From Alcanivorax limicola (GTDB taxonomy: Bacteria; Pseudomonadota; Gammaproteobacteria; Pseudomonadales; Alcanivoracaceae): 64,000 nt of DNA. A program made the position numbers and the translations under genes. Of this stretch, positions 1-64,000 are shown one piece after another. Every line of letters begins with the position of its first letter. The first letter of the stretch is position 1. The stretch covers positions 248,001 to 312,000 of the forward strand of contig NZ_JAIOUB010000002.1 in the NCBI RefSeq assembly GCF_019931215.1, read 5' to 3'. The notes under the pieces are model-generated. The model had not been told where the DNA came from, searched no databases, and saw only the letters and a list, made by a program, of their open reading frames with translations.

Positions 1-975
1 GCACTACCGCTGGTGGACCATCTGCCAAATATTGGTGCGCTGGTGCACCTGGTGCTGCTCAATCTGGTGCTGGCCCGGCGCGCCGGGCGCACAGAGCAGA
101 AGCGACGCCGTGCTCAGGACGCCGCGTTGCAGGCCGCCCGGGCTGCCGAACGGGCACTGGAAGCCCGCGTGCAGGAGCGCACCCGGGATCTGGATGTGGC
201 CAACAACCGCCTGCGCGTGGAAGTGGCCGAACGCACCGATGCCCAGGGGCGCCTGCGGGAAGCGCTGGAGAGCGAACGGCGCGCACTGCAAGCCCAACGT
301 CAGTTCGTTGCCATGCTATCCCATGAGTTGCGCACGCCGCTGGCGGTGATTGATACCGCCGCACAAGGCGTGGCGGCGGAGGCAACCATTGAGGATGAGT
401 CGGTGCACCGCCGGGTATCGCGCATTCGCCGGGCGGTGGCGCGACTCATCGGCGTGATCGAGAATCTGTTGGCGGACGACCGGATTGCCTCGCCCTCACA
501 ACTGCGGCTGCGGCATTGTGATATGAGCCATATTTTGCATGAACGTATTGCGTCAAACGCAGATGGGCGCTTGCATTTTCCGCCACCTGCAGAGACGCTT
601 CCGGTACACGTTGATCCGGATCTGATCGGGGTGGTGGTGGCCAATCTGGTGGATAATGCGCTGAAATACTCACCGGCAGATACGCCCGTTGATCTGAGCC
701 TGCACCGCGAACCAGGCGATGCTGGCGAGGATCATGCTGTCATTACCGTGCGCGACAGGGGCCCGGGCGTGCCGCCAGAAGAAGCAGAGAAAGTGTTCGA
801 GAAGTACTACCGCGCCGCCGATGAGCGGAGCATCAGGGGTTCCGGGTTGGGTTTGTATGTATGCCGGGAAATTGTGCGTTTGCATGGGGGTGATATCGCG
901 CTGTTGCCCGCCGGTGAAGGCGGCGGCACAGTAGCGCGCTTGCGGTTGCCCATAGCGAGCAGCCCGCGCCAATAA
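1..975 (+). CDS. Sensor histidine kinase, C-terminal part (cut by left edge)
   Basis: The reading frame is open from base 1, so the N-terminus lies outside the window. A hydrophobic stretch at the start looks like the last membrane helix. It is followed by a long charged coiled coil, then a HisKA dimerisation domain with the H-box SHELRTP (phospho-accepting His codon 322-324). The HATPase domain has the N box NLVDNALKYS, a G1 box around DRGPGVP and a G2 box GSGLGLYVC. It would autophosphorylate in response to a signal read by the missing N-terminus. No receiver domain and no response regulator gene are visible; a partner could lie upstream. Only 18 bases separate its stop from the TonB-dependent receptor, so the two may be co-transcribed. 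Confidence 0.9.
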   Translation, partial: ALPLVDHLPNIGALVHLVLLNLVLARRAGRTEQKRRRAQDAALQAARAAERALEARVQERTRDLDVANNRLRVEVAERTDAQGRLREALESERRALQAQRQFVAMLSHELRTPLAVIDTAAQGVAAEATIEDESVHRRVSRIRRAVARLIGVIENLLADDRIASPSQLRLRHCDMSHILHERIASNADGRLHFPPPAETLPVHVDPDLIGVVVANLVDNALKYSPADTPVDLSLHREPGDAGEDHAVITVRDRGPGVPPEEAEKVFEKYYRAADERSIRGSGLGLYVCREIVRLHGGDIALLPAGEGGGTVARLRLPIASSPRQ

Positions 976-993
976 GAAAAAGGACGTTCGGGG

Positions 994-3249
994 ATGCGAT
1001 TTTTTGTTTATTGCTGCGTGCTGGGCATGTCAGCCACTCACGCTGCAGAGTTGCCTGCGGTGCGCGTGGTGGCGGAGGAATCCGCCGACACCACCCAGCG
1101 GTATGCCGACAGTCATATTGATGCCGAGCGCCTGGCCAGCGGCGCGCCCGTCAATGCGGAACAGATCGCTTTGCGCACGGTGTCGCTGCAGATGACACAG
1201 CCGGACAATCGCAACACCGGTATTTTCCTGCGGGGTCTGGGCACCACCGCGTTCAACGACGGCATGCGCGGCAGCGTCGGCGTGACCGTGGACGATGTGT
1301 ATCTCGGCCGCCAGGCCATGTTTCCCGCGCATCTGTATGACCTGGCAGGCGTCGACGTAGCGCGCACCCCGGTGCTCAACGGTCCGGGCCCGGCTACCAG
1401 TGTTGGCGCGCTGCATGTGCGCCACCAGCAGCCCGAATGGCGCACCGGCGCCGCCCTGCAGAGCACGCTTGGCAGCCAGGGTTTGATACAGCACCAACTG
1501 GTGGCCAATGGTGAAATGCTGCCGGGACAACTGGCGGCACGGGTCTCCGCCTACCGCCATCGGCGCGATGGCCTGGTCGAAAATCGCTTCAACGACCGCA
1601 AGCTCAACAATGCACATCACGATGGCGCCCGGGTGCAGTTGTTGTGGCAACCGTTGCCGGATATCCAGGCGCGTTTGTTGCTCGAACGCACCCATCTGGA
1701 TGAAAACTGTTGCGCTTACTCCGTTGCCCATTACAGCCAGGCCTCCCGGGCACGGGCCGCGGCGCTGGGCCATACACTGTTGCCCGCCGATCCTTTTTCG
1801 CGCCAGGTCGCCCAGGACACGGAGAACCGTCGGCTGGTGGATCAGGACGCTGCCACCCTGCATCTGAATGCCTGGGTGTCACCCGCCCTGCAGTTGGTCA
1901 GCGTGACCGGCTGGCGCGATTGGGACATGGATTCCTGGCAAGACCTGGACAGCATTGCGCTGGCCATTGCCCCGCGCGGCGGCGCCTCCATGCAGCATCA
2001 GCAATGGAGCCAGGAGCTGCGCCTGCAAGGTGCGCTGGGCACGTCGCTGGATTATCGCCTGGGCGCCTTGTATCTGGCGCAATCCCACGAGCGCACGCGC
2101 AGCCTGCAATACGGCCCGGATGCCGCCCGCTGGTTCACGGCCGGCCTGGGATTGCCGCCGATGGATGACGCGCTGCTGGCCAGCGTGCTGGATGGCGGCA
2201 CGGTGGTATCCCCCGGTACGGAATCCGCACGGCACCGTGCGCTGTATGGCCAGCTGGACTGGACGCCCCTGCCCGATCTGGCAGTGAGCGCGATCCTGCG
2301 CCAGAGCCATGAGCGCGCACGCGGCCGCACCGGGCGACGGGTCAGCGGCTTGCAAGCCATCCCGCCGATACCGGAGTTTCTGGGGCTGCGCGCGGCACTG
2401 CTGGGCCAGGACAGCGATGCCCGGCATCAGGTGCATGACGACAGCCTGGATGGCAGCCTTTATGCCCGCTATGCCGCCGCGTCAGGCATGCGCTACGAGG
2501 CAGGTGTCAGCACCGGCTTCAAACCCGGCGGCATCAATGGTGAAACCGTCTCCGGCAATGTGCCGCCCACCTTCGAGGCCGAACACAGCCGCAGTGTGGA
2601 AACCAGCGTCATCGCCCCGCTGCCCGGTCAGGCCGAGGTGCGCGTCACGCTCTACCAGTTGGACATCCGCGATTATCAGGCACTGACCTACAACCCGGAT
2701 TCGTCACCGCTGATTCCGCAGATGAACAACATCATCAATGTCGAGCGGGTGCGCTCCCGGGGCGTGGAAACGGAAATGCAGATCCCGCTGCCCGCCGCGT
2801 TGCATCTGGCGACCGGCGCGGGCTACAACGACGCCCGCTATATCGATTTTCCCGACGCCCCCTGCCCGCCGGAATCCGGCGTACTGTTTTGTGATCTCAG
2901 CGGCAAACGTATGGCCAATGCCCCCCGCTGGACAGCCTTTGCGGACGTGCAACACAACTATCAACTCGGCGACGGGCGCCAGCTTTACAGCGGCCTGCAC
3001 TACCACTGGCGCAGCGGCTATCACGGCACCACCGAGCGCGGCACCGGCAGCTACGTCAGCAGCCGGGGACTGCTGGATGCGCGCATCGGCTTGCGCCATG
3101 CGCGCTGGGACGCCGCGCTGTGGGCGCGCAATCTCACGGATGAAGATTACATGACCGCCGTCTTTGCACTGAACGGCGGCGGCGACTACGGCGCACTGGC
3201 AGGCGCACCGCGCACGGTGGGCGCCAGCCTGGTGCTGCGCACGCGCTGA
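994..3249 (+). CDS. TonB-dependent outer-membrane receptor
   Basis: 751 residues, the usual size of a TonB-dependent receptor. A signal peptide (about residues 1-17, ending near THA-AE) is followed by a plug domain with FLRGLGTT and VDDVYLGR, then a long beta-barrel with alternating aromatic strands. The C-terminal strands contain the typical NLTDEDYMTA motif, and the chain ends in VGASLVLRTR. These receptors import scarce ligands such as siderophores, cobalamin or carbohydrates using TonB energy. The ligand cannot be read from the sequence. The usual plug motif QGPQGTLYGRN is replaced by NGPGPATSVGALHV, so this is a divergent member. The gene follows the histidine kinase by 18 bases, which suggests a shared signal. 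Confidence 0.88.
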   Translation: MRFFVYCCVLGMSATHAAELPAVRVVAEESADTTQRYADSHIDAERLASGAPVNAEQIALRTVSLQMTQPDNRNTGIFLRGLGTTAFNDGMRGSVGVTVDDVYLGRQAMFPAHLYDLAGVDVARTPVLNGPGPATSVGALHVRHQQPEWRTGAALQSTLGSQGLIQHQLVANGEMLPGQLAARVSAYRHRRDGLVENRFNDRKLNNAHHDGARVQLLWQPLPDIQARLLLERTHLDENCCAYSVAHYSQASRARAAALGHTLLPADPFSRQVAQDTENRRLVDQDAATLHLNAWVSPALQLVSVTGWRDWDMDSWQDLDSIALAIAPRGGASMQHQQWSQELRLQGALGTSLDYRLGALYLAQSHERTRSLQYGPDAARWFTAGLGLPPMDDALLASVLDGGTVVSPGTESARHRALYGQLDWTPLPDLAVSAILRQSHERARGRTGRRVSGLQAIPPIPEFLGLRAALLGQDSDARHQVHDDSLDGSLYARYAAASGMRYEAGVSTGFKPGGINGETVSGNVPPTFEAEHSRSVETSVIAPLPGQAEVRVTLYQLDIRDYQALTYNPDSSPLIPQMNNIINVERVRSRGVETEMQIPLPAALHLATGAGYNDARYIDFPDAPCPPESGVLFCDLSGKRMANAPRWTAFADVQHNYQLGDGRQLYSGLHYHWRSGYHGTTERGTGSYVSSRGLLDARIGLRHARWDAALWARNLTDEDYMTAVFALNGGGDYGALAGAPRTVGASLVLRTR

Positions 3250-3272
3250 CAACCTGCATCATTGCCCGCGCT

Positions 3273-3488
3273 TTACATGCCGCGTTGGCTGCGAAAATAA
3301 GCGACCAACGCATTGGCATGCCCATGGCCAAGCCCGTGATCATTCTTCAGTAGCGCCACCATCTCCATGTGCTTGAGTTCTTTTTGTGCTTCCAGCAGCT
3401 CAAGCCAGTGGTTGATGGCGAATCCGTAGCGCTTCTCGATAGACGGGAAGTATGACGCCGGGCCCTGCACCTTTTTCTCTTCTGCCAT
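3273..3488 (-). CDS. DUF4287 domain protein
   Basis: A 71-residue protein starting MAEEKKVQGP. I chose the ATG at 3488 because a GGAGAG ribosome site lies just upstream; a longer frame to 3515 exists but has no such site. The motif ASYFPSIEKRYG and the ending HGLGHGHANALVAYF are characteristic of DUF4287, a small family of unknown function often fused to or found near DUF5655. It is convergent with the TonB-dependent receptor, 23 bases away. No regulator or partner is evident. Confidence 0.8.
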   Translation of the reverse strand: MAEEKKVQGPASYFPSIEKRYGFAINHWLELLEAQKELKHMEMVALLKNDHGLGHGHANALVAYFRSQRGM

Positions 3489-3641
3489 AACGCTCTCCAC
3501 AAACGCTCCGCACAAGCACTGTGCACATGAGGCTGACCGGATTGGTCGCCGTTAGTCGAAAGGCGCGGTGGCAATTCGACATCCTCTCCACAACCGGACG
3601 CCAGGGATCACGGCTGTCTCGCAACATGTCATGCCCGCGCT

Positions 3642-4364
3642 TCACTGCGGGGAGGCCGTGGGTCGGAGGGTGATTTCGGTGGTATCCACGCTATCCGGTG
3701 CTTCGATTACCTGACGTACCGCCCGGGCGATATCCTCTGGCTGCAACGCAATGGCACGGTACTGATCCATTACCGCCCTGGTGTCTTCATGCGTAATGGT
3801 CGACGCCAGATCGCTTTCCACCACGCCGGGGTTCACACAGGTCACGCGGATGGCACTGCTTTCCTGTCGCAGCCCATCGGAAATCGCGCGCACCGCAAAT
3901 TTCGTGGCGCAATAAACGGCGGCAGTGGGCACAACCTGCAATGCGCCAATCGAGCCGATGTTGATGATCTGACCGCTCTCCTGCCGCGTCATGATCGGCA
4001 GCACGGCACCGATGCCCCAGAGCACACCCTTGATGTTCACGTCGACCATGCGCTCCCACTCATCCAGTTTCCCGGCGGCAAGGGGGGACAGAGGCATGAC
4101 ACCGGCATTGTTCACCAAAACGTCGATGCGCCCCCAAAGGTCCAGGGCCGCCTGGGCGAACGCTGCCATGGCGCTGCGATCCGTGACGTCCAGTATCCGA
4201 GCCTCTGCCGTGCCGCCGGCTGCGCGAATTTCCTGGGCGATGGCGTCAATACGGTCGCCTCGGCGCGCCCCGAGCAACACCTTGGCGCCGTGGGCAGCGA
4301 GCTCCCGGGCGATGCCTTCACCAATGCCGCCGGACGCGCCGGTTACCAGGACAATCTTGTTCAT
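3642..4364 (-). CDS. Short-chain dehydrogenase/reductase (SDR)
   Basis: 240 residues, the classical SDR length. The Rossmann cofactor motif TGASGGIG is near the N-terminus, NNAGVM is at about residue 87, and the catalytic Tyr and Lys are in VYCATK. A basic pair just after beta-2 (GARRGD) favours NADPH. Family members reduce or oxidise small alcohols and ketones; the substrate is unknown. The start at 4364 (MNKIVLV) is chosen over longer frames because AGGAGAG precedes it. The gene is divergent from a LysR regulator, 97 bases away, which is the usual arrangement for a LysR-controlled single enzyme. Confidence 0.88.
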   Translation of the reverse strand: MNKIVLVTGASGGIGEGIARELAAHGAKVLLGARRGDRIDAIAQEIRAAGGTAEARILDVTDRSAMAAFAQAALDLWGRIDVLVNNAGVMPLSPLAAGKLDEWERMVDVNIKGVLWGIGAVLPIMTRQESGQIINIGSIGALQVVPTAAVYCATKFAVRAISDGLRQESSAIRVTCVNPGVVESDLASTITHEDTRAVMDQYRAIALQPEDIARAVRQVIEAPDSVDTTEITLRPTASPQ

Positions 4365-4461
4365 TGTGCTCTCCTTCTGTGTGGATGAAGGAAAGGTAGA
4401 CATTTCCCGTTGTAGCCGGTATCCCTTCACTTCTGGACTCGGCGGTTAGCGGTGCTTGACA

Positions 4462-5343
4462 ATGAATATCGATCTGAATTTGCTCTCTTTGTTTCAGGCG
4501 GTGGCGGAAGCAGATAACTTCCGCGCTGCGGCGGACCGACTCGGTGTGACCCGCTCCGCCGTAAGCCAGGGCATGCGGCGCCTGGAAGACAGCATCGGCA
4601 CTGCGCTGGTCACGCGTACCACGCGCTCGGTCAGGCTGACCGAAGCCGGTGAGAGGTTGTCAGCGGCGCTGGCGCGACCGCTGTCCGACATTTCCGGAGT
4701 GCTGGAAAGCCTGGCGGCAGAAGATCAGCCGCGCGGCCTGTTGAAGCTCGCCGTGACCTCGATCGCCGAGCAGTTTCTATCCGGTCCCTTGCTCGCCGCT
4801 TTCGCCGAGGCCCACCCGGCGATCACCCTTGATGTGACAGTCACCGATGAGGAGTGCGATATCGTTGCGGCCGGTTTCGACGCGGGCGTCCGACTGGGAG
4901 AGGTGATTGAACAGGACATGATTGCCGTGCCCGTTACCGGCCCCCAACGAGAAGCCGTTGTGGCCGCACCGGCCTACGTGGCCACGTATGGTGCGCCCAC
5001 CCATCCCCGCGATCTGATTCACCACCGCTGCATCGGCTGGCGCCGGGCGCCGGGTGTTGCGCCTTATCGGTGGGAGTTTGAAGAAAACAACGTTGCCTTT
5101 GACGTTGCCGTGGCACCGCAAATCACCACCAACGACCTGCGCCTGATGCTGCGTTCAGCGCTGTGTGGTGCCGGTATCACTTTTGCGACGCGCGAGACCT
5201 TCCGGCCCTACGTGGAACGCGGCGAGCTGGTCTGGTTACTTGAGGACTTCCTGCCGCCATTCCCCGGGTTTTATCTCTATTACCCGCAGCGCAAAAACCT
5301 GGCGCCAAAGTTGCGGGCGTTGATCGACCACGTGCGTCACTGA
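4462..5343 (+). CDS. LysR-family transcriptional regulator
   Basis: 293 residues from the ATG at 4462; an in-frame TTG at 4456 would add only two residues. The N-terminal winged helix-turn-helix (LNLLSLFQAVAEADNFRAAA, then GVTRSAVSQ) is typical of LysR. It is followed by a periplasmic-binding-protein-like effector domain. The sequence resembles the subgroup that controls divergent SDR or quinone oxidoreductase genes. It probably regulates the adjacent SDR from the shared 97-base gap and itself. The inducer is unknown. Confidence 0.9.
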   Translation: MNIDLNLLSLFQAVAEADNFRAAADRLGVTRSAVSQGMRRLEDSIGTALVTRTTRSVRLTEAGERLSAALARPLSDISGVLESLAAEDQPRGLLKLAVTSIAEQFLSGPLLAAFAEAHPAITLDVTVTDEECDIVAAGFDAGVRLGEVIEQDMIAVPVTGPQREAVVAAPAYVATYGAPTHPRDLIHHRCIGWRRAPGVAPYRWEFEENNVAFDVAVAPQITTNDLRLMLRSALCGAGITFATRETFRPYVERGELVWLLEDFLPPFPGFYLYYPQRKNLAPKLRALIDHVRH

Positions 5344-5357
5344 AAGATGAAGATCGC

Positions 5358-5969
5358 TCAGGGCTTGCTGCGGGCCAGGACGCCGAGGGTGAGGGTGGTA
5401 AAGGCTTCCCGGGCGTTATCCAGCAACGCCTCGCGGCGCTCGGGTTGCTCCAGGAAATCCAGGCACAGCCAGACGCTATGGCGCACCAGCAGGTCGACGG
5501 CCTGACGCAGAAGAACCGGGTCGATCGCGCTAAGTCCGGGAAACCGGCACAGGTCCTCGTGCATGTCCTGGGCAATATCCGCCAGGGTCTGGCGCACGAC
5601 ATCACGCAGCGGCCCCGGTGGGCCGTGCAGTTCACGCAGGGCCACGGTGAAGACATCCGCATACTGTTGCGCGTGATCGAACAGCCAGCCGACCACGTCG
5701 AGGGAAGGCGGCGCGCCGGGTGCCGCGTTCGCCCGTGCCGCACGAATGCCCTGGCGCAGCTGGGTGGCGAAGTCTTCCGCGATGGCCTGCAGCATCGCGT
5801 CCATATCATCAAAGTGGCGATAGAAGGTGTTGTGGTTCAGCCCGGCTTCCCGCGCGACTTCTCGCAACACCAGTCCGTGCGCGCTGCCGCGACGTGCGGC
5901 CAATCGTGCCGCAGCGTTCAGCAGCAGCCGTTTGCCTTCCGGCATAACGATGCCTGACGCCTTTGCCAT
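5358..5969 (-). CDS. TetR-family transcriptional repressor
   Basis: 203 residues. The N-terminal helix-turn-helix includes LVLREVAREAGLNHNTFYRHF, matching the TetR signature up to the conserved TFYRHF helix. The remainder is the divergent all-helical ligand and dimer domain. The gene is divergent from a fumarylacetoacetate-hydrolase-family gene. The gap between them holds two perfect 16-bp palindromes, which are the likely operators. It therefore probably represses the FAH/MBL operon and itself. The ligand is unknown. Confidence 0.9.
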   Translation of the reverse strand: MAKASGIVMPEGKRLLLNAAARLAARRGSAHGLVLREVAREAGLNHNTFYRHFDDMDAMLQAIAEDFATQLRQGIRAARANAAPGAPPSLDVVGWLFDHAQQYADVFTVALRELHGPPGPLRDVVRQTLADIAQDMHEDLCRFPGLSAIDPVLLRQAVDLLVRHSVWLCLDFLEQPERREALLDNAREAFTTLTLGVLARSKP

Positions 5970-5992
5970 CCCGTTGCTCCGTTTGACAGGGG

Positions 5993-6041
5993 GTATCCAA
6001 CTGGATACTTTACGGCATATCCCAGGTATCCAGTTGGATAC
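5993..6041. promoter_or_regulatory. Paired 16-bp palindromes, likely TetR operators
   Basis: Two sites, 5993-6008 (GTATCCAACTGGATAC) and 6026-6041 (GTATCCAGTTGGATAC). Each has perfect 6-bp arms GTATCC/GGATAC around a 4-bp centre, and the two are exact reverse complements of each other. Centres are 33 bp apart, about three helical turns, so two dimers would sit on the same DNA face. They lie 24 bp upstream of the TetR start and 28 bp upstream of the FAH start. Binding is inferred, not shown. Confidence 0.8.
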
Positions 6042-6069
6042 ATGCTAGCGCATCACGGAGGGCTTGTGG

Positions 6070-6981
6070 ATGAAAATCAAACGCCTGCGCGACGCAGCTG
6101 CCCCGGAAGGCTCACGCCTGGTGGTCATCGATGGTCCGCCTGGCGCACAGCCACCGGACTGGTTGTTGCCGCTCGCGCCTGCCATTGCGGGGCCACTACC
6201 TGACATGACCGGGGCGGCTACCGAGGCCGGGGAAGCGGCACTGCTGCCGTTTCAGCCGCGCTCGTTTCGCGACGGCATGTTGTTCGAGCGTCACTGGATT
6301 CAATCCTCGCGCGGCTATGTGCGCCGCTTCATGCCGTCGGTGTATCCCCTGACGCGGCTCTACGAAACCGTGATGCGTCGGCCCTTCCCGGCCTTCCGGC
6401 CACCCGCCCTGTGGCAGCGCCAGCCGATCTATTACTTCGGCAATCATCTGAGCATCGTTGCCGGTGATACCGCCGTCGCCTATCCCGATCACACCCGCGC
6501 TTTCGACTATGAGCTGGAGCTCGGCATCGTGCTCGGCAAACCGCTGCATAACGCCTCACCCGAGCAGGCGCTGGACGCCATTGGCGGCTTCGTCGTGTTG
6601 AATGATTTTTCAGCCCGGGACATTCAGCGCGCAGAAATGCAATCCGGTTTCGGTCCGCAAAAATGCAAACATTTCATGTCGTCGATCTCGCAGCAGCTGG
6701 TCACCGCCGACGAGGTGCTGCCGCGCATTGACGCACTGGCGGGCACCGTTCATCTCAACGGCGATCTGGTGACACGCACCTCTACGGCCGGCATGCGTTA
6801 CTCGCCGGGTGAGCTACTGTCTTTTCTGTCACACAACGAGCCTCTTTTTCCCGGCGAGTTGATCGGCACCGGCACACTGCCCGGCGGCTGCGGGATGGAA
6901 GCGGGCCGCTTGCTCGAACGCGGCGACACCTTGCGCCTTGCTATCGAAGGCGTCGGCGAGATCACGCATACCATCCTGTAA
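6070..6981 (+). CDS. Fumarylacetoacetate hydrolase family protein
   Basis: 303 residues from the ATG at 6070, which follows a GGAGG site with good spacing; an in-frame TTG at 6064 is less likely. The C-terminal FAH fold is visible as DYELELGIVLGK (acidic metal ligands), then VLNDFSARDIQ, then GELIGTGTLPGGCGME near the end. The family hydrolyses C-C bonds of acylpyruvates or performs related hydratase and decarboxylase steps on a divalent metal. The N-terminal 90 residues are not recognisable. It is the first gene of a pair with the MBL-fold hydrolase, downstream of the palindromic operators, so TetR control is likely. The substrate is unknown. Confidence 0.87.
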   Translation: MKIKRLRDAAAPEGSRLVVIDGPPGAQPPDWLLPLAPAIAGPLPDMTGAATEAGEAALLPFQPRSFRDGMLFERHWIQSSRGYVRRFMPSVYPLTRLYETVMRRPFPAFRPPALWQRQPIYYFGNHLSIVAGDTAVAYPDHTRAFDYELELGIVLGKPLHNASPEQALDAIGGFVVLNDFSARDIQRAEMQSGFGPQKCKHFMSSISQQLVTADEVLPRIDALAGTVHLNGDLVTRTSTAGMRYSPGELLSFLSHNEPLFPGELIGTGTLPGGCGMEAGRLLERGDTLRLAIEGVGEITHTIL

Positions 6982-7006
6982 CAGAGAGCTGTAACGGAGA
7001 GACGGC

Positions 7007-8098
7007 ATGGGTGCAACATGGCTGACGGGTCCCGGAAGGTTGCTGACACGCTTCGGTGAGCGGCCACTGTTTCGTGAGGGGCTGTATCGCGTCGCACAAG
7101 ACAGCTATGCTTGGATGGTGCCCAACGGCGCCTGGGGCGAAACCAATATCGGCTTGCTGGATTGCAAGGGCCAGAGCGTCCTGATTGATACCTGCTGGGA
7201 CCTGGGCCATACCACCGAAATGCTGGACGCGATGCAGACCGTTACGGCGGATTCGCCCATCAGCCATGTCATCAATACACACGCCGATGGTGACCATTGC
7301 TGGGGCAACCAGTTGTTTGCGGAGCAGACCATTATTGCGTCGCAAGCCTGCGTCGATCAGATGCACCACACCAGCCCCCGCGCCATGACCGCGCTCAAAC
7401 ACGCGGCATCGGTGTCGCGGCATTTTCCCATGCGCACCGTCTCTGACTTTGGCTGCTACATGGGCGAGATGTTGTCACCCTATGATTTTCGGGGTGTGCG
7501 GGTAAAAGCCGCCACGCAAACCTTTGTGCAAGAGACGGCGCTGCGCATCAATGGTGTGGAACTGCTACTGACCCAGGTGGGCCCGGGCCATACCGATGGC
7601 GATATCATCGTATTTGTGCCGGAGCGGCGGGTGGCTTATACCGGCGATATCGTATTCGCCGATTCGACGCCTGTTGCCTGGGCCGGGCCGGTGGAGAATC
7701 TTGTTAGTGCACTGCAACGGTTGCTGCAACTGGATGCGGATGTGCTGGTACCGGGCCACGGGCCGCTGGCCACGCGCAAGATGGTGCGCCAACAAATCGA
7801 CTACTGGGAATTCTTGCAAGCGCAGCTGTACACGGCCTGCCTTCGCGGCGTGCCACCGCAAGACGCGGCCCGTGAGTTACTGCTGTCTTCCCGTTTCCGC
7901 AGCACGCCGTTCGCCCGTTGGGGCTCACCGGAGCGGGCCATCAGCAGCGCCTTTACCCTGTACCGCCATTGGGGAGCACCGCCGAGTCCTTTACCCGGAA
8001 AACTGGGCATCCTGAATGTGCTCAGGCATCAGGCCAGCCTGGCCATGGACATGCCTGAGGCGTCGCCGGCGATCATGCACTGCCGTCACCGGCGATAG
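7007..8098 (+). CDS. Metallo-beta-lactamase-fold hydrolase
   Basis: 363 residues. All metal-ligand motifs are present in order: HADGDH (about residue 86 on), GPGHTDGD, TGDIVF and VPGHG. The enzyme should therefore bind two zinc or iron ions and be active. The family includes hydrolases, lactonases and persulfide dioxygenases, so the reaction is not defined. It starts 25 bases after the FAH gene and ends at a strong terminator, so the two form an operon. Ring-opening or acyl-ester hydrolysis feeding the FAH enzyme is a reasonable guess only. Confidence 0.87.
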   Translation: MGATWLTGPGRLLTRFGERPLFREGLYRVAQDSYAWMVPNGAWGETNIGLLDCKGQSVLIDTCWDLGHTTEMLDAMQTVTADSPISHVINTHADGDHCWGNQLFAEQTIIASQACVDQMHHTSPRAMTALKHAASVSRHFPMRTVSDFGCYMGEMLSPYDFRGVRVKAATQTFVQETALRINGVELLLTQVGPGHTDGDIIVFVPERRVAYTGDIVFADSTPVAWAGPVENLVSALQRLLQLDADVLVPGHGPLATRKMVRQQIDYWEFLQAQLYTACLRGVPPQDAARELLLSSRFRSTPFARWGSPERAISSAFTLYRHWGAPPSPLPGKLGILNVLRHQASLAMDMPEASPAIMHCRHRR

Positions 8099-8100
8099 CC

Positions 8101-8141
8101 AAAGAAAAACCCGGGCAGTGTTGGCTGCCCGGGTTTCTTTG
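8101..8141. terminator. Bidirectional rho-independent terminator
   Basis: Perfect 12-bp arms AAACCCGGGCAG (8107-8118) and CTGCCCGGGTTT (8125-8136) enclose a 6-base loop. An A-rich tract precedes the hairpin and a T-rich tract follows it, so it can work on both strands. It sits between the convergent MBL-fold and haem peroxidase genes. Confidence 0.92.
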
Positions 8142-8165
8142 TGGCGGTGTGACTACTGTGCTTCC

Positions 8166-10913
8166 CTACCGATCTTCATAGCGTTGGTGCTTGAAGAAGA
8201 TGCCGGTATCGCCGAATTGGGACAGGGTGAACTCGGACTGGGTGACCAGCTCACCGATTTTCACTGCGCTGTCGCGACGTTCGCGGGCGTAGCGTGCGGT
8301 GATCCATGGCCAGATGGAGGTGCGAATCTCCATATCAGTACCGTAAATATCATACACTCTGGTACCCGCCGGAATGGCTGTCAGATCATCACGGAAATCA
8401 TGCGGCGCCGTGCTGATGCTGTTGGTCAGGCCCTGGTTGGGCACGAAGTAGATCTGCGTTGGCGTTTTGACGCTGCTCGCCGCACTGCCGTCCTGGTTCA
8501 CTTTCGCCATATCGCTCATGACCAGCAGCGTGGGCTTGGTGGAGACCAGTGAGAACAGCACAGTGGTACCCAGGGTTTCGTTCACTTCCGCCTGAACATA
8601 GTTGGACAGTTCGTTGGCGAAGATATTGTGGTTGTCGCCCTGCCCGCTCAGAGTATAGAGCGCCGACACATTCTCGGAACGCTTGCCATCCACCAGGAAC
8701 TTCAGCGCCAGGCCGGGCGCAAAACCGCGATCGGACGGGTCGCCAGTGACGGACAGGCGCAACAGGCCATGATCCGCGCCCTCGAACAATCCGGTGTAAT
8801 TGTGATTGCCGGTGGACTGGAACTGCACCTTGGCCAACGCACCGCGCGGGTGAATCGGTTTGCTGTAACCCGGCGGCGCAACGTCGGTGACGTCTTGTAC
8901 TTTTTTCCACAGTACCGCGTTGATCAGGCCGCCGATGTCGATGGGCTCGATGTCCGGCACTTCACCTTCGTTATAGCTGGTGCGCAGTGCGCCGTTGACC
9001 CACAGGTGATCCTGTTTGGCCTGCGCGGACCAGTTCTGGTAGTCGTCGGGCATGTTCAGACCCCAGGGCTTGAAGGCGTTATCCATGCCCACCAGGCTGG
9101 TGTTCAGCGAGGGGAAATGACGACGCAGCACGTCCACCATCGTGTTCTCCTCCACCCAGTCGATGCCAGCGACGGTGTAAACCTCGTTGGTGTAATCGGT
9201 GGTGAAGAAGCGGTCCGTCATCAGGCGACGTGAGGCATTGAGAATGAAAATCTGGAAGGAGGTCTCGCCGAAGCCGAAACCTTCGGGGCGGGTTTCTTCC
9301 GCCAGCTGCCCGACCAGGGTATCAATCATTTCAATGTCGTTGTTGTAGAGCGCCTTCAGATCCGCCAGCAGTTGGGGATCGCTGGTCAGGTCTTCGAACT
9401 GCGTGATCGGCTTGAGGCCGATCTGGCGACGGAACTCATTGTAGCGCGGCACGCCCCGTTCGCGATCACGCAGCACGTCGATGGCCGCCATGTCGATATC
9501 GCCGGCAAAGGGCACGGACAGGTTACGCATGAAATCCGGGTAGTTCCTCAGCGTCAGGGCGCCGGGATGGGTGATACCGAAGGAATACCACAGGCGGTCC
9601 TGGCCTTCCGCGCTGAGCAGCGCTTCCGCATTGCCATCGCGGGTATACTGAATAGGAATCTCCCGGTCGACGATATTGGAGCCGATATCAAAGACCTTGA
9701 TCTCGTCACGCAGCAACGGGTGCATACGGTACACCGACACGAACTCTTCGGTGAGCGTGTATGGCACACCGTAGTTGTTCGGTGTGCGCGAACCCACCAG
9801 GCCCGCCAGCGCATGTTCGATGGAGCCGGTGGGGCTGTTGCCCAGACCGGTGTCGATACCCACCAGATTGAACAGGTTACCCAACTGGCTCAGGTTGTTG
9901 TTGAGCACGTTCAGGTCGTCCTGGAATTTGTCGCGGGTGTCCCGGTCGCCGCCCAGGCCCCACCAGTTGGCGTACATCGCCCGTTCCAGTACCGGATTGG
10001 CGAGGATGGCGGGGGTCCATTCCACGGTGTGGATCTTGGCCATCAGGGCGGAATTGATCAGACGCGCCTTGTCGAACAGCCATTGATCAGACATGCCCGG
10101 GTTGTTGGCCTTGAGCATCTCGGCGATCTTGTTGTGCTCCAGTGTGAACAGGTGGTGCAGCAGGCTCAGCCCGACCCACCAGTTTTCATTGAAGCCGGTA
10201 ACCGGCTTGCCACTGAAGAACTCCGTGGGCAGGCGGCCGTTGCTGTCGACTTTCAGCTTGCCGTCCACAAACGCACGCACGGCATCGTTGGTTTCCTTGT
10301 CGCTGCCATAGAGCTGCGAACCATCCCACCAGTGGGTGTTGATGTTCTCGTAGGTGATGGTGGTTTCATCGCCGGTCGCGTTGGGGTCCGGACGGGTCCG
10401 TTTGACAGACATGGTGCCGCTGCCCAACACATCACCGGCCGGCAACGGGAATTCGATCGGGTCCGCTTCGCTGTTTGGCCCATGATCAAACCAGTCATGC
10501 ACCATGAACTGAATCCACGCGGTAGCGATAAAGTTCAGTGTGGTGGCCGGCTTGAAGTCGCCGTCCCGGGACATGAGCAGATTACTCACTTCACGGGGGT
10601 TGGGGATCAACAGGGTGTCGTTGAGGGTTTCCGGCTGGGCCACGTCCGGATTGACGTTACGGCCGAAGCGCACATGGGCGGAGCCTTCCGCCGGATTTTC
10701 CAGGATGTTGCAGGTGCCGTCTTCCGTCCGCGCGGTGAGGCTACGCTCGTCACACACGATGGGCGCATTCTTGTCGGCCCAGTTTTCCTGGTCGAACATA
10801 TTGTTATTCAGCAGGTTTTCCCGCTGCGCGGCCAGGACCAGCAACGCACCCATAACGCCCAGGGTGCCGAATTTGGTCAGGATAGGCCAGGTAACCCAGG
10901 GGGTTATAGGCAT
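8166..10913 (-). CDS. Haem peroxidase of the fatty-acid alpha-dioxygenase type, with C-terminal extension
   Basis: 915 residues of the animal-haem-peroxidase superfamily. The best match by eye is the alpha-dioxygenase branch. TAWIQFMVHDWFDHG holds the distal His (about H139). LEHNKIAEML and AKIHTVEWTPAI are the conserved helices. EEFVSVYRMHPLL carries the catalytic Tyr (about Y395) and proximal Fe-binding His (about H398) with the YxxH spacing of plant alpha-dioxygenases. Those enzymes add O2 to C2 of fatty acids, giving 2-hydroperoxides that decay to aldehydes one carbon shorter. A hydrophobic segment at residues 10-30 may be a membrane anchor or uncleaved signal. The family usually ends near 640 residues; here about 270 further residues follow, which I do not recognise (they include GLALKFLVDGKRSEN). 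A MalT-type regulator lies upstream on the same strand. Confidence 0.85.
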   Translation of the reverse strand: MPITPWVTWPILTKFGTLGVMGALLVLAAQRENLLNNNMFDQENWADKNAPIVCDERSLTARTEDGTCNILENPAEGSAHVRFGRNVNPDVAQPETLNDTLLIPNPREVSNLLMSRDGDFKPATTLNFIATAWIQFMVHDWFDHGPNSEADPIEFPLPAGDVLGSGTMSVKRTRPDPNATGDETTITYENINTHWWDGSQLYGSDKETNDAVRAFVDGKLKVDSNGRLPTEFFSGKPVTGFNENWWVGLSLLHHLFTLEHNKIAEMLKANNPGMSDQWLFDKARLINSALMAKIHTVEWTPAILANPVLERAMYANWWGLGGDRDTRDKFQDDLNVLNNNLSQLGNLFNLVGIDTGLGNSPTGSIEHALAGLVGSRTPNNYGVPYTLTEEFVSVYRMHPLLRDEIKVFDIGSNIVDREIPIQYTRDGNAEALLSAEGQDRLWYSFGITHPGALTLRNYPDFMRNLSVPFAGDIDMAAIDVLRDRERGVPRYNEFRRQIGLKPITQFEDLTSDPQLLADLKALYNNDIEMIDTLVGQLAEETRPEGFGFGETSFQIFILNASRRLMTDRFFTTDYTNEVYTVAGIDWVEENTMVDVLRRHFPSLNTSLVGMDNAFKPWGLNMPDDYQNWSAQAKQDHLWVNGALRTSYNEGEVPDIEPIDIGGLINAVLWKKVQDVTDVAPPGYSKPIHPRGALAKVQFQSTGNHNYTGLFEGADHGLLRLSVTGDPSDRGFAPGLALKFLVDGKRSENVSALYTLSGQGDNHNIFANELSNYVQAEVNETLGTTVLFSLVSTKPTLLVMSDMAKVNQDGSAASSVKTPTQIYFVPNQGLTNSISTAPHDFRDDLTAIPAGTRVYDIYGTDMEIRTSIWPWITARYARERRDSAVKIGELVTQSEFTLSQFGDTGIFFKHQRYEDR

Positions 10914-10992
10914 GATAGGTCTCCGTCTTCTTGTTCTCGGGGTATGTCAGATGACAACACCGGGACTCTAGCAACGGGGCCAACCCCTCCAC

Positions 10993-11010
10993 CCCCTCCT
11001 GCGGGAGGGG
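10993..11010 (-). terminator. GC-rich hairpin between LuxR and peroxidase genes
   Basis: Arms CCCCTCC (10993-10999) and GGAGGGG (11004-11010) enclose a 4-base loop, 59 bases after the LuxR stop. No T tract follows on either strand, so it is a weak terminator candidate or a leader structure of the peroxidase mRNA. Confidence 0.3.
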
Positions 11011-11068
11011 CTGGGCAGGAATCGCCAACCAGATCATGGTTTACCGGGGTAGAAGAAAGGCCGCGCCG

Positions 11069-13699
11069 CTACCGTGGCGCCGCACGCAGAACGGCTTCCG
11101 TGCGATTGGAGAGGCCCAACTTGCTGTAGATGTTTTTCAGGTGCCATTTGGTGGTGGTGATGGAGGTGCCGGTCTTCTCGCTGATCAGGGCATTGCTCAG
11201 GCCGCCTTGCAGCAGTTCAAATATCTCCAGCTCTTTGGGGGTCAGTACCGAATCCGGGTCGACTTCCAGCGGGTCATTGCCCGGGGCGACGTCGAAGACG
11301 GCGGGGAACAATTCGGTGTAGCAGGCCGGCAGCATCAGCGCGCCGCCGCGCCATAGCCGATTCATCAGGCTGGCCAGGCCGGGGGCCTCATCGAACACCG
11401 AGCGATTGATGTTGAGCAGCCCGTGACGGGTGATCAGCGCATCCACCTGTTTGGCCTGTTCTGCGGCAGGCTGCTGTTTGCTGGCGATCACCAGCAGGTT
11501 GGCTTCCATGATGGAGGCGCGGGTCTTGATGCCTGCCGTCTTGACTACCGCGAGCAATCGCTGCAACACGGCTTCCGCCTCGGCCAGGCGGCCATTGGCG
11601 ATCAGCCAATACGCCGCCGCCAGGCCTTTTCGTTCCCAGCTCTGGCTGTAGGTGTGCGGGGTATGCGCGCCGTTGTCCGCCACCCAACCGGCCAGGTCAA
11701 AGCGCTCGGCCACTGCGTCCAGCCGGGCCCAGTGGCCGGCGGTGAAGGCCTGGCGCACCATTTCCAGCACCGTCATGCTGACAAAGCGCTCGTAGTTGCC
11801 GAGCTGCAGAATGCCGAGCAGCTTTTCCAGCATGCGCTCTGCAGGTTGGTGCTTGCCCTGCAAATGCTGCAGGCGCGACAGGGTCAGATAGACCGTGGAG
11901 ATCACTTCCGTGGCGGACGCGCTGGAGACCATGGGCAGTAAATCTTCGCAGAGCTGCTGCGCCTCGGTCAGGCGGCTCTGGTCATAGAGCACCACCACCA
12001 TGCCGGTGGCCCACAGGGACCAGGTGGGGCAGTCCCGCGTTGTGTTATGAAAGTGCTCGTTGATAAAGGCTACCGCCTCGCCGATGTGACCGAGCTGGTG
12101 ATTGGCCAGGGCGGTAATCAACCCCGCATACCCGGCGGTGAAGCGGTGCCCCAGACGCAACAGCACTTCCCGCGCCTGGCAGGAAAACGCCAGCGCCGAT
12201 TCCAGCCGGCCATGTTGCAGATGGTGATAAGCCACCATGGCCAGGGAGAAGGCGCGGATATCCCGGTGGCCGCAGCTTTCCATCAGCAGTGACAGATTGG
12301 CCCCTTCCATGAAGTCGGTGTCGTGCTGAAAAAGCTGCAGGTGCATTTCCAGAAAATCGATCACCCGGGCATGGTTGTCCCGGGCAGCTTCGCCACTGCG
12401 CGGGGCTTCCTTCAAGGCATCCAGGTAATAGCGAGCACGAAAGAAGCGACGCGACAGCGTCAGCGTGCTGATCAATGGCGCGGCCAGTTCGTCGCGACCA
12501 AGAATGACGTCATCCGGCAGCGTCTCCGCCCAATCCAGAATATGTGCGGCGTAGCCTTCGCGCAGCCAGTAGTCGAAAGCCTGCTCCAGCGAATGGATAA
12601 ACAGGCCGTCATCCCCTGCCCGTTTCGCATGCCACACGGCCTGGCGAAAATTCTGATGGCGCACAAAAAAACGGGTGGCGCGACGATGGATGGCAGTGAT
12701 GCAGTCGGGCATATCAATGGCCACCCGAGCACGCAGGAAATCCCGTAGCAAGGCATGGTAGCGATACCAGCCCGGCTGGCCCGCCACCGGTATCAGAAAC
12801 AACTCGCGGGAGCTCAGTTCCTCTATCAGGCGCGCGGAGCGATCGCTCTGCAACACCTCGTCGCACAGTGCGGCATTGAAGCTGTCCAGCAAGGCGCTCT
12901 GCATGAACAGCGTGCGGGCGGTATCCGGCAGGCCCTTGAGCACCGCATGGCCGAAGTACGCCATCAGCTCCGGCTGGCTCGCATCAAAATCCTGTAGCGT
13001 CTGCATGCCCGAGCGAATAGCCGCCAGCAGCGCAATCTTGACCCCGGCCATCCAGCCTTCGGTGATGCTCAGCAGGTGTGTCATGTCGGCGTCATCCAGC
13101 GCCTCGCCGCCCAGGCCTGCGTTCAGCGCGGTCACTTCTTCGCGACGAATCTTCAGATCGGCAGCATTGATTTCCAGCAGACGATCTTCCAGCCGCAACC
13201 GGCTCACATCGAAGGCCGGCTGCGTGCGGCTGGCGATGATCAGATGCACATTCCCCGGCGGCTGGGCCAGCAACGTGCTGATAACACTGAGGGTTTCCGG
13301 GCTGCGAATATGCTGGAAGTCATCAAAGACAATGAACAGCGGCTCGTCCACCTGCTCCAGCGCATCAAAGAGGGCGTCGGCAATCGACGCCGGCGGCAAC
13401 TCGGCCACATCGAAAGGCATGAACCAGGAGGTATCAAAGGCGGGCACCACCGCGCGCGTCCCTTCGGCGAAACGGCGCAAGAAGCGCACCGGGTCATCAT
13501 CCGCAGGCCGCAGGCTCAGTGAGATCACCGCGCCGATGTCCGGCCGCGCCTGCCACTGGCTGAGCAAAGTGGATTTGCCCGCCCCGGCCGGGGCCAGCAA
13601 CAGGGTAAGGGGGACCTGGGTGCAGTGGTCCAGCAATGCCACCAATTCCTTCCGGTAGTACCGGCCCGGTGGCAGCCGGGACGCATCAGTCGTACTCAT
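11069..13699 (-). CDS. MalT/AlkS-type large LuxR-family regulator
   Basis: 876 residues. The N-terminal STAND ATPase has the Walker A motif APAGAGKSTLL (about residue 37) and a Walker B-like FIVFDDFQHI (about residue 121). A long helical TPR-like region follows. A C-terminal LuxR helix-turn-helix begins at LTPKELEIFELLQGG and runs through TTTKWHLKNIYSKL. The architecture and length match MalT and AlkS, which bind ATP and an inducer, multimerise and activate promoters. It ends 155 bases before the start of the alpha-dioxygenase-like gene on the same strand, so it is probably that gene's activator. A lipid or alkane-derived inducer is inference from context. No second regulator is nearby. Confidence 0.88.
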   Translation of the reverse strand: MSTTDASRLPPGRYYRKELVALLDHCTQVPLTLLLAPAGAGKSTLLSQWQARPDIGAVISLSLRPADDDPVRFLRRFAEGTRAVVPAFDTSWFMPFDVAELPPASIADALFDALEQVDEPLFIVFDDFQHIRSPETLSVISTLLAQPPGNVHLIIASRTQPAFDVSRLRLEDRLLEINAADLKIRREEVTALNAGLGGEALDDADMTHLLSITEGWMAGVKIALLAAIRSGMQTLQDFDASQPELMAYFGHAVLKGLPDTARTLFMQSALLDSFNAALCDEVLQSDRSARLIEELSSRELFLIPVAGQPGWYRYHALLRDFLRARVAIDMPDCITAIHRRATRFFVRHQNFRQAVWHAKRAGDDGLFIHSLEQAFDYWLREGYAAHILDWAETLPDDVILGRDELAAPLISTLTLSRRFFRARYYLDALKEAPRSGEAARDNHARVIDFLEMHLQLFQHDTDFMEGANLSLLMESCGHRDIRAFSLAMVAYHHLQHGRLESALAFSCQAREVLLRLGHRFTAGYAGLITALANHQLGHIGEAVAFINEHFHNTTRDCPTWSLWATGMVVVLYDQSRLTEAQQLCEDLLPMVSSASATEVISTVYLTLSRLQHLQGKHQPAERMLEKLLGILQLGNYERFVSMTVLEMVRQAFTAGHWARLDAVAERFDLAGWVADNGAHTPHTYSQSWERKGLAAAYWLIANGRLAEAEAVLQRLLAVVKTAGIKTRASIMEANLLVIASKQQPAAEQAKQVDALITRHGLLNINRSVFDEAPGLASLMNRLWRGGALMLPACYTELFPAVFDVAPGNDPLEVDPDSVLTPKELEIFELLQGGLSNALISEKTGTSITTTKWHLKNIYSKLGLSNRTEAVLRAAPR

Positions 13700-13881
13700 T
13701 TCTGGTCTGCCTGGCGCACTTGTTATTATTGTCTGCGTGTTCCTGTCAGCCGACCGGAACGCTCGTGCCGATTAGCAAACTAACGGATACTGGCGGAGCA
13801 GTTCCGGCATTTGATCACAATCCGGGCAATACGGTAGCGCCGTGGCGGTAAATCACAAACTGCGCTACAGCCGTCCCATCA

Positions 13882-13911
13882 CTGAAATGCGCGACGGAAG
13901 TACGCTACAAT
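13882..13911 (+). promoter_or_regulatory. Possible sigma-70 promoter of trmY
   Basis: A TACAAT -10 box at 13906-13911 has a weak CTGAAA -35 match at 13882-13887, 18 bases upstream. It is 27 bases before the trmY start. The -10 is good; the -35 is only partial. Confidence 0.35.
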
Positions 13912-13938
13912 CGCCTGACCTTTCAATGAGTTATTTTC

Positions 13939-14535
13939 ATGCGCACCTTCGTGCTCCGCGCCCGCGCCGCCCCCACCGACAGCCAGGCTCTGCTGGCCCA
14001 TGTCGGCGGCGATGCCCATACGGAAATTCTTGCCCACACGCTGATGAACAGCCTGTTTGTGGCCCAGTCGCATCGGGACGATGTGGTCGTGCACCTGGTG
14101 CTGGAAAGCACTCGGGACTTTTCCCGCACCATCACCTTTACTGCCGCTGACATGCAGCATATCGGTGGCTTCCATGAGCAAGCGCTGCTGGCCAAGGTAG
14201 CCAAGGCGCTGGACGCATCACAGGGACTGGGCAAGGAAGAGGAGCGCGCCGTGGAGCCAGGCATCCGCGTACGCACGCTGAGCTTTGAACGGTTGGTGAA
14301 GGATCTGGCGGAAGATCATCCGCTTTACATGATGGACAAAAAAGGCACACCGGTTCGCACGATGACGTTTGCCAGCAACCCTTGCTTCCTGCTGACCGAC
14401 CATATCCCCATGCCAAAGAAGACGTTCAACAGCCTGAAACGACTGGGCGCAGAAAAAATCAGCCTGGGGCCAACCATGCTGTTTGCGTCACAGTGTGTGG
14501 TGCTGATTCATAATGAGCTGGATCTGGCGGAATAA
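13939..14535 (+). CDS. trmY: TrmY-like SPOUT pseudouridine methyltransferase
   Basis: 198 residues, full family length. It begins MRTFVLRARAAPTDSQ and has the conserved AHTLMNSLFVAQSHRDD, YMMDKKGTPVR and NPCFLLTDHIPMPKKTF. The ending FASQCVVLIHNELD completes the SPOUT knot. Archaeal TrmY uses S-adenosylmethionine to make N1-methylpseudouridine at tRNA position 54. Close bacterial relatives, for example in Vibrio, share these motifs, but their RNA target is not clear because bacterial position 54 is normally ribothymidine. The gene stands alone with its own likely promoter, between the LuxR gene and the toxin-antitoxin pair. Confidence 0.85.
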   Translation: MRTFVLRARAAPTDSQALLAHVGGDAHTEILAHTLMNSLFVAQSHRDDVVVHLVLESTRDFSRTITFTAADMQHIGGFHEQALLAKVAKALDASQGLGKEEERAVEPGIRVRTLSFERLVKDLAEDHPLYMMDKKGTPVRTMTFASNPCFLLTDHIPMPKKTFNSLKRLGAEKISLGPTMLFASQCVVLIHNELDLAE

Positions 14536-14558
14536 TCAGATCGCGTCCAGGAAAGACG

Positions 14559-14840
14559 TTATTCGTAGTGGCTCCAAAGCCGGAGAACCTTCACCACCCG
14601 CTCGCCTTCCAACACTTGGCCTTCCAACACTTGATATACCAGACGATGCTGAATATTGATCCGGCGCGAAAGCGCCCCCGCGAGATCACCGATCAGCTTT
14701 TCATACGGAGGCGGCTTCCGATACGGATCTTCTGCAATCAGGGCCAGCAATTCCTGCGCTTTTGTCTTCAGGCCGCTGGCGGCCACCTTCCTTGCATCTT
14801 TCTGGGCTTGCCTGGTGTAAACCAACGTCCATGTCACCAA
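14559..14840 (-). CDS. yoeB: YoeB/Txe-family mRNA interferase toxin
   Basis: 93 residues of the RelE-like YoeB family, which cleaves mRNA at the ribosomal A site. Visible family features are LVYTRQAQKDARK, the conserved PYEKLIGDLAGALSRRI segment, HRLVYQV and the C-terminal LRLWSHYE with the catalytic-region His and Tyr. It overlaps the antitoxin gene by 7 bases. A perfect 15-bp tandem duplication adds five residues (VLEGQ repeated as VLEGE) between the last two strands, where family members normally have a short turn. The insertion could weaken or alter toxicity; the frame is intact. Confidence 0.9.
   Translation of the reverse strand: MVTWTLVYTRQAQKDARKVAASGLKTKAQELLALIAEDPYRKPPPYEKLIGDLAGALSRRINIQHRLVYQVLEGQVLEGERVVKVLRLWSHYE
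14604..14633. repeat. 15-bp perfect tandem duplication inside the toxin gene
   Basis: The unit GCCTTCCAACACTTG occurs at 14604-14618 and again at 14619-14633 with no mismatch. It is in frame and repeats five codons near the toxin C-terminus. Identity of the two copies suggests a recent replication slippage. Confidence 0.95.
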
Positions 14841-15076
14841 TCCAGCTCCTTATCGCATTCATCCACAGGGGTATCCATCCCCTCACGAATAGACTCTCGC
14901 ATACCTGGCACAGAAAGCAGGTGCAGTGTTTCCTGAATGGCTGACCAGTCTTCTTCAGACACCAGGACAGCTTTATTTCGCTTGCCCATGATAACGATCG
15001 GCTGGTGGGATTCGGCCGTTTCATCAATTAATCGATAAAGGTTGCTGCGCGCCTCAGTGGCAGTTATCCCGGTCAT
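14834..15076 (-). CDS. yefM: YefM/Phd-family antitoxin
   Basis: 80 residues. The N-terminal Phd/YefM fold is clear in ITATEARSNLYRLIDETAES and QPIVIMGKRNKAVLVSEEDW, followed by a flexible acidic C-terminus (EGMDTPVDECDKELDW) that would wrap the toxin. It is the first gene of the pair and overlaps yoeB by 7 bases, the normal coupling. Such antitoxins repress their own promoter, so the 68-base gap upstream should hold the operator; it contains a 13-mer also found before the NTF2-like gene. Confidence 0.92.
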   Translation of the reverse strand: MTGITATEARSNLYRLIDETAESHQPIVIMGKRNKAVLVSEEDWSAIQETLHLLSVPGMRESIREGMDTPVDECDKELDW

Positions 15077-15144
15077 GACGCACCTTCGGTATGTTCATAT
15101 TTTGACCAATTGTACGCCTTCAGGTACGTACGTCAATACGAACG

Positions 15145-15573
15145 TCATGCCGCATCGCCGGGAGCCCCATCAGAGGGCCCGACCCAGAACAATGGATTGT
15201 GCGCGACTTCCCACAGATACCCATCGGGGTCAGAGAAGTAACCCGCGTAGCCACCCCACTCTGTCTTCCGCGCGGACTTGGTGATGACAGCGCCCGCCGA
15301 AACAGCCTGCGCCATCACCTCATCCACTTCCTGTTCAGTGCTGACATTGTGCGCAAGACTGAATCCGGCAAACCCGCCGGAAGCACCGTCTACCTGCGCA
15401 TCCGCCGCAAGCGCATCACGCCCGTACAGCCCCAGCCAGGTGCCATTCAACGTAAAGAAGGCCACCTCCGGCGGGGAGTCCATGCGCGGCAGGCCGAGAC
15501 CCGCTTCGTAGAACGCGATGGAACGCTTCAGATCCTGCACACCCAACGTGATCATACTGATTCGTGGCTTCAT
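15145..15573 (-). CDS. VOC-family (glyoxalase/bleomycin-resistance) protein
   Basis: 142 residues from the ATG at 15573 (MKPRISMITLGV). Longer frames run into the repeat element and are rejected. Two beta-alpha-beta-beta-beta modules are visible, with QDLKRSIAFYEAGLGLP in the first and GGYAGYFSDPDGYLWEVAHNP in the second; the latter is the VOC metal-site end. The family includes glyoxalases, dioxygenases and antibiotic-binding proteins. The substrate is unknown. It is the first member of a minus-strand run of small enzymes. Confidence 0.85.
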   Translation of the reverse strand: MKPRISMITLGVQDLKRSIAFYEAGLGLPRMDSPPEVAFFTLNGTWLGLYGRDALAADAQVDGASGGFAGFSLAHNVSTEQEVDEVMAQAVSAGAVITKSARKTEWGGYAGYFSDPDGYLWEVAHNPLFWVGPSDGAPGDAA

Positions 15574-15593
15574 GATTCCTCCGCTTCGACTAA

Positions 15594-15857
15594 GGAACCT
15601 CTGAATAACTCCCTGCGCTCTCTGGCTTTCAGGCTGGCGCGCAATCAAGGCGTACTTTCGAAGGCATAGTGGCGCTATGTCGAGAAAGTGCAACGCGGAG
15701 TGCGCGCCAGCCTGAAAGCCCCGAAGGGCGCGGCCTGAAGCGTACATCTGCCGCGTTGCGCCGCTTGAAAAGGGCTACGGCCATTCCCTGCGCGACGCGC
15801 CTTGCATCTGCGCGCTTCAGGCCACGCAGAGAGCGCAGGGAGTTATTCAGAGGTTCC
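15594..15857. mobile_element. 264-bp MITE-like element with perfect 31-bp terminal inverted repeats
   Basis: The left end 15594-15624 (begins GGAACCTCTGAATAACTCCC) is the exact reverse complement of the right end 15827-15857. Both flanks are TAA (15591-15593 and 15858-15860), which reads as a 3-bp target duplication. Inside are a perfect 20-bp inverted repeat (15624-15643 with 15701-15720) and an 11-bp one (15732-15742 with 15813-15823), so single strands would fold into a branched cruciform. There is no transposase frame. A 3-bp TNA target is known for some IS5-family groups, so it may be mobilised by such an element. That link is inference. Confidence 0.85.
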
Positions 15858-15865
15858 TAACGGGT

Positions 15866-16417
15866 TCATTCAATATCGGCGCGGCGCTTGCGCTCCTGCT
15901 CAATCATCTGCTCCAGGCGCTCCTCAAGGGAATTCAGCCCCAGACGGGCACGGCGCTCATTAACCGTATCAGGCTCTTCGATGGGAAACGGTGTCGGCCA
16001 CCCCTTTTCATCAACATCAAACTGGGTGCCATAGTACTGAAGCTTACCCGCCAATGTACGCACCCGATCCTGAAGGAACGCCAACTGCCAACCCGCCACA
16101 TCTTGCCTGGCGACAGCGTCTTCCAACAAGCCAACACATTCCGCCATGAATTCGGGGTCAGACACTGCATGCTGGGCGACAAGCCACGCCGCCCTGGACG
16201 CCTCTTCCCCCACCAACGACATGCCAGGCCAGCCATGACGACCAATAATCGTCTTCAAGCGCGAGGCATTCCGCTCGTGCAGCGCTTTCATCCGGGGATG
16301 GTATGACTCGCTGGGCAACTCCCCGGCATTAAAGAGCGCCTGCAACACCTGCTGATCCTCTTTCATCATTTGGATCAATTCATCTGCAAGATTCAGATTT
16401 ATCGGCGCTTTATGCAT
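15866..16417 (-). CDS. DUF6624 domain protein
   Basis: 183 residues with no signal peptide or membrane segment. The sequence ADELIQMMKEDQQV, LKTIIGRHGWPGMSLVGEEAS, AWLVAQHA and QYYGTQFDVDEKGWPTPFPIE matches the DUF6624 family as I know it, whose function is undefined. The C-terminal 30 residues are highly charged. It begins 6 bases after the cupin gene ends on the same strand, so the two are probably co-transcribed. The MITE lies 8 bases beyond its stop codon. Confidence 0.75.
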   Translation of the reverse strand: MHKAPINLNLADELIQMMKEDQQVLQALFNAGELPSESYHPRMKALHERNASRLKTIIGRHGWPGMSLVGEEASRAAWLVAQHAVSDPEFMAECVGLLEDAVARQDVAGWQLAFLQDRVRTLAGKLQYYGTQFDVDEKGWPTPFPIEEPDTVNERRARLGLNSLEERLEQMIEQERKRRADIE

Positions 16418-16423
16418 GCGGGA

Positions 16424-16789
16424 TTATCCTCGTCCATAGATTGAGGTGAAATCTATAGGGGGCGAGGTAACCGCCAGATATACGAACGCCTGGTCCTCGC
16501 CAACTTCCACTCCGTGGACATCGCCTTTTTCAAACCGCACCACCTCACCCGACCGGATAACCCGCGTTTCGCCATCGGCCAGAAGCAACGTGCCCTCCCC
16601 CGATGTGACGATCCATATCTGCTCGGATGCCTGATGAGCGTGGCGCGCCTGCCGGGCGCCGGGTGAAACAGTGACCTGTGTAATGGTGACTTGCTGTGAT
16701 CCCGAGTTGTGCGGTGACACCAGCTGCAATGAGGTGACGCCCGGATTCGAGAGGCTGCGAAAGTCCTTGTTTGTCAGAAACTCCAACAC
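16424..16789 (-). CDS. Cupin-domain protein
   Basis: 121 residues, a single small beta-barrel. The cupin motif 1 is ARHAHQASEQIWIVTSGEG, with two His and a Glu as likely metal ligands, and motif 2 is in KGDVHGVEVGED. It starts 12 bases after the NTF2-like gene, and DUF6624 follows after 6 bases, so the three form a probable operon. Single-domain cupins include sugar isomerases and small dioxygenases, so no reaction is assigned. Confidence 0.85.
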   Translation of the reverse strand: MLEFLTNKDFRSLSNPGVTSLQLVSPHNSGSQQVTITQVTVSPGARQARHAHQASEQIWIVTSGEGTLLLADGETRVIRSGEVVRFEKGDVHGVEVGEDQAFVYLAVTSPPIDFTSIYGRG

Positions 16790-16801
16790 GCTCTCCTTTT
16801 T

Positions 16802-17221
16802 CTACAGGAAGTCTCCCCACCCGCCCTGGATCATCGTCTGAAAACGCCACTCACCATCTTTCTTCAGCAGTACGTCCGCGTACTTCAAGGCGCCCTCATC
16901 GCTATCCTTATTCGGACGCCACTCAGTAAGTACGATGGCGACATTGGCATTGATCATATACGGCTTTCGCACGGTGTTGTACTGGATGTCATCCGGCGTA
17001 TTCTCCATGGCGCTTTTCATGGACGTGATAAAATCTTCCCGCGACCAGGTTCGCGTTACGCCATTTCCTGTAGAGTCGTCCGTGATCACATACATGGGGA
17101 ACAGGCCCCGATCCGCCATCTCTTCAAATTTGAAATATCTGGTCAGCTCGTCATACGCGACAAACCAATCGTCAATTTCTTTCTTGCTTTCACTCGTTGG
17201 TTCAAACATCGCCAGCTTCAT
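16802..17221 (-). CDS. NTF2-like (SnoaL/DUF4440-type) protein
   Basis: 139 residues. The shape is that of the NTF2-like cone fold: an N-terminal helix (EIDDWFVAYDELTRYFKFEEM), then strands with VTRTWSREDFITSMK, ANVAIVLTEWR and the end LLKKDGEWRFQTMIQGGW. Family members are isomerases, cyclases or binding proteins. The gene is visibly more AT-rich than its neighbours, which suggests acquisition. AAGGAGCTTCA precedes the start. It heads a likely operon with the cupin and DUF6624 genes. Confidence 0.7.
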   Translation of the reverse strand: MKLAMFEPTSESKKEIDDWFVAYDELTRYFKFEEMADRGLFPMYVITDDSTGNGVTRTWSREDFITSMKSAMENTPDDIQYNTVRKPYMINANVAIVLTEWRPNKDSDEGALKYADVLLKKDGEWRFQTMIQGGWGDFL

Positions 17222-17417
17222 TGAAGCTCCTTTTTCACGCTATGATCCGCGTTCATATTTTGATAAGGGCTTTATCTGTGACGAGAGAAAAACATGCAAA
17301 TTCTCTCTCCGGAGAACTTACACTCCCGAGCATCACCCTTCCATAACATTATCACTTCGCTTCACGGAAATAAGGTGGCGCTTCGGTTTGAGGTTCGGCG
17401 AGACACCGGCGCCACGG

Positions 17418-18332
17418 TTACGGCAACGGAATAAATTCCTCTTCGTCGCCAGCCACCAACGGGAAACGTCGCTCGCGCCAGTCCTCCCTGGCCTGCGCGA
17501 TGCGCTCACGGCGACTGGAAACAAAATTCCAGTCGATAAAACGGTCGCCCACTGGCGCACCGCCAATCAGTGCAATACGCGCATCCGTATTGGCAGTAAT
17601 GCGAATTCCCGACTGTTCGGCAAAGACCGTCATCGACCATTCCGGCAACGTGGTTGCCTCCGTCTGCAAGCTGCCGCTGGCCACGTAAACGGCCCGTTCT
17701 GGCGCATCCGGCAACAGCAGGCTCTGCCCCGCACGCAGATGGGCTTCGAAATAAAGCGTCTCCGAAAACACCTCGACCGGCGAGGTGACGCCGTATGCGC
17801 TGCCCATGATGACGCGTACCGTCACACCGTCGACATCCACTTGCGGTATGTCGTTACCGGGATGGTGGTAGAACGCCGGTGCTGTTTCCTCGTGCTCAGC
17901 CGGGAGCGCCAGCCACAGCTGCAGGCCGTTCAGGCGGTGATCGACAGCGGTCACTTCCGGGCGCTCACGCTCCGAATGTACGATACCGCGGCCAGCCACC
18001 ATCAGATTAACGTCACCCGGGCGAATCGCCTGCAAACTGCCGACCGAATCCCGGTGCAGGATTTCGCCGTCAAACAGGTAGGTGACGGTCGCGATACCAA
18101 TATGAGGATGCGGGCGAACATTGATGCCACTGCCGGCAGGAAAATGTGCCGGGCCCATGTGATCAAAGAAGATCCACGGCCCCACCATGCGACGTTTTGC
18201 TGTTGGCAGCAGGCGCCGCACAGAGAAGCCACCAAGATCCGTCTCTTTTGGCGTCAGGATCAGCTGTACCGCGCCACAGGGCGCGGCAAGGCTGTCACAG
18301 TGCTGCTCAACATGGTCAAGAACATTGCTCAT
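17418..18332 (-). CDS. Pirin-family protein (first of two in the window)
   Basis: 304 residues, a bicupin of the pirin family. The N-terminal metal site shows as NVRPHPHIGIATVTYL, then EILHRD, and VAGRGIVHSERE. Some bacterial pirins act as quercetin 2,3-dioxygenases and others as redox or regulatory proteins. The C-terminal half (pirin_C) ends in LPLP after QAREDWRERRFP. A DoxX gene lies 44 bases upstream on the same strand and a GST gene beyond it, a combination common in quinone and thiol-stress loci. A 196-base gap separates its stop from the NTF2-like gene. Confidence 0.87.
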   Translation of the reverse strand: MSNVLDHVEQHCDSLAAPCGAVQLILTPKETDLGGFSVRRLLPTAKRRMVGPWIFFDHMGPAHFPAGSGINVRPHPHIGIATVTYLFDGEILHRDSVGSLQAIRPGDVNLMVAGRGIVHSERERPEVTAVDHRLNGLQLWLALPAEHEETAPAFYHHPGNDIPQVDVDGVTVRVIMGSAYGVTSPVEVFSETLYFEAHLRAGQSLLLPDAPERAVYVASGSLQTEATTLPEWSMTVFAEQSGIRITANTDARIALIGGAPVGDRFIDWNFVSSRRERIAQAREDWRERRFPLVAGDEEEFIPLP

Positions 18333-18376
18333 CGCGCACCCCCTTTTCGGATCGGTTTCAGAACCTCAGCCTGCCA

Positions 18377-18829
18377 TCAGGCACCTGCAAGACGCTGACC
18401 GATCAGCCGGTCAACCGAAGCTCGGCCGCCACCGCTAATGAACAGTGCCACCGAGATGGCAAGCAACGCCAGGCCGAACTCATAGCCATTGTTGCTCATA
18501 AAGAGGCCGTTGCCGATGTGTACCGCGAAAATCGCCACCAGCATGGTGAAGGCCAGCACTGCCGCCGCCGGACGAGTCAGCAATCCCAACAGGAGGGCGA
18601 TACCGCCGAAGAACTCGGCACTGCCTGCTGCCAGGGCCATCAGGTAGCCCGGCTGCAGGCCGATGGAGGCCATCCACTGCCCGGTGCCTTCCAATCCGTG
18701 GCCACCAAAACTGCCAAACAGCTTCTGTGCGCCATGGGCGATAAAGATGATGCCGGTCGGGATGCGCAGTGCCAGGCTGGCGAGGCTGGCGTCCGTGCCG
18801 ACAACGCGATTGATCAGGGCAGTATTCAT
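18377..18829 (-). CDS. DoxX-family membrane protein
   Basis: 150 residues from the ATG at 18829 (MNTALINRVVG); upstream in-frame starts lack a ribosome site. Four membrane helices are visible: LALRIPTGIIFIAHGAQKL, YLMALAAGSAEFFGGIAL, PAAAVLAFTMLVAIFAVH and FGLALLAISVALFIS. The HGAQKLFGSFGGHG loop is typical of the DoxX/YphA group. Relatives are linked to quinone or thiosulfate redox chemistry, but this subgroup has no fixed role. It is co-directional with the pirin gene 44 bases downstream. Confidence 0.87.
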   Translation of the reverse strand: MNTALINRVVGTDASLASLALRIPTGIIFIAHGAQKLFGSFGGHGLEGTGQWMASIGLQPGYLMALAAGSAEFFGGIALLLGLLTRPAAAVLAFTMLVAIFAVHIGNGLFMSNNGYEFGLALLAISVALFISGGGRASVDRLIGQRLAGA

Positions 18830-18946
18830 GGTCAGGTCTCCATCTGTGTGTAAACAAGGGATGACCATTGTGCGGGCCCATTGATTCGATATAAACGGGG
18901 AAAATTAGCGCCAATCCATCTAATTTATTGCTTGATTGGCGATCGA

Positions 18947-19588
18947 TCACGCATCGGCTGCGGCATAGAAAGCCATCTGATCTGCGTGCGCTTTCAAAAA
19001 CGCCGGGCGCGCAGTCGCTCGCGCAATATAGTCACGGCTCGCTGCATGCTGCTCAAGGCCGTTGAATCTATCGACAAGGCGCAAAGCATCAGACATGACA
19101 ATATCAGCCACCGAGAAGGCATCGGCCAACCATTCGCGCCCTGCGAGCACTTGCTCCATATGGTGGAGACGGCTCGCCAGGAAGGCATCCAGGGTTTTGC
19201 GCCCGGGCGTCTTTTGGGTATCGTCTGAAAACATGAAAAGGGACCAGGGCACCGTTGCCATTTCGACAGAATTAAGCCCGGCAAAAAGCCATTCGATGAC
19301 TTTATAGCGGCCCATCGCATCCTGCGGCATCAGAACGCCACTTTGCTCAGCCAGATACAGCAGTGCTGCACCGCTCTCAAAGATGGACGTGTCACCATGG
19401 GTCAACCACGGCACCTGGCCAAAAGGCTGCCTGGCAAAATGCGCATCACTTCGGCTCGTGAATGACGTGCTCTCCACACGATAAGGCAGCCCCGCCTCCT
19501 CCATTGCCCAGCGCAAGCGTATGTCTCGCACATACCCACGGGGCGTCTCGGGCACCCAATCGAATGTGGTAATGATAAACTCGGACAC
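18947..19588 (-). CDS. Glutathione S-transferase family protein
   Basis: 213 residues. The thioredoxin-like N-domain contains the glutathione-site Pro-containing FGQVPWLTHGD and the ESGAALLYLAEQ motif. The helical C-domain has the conserved SVADIVMSDALRLVDRF capping motif. It would conjugate or reduce electrophiles with glutathione in the cytoplasm. The N-terminus VPETPRGYVRDIRLRWAMEEAG carries Arg-rich residues instead of a clear catalytic Cys or Ser, so the chemistry is open. It precedes DoxX and pirin on the same strand, with a 117-base gap. Confidence 0.87.
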   Translation of the reverse strand: MSEFIITTFDWVPETPRGYVRDIRLRWAMEEAGLPYRVESTSFTSRSDAHFARQPFGQVPWLTHGDTSIFESGAALLYLAEQSGVLMPQDAMGRYKVIEWLFAGLNSVEMATVPWSLFMFSDDTQKTPGRKTLDAFLASRLHHMEQVLAGREWLADAFSVADIVMSDALRLVDRFNGLEQHAASRDYIARATARPAFLKAHADQMAFYAAADA

Positions 19589-19612
19589 ACTGCCTCTCCT
19601 TACCTTTGTACG

Positions 19613-20005
19613 TTACTTCAGCCTCTCCAAACGGCCTTTCCGACTCGCAATATTCCTGTAGTCCCATTGAATCTCTCTGGACTTTCTGAGCCAGCGCCGC
19701 AAATCATTCCTCTCTATTTCCAGGGCCTCATTGAAGAAAACGGATGCATCCTTGAATTTTCTTCCCACCACATTCAATCCCGCTTCTTCAAAATCTGCCC
19801 CGCTCCAGAACATCAGCCTTATACCCGGCTTCTGTCTGCTATAGCCAACAGTCGGGTTCCCATCCAGAAACCAGACAGGGTGAGCATGCCATATCCTGCT
19901 TTCAGCTTCTGGAAGGTTGCTATCTATTTCCTCTGCCAGCACGTCGCATACTGCCTTGAGGTTCGCTCCCTGGTTTTCGTTGTACTTCACAATCTCCGGA
20001 TGCAT
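19613..20005 (-). CDS. DUF1801-family protein (YdhG-like)
   Basis: 130 residues. The pattern EAESRIWHAHPVWFLDGNPTVGY and GIRLMFWSGADFEEAGL is that of DUF1801, a small fold similar to frataxin-like iron-binding and YdhG proteins of unknown role. It has no signal peptide. Its C-terminus is rich in Arg and Lys, which could bind nucleic acid. It lies 24 bases before the GST gene on the same strand and is more AT-rich than the core genes around it. Confidence 0.72.
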   Translation of the reverse strand: MHPEIVKYNENQGANLKAVCDVLAEEIDSNLPEAESRIWHAHPVWFLDGNPTVGYSRQKPGIRLMFWSGADFEEAGLNVVGRKFKDASVFFNEALEIERNDLRRWLRKSREIQWDYRNIASRKGRLERLK

Positions 20006-20083
20006 TTTGATGCCTCCTTTTGCCTATCACCTCGAGCCAGACACCCCAACACGCTCCCTGCTACCACCGCCCGCGGCACTCAA

Positions 20084-20806
20084 TTACAGGACGCGCACAT
20101 CCTGCACATCCTGCAAAAGTACCGAAAGCGCGTCAGGCCTGGACAGCATGGGCCAATGGCCGCCCTCGATTTCCTTGAAGTGCCAACTATCGTTGCCGCG
20201 CAACGCTTCGACAAGGTCCGCCTCTCCTGATGTACTGAGCCAGCCTCTTGACGAGACAAAGGTCGCACTGAGCTCACTCAGCGGGGCAGCCATCTCAGCG
20301 GGATCAGTGACGGTGCTTCCCGGGTGGCTCTGCTGCTTTGAGGCCAACAGATTGACCTGTTCTTCTGTCAGGTGAGGTTGGTGCCTGAGCTCTTCCAGGG
20401 TTGGCGCGGGCCACAGGCCCCCGTTCTCGCTGATGGCCTGTTTTTCATACGCCACGTCGAGTCCCGACACCTCGAGCAGGGACGCGCCGTGCACCGGCAA
20501 GAAGGCCTCGACGAAAACGCCATGACGCACGCGTTGCGGGCATTTGACGGCCACCTGGCCAACAACCAGGCCGGAGTAGCTGTGGCCCACCAGCACGACA
20601 TCCTGCAGTGCGCGGGACGCAAGGTAGTCCATTACGGCGCCAACATGCGTGCTCAACCGAATCGCGCGTTTATCACCACCCTCGCCATCACCCAGGCCAG
20701 GAAGCGTGAGTTGATGTACGGTATGCCCGGACTCACGCAGTCTGTCGGCAACATCGTCCCAGGCCCAACTGCCTGCCCATGCGCCGGGCACCAGTACGTA
20801 AATCAT
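20084..20806 (-). CDS. Alpha/beta-fold hydrolase
   Basis: 240 residues. The oxyanion region YVLVPGAWAGSWAWDDVADRL and the nucleophile elbow GHSYSG (about residue 75) are clear. A late His in EGGHWPMLSRPDAL supplies the triad base, with an acid before it (SGEADLVEAL region). The group resembles small esterases and methyl-salicylate-esterase-like hydrolases. Its ATG overlaps the stop of the RibD-like gene by 4 bases, so the two are translationally coupled. Confidence 0.87.
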   Translation of the reverse strand: MIYVLVPGAWAGSWAWDDVADRLRESGHTVHQLTLPGLGDGEGGDKRAIRLSTHVGAVMDYLASRALQDVVLVGHSYSGLVVGQVAVKCPQRVRHGVFVEAFLPVHGASLLEVSGLDVAYEKQAISENGGLWPAPTLEELRHQPHLTEEQVNLLASKQQSHPGSTVTDPAEMAAPLSELSATFVSSRGWLSTSGEADLVEALRGNDSWHFKEIEGGHWPMLSRPDALSVLLQDVQDVRVL

Positions 20807-21372
20807 TGCGCGCTCCTCTTCTCGATAACGCTGTATGTCAGCAGGACCACACCTGAAGGAAAGGGTCTTGCCTCGACGAGTGCCAGATCGACCCGCTCGT
20901 GCAAACCGGCATAGGCCTGCGGGCCTTCGGTGCCAATGATCGGCTGAGACAGCAGATGCACTTCGTTGATCAGCGCAGCATTCATCATTGCGCTGGCCAG
21001 GCCGGGGCTGCCGAAGAGCACGGCTGATCCCGCTATGGTGCGCAGTGTGTTCGCGAGCAGGGTGAGATCCGGGCCGGGCAGGTGCACCGTATTCTCCCAG
21101 GCCGTCTCTACAGGTTTTGCGGACACCACGTATTTCGGCGTGCGCGCAAAGGCCCGCGCCAGCGCGACGGTATTGGCTGGCAGGTCCTGTCTGTTTACTG
21201 CGGCGGGCCAGAATGCGTCGAACAGGGCAAAGGTGTGTGCGCCAAGGATCAGGGCGTCAGCGGCAGTGACCAGGTCGATCGCGTACTGGTGATGGGCATC
21301 GTCAACGAGACTCTCCAGGTGGTGGCAGCGGCCACTCAGGGTTGCGTTGATGGAGTGAATCACATGGGCCAT
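20803..21372 (-). CDS. RibD C-terminal (dihydrofolate-reductase-like) protein
   Basis: 189 residues of the RibD_C/YwjB group. Visible features are MAHVIHSINATLSG, DALILGAHTFALFDAFWP, KYVVSAKPVET, AVLFGSPGLASAMMNAALINEVHLL and the C-terminal SGVVLLTYSV. These proteins are NADPH-dependent reductases by fold; few have known substrates. It overlaps the hydrolase gene by 4 bases and is probably the first gene of that pair. The upstream gap faces yebG divergently. Confidence 0.83.
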   Translation of the reverse strand: MAHVIHSINATLSGRCHHLESLVDDAHHQYAIDLVTAADALILGAHTFALFDAFWPAAVNRQDLPANTVALARAFARTPKYVVSAKPVETAWENTVHLPGPDLTLLANTLRTIAGSAVLFGSPGLASAMMNAALINEVHLLSQPIIGTEGPQAYAGLHERVDLALVEARPFPSGVVLLTYSVIEKRSAQ

Positions 21373-21474
21373 ATCGGATCTCCCGGGGGTTCAACAAGGC
21401 CTGTCGTTCAGGCGATGCAGATTTCGACACGAATGGCCTGTTCAAAAGCCGGGCATTGGTCTATTCTTTCGGCA

Positions 21475-21490
21475 CTGTCCATATGGACAG
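21475..21490. promoter_or_regulatory. LexA (SOS) box upstream of yebG
   Basis: CTGTCCATATGGACAG is a perfect 16-bp palindrome and fits the gammaproteobacterial LexA consensus CTGT-N8-ACAG exactly. It ends 31 bases before the yebG start. yebG is LexA-controlled in E. coli, so repression here and induction by DNA damage are expected. Confidence 0.9.
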
Positions 21491-21521
21491 CCCTTTCAGC
21501 AACAAGGCGCAGAGGTAATGC

Positions 21522-21782
21522 ATGGCCGTCGAAGTGGTATATCGCAGCAGCCGGGATCTGGAGCAACTATTCATGGATAAAGCCGAAGCCGACCGCCATG
21601 ACAAGATGCTGGAGTTGGCAGAGATGCTGACCAGTGTGCTGCAAAAGGCAGAGCCGTCTCTGAGTGAGCAGCAGGGGGAGAATCTGGGGATTTTCATGGC
21701 GCGGCACCGGGCCATCTTCGCCAAGGCCTTCAAGAGCCAGGCAGATGCGCTGAGCGAACTGGATTCGCCCAGCGCAGAGTGA
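21522..21782 (+). CDS. yebG: YebG-family SOS-inducible protein
   Basis: 86 residues. It begins MAVEVVYRSSRDLEQLFMDKAEADRHDKMLELAEML, closely following the E. coli YebG pattern (MAVEVKY, then KKEADAYDKMLDTADLL). YebG is a small DNA-damage-inducible protein of unknown biochemical role. The perfect LexA box 31 bases upstream supports the call. It is convergent with the cytochrome b561 gene, which ends 7 bases beyond its stop. Confidence 0.9.
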   Translation: MAVEVVYRSSRDLEQLFMDKAEADRHDKMLELAEMLTSVLQKAEPSLSEQQGENLGIFMARHRAIFAKAFKSQADALSELDSPSAE

Positions 21783-21789
21783 GCCGCCG

Positions 21790-22329
21790 TTACTTGATCA
21801 TCCGCGTCAGGGTTTCGTCCTTGTCGAAGATGTGGTGCCAGAGGCTGCCGCCGATGTGCACCAGAATCAGTACGAAAATCAGTGGTGCCGCGATGTTGGT
21901 GTGGGCGTTGTAGATCAGGCTGGACAGGTCCTTGTTTTCGGCCAGCAGCACCGGAATGACAAACAGCCCGAACACGCTGACTTCGCGCTGGCCAAACTGT
22001 GACATGAGCAGGCCGGCAACCGGCATGCCGATGACCAGCAACACAAGCCCCCAGTGCACAACGCGAGACAACTGGGCCTGCCACAGGGCGCCGTACTGCA
22101 GCGGGCGACCGGTCCAGGGACGCAGGACAAGCCAGATGCCCATCAGCAACATGGCGGTCAGCCCGAAGCTGCGGTGCAACATCATCCACCAGGTGCGTTC
22201 GTCGGCGCCGCGCTCGTAAGTGCCGGCGACATTCACCGCAATAAACGTCATCAGAACGGCCAGAAACAGGCTCCAGTGGAGCAGTTTATTCAGGCTGCCC
22301 CATTGTGTATCCGTGCTGCGCAAACCCAT
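21790..22329 (-). CDS. Cytochrome b561
   Basis: 179 residues with four membrane helices. Candidate haem-ligating His residues are in LNKLLHWSLFL, MMLHRSFGL, RVVHWGLVLL and YNAHTNIAAPL, with a final VHIGGSLWHHIF. The family moves electrons from quinol across the inner membrane, and some members oxidise superoxide. It is a single gene convergent with yebG; the acyltransferase gene on the same strand lies 83 bases beyond its start. Confidence 0.92.
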   Translation of the reverse strand: MGLRSTDTQWGSLNKLLHWSLFLAVLMTFIAVNVAGTYERGADERTWWMMLHRSFGLTAMLLMGIWLVLRPWTGRPLQYGALWQAQLSRVVHWGLVLLVIGMPVAGLLMSQFGQREVSVFGLFVIPVLLAENKDLSSLIYNAHTNIAAPLIFVLILVHIGGSLWHHIFDKDETLTRMIK

Positions 22330-22393
22330 GGCGTACTCCCCTTACAGTGCTTTCCAAACGTGCTATTCACTGGATTGTTATTGATCCGGCAAC

Positions 22394-22421
22394 GTCTGTC
22401 ACGACAGGTCTGTCACGACAG
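22394..22421. repeat. 14-bp perfect tandem repeat
   Basis: GTCTGTCACGACAG occurs twice in direct succession (22394-22407 and 22408-22421). Each unit contains the short palindrome CTGTC-AC-GACAG. The second copy encodes the last codons and stop of the acyltransferase gene. Slippage is the likely origin. It does not have LexA-box spacing. Confidence 0.9.
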
Positions 22422-23396
22422 GTCGCTCAGCCGCAGGCCGCGGCCTTCGCGGCGCGCCTTTCGCAAATAAGGTACCACATCTGTCTTGTAGATCCGCTGC
22501 TTGCCGGAGCCCATATACCGCAGGCGTTTGTAGACCCAGTGGTACTGCGTCGGGTAGCGGCTGATCAGGGTGGCGAGGCTGCCGTTGATGGCAGTCAGGC
22601 AGGTGCTTTCGTCTTCACTGTAGCAGTCTGCCGGGGCCGGATCGATGTAGACCTCGATGTCGTGGGGGCCGGTCTTGCGGTGGCAACCGACGAAGAAGAT
22701 GTGCGGCTGGTAGCGCTTGATCAGCTTGTGCGGCAGGTTGGAGGTGCGCACAGGGTAGCCGAATAGCGGCACGATGGGATTGTTGCGCCCTTTGGGCGTG
22801 TGATCGGACAGGATGGCCACGGCTTCACCCCGACCCATGGCGCTGACGGCAGCCTTGATACCGCGAGCGTCGGCGGTCACCAGCGTGCTGCCGGTGCTTT
22901 CGCGGGCACGGGTGACGATGTCGGTCAGCGCCTGGCTTTTGCCTTTCTGATAAAACACCTGCATGGGGCCTTCCGGGCCCAGCAACAGGTTGGGCAGTTC
23001 CCAGCTCGACTGGTGCAGGGTCAGCAGCAGCACCGGGCGGTCGCTGGCGTAAGCCGCCCGCAGCGCCTCCATGCCCCGCACGGAGGTAATGCGCGCGAGG
23101 CTTTGCTCCGGCGGGCGTACCCAGACGTGGGCAAACTCAGCCAGGGTGCGACCGGTTTCGGTCACCGCCTGGCGCGCGCGCCGGGCAGCCTGTTGATAGC
23201 TGAGCTCTGGATAGCAGAGCATGATATTGACCAGCGACACGCGGTAGGCGCTGGTCATGCGCAGCGGCAGCCAGGTCATCAACCAGGCGACTGCGCCGCC
23301 CAGGCCGGTGGCGATGCTCAGCGGTAATCGGCTCAACAGCCAGAGGCCTGCGAGAATGAAATATTCTTCCGCGCTGGCGGGGCGCTTGTCTGCCAT
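22413..23396 (-). CDS. LpxL/HtrB-family lysophospholipid or lipid A acyltransferase
   Basis: 327 residues. An N-terminal hydrophobic helix (LAGLWLLSRLPLSIATGLGG) anchors it to the inner membrane. The catalytic HX4E motif is HQSSWE (about residue 128), followed by FYQKGKSQAL and the conserved ILSDHTPKGRNNPIVPLFGYP segment. The family transfers acyl groups onto lipid A or related lipids. Nothing in context fixes which acceptor it uses. The same-strand UlaG-type hydrolase gene ends 27 bases upstream, so the two may form the tail of the chp operon. Confidence 0.87.
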   Translation of the reverse strand: MADKRPASAEEYFILAGLWLLSRLPLSIATGLGGAVAWLMTWLPLRMTSAYRVSLVNIMLCYPELSYQQAARRARQAVTETGRTLAEFAHVWVRPPEQSLARITSVRGMEALRAAYASDRPVLLLTLHQSSWELPNLLLGPEGPMQVFYQKGKSQALTDIVTRARESTGSTLVTADARGIKAAVSAMGRGEAVAILSDHTPKGRNNPIVPLFGYPVRTSNLPHKLIKRYQPHIFFVGCHRKTGPHDIEVYIDPAPADCYSEDESTCLTAINGSLATLISRYPTQYHWVYKRLRYMGSGKQRIYKTDVVPYLRKARREGRGLRLSDLS

Positions 23397-23423
23397 TGAA
23401 TCTGTTCCTGCGTAGTCAGAGAG

Positions 23424-24419
23424 TCAGGTATTGAGCGTGAGGGTTTCACCATGCTGCAAGGTGCGGAAGTCACTGTCGGCAAGACCGGCCTCCGCCAACG
23501 CCAGTCGCAGCGCGCGCGGGGGCTCATCCATCGGCTCATCAGTAAGTACAAAGGTGCCCCAGTGCATGGCGATGGATTGCCGGGCCCGCACATCCTGATG
23601 GATGCGCACGGCATCTGCCGGATCGACGTGCACCGGCGCCATGAACCAGCGTGGCGCGTAGGCGCCGATCGGCAGCAAGGCGATATCGACGCCGCCAAAC
23701 ACGTCGCCAATATCTGAAAAACAGCTGCCATAGCCGGTATCCCCGGCGAAATATAAGCGAACATCGTCGATTTCCACAACCCAGCCGCCCCACAGGGTGC
23801 GATTGCTGTCGTGGGGGCCGCGCCCGCTGAAATGCTGCGCCGGCACGAAAAATGCCTCGCCGCCGGGGAACGGGCTGCTTTGCCACCACGCCAGCTCGAC
23901 CAGGGCGTGAATGCCGCGACGGCGAAACCACTGGCCCACGCCCTGCGGCACATACCAGGTGATCTGCTCGCCGAATCGCCGATGCAGGGCGAGTACGGTG
24001 TCCCGGTCCAGGTGATCGTAGTGGTTATGGGAGATCAGCACTTTGTGTATCGGGGGCAGGTCGTCCACCTGCAACGCCGGCGGCGTGAAACGGCGCGGGC
24101 CGGCCCATTGCACCGGGCTGGCCCGCTTGGCAAATACCGGATCGGTCAGCAGATTGATGTCACGGAACTGGCACAGGAAACTGGCGTGGCCGATCCAGGT
24201 CATTCGCGGTTGGTCGACCGGCGCGAGCAACTGCTGCGGTGTCGGTGTCAGCAGTGGGAATGTCTGGCCCGGCGGAAAGCGGCCGCCGGTCTCCCGTTGC
24301 CAACGCAAAAAAGAGCGCAAGCCGTGACGCGGTGTGCGGTCCGGGTTGCGGTAGCGCCCTTTGTGAAACGCCGGGCGCTCTGCCAGCCGCGCCAGCAGAG
24401 CGCGGTCCACCTCGTTCAT
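23424..24419 (-). CDS. UlaG/NAPE-PLD-type metallo-beta-lactamase-fold hydrolase
   Basis: 331 residues. The long N-terminal segment ends in MTWIGHASFLCQF, then LLTDPVFAKRASP, and the metal motif SHNHYDHLDRDTV with HFSGRGPHD, FAGDTGYG and a C-terminal MHWGTF. That pattern is the NAPE-phospholipase-D/UlaG group, many of which cleave phosphodiester or lactone bonds, possibly phospholipids. Its ATG overlaps the chpC stop by 4 bases, so it is coupled to the Pil-Chp operon. The acyltransferase gene follows. A membrane-lipid role is inference from this pairing. Confidence 0.87.
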   Translation of the reverse strand: MNEVDRALLARLAERPAFHKGRYRNPDRTPRHGLRSFLRWQRETGGRFPPGQTFPLLTPTPQQLLAPVDQPRMTWIGHASFLCQFRDINLLTDPVFAKRASPVQWAGPRRFTPPALQVDDLPPIHKVLISHNHYDHLDRDTVLALHRRFGEQITWYVPQGVGQWFRRRGIHALVELAWWQSSPFPGGEAFFVPAQHFSGRGPHDSNRTLWGGWVVEIDDVRLYFAGDTGYGSCFSDIGDVFGGVDIALLPIGAYAPRWFMAPVHVDPADAVRIHQDVRARQSIAMHWGTFVLTDEPMDEPPRALRLALAEAGLADSDFRTLQHGETLTLNT

Positions 24420-24868
24420 CGCTGTTGCAGGCCGGCCACTGCCTGCTCCATGGCATCGAGATCCGGGATCACCGCCAGATCGCCCCCCAGCTGGATATAC
24501 ATGGCTTCTGCCGGACCGGTATCCACGGGCTCTTCCACCAAGTCCTGGCGATTGATCTTCATCTGGCGGGGAATGCCCTGGATGATCACGGCATAAAAGC
24601 CGGTGTTGCCGGTAACGGTATTGAGCACGGCAATGTGGGCGTCTTCACCAATCACCACCTGGCTCGACTCGTTGAGGCGCTCGAAAGACAGCAACGGAAT
24701 GTCGGCATCGCGCCAATTGATCCAGCCCAGCAGCCATTCCGAGCCATGGCCGGGGCGGTCCGGTTGGCGCAAGGGAATTACTTCCGCGACGATGATGTTG
24801 GGAATCAGCCAGGGCCTGCCCTGCATCGGGATCAGCAGGCTGGAGACTTCGTTGGGCAGTTCCGCCAT
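24416..24868 (-). CDS. chpC: ChpC, CheW-like protein
   Basis: 150 residues with a CheW-like fold: LLIPMQGRPWLIPNIIVAEVIP, LLGWINWRDADIPLLSFERL and YAVIIQGIP. CheW proteins couple receptors to the histidine kinase. In Pseudomonas ChpC is an alternative adaptor of the Chp system, dispensable for twitching but able to feed other signals into ChpA. It follows chpB by 13 bases. The usual chpD and chpE genes do not follow; a lipid-type hydrolase overlaps its stop codon instead. Confidence 0.85.
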   Translation of the reverse strand: MAELPNEVSSLLIPMQGRPWLIPNIIVAEVIPLRQPDRPGHGSEWLLGWINWRDADIPLLSFERLNESSQVVIGEDAHIAVLNTVTGNTGFYAVIIQGIPRQMKINRQDLVEEPVDTGPAEAMYIQLGGDLAVIPDLDAMEQAVAGLQQR

Positions 24869-24881
24869 GGTGTCTTCCTCG

Positions 24882-25919
24882 TTAAAGCGTCTGGGTGGTG
24901 TGGCCGGTGGCCGGGTTCAGGGCGCGGCGCACGTGCTCCACCAGCTGACGGGCCAGTTGTTCCGGATCACCACTGTAACTGACACAGCCGGTGTCGCGGC
25001 TGGCATCGGGCTGGCTACTGACCGCGCAACTGTCCGCAGACTGCGCCCATACCGGGGCGCCGGTGGCGGCCATGGCCGGAGCGGCAATGGCGCCGTCATT
25101 GCCCATGCCGGAAAACAGGATAGCACCGGCGCGCGCGCCGAAGGCCGTACTGGCATTCTGGATGGCCTGATCAATGGAGGGTGAATAGGGCCCCTCCCAC
25201 GGCTTGCCAGATGAGCGCAGCTGGCCAGTCTCGGTAAAGGTGACTTCATAATCCACCGGCGCCAGCAGCACCTGGCCCGCATGCAGCACCATACCGTCGT
25301 GGCCGACATCACAGTGGAAGCTGTTATCGCGGCACAGCACCTTGGCCAGAGTATCAAGAAAGCCGCCGTCGATATGCTGGGCCAGAAAGAACGCCACCGG
25401 TAGCGTGGCCGGCAGACAATCCAGGAACTGTTTTACCGCCGCCGGCCCACCGAGGGACGCCCCCAGCACCCACACCTGCTCCGGCACCTGGCCCGCCGCC
25501 AGGCCCTGGAACTCACGAGGGGCAGCGATGGGTCTGGCGGGCGTTGCGGCGGGCGTCAGAGTCTCCAGCTCTTCGCGAATGCGGGGCTTACCCACGTAAT
25601 CCAGCAGCTTGGCCAGCAGACGGCGTTCCCAGCGCGGGTATTCAGGGGCAATGCGGGCGGGCGCCTGGCCGTCACAGAACAGAATAGGCGCCTGGGCGCT
25701 TTCCAGCAGGTGATCCAGAAACTGTTGCCAGCGATCCTCCTGGGACAGGTCCACCACCCAGAGGTCCGGCGCCTGCGTCAGCCAGTCCGGCTCGAGGTTG
25801 GCCGGATCAGTATTCAGCAGCACCACTTCGTAACCCTGCCCTTTCACGGCAGACGCCAGCAGGTGGGCCTGTAATCGGGTGTCGGCGATGATACCGATGC
25901 GCGGGTTAGCGGGCGTCAC
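24882..25919 (-). CDS. chpB: ChpB, CheB-like protein-glutamate methylesterase
   Basis: 345 residues. The C-terminal CheB domain shows the triad: Ser in GASLGGPAAV, His in LAQHIDGGF and Asp in SGMGNDGA. It would remove methyl groups from the receptor PilJ, opposing PilK. The N-terminal domain has receiver shape (RIGIIADTRLQAHLLASAVK, then DLWVVDLSQED) but lacks the paired N-terminal acidic residues of a metal-binding receiver, so phosphorylation control there is doubtful. It sits between chpA and chpC on the same strand. Confidence 0.9.
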   Translation of the reverse strand: MTPANPRIGIIADTRLQAHLLASAVKGQGYEVVLLNTDPANLEPDWLTQAPDLWVVDLSQEDRWQQFLDHLLESAQAPILFCDGQAPARIAPEYPRWERRLLAKLLDYVGKPRIREELETLTPAATPARPIAAPREFQGLAAGQVPEQVWVLGASLGGPAAVKQFLDCLPATLPVAFFLAQHIDGGFLDTLAKVLCRDNSFHCDVGHDGMVLHAGQVLLAPVDYEVTFTETGQLRSSGKPWEGPYSPSIDQAIQNASTAFGARAGAILFSGMGNDGAIAAPAMAATGAPVWAQSADSCAVSSQPDASRDTGCVSYSGDPEQLARQLVEHVRRALNPATGHTTQTL

Positions 25920-25958
25920 GGGAGGCTCCGGCGGTGCCTGGCACAGCGGTGTCGCCGG

Positions 25959-28900
25959 TCAGTCGCTGGGCGCACTGGCGGTCTCCCGCGCCTGGGCCAG
26001 CAGTTCGGAAATGGTCGCCAGCAGTTCGCTTTCCTGGAACGGCTTGCCCATGTAGGCGTTGACGCCGATGTCGAACGCCCGGTCGCGATGCTTCTCGCCG
26101 GTACGCGAGGTAATCATGATGATCGGTACATCTTTCAGGCGTTCGTCGTGCCGCACATGGGTCGCCACTTCAAAGCCGTCCATGCGCGGCATTTCAATAT
26201 CCAGCAGCATCAGGTCCGGCTTGTGTTCTTCCAGGGTGGCGATGGCATCCATGCCGTCCTTGGCGGTGATGACTTCATAACCGCTGCGCTCGAGCAGACG
26301 CGTGGTCACCTTGCGCACCGTGACGGAATCATCGGTAACCATGATCAACGGATTCGCCGCTGCGCGCTCTGCTTCCACCAGCTTCTGGCGCTCGTGCTCG
26401 AGCGCCTGGGCCGCGCGACGTTCTTCGGCAGCATAGTGCTGACGCTGCATGTGCGCAGCACGGATCAGCGAATGAATATCCAGAATGATGACCACGGAAC
26501 CGTCACCCAGGATGGTCGCACCACTGATGCCGGCCACGGTGGCCAGCTGCGGCCCCACCGATTTCACCACGACTTCCCGTGACCCCACCAGGGAATCCAC
26601 CAGCACCGCCACGGTATGTTCGGAACTGCGCACCAGCAGTACCGGCATGGGCATGACCTGGGCATCCAGATTCTGTGGCTTCAATGAACCATGCACGAAA
26701 CTGCCAAGGTATTCGAAATCGTATTGCTGCCCGGCGTAGGTAAAGGGCATTTCTTCGGTATTGAAATAATCTTCCAGCTCGTAGGGGCTGATGCGCACGA
26801 TACCTTCGATCTGGTTCAGCGGTATGGCGTAAGTGTCATCGCCCACCCGCACCATCAGGGCGCGGTTCATTGCCAGGGTGAACGGCAGGCGAATCACGAA
26901 GCGGGTGCCTTCGCCGCGCCGGGAATCAATGGTGACCGAGCCGCCCATCTGTTTGATCTCGGACGCCACCACGTCCATGCCGACGCCGCGCCCGGAAATC
27001 TGCGTCACCTGTGCGGCGGTAGAGAAACCGGCATTAAAAATGAATTGCTGGATTTCCTGATCCGTCAGCAGGGAATCGTCGTCAATCAGACCGCGCTCGA
27101 CCGCTTTTCTACGCACCGCGTCGGTGTCGATGCCCTTGCCGTCATCGGACAGGATCATCACCACCTCGCCACCTTCGCGGCCCAGTTCCAGGGTCACGCG
27201 ACCGCTGTCTGACTTGCCGCCGGCCACGCGCGCATCGGGGCTTTCGATACCGTGGTCCACGGCGTTACGCAGCATGTGCTCCAGCGGCGCGACCACGCGT
27301 TCCAGCAAGGTACGGTCGAGTTCGCCTTCCGGGTTGAGCACGTCAAACTCGACACGCTTGCCGATCTCGCCGGATACCTGCCGTACCACGCGGCGCAGGC
27401 GCGGCACCAGACGTGCGAAGGGCACCATGCGCGTGCGCATGAGCTTTTCCTGCAATTCGGTGTTGATGCGTGCCTGCTGCAGCAGCAGGGTTTCGGTGTC
27501 TTTGGTGCGATCCAGCAGGGTGCTTTTCAGGTCGAGCAAATCCGAGGCGGATTCCGACAGCTGTTTGGTGATCTGGTGCAGTTCGGAATACTGGTCCATT
27601 TCCAGCGGATCGAAATCTTCGGAGTACTGCCCTGCTTCCACGCCCTGCTTGTAGTTGGACATGATCTGCGCTTCGGTCTCCGAATCGAGCCGGCGCAACT
27701 GTTCATAAAGCCGTTCTACCGTATTGCCCATCTCTTCTACGTGGGCGTTGAATTCGGTAATACCCTGCTCGACACGACCCCGGTTGATACTGGTTTCACC
27801 GGCGAGGTTCACCAGGGATTCCAGCAGTTCGGAGGCGACGCGCACCATTTCCTGGGGCTGCTGCTGGCGGCGCAGGCGTTCTTCGCGGATGACCTGGGCG
27901 TCCGGTTTTGCCAGTTCGGTGCCCGCGCTCTGCTCAACGGGCGCTTCCGGTGCAGCCGGCCGGACAGGGGGCTTGGGCACGGCGGCGCTGATCTGCGCCA
28001 TCAGCACGGTAAGACGGGTCAGCCAGCCACTCAGCGTATTGAAGTAGGCCTCGTCCGCCACATGGCCACGCGGGGTATCCAGCAGAAACTGTTCGAATTC
28101 ATGGCTGGCATCGCCGAGGGATTTCAGGCCCGCCAGGCGGGCACCACCCTTGAGGGTATGCAGCGCGCGTTTGATTTCGTCGTTATGGATGCTGACCTGG
28201 GGCGTCTCGCGCCAGGCGCCAATATGTTCCTCGATCAGCTCGGCCAGCTCGGCGGATTCCTCGATAAATATCTGCAGGATTTCCACATCGGCATCGGCGG
28301 CGATCAGATCGGTGCTGACTGGCTCGGGGGCGGGTGGCGGTGTGTACACCGGCTCGGTCACGCTCGTCTCGCCCAGGTCTGCCAGACTGAAGCTGGCCGG
28401 GTCCGACATGTAATCGCTGATACCGGCCATCAGCTCGTTGGCTGGCGCCAGTGCCCGCTGTTCCTTGACCGCTTCCACCATCTCGGCGAGTCGGTCGTGG
28501 CAGCGGTGCAACAAATCAAACAATACCGGCTCAGCGCGCAGGCGGCCCTGGGCCAGGCCTTCATAAAGGTTTTCCAGTTCATGGCCCAGATCACCCAGTT
28601 CGGGAATTTCGGCCATGCGTGCGCCGCCTTTCAGCGTATGCAAATCCCGCTGCAGCGATTGCACTTCAATCAGGTTATCCGGGGCAGCCATCCAGGCTTC
28701 CAGCCGCCCGGTAATGGCTTCCAGAATTTCGTCCGCTTCCTCGAGGAAGATTTCCACCAGCTCCATGTCGCGCTCTTGCGCGGGCATGTCGTCGCTGTGT
28801 GCATCGGACGCTGGCGACAGGGGCCTGGCAAATTCTGTCTCCGACACGTCGCTTTCTGGCAAATCGGCTTGTGACGGCGCGATGGCATCGGCGTCTCCCG

Positions 28901-31900
28901 GAAAAGCGAGAATCGCGGCGACCAGATCCGGGGCCGGTTGCACGGCACGTGCTTCACGCAGCGCGTCCACCATATCGGCAAGCCGATCATGGCAACGATG
29001 CAACAGTGCAAACAACGCGGGGCTGCCATCGAGCTTGTCCTGCGTCACGGCTTCGTAGAGATTTTCCAGCTCATGGGCCAGATCACCCACTGGCGTCACG
29101 CCAGACATCAGAGCGCCGCCTTTCAGGGTATGCAGTTCGCGCTGCAATACAGCGACGTGACTGATGTCGCCGCCCTGCTCCCAGCCATCAAGGCTCTCGC
29201 CGGCGGCTTCCAGAATCTCACCGGCTTCTTCCAGAAACAGGGCCGCCAACTCCGGGTCTATCTCGCTCCCGGCATTCTGGTCGAAGGTTCTCTGTTCATG
29301 CGTGTTCTGGTCACCAGGCGCGGCATCGAAGGAAGCGCGCCCGCCCTCGGCAGAATTCCCGTCGCCGTCCGGCATGGCTGTGCCGCCAGGGCCACCATCT
29401 GGATCATTGTCCGGGTCAGTGTCAGGATCGTCGTCAGAAATATTATCCAGCAGATCACGCAGTGCCTGCACCAATACAGGCTCGGCGCGCACGGTCTGTC
29501 CGGCGGCGAGGAAATCCATCATCGTCATCAACGCTTCGTGGGCCTGTTGGGCCAGCTCCACAAAGTGATCGTCACACACCAGGCGATCTTCGATGATGGC
29601 GGTGTAGCCTTCCGCCAGCACATTGGCCAGCGTGCTGATTTCGCTCAGGCCTGCCGTATCGGCACTACCGCCCAACAGCGACAACTCGTCACGCAGGGGC
29701 TGGAGTGTACCGGCACTGTCCTGGTCCACCATCCACTGATCCAGCAGACGGTCCGCATCGACAATCAGGTCCATACCTTCCGACAGGAACACGGAAAGAA
29801 TGTGTTGGTCCCCTTTCTGCTCACCGAGATGGCTCAGCAGCTCATGGGCCATCGCAATACGTGCCGCGAGCGCTTCACTGCCCTGCAGTGACGGCATGCC
29901 CGGGTGCGCATTGCCGATCCCCTGTTCGATAACGCTGACCACATCCTGCAGCAGGGTGATCACTTCGCGGTCGGCGCGCACGCCGTTGTTGATCATTTCC
30001 TTGACGAATTTCTCTGCCGGCTCGGCCACTTCCGCCACGGCTTCGATTTCTGCCATGCGGGCGCTGCCCTTGAGGGTGTGCAACGCACGGTGAACGCTGT
30101 CATCCACCGGGTGTTCGGAAATATGCTGATCCAGGCCATCCAGCCAGGCATGCACGAGCGCAATATTGGCATCGCTTTCGTTACGGAAAATCTCCAGCAA
30201 CACCGGGTCTGCATCATCCACTTCCGTGACGGTCATGTCCGGCACGTCGAGGGGCATGTCGAGGGATGCGTCGTTGCCCGGCAGCGGGCTGTCGTCGAAC
30301 GTAATTTCTTCCGCATCGTCAGTCAGCCAGTCCGGCGCCGCATCGCTGTCTGTATCAGCACTGTCGTCTGGATTGGCGTCTGAATTGACGTCTGCATCAG
30401 CGTGAGCTGCCCCGGCGCCCGTCACATCCGGTATTACGCTAATGCTGCCACCGGCAGCCAGCGCATCCGCAGCATCGCTGAGCGGCGTGACGTCGTAGGG
30501 GTCGGGCTTCTGGGCAGCGAAAGCCTCGACCAACGCTGGCACCAGGCCGTGCACCGTGCGCACCAGCTCCACCAGGATCGGCGTTGGCTGAATGGTCTGG
30601 TCGATGACGCGGTTGGTCATGTTTTCAATGGACCAGGCCAGTTCGCCAACCGTGGTAGCCCCGACCATCCGGCCGGACCCTTTCAAGGTGTGGAAGGCGC
30701 GGCGGAATTCCACCAGCGCTTCCTGATCCTGCTGATTGGCTGCCCAGCGCGGGAAATAGGTATTCAGGGCTTCCAGCACTTCGCTGGCTTCCTCGACAAA
30801 GATCTCGATGATCTCATCGTCGATCAGATCATCCTCACCACGACTGCTCGCTGGCGCTGCCACCGCAGGTGCAAGCTCGACGGTACTGAGCGTGATGGCC
30901 TCTTCGGCAGGCTCCTCATCAACGGGCGCATCGTCCAGGAGTTCATCTTCCGGGGGCTCATCTTCCGAGGGCGCATCGTCCAGGAACTCATCTTCCAGGA
31001 GCTCATCGACTGGCGCATCAAATTGCTCGTCAGATTGTTCCGGGGCAGATTCCAGTGTGATGCTGTAGTCGCCGTCTTCCTCGTCGGCCGCAGCATCCCC
31101 GTAGTCCACCTCGTCATTACGACCAAATTCCGCATCGTCGAGGGGATAACCCAGCGCCGCGACGCTGTCACGGGCAAGATCGAGAATACTGTCGCTGGTA
31201 TCAGGATCATCCGTCAGTCGTTCCAGGAAATATTCCACGCTGGTAATCGCGTCGGCCAGCGTGTCCATGCTGCGCCAGTCCGGCGTTACCGCCTCGGCGC
31301 CAAGCAGTCGTTCGCTGACATAGGTCACGCACTGACGCAGGATCAGCGCCGGACGCTGCAACTGAATCAGCTGCAGACCGCCGCGCACGGCATCCAGCCG
31401 CGCCGGTACTTTTTCCAGGTGTGATTGCTGCCACTGCGAGGCAATAAATTCCACGATGCCGTCTTTGGCTTCTTCCAGACCGGCGCGGCATTCACGTATC
31501 ACCGCCTCTTGTGCCTTGCTGACGTGATCGGGAATCTGCGCAAGTTCACCCGTACGGCCATAGCCTTTGCCAGACAGGCCCGCCAGCGTCGCTTCCACAA
31601 ACAGCAACGCGCCGGCAACATCCATCAACCCATCGCGGGTGGTGGGCCGTTCGCCGGCCACCATGGCATCCAGCACCGTCAGCTGCTCTTCTACCAGTTT
31701 GCGCGGCTGGCCCAGCCCGAGCACGGCGACCGTATCAGCGATCTGTTTCAGGGTCTGGCTCTGAGGCTGCAGCACCGCCGGGTCGCTTTGCTCTTCCAGC
31801 ACGTAGCGTTCCAGCGCTTCTTTGACTTTGTTCAGCTCTTCGGACAGCGCCGTCACTACCGAGCCCATGGCTTCCTGGTCCGGGCCACTCATGCGCTCGC

Positions 31901-32819
31901 GCTCGGCGTTGACCAGCTCTTCTGACGGCAAGGCGTCATCCAGACGGAAGCTTTCTCGCAGAGCGCTGATGCGCGGGCTGTCGGCGTTACTGCGCGCAAT
32001 GTAATACAGCAGGTTTTTCAGCAGGTCCTGGGGCGGTGCACTGGACAGGCGGGGCGCGCCCTCCGCCACCAGGTCACGCAGTTGCCGGTCGAGATGACCC
32101 AGCACCATTTTTACCGAGGTGCCGATCTCGATGGTGTCATGAATCAGGCCTTCGACCAGCGCATTGGCGGCCTGCCACAGCGGTGTCTGCGGGGCATCAC
32201 CGGACACCTGTTCCAGCTTGCTGAATACTTTGCTCATGTAATCGAGATTACGTGGCAAGTCGTCATTGCGCAGGACACCGAGCAACGCGATCTGATACAT
32301 CTGTCGGATCTTGCGCACCAGCTGGCCGAAATTCGGATCAGCCGCAGCGGCCGACGGCGCGCCGGTGCGCGTCGCACCGCCGGCGATATCCGGTTTGAAC
32401 AGTGCGGTTTCCGATAGCAGTGATTCGCCGCGCGCGGCGCGCAGATCATTCAGCAGGGGCAACAGCACCAACGGCAGATCACGACGGCTGGACTGGATAC
32501 GGGCGAGATACGGCGGCAGTTGCAAGATGGCGCGCATCAGGGTTTCCAGCGCGTCGTTGAGCTGCCCGGCGCCTACCCGTTCTTCCAGCAGGGCTTCCGC
32601 CAGCTTTTCCATTTCTTCAGCAAGCAGCGCGGCGCCATAGAACTCCACCATCTGCAAGGTGCCGTACACCTGGTGCAGATAGGTCTGGCAAAAGCGCATG
32701 CGCGAAGAATCTTCGGGATTCTCCACGTAGGCTTCCAGGGCCTGCTGGGCCTGATTCAGGGTTTCCTGAATCTCGCCCTTGACCCAGTCCAGAGCCAGAT
32801 AGTCGTGGCGGTCAGACAT
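25959..32819 (-). CDS. chpA: ChpA, multi-Hpt chemosensory histidine kinase
   Basis: 2286 residues, close to the roughly 2470 of Pseudomonas ChpA. Five canonical Hpt sites read HTLKG, with His near residues 710, 914, 1230, 1394 and 1554. A divergent sixth near the N-terminus (YLHQVYGTLQMVE, H49) lacks the Lys. Other degenerate Hpt-like bundles lie between. An acidic linker (about 570-660) and Asp/Pro-rich linkers separate them. Then come the dimerisation and CheA-type HATPase (NAVDHGIES, GRGVGMDVV), a CheW domain (RALMVRVGDDTYAIPL) and a C-terminal receiver with Asp in LMLLDIEMPRMDG. It would phosphorylate PilG and PilH to control pilus extension, retraction and cAMP. The gene lies 23 bases after pilK. 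Confidence 0.96.
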   Translation of the reverse strand: MSDRHDYLALDWVKGEIQETLNQAQQALEAYVENPEDSSRMRFCQTYLHQVYGTLQMVEFYGAALLAEEMEKLAEALLEERVGAGQLNDALETLMRAILQLPPYLARIQSSRRDLPLVLLPLLNDLRAARGESLLSETALFKPDIAGGATRTGAPSAAAADPNFGQLVRKIRQMYQIALLGVLRNDDLPRNLDYMSKVFSKLEQVSGDAPQTPLWQAANALVEGLIHDTIEIGTSVKMVLGHLDRQLRDLVAEGAPRLSSAPPQDLLKNLLYYIARSNADSPRISALRESFRLDDALPSEELVNAERERMSGPDQEAMGSVVTALSEELNKVKEALERYVLEEQSDPAVLQPQSQTLKQIADTVAVLGLGQPRKLVEEQLTVLDAMVAGERPTTRDGLMDVAGALLFVEATLAGLSGKGYGRTGELAQIPDHVSKAQEAVIRECRAGLEEAKDGIVEFIASQWQQSHLEKVPARLDAVRGGLQLIQLQRPALILRQCVTYVSERLLGAEAVTPDWRSMDTLADAITSVEYFLERLTDDPDTSDSILDLARDSVAALGYPLDDAEFGRNDEVDYGDAAADEEDGDYSITLESAPEQSDEQFDAPVDELLEDEFLDDAPSEDEPPEDELLDDAPVDEEPAEEAITLSTVELAPAVAAPASSRGEDDLIDDEIIEIFVEEASEVLEALNTYFPRWAANQQDQEALVEFRRAFHTLKGSGRMVGATTVGELAWSIENMTNRVIDQTIQPTPILVELVRTVHGLVPALVEAFAAQKPDPYDVTPLSDAADALAAGGSISVIPDVTGAGAAHADADVNSDANPDDSADTDSDAAPDWLTDDAEEITFDDSPLPGNDASLDMPLDVPDMTVTEVDDADPVLLEIFRNESDANIALVHAWLDGLDQHISEHPVDDSVHRALHTLKGSARMAEIEAVAEVAEPAEKFVKEMINNGVRADREVITLLQDVVSVIEQGIGNAHPGMPSLQGSEALAARIAMAHELLSHLGEQKGDQHILSVFLSEGMDLIVDADRLLDQWMVDQDSAGTLQPLRDELSLLGGSADTAGLSEISTLANVLAEGYTAIIEDRLVCDDHFVELAQQAHEALMTMMDFLAAGQTVRAEPVLVQALRDLLDNISDDDPDTDPDNDPDGGPGGTAMPDGDGNSAEGGRASFDAAPGDQNTHEQRTFDQNAGSEIDPELAALFLEEAGEILEAAGESLDGWEQGGDISHVAVLQRELHTLKGGALMSGVTPVGDLAHELENLYEAVTQDKLDGSPALFALLHRCHDRLADMVDALREARAVQPAPDLVAAILAFPGDADAIAPSQADLPESDVSETEFARPLSPASDAHSDDMPAQERDMELVEIFLEEADEILEAITGRLEAWMAAPDNLIEVQSLQRDLHTLKGGARMAEIPELGDLGHELENLYEGLAQGRLRAEPVLFDLLHRCHDRLAEMVEAVKEQRALAPANELMAGISDYMSDPASFSLADLGETSVTEPVYTPPPAPEPVSTDLIAADADVEILQIFIEESAELAELIEEHIGAWRETPQVSIHNDEIKRALHTLKGGARLAGLKSLGDASHEFEQFLLDTPRGHVADEAYFNTLSGWLTRLTVLMAQISAAVPKPPVRPAAPEAPVEQSAGTELAKPDAQVIREERLRRQQQPQEMVRVASELLESLVNLAGETSINRGRVEQGITEFNAHVEEMGNTVERLYEQLRRLDSETEAQIMSNYKQGVEAGQYSEDFDPLEMDQYSELHQITKQLSESASDLLDLKSTLLDRTKDTETLLLQQARINTELQEKLMRTRMVPFARLVPRLRRVVRQVSGEIGKRVEFDVLNPEGELDRTLLERVVAPLEHMLRNAVDHGIESPDARVAGGKSDSGRVTLELGREGGEVVMILSDDGKGIDTDAVRRKAVERGLIDDDSLLTDQEIQQFIFNAGFSTAAQVTQISGRGVGMDVVASEIKQMGGSVTIDSRRGEGTRFVIRLPFTLAMNRALMVRVGDDTYAIPLNQIEGIVRISPYELEDYFNTEEMPFTYAGQQYDFEYLGSFVHGSLKPQNLDAQVMPMPVLLVRSSEHTVAVLVDSLVGSREVVVKSVGPQLATVAGISGATILGDGSVVIILDIHSLIRAAHMQRQHYAAEERRAAQALEHERQKLVEAERAAANPLIMVTDDSVTVRKVTTRLLERSGYEVITAKDGMDAIATLEEHKPDLMLLDIEMPRMDGFEVATHVRHDERLKDVPIIMITSRTGEKHRDRAFDIGVNAYMGKPFQESELLATISELLAQARETASAPSD

Positions 32820-32842
32820 GAACTCTCCTGAGAGTTATCCGG

Positions 32843-33733
32843 TTACCGGCAGCGCCGGAACGCCAGCGCGTCGGCAAAATGCACCCGCTCAAGATCCGGG
32901 TGATGCCAGTCAGTAATTTCGCCCGCACCCAGTACCAGCATGCCGCCCGGGGCAAGCTTTTCTGCAAGTCGCGTGACGATTTGCCGTTTCCGCCAACGAC
33001 GAAAATAAATCAGCATGTTCTGGCAAAAAATGATGTCCATATCCCGGATCGGCGCCTGTTGCAGATCCAGCACATTCAATCGTGCGAAACACACTCTGTC
33101 ACGCAACGCGTCCTGCACCTGGTATTCGCGCTCGTTGAGCTGGCGAAAGTAGCGTTCGCGCAGTGCCGGATCTATGCGCTCCACTTTGCGCGAGCCGTAT
33201 ATCGCTTTGCGCGCCTTGGCCAGCGTGGGCAGGCTGATATCCGTTGCCGTGATGCCGTAGTAGTCCGAGGACTTGCGCGCCTGGAACTGCTCGCTGATCA
33301 CCATGGCCAGTGAATACGGCTCTTCGCCGGTGGAGCAACCGACACTCCAGACATCCAGCGACGATTTCGGCGGCCGCTCATCAATAAAGCGCTGCACGTA
33401 TTCTTCTACCAGTGCATAGGAACCCGGGTGCCGGAAGAAACTGGTTTCCTGCACGGTCAGGCGATCCACCAGCACCGACCACTCCATGGCCTTGGCGCCG
33501 GTGGAACCGGCAACCAGCTGCTGGTAGTAGTGGTCGTAGTCGTCCAGCGCCAGTTCGCGCATACGCACGGCGAGACTGTTTTCCAGAAACGGCTTGCGCT
33601 CCGGATGAAGTGTCATCCCGGTACGCTCCTCAAGGAGCGTTTTCCAGAGCTCGAACTGTTCCGAGCTCATTTCCGGGGTGCTGCGAATGGACCAGCTATT
33701 CGTCACGTTCGTCACTGCGGGGCTCGGTCTCAT
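32843..33733 (-). CDS. pilK: PilK, CheR-like receptor methyltransferase
   Basis: 296 residues. The CheR architecture is clear: an N-terminal helical domain (WKTLLEERTGMTLHPERKPF), the SAM site SVGCSTGEEPYSLAMV, and later IIFCQNMLIYF with LAPGGMLVLGAGE. It would methylate glutamates on PilJ for adaptation. The start at 33733 is supported by GGAG eight bases upstream; an internal Met at residue 22 is a weaker alternative. It lies between pilJ and chpA on the same strand, with short gaps. Confidence 0.93.
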   Translation of the reverse strand: MRPSPAVTNVTNSWSIRSTPEMSSEQFELWKTLLEERTGMTLHPERKPFLENSLAVRMRELALDDYDHYYQQLVAGSTGAKAMEWSVLVDRLTVQETSFFRHPGSYALVEEYVQRFIDERPPKSSLDVWSVGCSTGEEPYSLAMVISEQFQARKSSDYYGITATDISLPTLAKARKAIYGSRKVERIDPALRERYFRQLNEREYQVQDALRDRVCFARLNVLDLQQAPIRDMDIIFCQNMLIYFRRWRKRQIVTRLAEKLAPGGMLVLGAGEITDWHHPDLERVHFADALAFRRCR

Positions 33734-33765
33734 GGTCCCGTCTCCGGAACCGGCTTACACCGGCA

Positions 33766-35790
33766 TCAGCTGTGTTCGGGCAGGCGGAAGCCTGCCACCG
33801 AGTTACGCATTTCCTGAGCCATCTCAGCAAGGTTACCAATGGAGCGCGCCGTTGCCGTGGTACCGGCAGAGGTCTGCGAGGTAATCTCCTGAATAACGTT
33901 CATGGTGTTGGAAATATGACCAGCAGATGCTGCCTGCTGGCGCGCGGCGTTGGAGATGTTCTGAATCAGGTCCGCCAGGTTCTTGGATACCGATTCGATT
34001 TCTTCCAGAGCCACACCCGCATCCTGTGCCAGGCGCGCCCCCTTCACCACTTCTGCCGTGGTGTGTTCCATGGAAATAACGGCTTCGTTGGTATCCGTCT
34101 GAATGGTTTTTACCAGGGTTTCAATCTGCTTGGTGGCCGCAGCAGAACGTTCCGCGAGGCGCTGTACTTCGTCCGCAACCACCGCAAAGCCCCGGCCTGC
34201 CTCGCCCGCCATGGACGCCTGAATCGCCGCGTTCAACGCCAGAATGTTGGTCTGATCGGCAATGTCGTTAATCAACGATACGATGTCACCAATCTCCTGG
34301 GACGATTCACCCAGACGCTTGATCCGTTTCGAGGTTTCCTGAATCTGCTCACGGATGGTATCCATACCGTGGATGGTCGCCTGTACCACTTCGGCGCCCT
34401 TGTTGGCGATGGCTACCGCGCGTTCCGCTACCGCGGCCGATTCGGCGGCGTTGGCAGATACCTGGTCAATGGACACCGCCATTTCGTTCACCGCCGCCGA
34501 GGCGCCGGCAATTTCCTGCGCCTGGTGCTCGGATGCTTCCGCAAGGTGCATTGCGGTCGACTGGGTTTCCTGGGCCGCCGAGGCCACCTGCACCGCTGTC
34601 TGGTTAATGGTTTGTACCAGAGAGCGCAGCTGGTCAATGGAGTAGTTGATGGAGTCGGCGATGGCCCCGGTGAAGTCCTCGGTTACCGTCGCCTGAACGG
34701 TAAGGTCACCATCAGCCAGGTCACCCAGCTCATCCAGCAGACGCAGAATCGCCGCCTGGTTCCGTTGGTTCTCGGCTTCCAGCTCGTCCCGCTGCGTCTG
34801 CGCGAAACGCTGGCGGAAGGCAACGATGATGCCGATCAGGAACAGAGCCAGAGCACTGAACAGCAGGCCGACCGTCACCGACGGGAATACGCCACCAGTG
34901 GAGGCTTCGAACTGGTTGTTCAGCTCGGTGGCTTCCGCCAGCAGATCCTGAGTACGGCGGAAAATATTGTCGGCGGCCGCCCGAACCTCGAACAGCTCCG
35001 GGGCAGTCTCCAGAATCTGGTCGACAGACTGGTTGACGAATTCATCGAACAGATCAGCAATTTCTGCGAGGAAGTCCAGCGCTTCGGGATCGTCGACCTG
35101 GGTGATGCCCTGGGCGGCGTCGCCTTCGATCATACCGTTGAGCACGCGCTCGAACAGGGCGGCATCACGACCGAACGCATCGGCAGCCACGACAGAACCG
35201 TCACCGCCGTCCAGAACACGGGCAATGGAACGTACAATACGCTCGGCCAGCCAGGACTGGCGCTGGGCGTAAGCGACCTGATCCGATGCGGCGCCATAGC
35301 CGATCATGATTTCAACAACCGCTTCGTATTCAGCCTGCAGGGCGGGAATGGTCTGGGCCAGGGTGTCTGCCTCTTCGTGCAGATCGATAACGGTATCTTC
35401 CCCGTTAAGAATAATCTCTGCGTTGCGACGCACATCAAGCCAGGTCGCGTTCAGGCGCTCTCGCAGCGCGGCATCCGCCGAGCCCGCGTCGCTGACCTCG
35501 TCCCAGGCTCTCTGAAACTGGTTACGGGCATCGCTGAGCAGCTCAAACGCTTCGGCGTTACCCGCCGCCGCTTCCAGTGCGCTCTTCGCAATCTGCTGAG
35601 AAATGACTCGCATGTCCGACGCAGAGGTTACCTGCTCCTTCGCCACGCCGGCCTGATACGCCAGCAAGGCGAACGTGAATACTGCCGCGACTGTCGCCAG
35701 CACCGCGCCAAAAACAAGGCCCAGGCTCAACGGGCCAGCGCCCGCGCCGCCGCGCAGCTTGGCAAACAGTTCTCCCGAATTGAACTTCAT
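33766..35790 (-). CDS. pilJ: PilJ, methyl-accepting chemotaxis protein of twitching motility
   Basis: 674 residues. A first membrane helix ([22 protein letters not shown]) is followed by a periplasmic region of about 260 residues with repeated helical PilJ-type modules. The second helix is [21 protein letters not shown], then a HAMP-like segment. The cytoplasmic coiled coil carries the signalling tip, recognisable as [20 protein letters not shown] and [18 protein letters not shown]. In Pseudomonas PilJ senses pilus state through PilA contact and signals to ChpA. It is flanked by pilI and pilK, as in the conserved operon. Confidence 0.95.
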
Positions 35791-35839
35791 AACTCTGGCT
35801 CCCGGCCTGGCTTTTCGCTCGTTTTATTAGCGTCCCCGA

Positions 35840-36385
35840 TCACCCGGTGCGGGCAACCTGTAGAAATCTTGGATCATCGGCAAGCTGGAACAGACTGAAT
35901 ACTGCCCATAACTCGCCATCACGCATGTAGGCGCCCCGGGTATAGGGCGTCACGGCAGCGTCTGCCGCTGGCGGCTCGGCCATGAAGCCGTCCACCGGAA
36001 AATGTTGCATCCCCAGCACCTCATCCACGGCCAGGCCGGTGTAGAGATCGCCCTCGTCGATCACCAGCAGGCGCCGACGACGCTCCTGCAAGGTGGACAT
36101 TTTGTCGAGGAAGCCGGTGAGATCCATCACCGTCATCAGGCGGCCACGCACGTTGGCCACTCCTTTCATCCAGCTCAGCACGCCCGGCACCCGGGTGTAG
36201 GGTGGCACCTTGAGAATTTCAGAGACTTCGTCCAGTGGCGCCACATAGCGCACACCGTCCAGAATAAAGCCGATCCCGCTCCAGTAACGGACCAGATCCT
36301 GCTTGGAGGGCAGCTCCGCAGCCTTGTCGCGGCAGCGAAAATAATACTCTGCCAGCTTGATGTAGGCTGCTGATGCTGCGCTCAT
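35840..36385 (-). CDS. pilI: PilI, CheW-like adaptor
   Basis: 181 residues with a CheW fold: YWSGIGFILDGVRYVAPLDE, VPGVLSWMKGVANVRGRLMTV and LVIDEGDLYTGLAVDEVLGMQHF. It would link PilJ to ChpA. The N-terminal 35 residues form a helix before the fold. It lies 26 bases after pilH and 49 bases before pilJ, in the standard Pil-Chp order. Confidence 0.93.
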   Translation of the reverse strand: MSAASAAYIKLAEYYFRCRDKAAELPSKQDLVRYWSGIGFILDGVRYVAPLDEVSEILKVPPYTRVPGVLSWMKGVANVRGRLMTVMDLTGFLDKMSTLQERRRRLLVIDEGDLYTGLAVDEVLGMQHFPVDGFMAEPPAADAAVTPYTRGAYMRDGELWAVFSLFQLADDPRFLQVARTG

Positions 36386-36411
36386 CCCCGCTTACCCCCT
36401 AAATGTGCTCA

Positions 36412-36780
36412 TCAGCCGCCGGCCAGCAGTCTGTCGACCGTGCTGATCAGCACCGCTTCATCCACCGGCTTGGTCAGGTAGTCTTTGGCCCCCTGACGCT
36501 TGCCCCAGACGCGGTCCGTCTCCTGATCCTTGGTCGTGACGATCACAATCGGGATTTCCGCTGTGTCGGCGCCCTTGGTCAGCTGACGGGTGGCCTGGAA
36601 TCCGTTCAGACCCGGCATGACCACGTCCATCAGTACCAGATCCGGATGTTCCGCCCGGGCCACGGCCACGCCGTCGGCACCGTTTGCTGCTTCGAGCACT
36701 TCGTGCCCGTGTTTCTCGAGGATCTCCCGGAACTTGTATGTTTCCGTCGGAGAATCATCCACGATCAGAATGCGTGCCAT
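36412..36780 (-). CDS. pilH: PilH, single-domain response regulator
   Basis: 122 residues, a stand-alone receiver. The acidic pair is in ILIVDDSPTE, the phospho-accepting Asp is D52 in LVLMDVVMPGLNG, the switch Thr is in IVIVTTKDQE and the Lys is in DYLTKPVDE. In Pseudomonas PilH opposes PilG and is linked to pilus retraction through PilT. It follows pilG by 43 bases. All active-site residues are present. Confidence 0.95.
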   Translation of the reverse strand: MARILIVDDSPTETYKFREILEKHGHEVLEAANGADGVAVARAEHPDLVLMDVVMPGLNGFQATRQLTKGADTAEIPIVIVTTKDQETDRVWGKRQGAKDYLTKPVDEAVLISTVDRLLAGG

Positions 36781-36823
36781 AGTATCCTCTTACTCTGCTG
36801 CCGACCCGTCAGGCAGGAAGCCT

Positions 36824-37207
36824 CTAGTTAGCCATATGCGCGCGAATCGCGCCAAGCAACTCTTCTTTCGAAAACGGCTTGGTCAGGTATTCGTCGGAGC
36901 CCACGATACGCCCTTTCGCCTTATCAAACAGCCCGTCTTTGCTCGACAGCATGATTACCGGGGTGCTTTTGAAGGCGCTGTTGTTCTTGATCAGCGCGCA
37001 AGTCTGATAGCCATCCAGCCGGGGCATCATGATATCAACGAAGATGATATTGGGCCGGGTATCAGCAATCTTGGCCAGGGCATCGAAGCCGTCAGTCGCT
37101 GTAATGACGGTGCATCCGGCCTTCTGCAACAAGGTTTCTGCGGTGCGACGAATCGTCTTGGAGTCGTCGATCACCATTACCTTGAGATCCTGAAAATTGT
37201 CAGTCAT
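36824..37207 (-). CDS. pilG: PilG, single-domain response regulator
   Basis: 127 residues, a receiver domain with the acidic pair in VMVIDDSKTIRR, Asp D58 in IIFVDIMMPRLDGYQ, switch Ser in VIMLSSKDGLFDKAKG and Lys in DEYLTKPFSKEE. Phosphorylated PilG promotes pilus extension and adenylate cyclase activity in Pseudomonas. It is the first gene of the Pil-Chp operon, divergent from gshB. The upstream 338-base gap should contain the operon promoter. Confidence 0.95.
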   Translation of the reverse strand: MTDNFQDLKVMVIDDSKTIRRTAETLLQKAGCTVITATDGFDALAKIADTRPNIIFVDIMMPRLDGYQTCALIKNNSAFKSTPVIMLSSKDGLFDKAKGRIVGSDEYLTKPFSKEELLGAIRAHMAN

Positions 37208-37545
37208 GGAAACTGCCTTTAACCGTGAACCGAAGTGGAAGGCGTAACATATTGTTTTATATGCCTTTTATTCTGCTGTCAGGCGCCATCGCCTGGTTCC
37301 GTGCCCCTGGCTGAGTTTTTTAACATAGTTTCCACATTCAATCTATAAAACCCTGGCAGCATTGAGAAAAGGCTCCCATCGGGGCGCGGGCATTGCTACT
37401 ATCCCGATGCTCGCGATACACCTCTCGAGCACCGCAACGCGCCGACACGAGCACTGGCCTGCGGGTACATTGCCAGGGCACATTGCCACATATTCATCGA
37501 TCACCCGTTTTCATTACAATAGCGGGTATCCGAGCGGGGTCTGCC
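37208..37545. promoter_or_regulatory. Divergent pilG/gshB intergenic region
   Basis: 338 bases without a gene. It is AT-richer than its surroundings near 37240-37350. A hairpin CAGGCG-ccat-CGCCTG lies at 37280-37295. A TACAAT box at 37515-37520 is placed 25 bases before the gshB start and may be its -10, but the paired -35 is poor. No clear promoter for pilG could be picked by eye. Frames extending gshB upstream lack a ribosome site. Confidence 0.5.
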
Positions 37546-38502
37546 ATGTCCGTCACCGTCGGGGTCGTGATGGACCCCATTGCCAAGATCAAACCCTGGA
37601 AAGACAGCACCTTTGCCATGCTGCTGGAGGCCCAGCGCCGTGGCTGGCCCGTGCTGTACATGGAGCCGGGCGACCTGTACGTGCGCGATGGCCGCACGTT
37701 CGCCGGCGCCCGCCCCCTCACCGTCACCGACCAGCTGGAGCAGTTCTTCAGCCTGGGCGAGTCCCGCAATCTGGACCTCGCCGATCTGGATATCGTGCTG
37801 ATGCGCCAGGACCCGCCGTTCAACACCGAATACGTTTACACCACCTATCTGCTTGAAAAGGCAGAGCGCGAGGGCGTGCTGGTGGTCAACCGGCCCGGCA
37901 GCGTGCGGGACTGCAACGAGAAGCTGTTTGCCACCGAATTCCCCCAGTGCTGCGTACCAACCCTGGTGACCAGCCGCGCCGACCTGCTCAAGGATTTTGT
38001 GCGGGAATTCGGTGACACCGTGATGAAACCCCTGGACGGCATGGGCGGCAGCAACATCTTCCGGGTGCAGCGCGACAGCCCCAATATCAGCGTGGTGATC
38101 GAAGTCCTGACCCAGCACGGTCGCACGCCGATCATGGTGCAGCGCTACATCCCCGAGATTACCCAGGGCGACAAACGCATCCTGATGATCAACGGCGAAC
38201 CGGTGCCCTATGCCCTGGCGCGCATCCCGCAGAAAGGCGAGTTCCGCGGCAACCTGGCCGCCGGTGGCACGGGCGAGGGTCGCGAGCTGACCGACCGCGA
38301 CCGCTGGATCTGCGAGCAGGTCGGGCCCACGCTGAAGCGCAAGGGCCTGTACTTCGTCGGCCTGGACGTGATCGGCGACTACCTCACCGAGATCAACGTC
38401 ACCAGCCCCACCTGCATCCGCGAGTTGGACAAGCAGTTCGGCATCAACATCGCCGGCGATCTGTTTGATTCGCTGCTGACCCTGAAGCAGGGCAAGGGCT
38501 GA
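37546..38502 (+). CDS. gshB: Glutathione synthetase
   Basis: 318 residues, normal GshB length, from the ATG at 37546 (MSVTVGVVMDPIAKIKPWKD). The N-terminal MDPI motif, the central DPPFNTEYVYTTYLLE, the ATP-grasp segment VMKPLDGMGGSNIFRV and the C-terminal LYFVGLDVIGDYLTEINVTS are all diagnostic. It joins gamma-glutamylcysteine and glycine using ATP. It is followed after 2 bases by tonB, the arrangement known from Pseudomonas. Glutathione supplied here would serve the GST and hydroquinone reductase genes of the window. Confidence 0.97.
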   Translation: MSVTVGVVMDPIAKIKPWKDSTFAMLLEAQRRGWPVLYMEPGDLYVRDGRTFAGARPLTVTDQLEQFFSLGESRNLDLADLDIVLMRQDPPFNTEYVYTTYLLEKAEREGVLVVNRPGSVRDCNEKLFATEFPQCCVPTLVTSRADLLKDFVREFGDTVMKPLDGMGGSNIFRVQRDSPNISVVIEVLTQHGRTPIMVQRYIPEITQGDKRILMINGEPVPYALARIPQKGEFRGNLAAGGTGEGRELTDRDRWICEQVGPTLKRKGLYFVGLDVIGDYLTEINVTSPTCIRELDKQFGINIAGDLFDSLLTLKQGKG

Positions 38503-38504
38503 AC

Positions 38505-39383
38505 GTGGCTCAAACCAGCGCACCCGTTTCACCCGGAGACCGCCTCAGCTTCACGCTGTTTCTGGCGGCGGCCATCCATGCCACGCTGATATTCGGTGTC
38601 GGCTTTGCACCGGAGCGCCCGGCGGCTGGCGCGCGCACGCTGGAAGTCACCCTGACCCAGCACCGCAGCGAGCAGGCGCCGGAGGATGCGGACTTCATCG
38701 CCCAGGCCAATCAGGTCGGCTCCGGCGACCTGGCCGACAAGGCCGAGCTCACGACCACCGAGCTGAGTGACTTTGCCGACAGCAAGATCGAACGGGTACA
38801 ACTGGACACCCCCAGCGTACTGGAGCGTCGCGAGCGCGTGGCCCAGCAGTTGGTCATCACCACCGAGGGCATGTCATCCCGACAGGTCAATTCACGGCCC
38901 GAACAGGAAGAACCCCCGGTGCCACTCCCGGAGGCCGACAGGGAATCCCTGGACGCCATGAGCCAGGAAATCGCCAGCCTGCAGGCACGGCTGGACAGCC
39001 AGCGCCAGGCCTACGCCAAACGCCCCCGCGTGCACCGCGTGACGTCGGTATCCGCCAAGGCGCATTTCGAGGCGCTGTACATCGATGCCTTTCGCCGTGA
39101 TGTGGAAGAAGCCGGCACCCGCAACTTCCCCAGCCGCGCACTGAGCCAGCAGACCTTCGGCAATGTGCGGTTGATGGTCGCGATCAACGCCGATGGCAGT
39201 GTCCGTGATGTGGAAATCCTGCAATCCTCCGGCCATGGCTTCCTGGATCAGGCGGCCGTGCAGAGCGTGCGGCTGGCGGCGCCGTTTGCGCCCTTCACCG
39301 GCGAGATGCGCGAGCGGGCCGACATTCTGGAGATCATCCGCACCTGGCGTTTTGACCCCAGACAGATCGTCACCAGCCACTGA
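38505..39383 (+). CDS. tonB3: TonB-family energy transducer (TonB3-like)
   Basis: 292 residues beginning with GTG at 38505, two bases after the gshB stop. An N-terminal signal-anchor helix (LSFTLFLAAAIHATLIFGVGF) carries the conserved His in the membrane. A charged linker includes a predicted coiled coil (EADRESLDAMSQEIASLQAR) and lacks the usual Pro-rich repeats. The C-terminal TonB domain is FGNVRLMVAINADGSVRDVEILQSSG to IIRTWRF. In P. aeruginosa the gene at this exact place, tonB3, is needed for twitching and pilus assembly. The same role is likely here by position. Confidence 0.88.
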   Translation: MAQTSAPVSPGDRLSFTLFLAAAIHATLIFGVGFAPERPAAGARTLEVTLTQHRSEQAPEDADFIAQANQVGSGDLADKAELTTTELSDFADSKIERVQLDTPSVLERRERVAQQLVITTEGMSSRQVNSRPEQEEPPVPLPEADRESLDAMSQEIASLQARLDSQRQAYAKRPRVHRVTSVSAKAHFEALYIDAFRRDVEEAGTRNFPSRALSQQTFGNVRLMVAINADGSVRDVEILQSSGHGFLDQAAVQSVRLAAPFAPFTGEMRERADILEIIRTWRFDPRQIVTSH

Positions 39384-39448
39384 CGGCCCTTCCCGGCAGG
39401 CGTCACAGCACGCTTGCTCAGGGACCGCCACACACTGATACTGCGCTC

Positions 39449-40006
39449 ATGTCATCTTTTGCCAACCAGCTGCTGATCGCCATGCCCCAAATGGCGGACC
39501 CTGCCTTCTACCGGACCGTGACCTATGTCGTTGAGCACACCGACGACGGCGCCATGGGGCTGATCATCAATCAGCCCCTGAGCATGTCGTTAGCGCAGCT
39601 GTTCGACGATCTGAACATCACACCCCGCGTCAATATCGATGCGGCACACGCCGTGGTCTGCGGCGGGCCCGTGCAGACCGATACCGGTTTTGTATTGCAC
39701 CCGGCCACCGAACGCGCCTGGAACGCCTCCCTCATGTTGCCGGACGGTCTGAGCATGACCACCTCGAAGGATGTGCTGGAGGCCATTGCCACCGGCACTG
39801 GCCCGGCGCGCGCACTGATTGCGTTGGGCTACGCGGGGTGGGACGCCGGGCAACTGGAAGCCGAAGTGGCCGAGAATGCCTGGCTGACCACCCCGGCCAC
39901 CGAATCGCTGCTGTTCGAAGTGCCGTTTGCTGATCGCTGGCAAGCCGCAGCGCGGCAGCTGGGCATCGACGTGCATTTGCTGTCTACGCAGGCTGGTCAT
40001 GCCTGA
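39449..40006 (+). CDS. yqgE: YqgE/AlgH family protein
   Basis: 185 residues, family length. It starts SSFANQLLIAMPQMADPAFYRTV and has EHTDDGAMGLIINQPL, VVCGGPVQTDTGFVLH and IALGYAGWDAGQLEAE. The family is often next to ruvX and has no firm biochemical role; it was linked to alginate regulation in Pseudomonas. Its stop overlaps the ruvX start by 8 bases. Confidence 0.94.
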   Translation: MSSFANQLLIAMPQMADPAFYRTVTYVVEHTDDGAMGLIINQPLSMSLAQLFDDLNITPRVNIDAAHAVVCGGPVQTDTGFVLHPATERAWNASLMLPDGLSMTTSKDVLEAIATGTGPARALIALGYAGWDAGQLEAEVAENAWLTTPATESLLFEVPFADRWQAAARQLGIDVHLLSTQAGHA

Positions 40007-40451
40007 GGCCGTGTCGGGCGCGACCATCGTTCCACAAACCGTACTGGGCTTTGATTTCGGCACCGGCAAGATCGGCGTGGCGACGGGCCAATCCGTTACC
40101 GGCACCGCCACACCCCTGTCCGCACTGCGCGCCCGGGACGGCATCCCGGACTGGGCCGCCGTGGCGCAGCTGATCGCAGAATGGCAACCCGATGTGCTGG
40201 TGGTAGGATTGCCATTGAATATGGACGCCACCGAAAGTGACCTGAGTCGGCGCACACGCAAGTTTGCCGGGCGCCTCAAGGGCCGTTTCGGCAAGCCTGT
40301 GGCGCTGGTGGACGAGCGCCTGTCTACCCGCGAAGCCCGTGATCGCCTGGGGGAGGCCTATCGCGGTGGCGCCGACCCCAGAGTGGACAGTATGGCCGCT
40401 GCCATACTGATCGAAGCCTATTTCACCGATGGCGCAGGAGACGTGCTGTGA
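39999..40451 (+). CDS. ruvX: Holliday-junction resolvase-like RuvX (YqgF)
   Basis: 150 residues from the ATG at 39999. The RNase H-like fold shows in LGFDFGTGKIGVATGQSVTG, VVGLPLNMDATESDLSRRTRKFA and VALVDERLSTREA with catalytic acids. YqgF acts in 16S rRNA 5' maturation in E. coli and resembles RuvC. It overlaps yqgE by 8 bases and pyrR by 4, so the block is translationally coupled. Confidence 0.94.
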   Translation: MPEAVSGATIVPQTVLGFDFGTGKIGVATGQSVTGTATPLSALRARDGIPDWAAVAQLIAEWQPDVLVVGLPLNMDATESDLSRRTRKFAGRLKGRFGKPVALVDERLSTREARDRLGEAYRGGADPRVDSMAAAILIEAYFTDGAGDVL

Positions 40452-40981
40452 GTGCAGAACAGTTTGACAGCCCGCATATCGAGGGCTTGCTGGACGACAT
40501 GGTCCAGCAACTGCTGGCCCATGTGCGCGACCACGATCTCAACGAGTACGCGCTGGTGGGCATTCATTCCGGCGGAGCCTGGGTCGCTCAGGCGCTGCAC
40601 ACGCGACTGGAGCAGCTGGGCCACAAGGTGGCGCTGGGCACGCTGGATATCAGTTTCTATCGCGACGATTTTTCGCACCGGGGCATGCGCTCGCAGGTAC
40701 GACCGACGGCGCTGCCCTTTGACGTCGACGGCGCACATCTGATTCTGGTGGATGACGCCCTGATGAGCGGACGCACGGCGCGTGCCGCGCTGAACGAATT
40801 GTTCGACTACGGGCGCCCTGCCAGCGTGACGCTGGCCGTGTTGTTCGATATCGGCCAGCGCGAGCTGCCCATCAGTGCGGATATTTGTGGCCAGCGCGTG
40901 GCATTGCCCCCCGGACACCGGGTAGAATTACGCGGACCCACACCGCTTACCGCGGACGTCATCGAAAAAGGGCCACAATGA
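40448..40981 (+). CDS. pyrR: PyrR, bifunctional pyr regulator / uracil phosphoribosyltransferase
   Basis: 177 residues starting with GTG at 40448, which overlaps the ruvX stop as GTGA. The type I phosphoribosyltransferase PRPP motif is [18 protein letters not shown], and the N-terminal [17 protein letters not shown] is the ribose-phosphate loop region. In other bacteria PyrR binds pyr mRNA or makes UMP from uracil. The pyrB ATG overlaps its stop by 4 bases. I see no clear PyrR-type attenuator upstream of pyrB. Confidence 0.93.
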
Positions 40982-42003
40982 TCGCAGCGCCATCATCGGA
41001 TCCCCTGCAACTCACCCGCGACGGTCAGTTGAGGAATTTTATTTCCATCGAAGGCCTGCCCCGCTCCGTTCTCGAACAGATTCTGGATAACGCCGCCTCC
41101 TTCGTGGATGTGGGCGATCGTGCCATCAAGAAAGTCCCCCTGCTGCGCGGCAAGACCGTGGTCAATCTGTTCTTCGAAGCCAGCACCCGCACCCGCACCA
41201 CCTTCGAGCTCGCCGCAAAACGCCTGTCCGCCGACGTGTTGAACATCGACATCGCACGCTCCGCCACCAGCAAGGGCGAGTCGCTGATGGACATGCTGCG
41301 CAACCTGGAAGCCATGGCCAGTGACATGTTCGTGGTGCGCCATGCCGATTCCGGGGCCGCGCACTACATTGCCCGGCACGCCACGCCGGACGTCGCCATC
41401 ATCAACGCCGGGGACGGTCGCCACGAGCACCCGACCCAGGCGATGCTGGATATGTACACGATTCGCCACTACAAGGGCCGCTTCGCCGGTCTGAAAGTCG
41501 CCATCATCGGCGACATTCTGCATTCCCGGGTGGCGCGTTCGCAGATTCATGCCCTGAACATCCTGGGCGCCGAAGAAGTCCGCCTGATCGGGCCGAAAAC
41601 CCTGCTGCCTGCGGACATCGACAGCCTGGGTGTGCGCGTCTTTACCGATCTCGAGCAGGGCCTGCAGGACGTGGATGTGGTGATTGCCCTGCGCCTGCAG
41701 AAAGAACGCATGGATTCCGCACTGCTGCCCTCGGAAACCGAATTCTTCCACCTCTACGGCCTCACGGAAGAGCGGCTGCGCCACGCCCACCCCGACGCCA
41801 TCGTCATGCATCCAGGCCCGATCAACCGGGGCGTGGAAATTGCCTCGGAAGTGGCCGACGGCGAGCGCTCCGTCATTTTGCATCAGGTGACCTTCGGTAT
41901 TGCCGTGCGCATGGCCGTGATGTCCATGTGCATGAGCGGCCGGGAAACGGAACAACCGGGCGGGCGCGCAGATCACGGAGGTTCCCATGCAACCCCGCGC
42001 TGA
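40978..42003 (+). CDS. pyrB: Aspartate carbamoyltransferase catalytic subunit
   Basis: 341 residues from the ATG at 40978. The carbamoyl-phosphate motif [13 protein letters not shown], the [21 protein letters not shown] segment, [18 protein letters not shown] and [12 protein letters not shown] are all present. It condenses carbamoyl phosphate with aspartate, the first committed pyrimidine step. Pseudomonas-type enzymes need the inactive dihydroorotase PyrC' for a stable dodecamer, and that partner follows here with a 17-base overlap. Confidence 0.97.
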
Positions 42004-43270
42004 CCTGCTGATTCGCAAAGCGCGGGTCATCGACCCGGCCACCGGCCGCGACGAAGTGGCTGATCTGCTGATCGAGAGTGGCCGCCTGACCCGCATGGGT
42101 GCCAGCCTGGACGCGCCCGGCGCGGAGTTGTTCGACGCCGAGGGCCTGTGGCTGCTGCCCGGCCTGGTGGATAGCTGCGTGCGCCTACCGGAACCCGGCA
42201 ACCACCGCCGGGGCAGCCTGCATACAGAAACCCGGGCGGCCGCCAGCGGTGGCATTACCCATCTCTGCGCCGCGCCGGACACCGACCCCGTCATCGACAG
42301 CGCCGCCGTGGTACGCCTGATTCGCGACCGCGCCATGCGCGCCGGCTTCGCCCGGGTGCTGCCCATTGCCGCCCTGACCCAGGGTCTGGAAGGCAGCCAG
42401 CTGGCAGAAATGGCCACGCTCAAGGACGTCGGCTGCATCGCCGTAAGCAATGCCGGCCATCGGGTGCAGGATGCCCTGGTCCTCAAGCGCAGCCTGGAGT
42501 ATGCCGCCACCTTTGATCTGCCGGTCATCTTCCGGCCCCAGGATGCGGCCCTGAGCGCCGGCGGCTGCGTCCACGAGGGCCCGGTGGCGGCACGCCTTGG
42601 GCTGCCGGGCATCCCCGCCGTGGCAGAGACGGTGGATCTGGCCCGCGCCTTGTTGCTGGTCGAAGCCACCGGCGTGCGCGCTCACTTCCATCAGATCAGC
42701 TGCGCCGCCAGCGTTGCCCTGCTGCGCCACGCACGCGCCCAGGGCCTGCCGGTGACTGCCGATGTGAGCATTCACCATCTGCTGCTGGATGAGAGCGCCA
42801 TCGAGGGCTTCAACAGCTTCTGCCATATCAGCCCGCCCTTGCGCAGCCGCGCGGATCGGGATGCGCTGATCCAGGGCGTCATCGACGGCACGCTGGACGC
42901 CATCAGTTCCCAGCACACACCGCTGGGCTCGTCCGCCAAACTGGCGCCCTTCCCCTCCACCCGGCCCGGCATTTCCGGGCTGGATACGCTGCTGTCACTG
43001 ACCCTGGAGTTGGTGCAGCGGGATCAATTGCCCCTGCGCCGCGCCATTGATGCCCTGACGGCCGCCCCGGCACGCTGCCTGGGCCTCAACGCCGGGCGCC
43101 TCGAAGACGGCCGGCTGGCCAGCCTCTGCGTGGTCGATCCGGCCGCCAGCCGTCTGCCCGGCGAAGACTGGCTGTCCGCCGGACGCAATTCCCCCTGGCT
43201 GGATACCGAACTACCCGGCGTGGTGCGTCTGACCGTGTGCGAAGGCAAGGTCACCTGGTTATCTGACTGA
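41987..43270 (+). CDS. pyrC': Non-catalytic dihydroorotase-like subunit (PyrC'/PyrX)
   Basis: 427 residues of dihydroorotase fold. The metal-binding HxH of active enzymes, normally in GLVDxHxHxRxPG, is replaced by [15 protein letters not shown]. The later metal positions are partly kept ([10 protein letters not shown]) and the catalytic loop reads ISSQHTPLG. It should therefore be inactive and serve as a scaffold of aspartate carbamoyltransferase, as shown for the Pseudomonas homologue. It overlaps pyrB by 17 bases. A functional dihydroorotase must be encoded elsewhere. Confidence 0.92.
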
Positions 43271-43280
43271 TTGATGACGG

Positions 43281-44324
43281 TCAGATCGCGGCCAGGCGCC
43301 TGGTCAGATCACCTGCCGACACAACAGGACCCTCCAGCACATTTTCACCGGCCCACAAGGGCGAGAAATCACCTTGTCCGGCGGCCTCGGCGGCTTTGCG
43401 GAGCGGGGCAATTGCGGTGCTGGCGAGAGGAAAGGCAGGCGGCAAAGGACTCATCGGGCCCAACTCCCGCATCAGCCGGTTGACGATGCCGCGCGCGGGG
43501 CGGCCGCTGAACAGATTGGTGATGGCCGTGTGCTGTGCTGCCGGGTTGCCGGCGGCAACGCTGTCCAGCGCCGCGCGGTGCACCGCGCTGGTGGTCGCCT
43601 CCGGGCAGCGCAGATAGGCGGTCCCCACCTGCACCGCACTGGCGCCCTGCGCCATGGCTGCGCGCACGCCGGCGGCATCCGCAATTCCCCCTGCAGCAAT
43701 CACCGGTATATTCACGGCGCCCACAACCTGCGCCACCAGGGCCAGGGTGCGCATCTGCGTACCCAGGTCATCGGTCAGGAACATGCCGCGATGCCCACCG
43801 GCCTCCAGGCCCTGGGCGATCACCGCGTCGGCACCGTGCGCCTGAAGCCAGCGCGCCTCGTCCACCGTGGTTGCCGTGGACAACACCAGGCTGCCCCAGC
43901 GCTTCACTCGCGCCAGCAATGGCGCTGCGGGTAATCCGAAGTGAAAGCTCACTACCGGCGGCGCGAACGGCTCGACAACATCCGCGATGGCATCCGTAAA
44001 CGGCTGCCGCAGGGGTTGCTCCGGTATGGCTGTAACATCCAGACCGAGCTCGGTGTAATAGGGCGCCAGCGCCGCACGCCAGTCGCTTTCGTCCCCGCTG
44101 GGTGGCGGGGTATGGCAGAAGAAATTGACATTGAAGCGGCCCGGCGCGGTATCGCGCAGCTGGGCCAGCGCGGTGCCGAGGGCATCGGGTGACAGCATTG
44201 CAGCAGGCAGCGAGCCCAGTCCGCCTGCACGCATGACCGCCTGGGCCAGGCGCACATCCTGGGAACCCGCCATGGGGGCCTGAATAATCGGCAGCTCACA
44301 ACCTGCAAATCCTGCGTACGTCAT
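43281..44324 (-). CDS. Nitronate monooxygenase family flavoprotein
   Basis: 347 residues from the ATG at 44324, preceded by AGAGGTG. The TIM-barrel FMN enzyme family is seen in LPIIQAPMAGSQDVRLAQAV, GLGSLPAAM, VIAQGLEAGGHRG, VIAAGGIADAAGVRAAMAQGASAVQVGTAYL. It oxidises alkyl nitronates or related carbanions with O2. The family is broad and some members act on other substrates. It is convergent with pyrC', 10 bases apart. It marks the start of the stretch that interrupts the conserved pil-pyr synteny. Confidence 0.88.
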   Translation of the reverse strand: MTYAGFAGCELPIIQAPMAGSQDVRLAQAVMRAGGLGSLPAAMLSPDALGTALAQLRDTAPGRFNVNFFCHTPPPSGDESDWRAALAPYYTELGLDVTAIPEQPLRQPFTDAIADVVEPFAPPVVSFHFGLPAAPLLARVKRWGSLVLSTATTVDEARWLQAHGADAVIAQGLEAGGHRGMFLTDDLGTQMRTLALVAQVVGAVNIPVIAAGGIADAAGVRAAMAQGASAVQVGTAYLRCPEATTSAVHRAALDSVAAGNPAAQHTAITNLFSGRPARGIVNRLMRELGPMSPLPPAFPLASTAIAPLRKAAEAAGQGDFSPLWAGENVLEGPVVSAGDLTRRLAAI

Positions 44325-44485
44325 TCTTGAACACCTCTGGTTCAACAACGGGGCTCAGCGACAGACTGGCACATAAGACTGTCACATGAGCATACCCCTG
44401 AACGCCATGCACTCTTCATCACGCGGTCATCACGCCGTCAGCGCCGTCGGGCAAGCTCGCCCAAACACTCACTACGGGGATCACC

Positions 44486-46474
44486 ATGAACAACGTCAAG
44501 CTACCGGGCGTTGCGGCTTTGCTGCTGACGCTCGGGCTCACGGGCTGCGGCGGCAGTAGCAACTCCAGCAACACACCCGGCACCGAAACGCCCACCGTCA
44601 CGCCGCTGCGCGTCGGCATGTTACCAGACACCCAGGGCGACGGACCCAATGTGGCCGTTTACGCCATGGACGCCGTGCTCAAACGACAGCATGACATGGG
44701 CGCCGACGTGGTCATCGCCGTGGGGGATCTCACCAACAATGGCACGCCGGAGGAATTTGCCCAGTGGCTGTCGGTGGCCGACAAATACCGCGAGGCGGGC
44801 ATGGAAATCCTGCCGCTGATGGGCAACCACGAAGACAGCTGGGCACATACCACGCGCTGGATTGATGCCATGCGCCCGTATATTCCGGCAGACGCCATAC
44901 ACATGCCCTATGCCGAGTTTCTCAACTATTCGGTGGTGCGCAGCAATGTGTTGATCATCAATATTCGCTACTGGGGTCTGGCTGGCGCCTTCCCGTGGAT
45001 TCGTGACACGGTGGCGCGCCATCGCGACGAGGTCGACCACATCATCATCTCCAGCCACGACGGGCTGATCGGCGCCAAGTATGGTCAGGTGCGCGAGCAG
45101 ATCGTCACTGGCCAGAAGGGCGAGAACGGTCTGCTCGACCAGTACGACGAGATTCGCCGTCTGTTTGTCGATAACGATGTGATCTGGCTTCAGGGGCATG
45201 AGCATCAGTACCAGCGCAGTGTGGTGCGCGGCCCGTTTACGGCGGTGAACAAGTCACTGGATACCGCCATGCCTGTTGCAGAAACGGCGGCGACGGGCCC
45301 GGCCAGCAGATCCTGGACGGAAACCGGCGGCAACTATCGCCTGCCGTATTACACCCAGATCATGACCGGCAATGCTTCCTACAAGGGTTATGAGTTGCGC
45401 TGGGGTGAGAGCGAACTGGTGCAACGCATTATTCTGCACAAGTCCAATTCCATGAGTAACGGCTCCCCCGCCTATGACGTGAACGCCGGCATGCTGACCT
45501 TCAATGGGCCACGGGTCGACTACCAGTCCTGGTATGCCGAGCACACGGTGCAGAATGATCTGTCCGGCCCTGGCGAACTTGCCGATCCGGCATGGACGCT
45601 GTTCGACCGCTTCAGCCGCACCACCGATCGCTGCGAGAAGATCGTTTACCCCAACAGCATCCCGGCGGGCACGCGCCCGGTGCTGGACCACGATCCCACC
45701 TATCGGACGGCGGAATGTCGTGGCCCGGACGGCGCCATCGCACGCCTGGAAGCCGGCACCAACAACATGTTCAATCGCATTGAATCCACCACCCGCACCA
45801 TGGGCTATACGCCCGACTGGAGCCGCGCTGAGTCAACGATGGATCTGCTGCGGCTGACCTACCAGTACCTGTATCAGTACCATCAGGCGTGGACGCCCAA
45901 TCTCAATGGCAATCAGCGCGCCTTTCCCGATGGCGAGCAGGTCCGCGTCCCCGAAACCACCATTGATACCAAGAAGCACGTAACGCTCAGCTGGATGCCG
46001 GCACAGCCGGACACCGCTTCCAGCGTGTTGCTGGTCAGCGGTACGGGCGGTCAGAACGGCATCTATACCAACGCCTGGGGTGGCATCAAGAACATCGAAA
46101 CGGATACCGGGCTGCCGGGCAGTCAGCCAGACGGCTCCGCCAAGGCACCGCACACCCTGCCAAGCCAGGCCAGCCGTGACTGGGACCTGCAAGGCGCCAC
46201 CACCGACTACTACGCGCTCAGCTTCAGCGTCCCGGATACGCTCGCTGGCACGGCCCTGACGCTGGGGCTGCTGACCGATGAGGGCTGGCAGCCCGCTGCC
46301 TCGGCAGACTGCATCATCGAGGCGGCTTTTCACGAGGCCTGGCTCAATGGTGGCGCGCCGCGCGACCCGGCCTGTGACGGTGAAACCCTGGTCGGTTTCG
46401 ATGCCAGCACCGGCAACGTCCTCTGGTGGATGGTGGCTGACCGCGACCTGGAGGTGGCGCTCTTGCCGCGCTGA
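44486..46474 (+). CDS. Calcineurin-like metallophosphoesterase lipoprotein
   Basis: 662 residues. A lipoprotein signal ends at the lipobox LGLTGC, followed by a Ser/Asn/Thr-rich tether. The phosphoesterase domain has MLPDTQGDG, AVGDLTNNG, LMGNHEDSW, IISSHDG and LQGHEHQYQRS. The first motif has Gln where many relatives have His, which is seen in other active members. The last 300 residues are not recognised and include a C-terminal beta-rich segment (ATTDYYALSFSVPD). It is likely exported and anchored in the outer membrane, where it could release phosphate from nucleotides or phosphodiesters. It stands alone. Confidence 0.85.
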   Translation: MNNVKLPGVAALLLTLGLTGCGGSSNSSNTPGTETPTVTPLRVGMLPDTQGDGPNVAVYAMDAVLKRQHDMGADVVIAVGDLTNNGTPEEFAQWLSVADKYREAGMEILPLMGNHEDSWAHTTRWIDAMRPYIPADAIHMPYAEFLNYSVVRSNVLIINIRYWGLAGAFPWIRDTVARHRDEVDHIIISSHDGLIGAKYGQVREQIVTGQKGENGLLDQYDEIRRLFVDNDVIWLQGHEHQYQRSVVRGPFTAVNKSLDTAMPVAETAATGPASRSWTETGGNYRLPYYTQIMTGNASYKGYELRWGESELVQRIILHKSNSMSNGSPAYDVNAGMLTFNGPRVDYQSWYAEHTVQNDLSGPGELADPAWTLFDRFSRTTDRCEKIVYPNSIPAGTRPVLDHDPTYRTAECRGPDGAIARLEAGTNNMFNRIESTTRTMGYTPDWSRAESTMDLLRLTYQYLYQYHQAWTPNLNGNQRAFPDGEQVRVPETTIDTKKHVTLSWMPAQPDTASSVLLVSGTGGQNGIYTNAWGGIKNIETDTGLPGSQPDGSAKAPHTLPSQASRDWDLQGATTDYYALSFSVPDTLAGTALTLGLLTDEGWQPAASADCIIEAAFHEAWLNGGAPRDPACDGETLVGFDASTGNVLWWMVADRDLEVALLPR

Positions 46475-46557
46475 CCGGCACGCAGCCTCCGCTCACTGGC
46501 GGGGGCTGTATCTCTTCACTTACAGATTGACGCATCAGGCCGCTTGTTTCCGGGGGG

Positions 46558-49518
46558 ATGAATCTGCTTACATGGGTCCGGTCGTATCCCGATTTACCGG
46601 AAGCCCCCGTTATGCAGGCCTCAGAGCCGTCGCCCTTGCACCATCCTTCCCAGGAGATACTCGTATTGCTGGCGGACATCACCGGGCCCGGCCTGCTTCT
46701 GGTCATCTTCCTGCTGGGCATGCTGCTGTACCGTATGGTCAGTCGCGCCCGACGATTGCCGCTGGCGCAGGCCCGACAAGCGCAGCACGAAGCACTGCTG
46801 ACGCTCAATAACATCAACAGCCTGACCACCCGCAATATTGATGACCGTTTGACCGAAGCGCTGAACCTGGGGCGAGAGTATCTGCAGCTCGACAATGGCA
46901 TCATCAGCAGCGTGCACCGACAGGACTATCGGGTCATTTCTCACGTTTCATCTGCTACCCCCATCCCGCGCGGCAAGATCTTCTCGCTGGGTGAGACCTA
47001 CTGCGCGATCACGCTGAAGAATGCGGGCATTACCGCCATCAGCCATATGGCTGCCTCCGAGTATGCGCAACACCCCTGCTATCGAGAATTCAACTTCGAG
47101 TCTTACATCGGCGTGCCATTGAAAGTGGGAGAGCGCATCTACGGCACCCTGGCATTCTTTTCCCGGCAACGTCGCAAAACGCCATTTACCGAACAGGATC
47201 GGGAATTTGTGACACTGATGGCCAATTGGGTGTCCTCTTCCATCGAATTGAAACTCGCAGAGGAGAAAGAACTGCAGTCCAGCGCCAAGCTGGAGAAGCT
47301 GACCAATCATGCACCGGGCATGGTCTATCAGTATGTGCGGGATACTGATGGCAAAGGCTTCTTTCCCTATGTGAGCGCCGTGGTGCGCGATATCTACAAC
47401 GCGGATCCGGACGCGCTGCGCTTCGATGACCAGACCGTGATACGCAACATTCATCCGGCTGATCTGGACAAAGTCATGACGTCCATTTCCCTGTCCGCTG
47501 ATACGCTGACCGTCTGGCACTGTGAGTATCGCTATTTTCACTCACGCAAGGGACTGATCTGGCTTGAAGGTCACGCCAATCCGGAGCGCTTGCACAATGG
47601 TTCGGTGCTGTGGCACGGCGTCATCACGGATATTTCAGCCCGCAAACGCATGGAGCTGAACCTGAAAGGCGAGAAAACGCGTCTGCAGAGCATCATCGAT
47701 GGCACCGCCATCGGCACCTGGGAATGGAACATCGCCACCGGCATCACGATTTTCAATGCCCGCTGGGCGGCCATGATCGGCTATTCGCTGGAAGAACTGG
47801 CACCCACGACGCTGGCCAACTGGCTGTCACTGATCCACCCCGATGACCGGCGCGCTTGCGAAAGCGCAATGAACGATCACGTCAAAGGCACCACGTCGCG
47901 TTTCGATTTTCGTTATCGTATACGGCACAAGGCCGGCCACTGGCTGTGGGTACATGATCGCGGCCAGATCATGTCGTGGTCCGATACCGGCCAGCCATTG
48001 CTGATGTTCGGCACCCACGCGGACATCACCGTCAGCGTGGAAACCCAGGAAGCACTGACGGAAAGCGATTCGCGCTTTCGCAGCATTCTCTCGAGCCTGC
48101 CGGGCACGGTCTATCGATGTCGCCACGATGACAAACGCAGCATTCACTATGTCAGTGAGCGCATCAGCGATCTGACCGGCTACACTGCGGAAGAGCTGCT
48201 TGACGACAAACAGGCCTCACTGAACACCTTGATCCTCCCGGAGGATCTGCCACAACTTGAAGGCATCAGCGATGCACTGAGCAGCAAAAGGCCTTACGAA
48301 ATATTCTATCGCCTGCGGCACAAGGATGGCTCCATTGTCTGGATTCAGGACAAGGGCTCCCTGAGCTACGACAGCAAACGCCGCACGCAATGGCTTGATG
48401 GTTTCATGTGGGATATTACTGACCGCAGGATCCTGACGGAGCAACTCGCCGAAAGCGAACAGCGCTTTGAAGGTGCATTTGAAACAGCGCCCCAGGGCAT
48501 GGCCATCATTCGGCACGACGGCCGTTGGCTGGATATGAATACGGCTCTGTGCGACATGCTCGGTCACAACCGGGGCGATCTGCTCGGCGGCCAACATGAC
48601 GACCTGACACACCCGGACGACAAGGACCTGGAGCAGGGCCACGTCGATGCGCTGCTGGCCGGTCGGACCAGTGCATTCCAGCTGAGAAAACGCATGCTGC
48701 ACAAACAGGGACACGAAATCTGGGTACTGGAAAGCGTGTCGCTGGTCTACGATGCCGACGACAAGCCCAGCTACATGATTGCCATCGTCCAGGATATTTC
48801 CGAAGAGATGCGCACCGATATTCTCAAGCGCAATTTTGTCTCCACGGTCAGTCATGAACTGCGCACGCCGCTGACGGCCATCTTCGGCTCGCTGGGGCTG
48901 GTCACCCAGGGGGCACTGGGCGAACTGTCACCACAGATCAGCAAGATTCTGGGCATTGCCTACAAGAATGCAGAACGGCTTATTGCGCTGATCAACGATT
49001 TGCTGGATATGGAAAAGCTGATTTCAGGCAGCGTCGACATCCAGATCAGCGGCGTCGACGGGGTGGCTGCCCTGAAAGACGCGATAGAGGCCAATACCGG
49101 CTACGGGGAACAGTACGGCGTCCGCTTCTCCCTCGCCGATGCCGCGCCGCTGACACTGATGGCGGACAAATCAAAGCTGCAGCAGGTGTTGGCCAACCTG
49201 CTTTCCAATGCGGCCAAATTTTCCCACACAGGTGGCAGCGTGACCCTGTCCCTCACCCGCGACGGCGACAAGGGCGTGATTGCCATTGCCGACACCGGCG
49301 AGGGCATTCCCACCGCGTTCCATCACAAGGTTTTCGAGAAGTTCAGCCAGGCAGACAGCTCTGATATCAAGAAAAAAGGCGGGACCGGTCTCGGCCTCGC
49401 CATTTCGCGGGAACTGGTGGACAAGATGCACGGCCGCATATGGTTTGAGAGTAACGTCGGGCAGGGCACCACCTTTTATGTTGCCCTGCCGCTGGCCATC
49501 AGCCCGGCGGATACTTAG
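46558..49518 (+). CDS. GAF- and PAS-containing sensor histidine kinase
   Basis: 986 residues. One membrane helix (about 36-58, GPGLLLVIFLLGMLLYRMV) precedes a GAF domain (about 80-235; SLGETYCAITLKNAGI, YIGVPLKVGERIYGTLAFFS). Four PAS domains follow (about 250-755) with repeated WxEGHANP/WLWVHDRG/WIQDKGS-type ends. The HisKA domain has its His near residue 766 in SHELRTPLTA, and the HATPase has NLLSNAAKFS, IADTGEGIP and GTGLGLAI. There is no receiver. The start is uncertain because the G-run touches the ATG; Met19 is an alternative. No response regulator is adjacent. Its 3' end overlaps the convergent DUF4136 gene by 20 bases. Confidence 0.88.
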   Translation: MNLLTWVRSYPDLPEAPVMQASEPSPLHHPSQEILVLLADITGPGLLLVIFLLGMLLYRMVSRARRLPLAQARQAQHEALLTLNNINSLTTRNIDDRLTEALNLGREYLQLDNGIISSVHRQDYRVISHVSSATPIPRGKIFSLGETYCAITLKNAGITAISHMAASEYAQHPCYREFNFESYIGVPLKVGERIYGTLAFFSRQRRKTPFTEQDREFVTLMANWVSSSIELKLAEEKELQSSAKLEKLTNHAPGMVYQYVRDTDGKGFFPYVSAVVRDIYNADPDALRFDDQTVIRNIHPADLDKVMTSISLSADTLTVWHCEYRYFHSRKGLIWLEGHANPERLHNGSVLWHGVITDISARKRMELNLKGEKTRLQSIIDGTAIGTWEWNIATGITIFNARWAAMIGYSLEELAPTTLANWLSLIHPDDRRACESAMNDHVKGTTSRFDFRYRIRHKAGHWLWVHDRGQIMSWSDTGQPLLMFGTHADITVSVETQEALTESDSRFRSILSSLPGTVYRCRHDDKRSIHYVSERISDLTGYTAEELLDDKQASLNTLILPEDLPQLEGISDALSSKRPYEIFYRLRHKDGSIVWIQDKGSLSYDSKRRTQWLDGFMWDITDRRILTEQLAESEQRFEGAFETAPQGMAIIRHDGRWLDMNTALCDMLGHNRGDLLGGQHDDLTHPDDKDLEQGHVDALLAGRTSAFQLRKRMLHKQGHEIWVLESVSLVYDADDKPSYMIAIVQDISEEMRTDILKRNFVSTVSHELRTPLTAIFGSLGLVTQGALGELSPQISKILGIAYKNAERLIALINDLLDMEKLISGSVDIQISGVDGVAALKDAIEANTGYGEQYGVRFSLADAAPLTLMADKSKLQQVLANLLSNAAKFSHTGGSVTLSLTRDGDKGVIAIADTGEGIPTAFHHKVFEKFSQADSSDIKKKGGTGLGLAISRELVDKMHGRIWFESNVGQGTTFYVALPLAISPADT

Positions 49519-50095
49519 ACAGCATTTCCGTAATCAGGCTGTCGATCAGATTTTCCCGGCGCTCTGTCGACATGCTTTCGGTGAGATTGCGCCGGCCTGC
49601 GCCGCGCCAGATCGCCCGGCGCTCTTGCGGAGTGACAAATTCCACCACCAGCTTGCCTTCCTTGACCTCACGGGAATCCGGCGCGGTGGCCAGCCCCAGG
49701 CCGAGATTATTGCGACCAAAGCCCAGCCCGTAACTGAATCCGCTGGACTGATTACGAATTTCCTCAACGATGTCATAGCGCACGAGTATGTCGGCATCGT
49801 CGATGGGGACCTTGCGCATACCACGCGCGTCCAGTTCGCGCGCCAGGCTGCGCTCAATGCGGCCGGCATCCAGACTCAGGTAGGACTGCTCATCCGTGTG
49901 TGCCATGAATGCATAGGTATTCTGGCCATCGAAAGATGCGCCACGATCATGGTCCACGGTGACCGTGGTGCAACCGGCGACAACGAGCAACAACAGACTT
50001 GCCAGCAGCGCTCGCAAGCCCGCGGAGGAAGGGTGAGTGCCGGCTGGGTGCCGGACTTGGCTGTATCGGGACCGGAACATAGCGAAGTACCTCAT
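49499..50095 (-). CDS. DUF4136 lipoprotein
   Basis: 198 residues. A hydrophobic signal (LRALLASLLLLVVAGC) ends in a lipobox about 42 residues in, so the true start may be internal and the first 20 residues may not be translated. The mature part has the DUF4136 pattern FDGQNTYAFM, RIERSLARELDARGMR, ADILVRYD and a Gly-rich GFSYGLGFGRNNLGLGL, ending with a family-typical RRENLIDSLITEMLSKYPP. The function is unknown; the protein is expected at the outer membrane. It is convergent with, and overlaps, the histidine kinase gene. Confidence 0.82.
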   Translation of the reverse strand: MRYFAMFRSRYSQVRHPAGTHPSSAGLRALLASLLLLVVAGCTTVTVDHDRGASFDGQNTYAFMAHTDEQSYLSLDAGRIERSLARELDARGMRKVPIDDADILVRYDIVEEIRNQSSGFSYGLGFGRNNLGLGLATAPDSREVKEGKLVVEFVTPQERRAIWRGAGRRNLTESMSTERRENLIDSLITEMLSKYPPG

Positions 50096-50216
50096 CGAGA
50101 TGCCTTGGCGGCAGGATATTCATCCAAGAGTACCAGACCCGGCATTTGCGCCCGTCATCCAATACTCTATTTTGCAATTTGACGCTTTATCGGGGCAATG
50201 TGCCGTGAGTGAGCGT

Positions 50217-50477
50217 TCACGCGCCCTCGTCAGCATCCGCCGCTGCGACCGGGGCAAAGCGCGGCTGCATACGGCCCTCACGCTCGATCTGCTCGACAAA
50301 CATGGCCAGCGGCCGCACCCAGAGCCCCCGCGCGCCATACAGGGCGCGATAGACCACTTGCGGCTCAAGACTCTCGCTATGACGCGCCACGCCGATGACG
50401 TCATACAGATTGCCTTTGAAATGACGGTAAATACCCGGCGCCAGGGTCGGCAGCGGGGGCAGATCGCGATCGCTCAT
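50217..50477 (-). CDS. DUF1653 protein
   Basis: 86 residues. PGIYRHFKGNLYDVIGVARHSESLEPQVVYRALYG followed by LWVRPLAMFVE is the DUF1653 signature, an SH3-like small domain of unknown function. The C-terminal tail is Ala/Asp-rich. Its ATG overlaps the stop of the LysR gene by 4 bases, so it is translated with the regulator. Nothing else indicates its role. Confidence 0.87.
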   Translation of the reverse strand: MSDRDLPPLPTLAPGIYRHFKGNLYDVIGVARHSESLEPQVVYRALYGARGLWVRPLAMFVEQIEREGRMQPRFAPVAAADADEGA

Positions 50478-51403
50478 GGTGTGGTCTCTCGTGGATGTTC
50501 GGGGTTGTTGTCTTCACACAGGGCGCGGGTCCGGCGGGCCAGGATCTCCCCCAGCTGCCGCGTCGCGGGCCCCGCATAGTCGCGATCACCGTACACCAGA
50601 TACAGATCGGCAAAGCGCTCCGCGCCCTCGCTCAGCGGCAGGACGCGCAGCGCGCCCGCTGCCAATTCCCGGCGAATCTTCTCTTCCGGATACCAGGCAA
50701 ACCCCTGCCCACGGCAGGCCGCCTGGATCGAGGTGGAAACGTGGCTGACGGTCCAGCGCTGCTCGGCGCCCAGCCAGCCGGCATCACTGCGACGCTGGCC
50801 CGAGTCTCGCACCACCAGCTGGCGATGGCGGCGCAGGTCATGGAAGTCCAGCGTCCGGCCCAGGGCGTGCAGCGGGTGTTCCGGGTGAGCCACCGGGACA
50901 AACCGCACCCGCATCAGGTGATCCCCCAGAAAGCCCGGGGGGATGCGCCCGGCGACGGCCAGATCGACGCGGCGTTCCAACAATGCCTCTTCGGTGCCGG
51001 AAAGCACTGTCTCGAACATGTCGACGCGGGTGTCCGGAAAGGTTTCTCCCAGTTCCGCCAGGCAGTCCAGCATCAGCCAGTTCGGGTACAGGGCTTCCAT
51101 CGCCACGTTGATCGCCGCCTCATGCCGCAAACTCAGATGCGCCGCGGCCTGCTCCAGCGCTTCTGCCTCGCTGAGCAGCGCGCGGGCGCGGCGGTAAAGC
51201 AGCTCGCCTGCGGGGGTCAACGCGGCCTTGCGGCCCTTGAGCGTGAAGGCACGCAGATCCAGCGTACTTTCCAGCTTCTGGATGGCGTAGCTCACGGCAG
51301 ACTGACTCTTGCCCAGCGCTTCCGCCGCCTGGGCGTAGCCGCCGGCATCCACCACGGCCATCAGGGCACGCCATTGTTCCAGGGTGATCTTCGGTTCGCT
51401 CAC
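50474..51403 (-). CDS. LysR-family transcriptional regulator
   Basis: 309 residues. The helix-turn-helix is TLEQWRALMAVVDAGGYAQAAEALGKSQSAVSYAIQKLE, typical of the family, followed by an effector-binding domain. It is divergent from the glutathionyl-hydroquinone reductase/pirin pair with a 135-base gap, so control of that pair is likely. The inducer could be a quinone or electrophile by context, which is inference. Confidence 0.9.
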   Translation of the reverse strand: MSEPKITLEQWRALMAVVDAGGYAQAAEALGKSQSAVSYAIQKLESTLDLRAFTLKGRKAALTPAGELLYRRARALLSEAEALEQAAAHLSLRHEAAINVAMEALYPNWLMLDCLAELGETFPDTRVDMFETVLSGTEEALLERRVDLAVAGRIPPGFLGDHLMRVRFVPVAHPEHPLHALGRTLDFHDLRRHRQLVVRDSGQRRSDAGWLGAEQRWTVSHVSTSIQAACRGQGFAWYPEEKIRRELAAGALRVLPLSEGAERFADLYLVYGDRDYAGPATRQLGEILARRTRALCEDNNPEHPRETTP

Positions 51404-51538
51404 AGCAGCAGTTTGCCTCTATCCGTCAATCAGATCAGTAAATGCGATAGAACGGCCCTAATTTATCCGGTTTTTAATTTGAATCACAGATGTATCCTGT
51501 ACCCAGCATTTATCGCACACCTATCAAGGAGCAGCGAC

Positions 51539-52531
51539 ATGGGACTTCTCGTCGACGGCGTATGGCACGACAAGTGGTATGACACCGACAAGACTGGCGG
51601 GCGCTTCGAGCGCAGCGAAAGCCAGTTTCGTCACTGGGTCACCGCAGACGGGAGCGCCGGGCCTGATGGCAACGCCGGCTTCCGGGCCGAAGCCGGTCGT
51701 TATCACCTGTACGTCTCGCTGGCCTGCCCCTGGGCGCACCGCACGCTCATTTTCCGCAAGCTCAAGGGCCTGGAGAAGATGATTGATGTGTCCGTTGTCC
51801 ACCCGCTGATGCTTGGCGAAGGCTGGACCTTCGACAAAGACTTTCCGGATGCGACCGGTGACGGCCTGTATGACCTGCGGCGCATGTACGACATCTATCT
51901 GCGTGCTGACAGCCAGTATTCCGGCCGTGTGACCGTGCCGGTGCTCTGGGACACGCAGCAGCAGACCATCGCCAGCAATGAATCGGCGGACATCATTCGC
52001 ATGTTCAACAGTGCCTTTGATGAGGTGGGCGCAGCACCCGGGGACTATTACCCCGAAGCGTTGCGGCACGACATTGATGAGGTCAACAGCTGGATATACG
52101 ACGAGGTGAATAACGGTGTCTACAAGGCCGGCTTTGCCAGCAGCCAGGACGCTTACGACGACGCCGTGAACACACTGTTTGCCGGGCTCGACCGTCTGGA
52201 AAAACGACTGGCGACGCAACGCTTCCTGGTCGGCAACACGATCACCGAGGCGGACTGGCGATTGTTCACGACACTGGTGCGTTTTGATCCGGTGTACGTC
52301 ACCCACTTCAAGTGCGATCACCGGCGCATTGCGGATTATCCGAATCTGATCAACTACGTGCGTGACCTGTATCAGACACCCGGCGTGGCAGAAACGGTGA
52401 ATATCGCACATATCCGCCACCACTATTTCCGCAGCCACCCGACCATCAACAAGTACGGCATCGTATCCAAGGGCCCGGCACTGACCTACGACCAGCCCCA
52501 CGATCGTGAGCGACTCGGGCCGCGGGCCTGA
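51539..52531 (+). CDS. Glutathionyl-hydroquinone reductase (YqjG/ECM4 family)
   Basis: 330 residues from the ATG at 51539, after AAGGAGCAGCGAC. A much longer open frame upstream is antisense to the LysR gene and is rejected. The Xi-class GST motif YVSLACPWAHRTL places the catalytic Cys at residue 63, the same number as in E. coli YqjG. ESADIIRMFN and the C-terminal NTITEADWRLFTTLVRFDPVYVTHFKCD are family hallmarks. It reduces glutathionyl-hydroquinones using glutathione. The pirin gene follows after 30 bases. Confidence 0.94.
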   Translation: MGLLVDGVWHDKWYDTDKTGGRFERSESQFRHWVTADGSAGPDGNAGFRAEAGRYHLYVSLACPWAHRTLIFRKLKGLEKMIDVSVVHPLMLGEGWTFDKDFPDATGDGLYDLRRMYDIYLRADSQYSGRVTVPVLWDTQQQTIASNESADIIRMFNSAFDEVGAAPGDYYPEALRHDIDEVNSWIYDEVNNGVYKAGFASSQDAYDDAVNTLFAGLDRLEKRLATQRFLVGNTITEADWRLFTTLVRFDPVYVTHFKCDHRRIADYPNLINYVRDLYQTPGVAETVNIAHIRHHYFRSHPTINKYGIVSKGPALTYDQPHDRERLGPRA

Positions 52532-52561
52532 ATGCAGGCGGGCAAACATAAGGAGAGCAAC

Positions 52562-53443
52562 ATGGCAGCACGTGATGTACGTTTCCTGATCCCCGGGCAC
52601 GACACCAGCGACGGCGCCGGCGTCAAACTCAAGCGCAGTCTGGGGCAATCCGCTCAGGCGCGCCTGGACCCGTTCCTGATGCTGGATGAGTTTTCCTCCG
52701 ACGAAGCCGCTGATTATATCGCCGGCTTTCCGTCCCATCCGCATCGCGGCTTCGAGACCGTCACCTACATGCTCGACGGCCACATGCTGCATGAAGACCA
52801 CCTGGGCAACCGGGGCGATCTCAAGTCCGGCGGCGTGCAGTGGATGACCGCCGGGCGCGGCATCATCCATTCGGAAATGCCACAGCAGAAAGAAGGCCGC
52901 ATGCGCGGTTTTCAGTTATGGCTGAACCTGCCCGCGAAAGAAAAAATGAAGCCGGCGGGTTATCGTGATATTCAGGCTGAGGAAATTCCGGAGGCAACCT
53001 TCCCGGGCGGCGTGGTCGTCAAGGTGATTGCGGGCAGCGTCACGACAGCAAACGGGCCGGTCAACGGCCCCATCCATGGTCCGACGCAAAAGATCAGCAC
53101 CGACCCGCAATACTGGGATATCAGCCTGCGCAGCGGCGCCACGGCAACATTGCCGATACCGGCAACGCATAATGCCTTCGTTTATGTCTTCGAGGGTGAC
53201 GTGATGCTCAGTGACGGCGAAGGTGAAGATCGCAAGGTGCCGACGCATCATGCGGCGGTACTCGGCGACGGTGACAGCCTGGTGGTCCGTGCAGGCAGTC
53301 GCGATGCCCGCTTGCTGTTGCTGGCCGGCAAGCCGATCGGCGAGCCCATCGTGCAATACGGCCCCTTCGTGATGAACTCGGTCGAGGAAATCGAGCAGGC
53401 ACTGCGGGATTACCGTCAGGGCACGCTCGCAGCCCCGGCGTAA
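52562..53443 (+). CDS. Pirin-family protein (second of two)
   Basis: 293 residues from the ATG at 52562, preceded by AAGGAGAGCAAC. The metal site is SHPHRGFETVTYMLDGH, HEDHLGN and TAGRGIIHSEMP, with all four usual ligands. GFQLWLNLPAKEKMKPAGYR and the C-terminal VYVFEGDV complete the bicupin. It is in an operon with the hydroquinone reductase under a divergent LysR, a common quinone-stress pairing. It is clearly different in sequence from the pirin at 17.4-18.3 kb. Confidence 0.92.
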   Translation: MAARDVRFLIPGHDTSDGAGVKLKRSLGQSAQARLDPFLMLDEFSSDEAADYIAGFPSHPHRGFETVTYMLDGHMLHEDHLGNRGDLKSGGVQWMTAGRGIIHSEMPQQKEGRMRGFQLWLNLPAKEKMKPAGYRDIQAEEIPEATFPGGVVVKVIAGSVTTANGPVNGPIHGPTQKISTDPQYWDISLRSGATATLPIPATHNAFVYVFEGDVMLSDGEGEDRKVPTHHAAVLGDGDSLVVRAGSRDARLLLLAGKPIGEPIVQYGPFVMNSVEEIEQALRDYRQGTLAAPA

Positions 53444-53451
53444 AAATCTTT

Positions 53452-53484
53452 CTGAGCGGGCAGCGGGTCACGCTACCCGGTCAG
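53452..53484. terminator. Hairpin between convergent pirin and pilU genes
   Basis: Fourteen-base arms, CTGAGCGGGCAGCG (53452-53465) and CGCTACCCGGTCAG (53471-53484), pair with two mismatches around a 5-base loop. An A/T-rich run precedes the left arm, which gives a weak T tract for pilU transcription. It likely ends one or both convergent transcripts. Confidence 0.6.
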
Positions 53485-53488
53485 AAGA

Positions 53489-54610
53489 CTAGTCCGTATC
53501 TTCGATGGACAGCCCACGTGTGGCGCTGTCCATTTCGCTGGAACTGGTTTCCGCGCCCAGCTTGATCATCAGACGCAAGTCGTTGGGCGCATCCGCGTGC
53601 GCCATGGCGTCCTCGTAGGTGATCTCGCCCTGGGTGTACAGATCGTAGAGCGCCTGATCGAAAGTCTGCATGCCCAGATCGCGGGATTTTTTCATCAGCT
53701 CTTTCAGCAGATGCACTTCGCCCTTGCGGATATGATCTGCCATCAGCGGTGTATTCAACAGCACTTCAATGACCGCGCGGCGGCCTTTGCCGTCCGGTGT
53801 CGGGATCAGCTGTTGCGCCACGATACCGCGCAGGTTCAATGACAAGTCCATGAACAACTGACCGTGACGATCCGCCGGGAAAAAGTGAATGATGCGGTCC
53901 AGCGCCTGGTTGGCATTGTTGGCATGCAGCGTGGCCAGACACAGGTGGCCGGTTTCCGCGAAGGCGATCGCGTAATCCATCACTTCGCGGGAGCGAATCT
54001 CACCGATCAGAATGACGTCCGGCGCCTGACGCAGGGTGTTCTTCAACGCCACCTCGAAGGAATCCGTATCCAGGCCCACCTCGCGCTGCGTGACGATACA
54101 GCCTTGATGTTGATGAATGAATTCGATCGGGTCTTCGATGGAAATGATGTGGCCTTTCGAGTTCTTGTTGCGGTGACCAATCATGGACGCCAGTGAAGTC
54201 GATTTACCGGTGCCGGTGGCGCCGACAAAGATAACCAGACCACGCTTGGTCATGGCCAGGTCCTTGATCGCCGGCGGCAGGCGCAGTTCATCGACCGTGG
54301 GAATTTTCACTTCAATGCGTCGAAGCACCATCCCGACAAGGTTGCGCTGGTAAAAGGCGCTCACCCGGAAACGACCGATGCCCCGGGCGGAAATGGCAAA
54401 GTTGCATTCTTTGGTATCAATAAATTCCTTGCGCTGACGCTCTGTCATGACGCCAAAGACGATATCCCGGGTCATGTCCGGCGTCAGCGCCGTCTTGGTC
54501 ACCGGCAACACTTTTCCGTGGACTTTCATGGATGGCGGTACACCGGCCGTAATGAACAGGTCAGAGCCGCCCTTTTGCACCATGATTTTCAGGAGTTCTT
54601 CAAATTCCAT
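53489..54610 (-). CDS. pilU: PilU, type IV pilus retraction ATPase (accessory)
   Basis: 373 residues. The PilT-like PAS domain (LLKIMVQKGGSDLFITAGVPPSMKV) precedes the ATPase with Walker A GATGTGKSTS, the acidic box ISIEDPIEFIHQHQGC, Walker B VILIGEIRS and His box FAETGHLCLATLHANNA. PilU is a PilT-dependent retraction motor. The C-terminus SSSEMDSATRGLSIEDTD is longer than in PilT, as expected for PilU. It follows pilT by 14 bases. Confidence 0.95.
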   Translation of the reverse strand: MEFEELLKIMVQKGGSDLFITAGVPPSMKVHGKVLPVTKTALTPDMTRDIVFGVMTERQRKEFIDTKECNFAISARGIGRFRVSAFYQRNLVGMVLRRIEVKIPTVDELRLPPAIKDLAMTKRGLVIFVGATGTGKSTSLASMIGHRNKNSKGHIISIEDPIEFIHQHQGCIVTQREVGLDTDSFEVALKNTLRQAPDVILIGEIRSREVMDYAIAFAETGHLCLATLHANNANQALDRIIHFFPADRHGQLFMDLSLNLRGIVAQQLIPTPDGKGRRAVIEVLLNTPLMADHIRKGEVHLLKELMKKSRDLGMQTFDQALYDLYTQGEITYEDAMAHADAPNDLRLMIKLGAETSSSEMDSATRGLSIEDTD

Positions 54611-54624
54611 TATGCGTCACTCCC

Positions 54625-55659
<1,035 letters not shown>

Positions 55660-55825
55660 GGGCGATACGATACCTTACAGGTTAGCAGGGCCTTTCTGGT
55701 TGTCAGGCTGCGGGGCTGGCAGCCTGTGGACCCCTGAGCACGGGTTTTGGTGGCCGTCTTCTGTGGACCAGTCAGAATATCCTCGTAGGCTACAACGTTA
55801 ACCTGTCACCCAGCGTGGTTCAATC

Positions 55826-56527
55826 ATGACGCAACAGCCAACCCCCCTGAAAACACTGCAGCATCGAATTGATCACAGTTGCCGGCAGGCCGGACGTGCT
55901 GCGGCGGCGGTCACGCTGCTGGCAGTGAGCAAGACGCGGGACGCCGAGGCCATTCGTGCGCTGCATGCGCAAGGCGTCGCGGATTTCGGCGAGAATTACC
56001 TCCAGGAGGCACTGGCCAAGCAATCGGCACTGACAGACCTGGACCTGACCTGGCATTTCATCGGCCCGATCCAGTCCAACAAGACCCGGGATATCGCCCA
56101 CCATTTCGACTGGGTGCATACGGTGGACCGGCTGAAGATCGCCCGCCGACTGAGCGAACAGCGGCCGGCCGACCTGCCCCCGCTGAATCTGTGCATTCAG
56201 GTCAACGTGGATGATGAAGCCAGCAAAAGCGGCGTCAGCCTGGCCGAGGTCCCGCCGCTGGCGGCGGCCATTGCCGGGCTGCCCAACCTGCGTTTGCGTG
56301 GGCTGATGGCGATTCCCCGTGCCGACGCCACCGACGGCAACCAGGCGGCATTCCGCACACTCGCCATGACACTGTCACAATTGCGTCATACCATGGCCGC
56401 ACAGAGCGCCCAGTCCCTGGACACGCTGTCCATGGGTATGAGCGATGACTTCGAGACCGCCATTGCCGAAGGCGCCACCATCGTGCGCATCGGCACGGCG
56501 TTGTTCGGCCCCCGGCCAGACAAGTAA
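55826..56527 (+). CDS. yggS: YggS, PLP-binding homeostasis protein
   Basis: 233 residues, family length. The PLP Lys lies in LLAVSKTRDAEAIRALHAQGVADFGENYLQEA, and WHFIGPIQSNKTRDIA, LRGLMAIPRADA and LSMGMSDDFETAIAEGATIVRIGTALFG complete the fold. It balances intracellular pyridoxal phosphate and amino-acid pools. It starts the yggS-proC-yggT operon, the order known from Pseudomonas, and lies opposite pilT. Confidence 0.95.
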   Translation: MTQQPTPLKTLQHRIDHSCRQAGRAAAAVTLLAVSKTRDAEAIRALHAQGVADFGENYLQEALAKQSALTDLDLTWHFIGPIQSNKTRDIAHHFDWVHTVDRLKIARRLSEQRPADLPPLNLCIQVNVDDEASKSGVSLAEVPPLAAAIAGLPNLRLRGLMAIPRADATDGNQAAFRTLAMTLSQLRHTMAAQSAQSLDTLSMGMSDDFETAIAEGATIVRIGTALFGPRPDK

Positions 56528-56541
56528 CAAGGAAAATGGGT

Positions 56542-57354
56542 ATGGCACAGCAAACCATCGGTTTTATCGGCGCCGGAAATATGGCCACCAGCCTGGTGGG
56601 CGGCATGATCGCCAAGGGCATTCGCCCGGCGCGGATCTGGATGAGCGATATCAGCAGCGAACGGCTGGACGAGCTCAACCGCCAGCATCGCGTTCACGTC
56701 AGTACGCGCAACAGCGAGCTGGCGGAACGCTGCGATGTGCTGGTACTGGCCGTGAAGCCACAGGTCATGGCAGACATCTGTGCCGAGCTGCGCCAGCAAC
56801 TGGGCGCGCGGCGCCCGCTGATCATCTCCATTGCCGCCGGTGTCACCGTAAGCCAGCTGCGCAAATGGCTGGGCGATCTGCCGCTGGTGCGCACCATGCC
56901 CAACACCCCGGCGCTGGTACAGGCCGGTGCCACCGGGCTGTTTGCCGGCCCCGGCGTAACCGATGAGCACAAGGCGCTGACCAACCAGATCATGGGCAGT
57001 GTCGGGCTGAGCTTCTGGTTCGAACAGGAGCAGGAACTGGACGCGGTCACCGCCGTCTCCGGTTCCGGGCCGGCCTATTTCTTCCTGCTGATGGAATCCA
57101 TGATCCAGGCTGGCGAGCAGATGGGCCTGGCCCCGGACACCGCGCGACAACTGGTGTTGCAGACCGCCTGGGGGGCGGCACAGCTGGCAATCACCAGCGA
57201 ACAGCCCCCGGCCAGCCTGCGACGACAGGTCACGTCGCCCGGCGGCACCACCGCAGCAGCGCTGGCGGTATTTGAGGAGGCCGGGTTCGGCGAGCTGGTC
57301 GGCAAGGCATTGCAGGCAGCACGGGATCGCGCGGAAGCGCTCGGCGCCGCGTAA
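56542..57354 (+). CDS. proC: Pyrroline-5-carboxylate reductase
   Basis: 270 residues from the ATG at 56542 (MAQQTIGFIGAGNM). An ATG six bases earlier is too close to the AAGGAA site. The Rossmann motif GFIGAGNMATSLVGGM, VLAVKPQVM, MPNTPALV and the C-terminal LRRQVTSPGGTTAAAL are all diagnostic. It makes proline with NAD(P)H. It lies 14 bases after yggS. Confidence 0.96.
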   Translation: MAQQTIGFIGAGNMATSLVGGMIAKGIRPARIWMSDISSERLDELNRQHRVHVSTRNSELAERCDVLVLAVKPQVMADICAELRQQLGARRPLIISIAAGVTVSQLRKWLGDLPLVRTMPNTPALVQAGATGLFAGPGVTDEHKALTNQIMGSVGLSFWFEQEQELDAVTAVSGSGPAYFFLLMESMIQAGEQMGLAPDTARQLVLQTAWGAAQLAITSEQPPASLRRQVTSPGGTTAAALAVFEEAGFGELVGKALQAARDRAEALGAA

Positions 57355-57491
57355 CGTCGCGCCGACTTGCAAAATGCGCCCGCGCCCCGATACTACACAA
57401 CTACTCGAACGCACATCCCACGATGCCGGGCGCGCCCGCACCGCTATCGTCCGCCCGCTTCCGGCGCGGTCTGCCATAACAGGAGTTGCCG

Positions 57492-58031
57492 ATGAACCCC
57501 CAGGGTGCGATGACCTTTCTGATCGATGTTGTCATCAATCTGTTTATCTTCCTGCTGCTGACGCGCTTCATCCTGCAGCTGGTCCGGGCTGACTTCTACA
57601 ATCCGCTGTCACAGTTTGTCGTCAAGGCCACCAACCCGGTACTGACCCCGCTGCGCAAAATCGTCCCGGGCACCAGCCTGGTGGATGTGGCGTCGCTGGT
57701 GGCGGTGGTGATACTGATTATTCTGAAGGTGGTGATGCTGGTGAGCCTGAATGGCCAGGGCGTGCCGCCGGTGCCCGCCATGGTGATCTTTGCGCTGCGC
57801 TCGCTGGCATCGCTGATGATCAACTACCTGTTCTTTGCCGTGCTGATCCGGGTCATTCTCAGCTGGGTGGCACCCGATCCGTACAACCCCTTCACCGCGA
57901 TCATGACGCAGATTACCGAACCGGTCATGGCACCGGTGCGGCGCGTCATGCCCGCCATGGGCGGGCTGGACCTGAGCCCGCTGGTGGTGCTGCTGGGGCT
58001 GCAATTCCTGATGGTGCTGTTCGCTATCTGA
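57492..58031 (+). CDS. yggT: YggT-family membrane protein
   Basis: 179 residues from the ATG at 57492, six bases after AGGAG. Two YggT repeats are visible, each with membrane helices and the conserved polar motif: RADFYNPLSQFVVKATNPVL followed by PLRKIVPG, and APDPYNPFTAIMTQITEPVM followed by PVRRVMPAMGGLDLSP. The family is linked to osmotic or cell-division functions, without a settled mechanism. It ends the operon, 8 bases from the convergent TRAP gene. Confidence 0.94.
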   Translation: MNPQGAMTFLIDVVINLFIFLLLTRFILQLVRADFYNPLSQFVVKATNPVLTPLRKIVPGTSLVDVASLVAVVILIILKVVMLVSLNGQGVPPVPAMVIFALRSLASLMINYLFFAVLIRVILSWVAPDPYNPFTAIMTQITEPVMAPVRRVMPAMGGLDLSPLVVLLGLQFLMVLFAI

Positions 58032-58039
58032 ACAGCCGG

Positions 58040-59149
58040 TTACTCAGCAAGCGTCAGCGTACGGACCTGGTAGTAGGCCTCTTCGGCGATGGCGTGGTAC
58101 GGCACAGCCCGTTTTTCGAAGGCGCGGTAAGAAGCATGAACCGCTTCGGCCTCGGCATTACCAGCGACCAGTTCCGCCAGCACCGCGTCGCTGGCCTGCT
58201 TTAACGCCACGATGACGTCGTCGGGCAAGCGACGCAGCTGCACCCTGTGCTGTTTTATCAGCTCTTCCAGCGCCGCCGCATTGCGCTCGGTGTATTCGTC
58301 ATACACTTCCTGATTCACTGCGAGCGCCGCTGTTTCGATAATCGTCTGCAGCCTTGGTGGCAGCGCCCGCCACTTGTCCAGATTGATCAGCAACTCCAGC
58401 AGCGGGCCCGGCTCCTGCCAACCCGGGTAATAGTAGTAGCGCGCGATGCGCTGAAAGCCGAAGGTGATGTCGTTGTAGGGCCCGACCCACTCCGCCGCAT
58501 CAATGGCGCCGGTCTGCATTGCGGTGTACACCTCTGCCCCGGGCAACTGCACCGGATTGGCGCCGACCCGACGCATCACCTCGCCGCCCAGCCCCGGAAT
58601 GCGGATGCGCAAACCGCGCAGGTCCGCCAGTGTGTTGATTTCCTTGTTATACCAGCCGGCCATCTGCGTGCCGGTGCAACCGGCCCGGAACGGCTTCAGA
58701 TTGAAGCCTTCATAGAGGCTGTCCCACAATTCCTGGCCGCCGCCCCGGCTGATCCAGGCATTCATCTCCTGGGCATTGAGCCCGAAGGGTACGGCCGTGA
58801 AGAAGGGGGTCGCCGGATGCTTGCCGCGCCAGTAGTAGGACGCGCCATGCCCCATTTCCGCATTGCCCTGGGACACGGCATCGAAGGTCTCGAACGCCGG
58901 GACCAGCTCCCCGGCACCGTAGACCCGGATGCGCATCTGCCCGCCGGACATCTTTTCGACCAGTTCGGCAAACCGCTCGGGGCCGGTGCCCACGCCGGGG
59001 TAGTTCTTCGGCCAGCTGGTCACCATGCGCCAGCGGTAGGTCTGCTCGCCCTCCGCCACGCCGGGCACGCAGTCTTCCTGTGGGCCACATCCGGCCAGCG
59101 TCGCCGCCGAGCCCAGGCCCAGCGCCGCAACAAATTTCCGTCGATCCAT
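58040..59149 (-). CDS. TRAP-transporter-type substrate-binding lipoprotein
   Basis: 369 residues. The N-terminus MDRRKFVAALGLGSAATLAGC combines a twin-arginine-like RRKF with a lipobox. The mature protein shows the DctP fold: WRMVTSWPKNYPGVGTGPERFAELVEK, GAGELVPAFETFDAVSQG, and a conserved Arg in LRGLRIRIPGLGGEVMRRVGANPVQLPGAEVYTAMQTGAIDAAEW. The group binds carboxylates such as 2-oxo acids. No DctQ or DctM permease gene lies nearby, so it either uses a distant permease or signals. It is downstream of uvrD on the same strand. Confidence 0.9.
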   Translation of the reverse strand: MDRRKFVAALGLGSAATLAGCGPQEDCVPGVAEGEQTYRWRMVTSWPKNYPGVGTGPERFAELVEKMSGGQMRIRVYGAGELVPAFETFDAVSQGNAEMGHGASYYWRGKHPATPFFTAVPFGLNAQEMNAWISRGGGQELWDSLYEGFNLKPFRAGCTGTQMAGWYNKEINTLADLRGLRIRIPGLGGEVMRRVGANPVQLPGAEVYTAMQTGAIDAAEWVGPYNDITFGFQRIARYYYYPGWQEPGPLLELLINLDKWRALPPRLQTIIETAALAVNQEVYDEYTERNAAALEELIKQHRVQLRRLPDDVIVALKQASDAVLAELVAGNAEAEAVHASYRAFEKRAVPYHAIAEEAYYQVRTLTLAE

Positions 59150-59169
59150 TTGTTATTCTCCTCGGACCA

Positions 59170-61356
59170 CTAGATAACCTCGAGCCGGGCATACTGGCTG
59201 ACCAGCCATTTGCTGCCCACATCATCAAAATTGATCTGCAACCGCGCATTCGGGCCCTGCCCCTCGAAATGCAGGATCGTGCCTTCACCAAACTTGGGGT
59301 GCAGTACGCGCATGCCCAGCTGATAGCCCTGCACCACCTCGTCCTGGGTACCCCGAGTCACCGGTGCCACAGGCCGCGACATACCACCACGCAGGCGGAC
59401 TTCTTCCAGCAGCTGCGGCGGGATTTCCCGCAGGAAGCGTGACGGCGCGTTCAATTGCTCGCTGCCGTACAGGCGGCGACTTTCCGCATAGGTCAGATAG
59501 AGTTGACGCATGGCGCGGGTGATGCCGACGTAGCAAAGCCGGCGCTCTTCCGCCAGCCGTCCGGGCTCGTCCGCGGACATCTGATGCGGGAACAGGCCCT
59601 CTTCCATACCGGACATGAACACCACCGGGAACTCCAACCCCTTGGCGGAATGCAGCGTCATCATCTGCACGGCTTCATCGTGCTCACCGGCCTGGCGCTC
59701 GCCGGATTCCAGCGCGGCATGATCCAGAAAGGCGGTCAGTGCGTCCGCGCCGCCTTCCTGGCCTTCGTCGTCCTCGTGGCCAGCACCTTCATCATCAAAC
59801 TGACGGGTGGCGGTAATCAGCTCGCGCAGGTTCTCCACGCGCTGCTGACCCTTCTCGCCTTTTTCGTTGGCGTGGAATTCCAGCAGGGTCGAGGCGGCCA
59901 GCACATGCTCGGTGCGCTCGCCCAGGGCCAGCGTTTCCGTATCCCGGGCCAGGCGGTTGATCAGGTCGATGAAGCTGCCGAGCGCGGAGGCCGCACGCCC
60001 CGGCAACAGCCCCTCGCTGATCATCGCCACGGCAGCCTGCCACAGGCTGGTACCGCGCATCCGCGCCTGCTCACGCAGGGATTCCACCGTCTTGGCGCCG
60101 ATGCCCCGGGTTGGCGTATTCACCACCCGCTCGAACGCCGGGTCGGCATCGCGATTCACCAGCAAGCGCAGGTAACCCAGTGCATTCTTGATTTCAGCGC
60201 GCTCGAAGAAGCGCTGGCCGCCGTAGATCCGGTAGGGAATGCCCGCTTGCAGAAACGCCTCTTCCAGTACCCGGGACTGGGCATTGGAGCGATACAGCAC
60301 GGCCATCTCGTTCCGGCCAAGGCCTTCTTCCTGCAGCTTCTGGATGCGAGCGGCGATAAAGCGCGCCTCGTCCACCTCATTGAAGCCCGCGTACAGGCGG
60401 ATCGGCTCGCCCTCGCTGATTTCCGTCCACAGCTCCTTGCCCAGGCGATCGCTGTTCTGCGCGATGACCGCATTGGCCGCCTGCAGAATGGTGCCGGTGG
60501 AGCGGTAGTTCTGTTCCAGGCGGATGATGCGCAGACCGTCATAGTCGCGGTTCAGCCGCTGGATATTCTCGATCTTGGCACCGCGCCAGCCGTAGATGGC
60601 CTGGTCGTCATCGCCCACGATGGTGATGCCGCTGCCCCCGGCGGACAGCAGCCGCAGCCAGGCGTACTGAATGGCGTTGGTATCCTGGAACTCATCCACC
60701 AGGATGTGCCGGAAGCGGCGCTGGTAGTGGCCGCGCAGCTCGTCGTTGTCGCGAATCAGCTCCAGCGCCCGCAGCAGCAGCTCATTGAAGTCCACCAGCC
60801 CGCCCCGGGCGCAGGCGGCCTCATAGGCGGCGTAGATGCGCTGCATGGTCTGCAGGAACAGGTCATGGCCGGGCTCCATATGAGCGGCGCGCAGGCCTTC
60901 GTCTTTCTGGCTGTTGATGAACCACTGGGCCTGTCGCGATGGCCAGCGCTGCTCGTCCAGCTCCAGCTCCCGCAGCACGCGCTTGATGATGCGCTGCTGG
61001 TCGTCGGAATCCAGAATCTCGAAGTTCTGTGGCAGGCCCGCTTCCTGCCAGTGCGCCCGCAGCAGCCGGTGGGCAATCCCGTGAAAGGTACCCACCCACA
61101 TGCCGGAGGTAGGGATGCCCAGCAGTGCCTCGATACGGTGACGCATCTCGGCGGCGGCCTTGTTGGTAAAAGTCACCGCCAGGATGCCGTAGGGCGACAG
61201 CTGTTCGGTGGCTACCAGCCAGGCAATACGGTGCACCAGCACCCGGGTTTTCCCGGAGCCGGCCCCCGCCAGTACCAGCATATGGGGGTCATCCGCTGCC
61301 ACCGCATCGCGTTGGGCGGCATTCAGGCCATCGATCAGAGAGGTCACATCATCCAT
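59170..61356 (-). CDS. uvrD: DNA helicase II
   Basis: 728 residues from the ATG at 61356 (MDDVTSLIDGLNAAQRDAVAA). Superfamily 1A helicase motifs are present: GAGSGKTRVL, VTFTNKAAAEMRHRI, FQDTNAIQYAWLRLL, VGDDDQAIYGWRGA, RLEQNYRS and the late MTLHSAKGLEFPVVFMSGMEEGLFPH with ITRAMRQLYL. It unwinds DNA in mismatch and nucleotide-excision repair. The 201 residues after that include the C-terminal Tudor-like segment GMRVLHPKFGEGTILHFEG. The upstream 188 bases hold no convincing LexA box. Confidence 0.97.
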   Translation of the reverse strand: MDDVTSLIDGLNAAQRDAVAADDPHMLVLAGAGSGKTRVLVHRIAWLVATEQLSPYGILAVTFTNKAAAEMRHRIEALLGIPTSGMWVGTFHGIAHRLLRAHWQEAGLPQNFEILDSDDQQRIIKRVLRELELDEQRWPSRQAQWFINSQKDEGLRAAHMEPGHDLFLQTMQRIYAAYEAACARGGLVDFNELLLRALELIRDNDELRGHYQRRFRHILVDEFQDTNAIQYAWLRLLSAGGSGITIVGDDDQAIYGWRGAKIENIQRLNRDYDGLRIIRLEQNYRSTGTILQAANAVIAQNSDRLGKELWTEISEGEPIRLYAGFNEVDEARFIAARIQKLQEEGLGRNEMAVLYRSNAQSRVLEEAFLQAGIPYRIYGGQRFFERAEIKNALGYLRLLVNRDADPAFERVVNTPTRGIGAKTVESLREQARMRGTSLWQAAVAMISEGLLPGRAASALGSFIDLINRLARDTETLALGERTEHVLAASTLLEFHANEKGEKGQQRVENLRELITATRQFDDEGAGHEDDEGQEGGADALTAFLDHAALESGERQAGEHDEAVQMMTLHSAKGLEFPVVFMSGMEEGLFPHQMSADEPGRLAEERRLCYVGITRAMRQLYLTYAESRRLYGSEQLNAPSRFLREIPPQLLEEVRLRGGMSRPVAPVTRGTQDEVVQGYQLGMRVLHPKFGEGTILHFEGQGPNARLQINFDDVGSKWLVSQYARLEVI

Positions 61357-61544
61357 GGCGGGGGATTCTACCTGAATCCGTGTCCGGCGGGGCCTGATCC
61401 GGGCCGAAAAAGCCGCCTGTGTACCGCAAAGCGGTGATTGCCCTGCGGAAATGTGTAAAGCCTGTTTTACTGTTGCCCGGCCCCGGCTACACTGAAACTC
61501 AAAAACACAGCTCGTTTTCCGACAAGCAGGGCGGGAGAGGAATT

Positions 61545-64000
61545 TTGCCAGCACCGCAAGCATCAGAAATCCCGGAAATACCTGCTACCGCGCTGTCCGG
61601 CACCTCCTTGTCTGATGCCCAGACCCGCGTGCTGGCGCGCGGCTTGCCCGTACTGAATCTGGTGGAGGCCCTGGCAGCGCTGGTGCTGCTCGTGGGTTAC
61701 CGGGCCAGCAGCGTGCCGTCCTGGCAACTGTTGACCTGGACCGCCATGGTGCTGGGCATCGTCTTCCTGCGTGTGGTCGCAGGCCAGCTGTTACGCCAGT
61801 TCGACGGCGACGCCGCGTCCCTGCGCAGCTGGCGGCTCGGCCTCACCGCCTGCATCCTGGCCAACGGCGCACTGTTCGGGATTGCGGTGGTCTGGTTCAA
61901 CCCCGTCGCAGAGCTCCTCCAGCCAGAGCATGTCACGCTACAGGCCCTGATTCTGACCCTGATCCTGGGCCTGACGGTCGTAGCGCTGACAATCTGCAGC
62001 GTGCACTTCATCGCCGGCATGCTCTACCCCGTGGTCTCCCTGGTCCCGCTGGCCGTGCATATGGCGCTGGCCTCGCCGGACTATTACCCCTTCACCGGGG
62101 GGCTGCTGATCTTCATGGTGTTCGGCATGCTGGCGGCGCGTCGTATTCACAGCAGCAGCCGGGACACCCTCGCGTTGCAGGCGCGCAATGAATCCCTGAT
62201 CGCCTACCTCAACCGCACCCGCGCCAATGCCGAGGCACTGAACGAAAAGCTCTCCCAGGAAATCTGTGAGCGCAAGGAAGCCCGCCAGCGCCTGCAGGAC
62301 TCCCGTGATCGCCTCGAGAGCACGGTGCGCGACCGCACCCGGGCACTGGAACAGATCAATACTGAACTGGCGGCTACCGGCCAACGGCTGCAACTGGCGC
62401 TGGATGCCAGCAACATCTGCCTGTGGGACTGGAATCTGGTCAGCGGCGAAACCTTCCACTCGAATTTCGAGCGGTTGCTGGGCTACCAGCCCGAGGCGCT
62501 GGGTAATTTCATGGAGGATTTGCAGCGTCTGGTGCACACCAGTGACTTTCCGCGTATCCGCACCGCCATGGTGGATCATTTCAAAGGTCGCAGCAGCCAG
62601 TATCAGGTGATCTATCGCCTGCAACATGCCGACGGCCAATGGCACTGGATTCAGGATGAGGGGCGTGTGGTGGCCTGGAACCAGCAGGGCCGGGCCACGC
62701 GCATGATCGGCACCCGTCGCGACATTACCGAGGACAAGGAAGCCCGTGAGCAGTTACGGCTGGCGGCCACCGTCTTCGAGAACGCCTCGGAGGCAATTTT
62801 CATTTTCGACCCCGAGTTCCGCTTTCTGACCGTCAACGACTGCTTTACGCGCATCACCGGCTATCACGAGCGGGAGGTCATCGGGCATGCCGTCGGCGGG
62901 GTTGGCAACCTGCCCGGTAATCGCCCCGTGTATCAGACCATTGTTCAGGCATTGAAAAGTGAGGGGTTCTGGGAAGGCGAGCTGCTGGAACGCCGCAAGA
63001 CCGGCGAAGAGTATCCGGAGTGGCTGCAGATCAGCGCGGTCTATGATGAGAACGGCAGCCTGACCCACTATGTCGGCATGTTTTCCGACCTCACGGCACG
63101 CAAGGAAGCAGAAGAACGCGTACAGTTCCTGTCCAACTTTGATCGCCTCACCGGTTTCGCCAACCGCAATCAGTTCCGCGAACGCCTGCAGAAAACGCTG
63201 ACCCTGGCGCGTCTCAATCGGGAACGCACCGCTCTGGTTTTCCTCGACCTGGATCGCTTCCGGCCGATCAATGATTCCCTGGGCCATGAGGTCGGTGACC
63301 GCCTGCTGAAGCTGGCCGCCGAGCGGCTGCGTGGCTGCGGTTTCGCCGAGGAGAATCTGGCCCGCGTGGGCGGTGACGAATTCACCCTGATGGTGGAGAA
63401 CTACACCAACCGCGCCGAGCTCGAGCAGGTCTGTCAGCGACTGATCGGCGCCATGCGCCGTCCCTTCCATTTTGATCAGCATGAGCTGTTGCTGGGCGCC
63501 AGCCTGGGCGTCAGCGTATTCCCGGACACCGCCAAGGATGTGCAGACGCTGATCAATCAGGCCGACCTGGCCATGCACCAGGCCAAGCGTGCTGGCGGCA
63601 ACACCTTCCAGTTCTATTCCAGTGACATGCGCGTGGCTTCCGTGGAACAGCTGGCGCTGGAGACCAGCCTGCGCAAGGCGATCTTCAAGAATGAGTTCGT
63701 GGTGCACTACCAACCGAAGATGGACCTGGCCACGGACCGCATCACTTCGGTGGAGGCGCTGGTGCGCTGGCAGCACCCGACCATGGGCCTGCTGCCCCCC
63801 AAGGACTTCATTCCGCTGGCGGAAGAAACCGGGCTGATCAGCGCGATCGGCGAGCTGGTACTGGAACGTTCCTGCCGCCAGGCAGTGCAATGGCACCGGC
63901 AGGGTTTTGCTGATGTCTGCATTTCCGTGAACCTGTCCGCCCACCAGTTCCGCAAGGGCAACGTTCTGGAAATCGTCGACCGGGTACTGCAGACCACGGA
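61545..64000 (+). CDS. PAS-GGDEF-EAL membrane protein, cut by right edge
   Basis: The frame opens at a TTG (61545) five bases after GGGAGAGG and runs off the window; about 818 residues are visible. Four or five membrane helices occupy about residues 30-200 (for example LVEALAALVLLVGYRA, LLTWTAMVLGIVFL). A coiled coil (about 205-270) precedes two PAS domains (about 280-400 and 405-525). The GGDEF domain has VGGDEFTLM (Gly near 609) after LDRFRPINDSLGHEVGDRLL. The EAL domain begins at VHYQPKMDL with EALVRW (Glu near 737). GGDEF members make and EAL members degrade cyclic di-GMP. Both key motifs look intact in what is visible; the rest of EAL is missing. Confidence 0.9.
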   Translation, partial: MPAPQASEIPEIPATALSGTSLSDAQTRVLARGLPVLNLVEALAALVLLVGYRASSVPSWQLLTWTAMVLGIVFLRVVAGQLLRQFDGDAASLRSWRLGLTACILANGALFGIAVVWFNPVAELLQPEHVTLQALILTLILGLTVVALTICSVHFIAGMLYPVVSLVPLAVHMALASPDYYPFTGGLLIFMVFGMLAARRIHSSSRDTLALQARNESLIAYLNRTRANAEALNEKLSQEICERKEARQRLQDSRDRLESTVRDRTRALEQINTELAATGQRLQLALDASNICLWDWNLVSGETFHSNFERLLGYQPEALGNFMEDLQRLVHTSDFPRIRTAMVDHFKGRSSQYQVIYRLQHADGQWHWIQDEGRVVAWNQQGRATRMIGTRRDITEDKEAREQLRLAATVFENASEAIFIFDPEFRFLTVNDCFTRITGYHEREVIGHAVGGVGNLPGNRPVYQTIVQALKSEGFWEGELLERRKTGEEYPEWLQISAVYDENGSLTHYVGMFSDLTARKEAEERVQFLSNFDRLTGFANRNQFRERLQKTLTLARLNRERTALVFLDLDRFRPINDSLGHEVGDRLLKLAAERLRGCGFAEENLARVGGDEFTLMVENYTNRAELEQVCQRLIGAMRRPFHFDQHELLLGASLGVSVFPDTAKDVQTLINQADLAMHQAKRAGGNTFQFYSSDMRVASVEQLALETSLRKAIFKNEFVVHYQPKMDLATDRITSVEALVRWQHPTMGLLPPKDFIPLAEETGLISAIGELVLERSCRQAVQWHRQGFADVCISVNLSAHQFRKGNVLEIVDRVLQTT

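Follow-up and report, generated by a model that had tools for sequence, protein, structure and literature searches.

Two intact open reading frames lie one behind the other on the minus strand of the window, a stretch of 64,000 nucleotides from Alcanivorax limicola, and encode an alpha-dioxygenase (hereafter DOX) and a STAND-LuxR regulator (Table 1). The 155 bases that separate the end of the regulator gene from the start of the DOX gene harbor a perfect dyad, and the coordinates bear out a preliminary description of this DNA, which had placed an 876-residue STAND-LuxR protein 155 bases upstream of the enzyme on the same strand.

Table 1. Features of the alpha-dioxygenase/regulator locus (positions are those of the window)
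Feature	Position	Strand	Basis or remark
915-residue alpha-dioxygenase (DOX) with C-terminal, probably catalase-like module	8166..10913	(-)	ORF; An_peroxidase; PDB; Foldseek
Catalytic alpha-dioxygenase part, residues 1-620	9054..10913	(-)	PDB and alignment of 42 sequences
C-terminal module, residues 621-915	8169..9053	(-)	Best structural matches catalase-related; own gene in Calothrix
876-residue STAND-LuxR (MalT-architecture) regulator; HTH residues 817-872	11069..13699	(-)	ORF, Pfam, NCBIfam
Perfect dyad CCCCTCCCGCAGGAGGGG, candidate operator	10993..11010	(-)	Further direct half-site GGAGGGG 2 bases downstream
-10-like TAGAGT	10965..10970	(-)	22 nt past the dyad; basis is consensus and spacing alone

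DOX matches the Pfam family An_peroxidase above chance (1.5e-103), and in a PDB search its first ~620 residues match the alpha-dioxygenases of rice (PDB identifiers 4kvj and 4kvl; 1e-111) and Arabidopsis (PDB identifier 4hhr; 1e-104), with the next family following at 3e-32 (PDB identifier 8s6c). Foldseek likewise ranks plant alpha-dioxygenases first to fourth (E-values of 1e-27 to 6e-26), using a full-length structure model of low confidence (pLDDT 67.6) that served for family ranking only. Both searches place DOX nearer to the alpha-dioxygenases than to cyclooxygenases or mammalian-type peroxidases, in agreement with the family proposed in the preliminary description, and the two motifs cited there could be located, viz., YRMH at residues 395-398 and an HDW motif containing His139. 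His139 is the distal and His398 the proximal histidine, and Tyr395 is the radical tyrosine, corresponding in the alignments to the position that was replaced in 4kvl (titled Y379F). His295, Thr300 and Arg563 are the aligned counterparts of His311, Thr316 and Arg559 of the rice enzyme, the residues that hold the substrate carboxylate; all six DOX positions are unchanged throughout the 42 long-form sequences that were aligned. As judged from these alignments, the first ~620 residues of DOX are a member of the fatty-acid alpha-dioxygenases with catalytic and substrate-binding positions kept, and from the known chemistry of that family DOX should oxygenate fatty acids at C2. The class had rightly been called best known from plants, though bacterial alpha-dioxygenases are in print, two of them, from Cyanobacteria, having been assayed (PMC8720084). 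DOX has in common with the plant and cyanobacterial enzymes (rice 4kvj, Arabidopsis 4hhr, CalDOX and LepDOX) the fold, the radical tyrosine, the two haem histidines and the carboxylate-binding residues, and the enzyme of Calothrix PCC 6303 is 44% identical to its catalytic part; it differs from them in adding a 295-residue tail and a dedicated STAND-LuxR partner.

This tail, which had escaped the preliminary description, is a separate module without counterpart in the plant enzymes. In Calothrix PCC 6303 it is encoded as a gene of its own behind the alpha-dioxygenase gene, separated from it by two genes, one for a short hypothetical protein and one for a transposase, and an AraC-type gene lies upstream; the tail is, in other words, separable. 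Pfam, NCBIfam and PDB profile searches with the tail gave no useful match. Foldseek ranked catalase-related proteins first and second and chanoclavine synthase third, the best match being a 33-kDa catalase-related protein of Mycobacterium avium subsp. paratuberculosis (PDB identifier 3e4w; probability 1.00, 17% identity, TM of only about 0.36), and from these structural matches the tail is probably catalase-related in fold. The match in sequence is weak: hhalign gives probabilities of 1.9-3.9% against catalases (3.9%, P 0.011, for a set of 10 checked catalases), and one divergent catalase-family protein gave no alignment (P 0.51). In this weak match the invariant His688 of the tail falls in register with the distal histidine of catalases, and the last 50 residues hold no invariant tyrosine among the aligned sequences. 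The proximal tyrosine of catalases sits in a helix, which would begin about where the tail stops, and haem binding by the tail is therefore doubtful. Coral allene oxide synthase-lipoxygenase and fungal dioxygenase-P450 are likewise fusions of a fatty-acid dioxygenase with a second module, one that could use the hydroperoxide that the dioxygenase makes; DOX differs from them in being an alpha-dioxygenase with its catalase-like part at the C-terminus, for which such an activity is a prediction. The 'one-enzyme system' of the preliminary description was thus right about a dedicated regulator but understates DOX, in which a second, probably catalase-like module is present.

The regulator consists of an N-terminal NTPase, a TPR region and a C-terminal LuxR helix-turn-helix, with Pfam GerE and TPR matches above the curated cut-offs and the AAA matches of its NTPase below them. 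The MalT structure matches residues 15-370 (PDB identifier 8bob; 8e-30), and the NCBIfam MalT model (NF003420) matches at 1.5e-71 with 241.6 bits, below its equivalog cut-off of 537 bits. By sequence, the regulator is a protein of MalT architecture that forms a group of its own and is not AlkS. It resembles the MalT/AlkS family in its three domains and in a candidate site that adjoins the promoter, and departs from it in its separate grouping, in falling under the MalT equivalog cut-off and in the palindromic CCCCTCC/GGAGGGG form of that site.

The pairing of the alpha-dioxygenase with this regulator is conserved. Among 68 loci gathered with the enzyme alone as query, the regulator is adjacent in 47 (upstream and co-directional in 40, divergent in 7), lies ~3 kb away in 3 and is lacking in 16, while 2 are cut off; beyond the regulator, one further neighbor group is common across genera, in 22 loci. 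A survey of 390 genomes of the order, in which two candidates per genome were scored, returned 25 full-length regulator matches with at least 33% identity, the next full-length match having 27%. Of these 25, 16 have a long-form dioxygenase as their neighbor and 8 a di-haem cytochrome c, and 1 stands alone. No description of a LuxR regulator in partnership with an alpha-dioxygenase was found among the matches listed from the open-licence PubMed Central literature, and a term search of the main text of the Alcanivorax borkumensis proteome paper found no mention of peroxidase or dioxygenase.

The dyad, CCCCTCC-n2..8-GGAGGGG, which the preliminary description had likewise passed over, begins 86-132 nt ahead of the dioxygenase gene. 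A dyad score of at least 12 of 14, a threshold chosen after the data had been seen, is reached at 48 of 50 regulator-bearing loci as against 3 of 16 that have no regulator within the locus (L021, L029 and L050), with a Fisher p-value of 2.6e-9 that overstates the case because the loci are related by descent. The two regulator-bearing loci devoid of the dyad (L049 and L066) have regulators of a separate branch. Among metagenome-assembled genomes titled Oleispira and Bermanella, two loci (L036 and L067) have both dyad and regulator and four (L031, L037, L060 and L063) have neither. The dioxygenase promoters of three genomes that played no part in defining the dyad (G723, G439 and G623) score 13, and G723 retains the dyad at the dioxygenase though its regulator lies ~0.7 Mb away. 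A -10-like TA...T follows the dyad by 19-24 nt in 45 of 52 dyad-bearing sequences, as compared to 6% of shuffles. Scanning the promoters of seven short alpha-dioxygenases did not find the dyad (scores of 8-11). The dyad is hence put forward, from position and co-occurrence, as a candidate operator of the regulator at the dioxygenase promoter.

In its strict form the dyad occurs twice in the whole 3.55 Mb genome, once at the DOX locus, and 9 of the 11 strict sites in 16 regulator-bearing genomes are at the dioxygenase; seven of these genomes have no strict dyad there (six have none anywhere and G414 has one elsewhere). The bare count shows no enrichment (14 sites across 24 genomes, where the pattern read backward has 16), so the weight of the dyad rests on its position and spacing only. 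These numbers suggest a near one-target activator as far as the strict motif can tell, in line with the one-enzyme system proposed in the preliminary description; the genome-wide counts took the strict dyad only, and further targets with looser sites may exist.

On what is directly established, i.e., the enzyme family and its conserved residues, the gene pairing, the dyad with its spacing and the separability of the tail, we build a model of a two-gene module of activator and enzyme, which we consider rather likely to be correct. The STAND-LuxR protein would be an activator dependent on a ligand and ATP; bound to the dyad in the dioxygenase promoter, it would presumably turn on the dioxygenase gene alone. 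In the enzyme, His295, Thr300 and Arg563 would bind the carboxylate of a free long-chain fatty acid; haem and peroxide would generate a radical on Tyr395, which would abstract the C2 hydrogen, and addition of O2 would yield the 2-hydroperoxide. The catalase-like module may act on this 2-hydroperoxide or protect against it; otherwise the hydroperoxide would lose CO2 to give an aldehyde one carbon shorter. As a pathway, the alpha-oxidation of fatty acids is familiar from plants and, to our knowledge, its bacterial physiology has hardly been explored; here a conserved, apparently regulated bacterial alpha-dioxygenase is found in oil-degrading and related Gammaproteobacteria. The fixed spacing of the predicted operator makes the link between regulator and gene testable, the separable module leads one to expect that the 2-hydroperoxide is processed further, and which ligand the receptor group responds to becomes an answerable question.

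A possible, though not favored, alternative is that the enzyme, once induced, makes an oxylipin that serves as a signal and not as a step in feeding, with a regulator that senses fatty acid or oxylipin; oxylipin-dependent signalling in Pseudomonas aeruginosa would be the parallel. A one-enzyme regulon without beta-oxidation genes would fit, and so would the sister regulators that adjoin an exported-looking di-haem cytochrome c (two CxxCH motifs about 220 apart) instead of the dioxygenase. The intergenic regions between regulator and cytochrome, which likewise played no part in defining the dyad, carry a like one: 13 of the 15 score at least 12 and the other 2 score 11 (at least 12 in 2.3% of random 250-mers). 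The strict TA...T rule failed at these promoters (1 of 15); CA...T at the same distance, noticed post hoc, is present in 15 of 15 as against 10% of shuffles. PA2077, a fatty-acid 10S-dioxygenase, and PA2078, a diol synthase, are RoxA-like di-haem proteins (PMC4496055). A RoxA-like di-haem cytochrome c gene also follows an alpha-dioxygenase gene of Rhizobium. Against the signal stand the cytochromes themselves, which have no RoxA match in Pfam and no relative in the PDB, so that membership in the PA2077 or RoxA family is unsupported and the likeness to PA2077/PA2078 at best distant. Nor was the sister-type cytochrome found in the window's genome by one search without a positive control and a family model that is generally weak. 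The oleate diol synthase pathway of PA2077/PA2078 has no alpha-dioxygenase and is under LysR control. In a bolder reading, also possible though not favored, the module may be an inducible bacterial oxylipin switch with a single promoter, in which a bifunctional alpha-dioxygenase/catalase-like enzyme converts its own hydroperoxide and free fatty acids or their oxylipins are what the STAND-LuxR receptor recognizes, its group commanding different fatty-acid-oxygenating haem enzymes (alpha-dioxygenase and di-haem cytochrome c) via one operator code.

It is unlikely that the regulator is an AlkS-type alkane sensor and the dioxygenase serves growth on alkanes. The likeness to AlkS drawn in the preliminary description holds for architecture and approximate size but not for kinship: two AlkS-type proteins taken from real alk clusters share only 22-25% identity with the regulator over part of its length and fall outside its group in the tree, other MalT-type proteins score better, and the regulator neither groups with AlkS nor adjoins alkB. 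Many host genera of the enzyme are known hydrocarbon degraders, and the 12 genome loci examined out of 14 matches include two genes of AlkB type that carry the NYxEHYG motif, but a scan of the 68 loci for the AlkB motif found none.

That DOX is no dioxygenase but a peroxidase, clearing lipid hydroperoxides or producing oxidants and carrying a protective tail, we consider distinctly improbable. Its animal-type haem peroxidase fold, the Foldseek matches of the tail and the lack of a PF00199 catalase match in the window's genome would suit such a role, but the carboxylate-holding residues and radical tyrosine of alpha-dioxygenases are invariant, and the E-value to alpha-dioxygenases is ~80 orders of magnitude better than that to peroxidases.

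That the dyad forms a hairpin, as a terminator or otherwise, the regulator being idle on the dioxygenase and their adjacency merely inherited, is very improbable: a GC-rich palindrome could end the regulator gene in co-directional loci and its bare count is no higher than the backward control, but the dyad also lies between divergent genes, keeps its distance from both the -10-like hexamer and the dioxygenase, tracks the regulator even among the Oleispira and Bermanella assemblies and is kept at the dioxygenase in G723. The second genomic copy, a perfect palindrome at C1:316628 before a TAT-signal/GMC-oxidoreductase gene group, would also suit a terminator; as a second regulon member it is likely background, because a stop codon precedes it by about a dozen nt and regulator-bearing genomes are no richer in strict sites remote from the dioxygenase (2 in 16) than the other genomes (3 in 8).

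The enzyme beside the regulator had been likened to the fatty-acid alpha-dioxygenases, a class familiar chiefly from plants, and both sequence and structure comparisons bear this out. A phmmer search of the PDB retrieved alpha-dioxygenases as the best matches (4kvj/4kvl at 1e-111 and 4hhr at 1e-104), with 8s6c next at a distance (3e-32) and, after it, peroxinectin A at 1e-25 and the cyclooxygenases at about 1e-13; Foldseek, queried with a model of the whole protein that has low confidence (pLDDT 67.6), placed the plant alpha-dioxygenases 4kvj/4kvl and 4hhr/4hhs at ranks 1-4. Tyr395 aligns with the residue mutated in 4kvl (titled Y379F), and His295, Thr300 and Arg563 are the counterparts of His311, Thr316 and Arg559, the carboxylate-binding residues of the rice enzyme. 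His139, His295, Thr300, Tyr395, His398 and Arg563 are invariant in all 42 aligned long-form sequences (the window's enzyme and 41 of the 68 loci described below). Membership of the alpha-dioxygenase family is thus well supported, and catalytic activity is predicted from it. The closest relatives, in records mostly titled Alcanivorax, are 80-91% identical in the best segment, which suggests that the genome belongs to Alcanivorax or a near relative. Alpha-dioxygenases of bacteria, proteobacterial sequences included, have already been published, and CalDOX of Calothrix parietina has been assayed, according to PMC8720084; for two of the above structure codes that paper has the species swapped relative to the structure titles (Oryza sativa for 4kvj/4kvl, Arabidopsis for 4hhr/4hhs).

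Features of the window and of related loci
Feature	Coordinates	Strand or orientation	Remarks
Regulator gene	11069-13699	-	876 aa, intact
Alpha-dioxygenase gene	8166-10913	-	915 aa, intact; 155 bases downstream of the regulator gene
Metallo-beta-lactamase-fold protein	7007-8098	convergent with the dioxygenase	flank, looks unrelated
Fumarylacetoacetate-hydrolase-family gene		before the metallo-beta-lactamase-fold gene	flank, looks unrelated
TrmY-family gene	13939-14535	other strand	flank, looks unrelated; tRNA pseudouridine-54 methyltransferase
Chemosensory cluster	24882-35790		CheB, CheA, CheR, PilJ-type MCP
Second strict dyad of the genome	G000:C1:316628-316647 (L172:4628-4647)		
Rhizobium phaseoli plasmid locus	L165:3867-8364		dioxygenase-domain protein and cytochrome
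Calothrix sp. PCC 6303 plasmid locus	L162:4702-13862	one direction	alpha-dioxygenase gene and free-standing tail module
Pseudomonas veronii plasmid loci	L163:7881-8861, L164:7881-8861		free-standing tail module

The proposed pairing with the regulator recurs in other genomes. Among 68 loci found by the enzyme alone (75 pattern matches, yielding 72 relatives), the regulator lies upstream and co-directional in 40 and divergent in seven; in three it is separated from the enzyme by about 3 kb that include a cytochrome gene, 16 have none and two are cut off. Clustering of neighbours placed the regulator in 47 neighbourhoods (the window counted), the next groups having 22 and 17 members. The group of 22 comprises type II/IV secretion ATPases of two different subfamilies: in Pseudomonas (L019, L048 and others) and Atopomonas the gene is of GspE type and lies downstream of the dioxygenase, mostly at 69-240 nt and in Atopomonas at about 6 kb, whereas Thalassolituus and Oceanobacter (L041, L043-L045, L055) have an MshE-like gene upstream of it, at 0.8-1 kb. 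For groups 3-11, all rows checked belong to Pseudomonas or Atopomonas. A survey of 390 genomes of the order gave a dioxygenase match at E <= 1e-50 in 37, and 24 of these carry the long form; regulator matches of at least 33% over the full length number 25, of which 16 adjoin a long-form dioxygenase, eight a di-haem cytochrome and one (genome G723) stands alone. Among the papers listed in searches of open-licence PubMed Central, none describes the pair, the C-terminal tail or the candidate operator.

Alignment of Alcanivorax and Pseudomonas upstream regions revealed a shared dyad, CCCCTCC-n2..8-GGAGGGG, as a candidate operator. Scored from 0 to 14 over the 200 nt before the dioxygenase gene (leaving out L056 and L065, whose sequence is cut where the gene starts), it reaches at least 12 in 48 of 50 loci with the regulator as against three of 16 without; the distance from its start to the gene is 86-132 nt in those 48. 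The copy in the window has no mismatch and is followed two bases further on by a third half-site, which matches at 6 or 7 of 7 positions in 29 of 52 sequences as against 1.5% of shuffles. The case for the dyad rests on position, spacing and conservation, because its bare frequency is unremarkable: with up to two mismatches it occurs on average 0.58 times per shuffle of the window, and 24 other genomes hold 14 strict sites as against 16 for a backward control, which is no enrichment. Eleven strict sites occur in 16 regulator-bearing genomes, nine of them at the dioxygenase, where seven of the 16 genomes have none; eight genomes without the regulator hold three. Outside the set used for definition, the dioxygenase promoters of G723, G439 and G623 each score 13, and 15 regulator/cytochrome intergenic regions score 11-14, with at least 12 in 13 of the 15 as against 2.3% of random 250-mers. 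A TA...T hexamer lies 19-24 nt after the dyad in 45 of 52 dyad-bearing sequences (at 20-22 nt in 43), as against 6% of shuffles. Were this hexamer taken as the -10 element, the dyad would be centred near -43, about where activators of the class of MalT and AlkS are expected. The window's genome has the strict dyad in two places; the second copy, also perfect, has a stop codon about a dozen nt ahead of it and a TAT-signal gene with GMC oxidoreductase genes about 115 nt beyond it, and is probably a terminator-like hairpin.

The regulator has the MalT architecture, and no second protein of this type was seen in the window's genome, other matches being confined to the HTH end (five in one search, 11 in another). 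In a midpoint-rooted tree of 52 regulators, with long branches flagged among the outsiders, a supported branch (100/99) separates 41 rows, comprising dioxygenase-associated and cytochrome-associated proteins and the lone G723 copy, from the rest, and the AlkS proteins of two alk clusters fall on the far side of it, with the rest. The regulators of G439 and G623, which are shorter and match more weakly (25-28%), lie divergent from the dioxygenase gene.

Regulators of this group also lie divergent from a di-haem cytochrome c of about 770 residues, lipoprotein-like or exported, with an N-terminal TIG match (loci L134-L139, L141, L142, L016, L035, L038, L042, L054, L064 and L153); mean column identity is 73% in 14 of these 15 loci, and L153 has a regulator ORF shortened to 408 residues. 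In L016, L054 and L064 the cytochrome and regulator genes are grouped with a long dioxygenase gene. In L134-L138 the cytochrome gene is about 2-7 kb from a short alpha-dioxygenase of about 590 aa without the tail (family f210). Short alpha-dioxygenases are divergent from a LuxR-type NTPase regulator of another group in L134, L135, L136, L137 and L140 (three of these five regulators were run against Pfam) and from an AraC-type gene in L147-L149 (Pfam run on one); alpha-dioxygenases therefore seem to have gained neighbouring regulators more than once. The Rhizobium phaseoli plasmid encodes a protein of 942 residues with an alpha-dioxygenase domain and, after a gap of 10 bases, a RoxA-like di-haem cytochrome c (PF21419), whose CxxCH spacing resembles that of PA2077/PA2078.

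Matches to plant alpha-dioxygenases stop at residue 618, and the tail (residues 621-915) has no plant counterpart. The enzyme match extends to residues 909-915 in 66 of the 68 loci; in L050 and L063 it stops at 781-782, where the contig ends or nearly so. The tail also occurs as a free-standing protein. In Calothrix sp. PCC 6303 (46% identity) it lies behind an alpha-dioxygenase gene in the same orientation, with short hypothetical and transposase genes between them, an AraC-type gene ahead, and GMC oxidoreductase and patatin-like phospholipase genes following, possibly a lipid-release and alpha-oxidation operon. On two Pseudomonas veronii plasmids it is 28% identical, with a lipoprotein-like start (in the one protein read of the two) and, in L164, a preceding gene annotated as NAD(P)/FAD-dependent oxidoreductase; one genome of the window's class has it at 30% identity with a signal-like start by eye.

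Foldseek with a tail-only model (pLDDT 81.7) gave two matches at E <= 0.001, both to the 33-kDa catalase-related protein of M. avium subsp. paratuberculosis (1.1e-4 and 1.8e-4, probability 1.00, TM about 0.36), and as third match chanoclavine synthase (2.6e-3, probability 0.89), a catalase-like protein. Against a profile of 10 checked catalases the tail reached a non-significant probability of 3.9% (P 0.011; 1.9% and P 0.025 for a set with one wrong row), two control comparisons being worse (P 0.12 and 0.5); this weak alignment puts His688 on the catalase distal histidine and RLSV on RFST. One divergent catalase-family protein (L199) gave no alignment with the tail (P 0.51), and Pfam and PDB profile searches with it gave nothing useful. 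We consider a catalase-like fold likely for the tail; a working haem is rather doubtful, because the tail ends about where the helix bearing the proximal tyrosine of catalases is expected to begin.

The genome holding the window (3.55 Mb) has no PF00199 catalase match; in the set of 37 genomes searched, of which it is one, 13 have such a match. The flanking TrmY-family protein, of a type known mainly from archaea, exceeds its NCBIfam cut-off. The CheA of the chemosensory cluster has 2286 residues with five Hpt stretches, and the gene set resembles those of twitching-motility systems.
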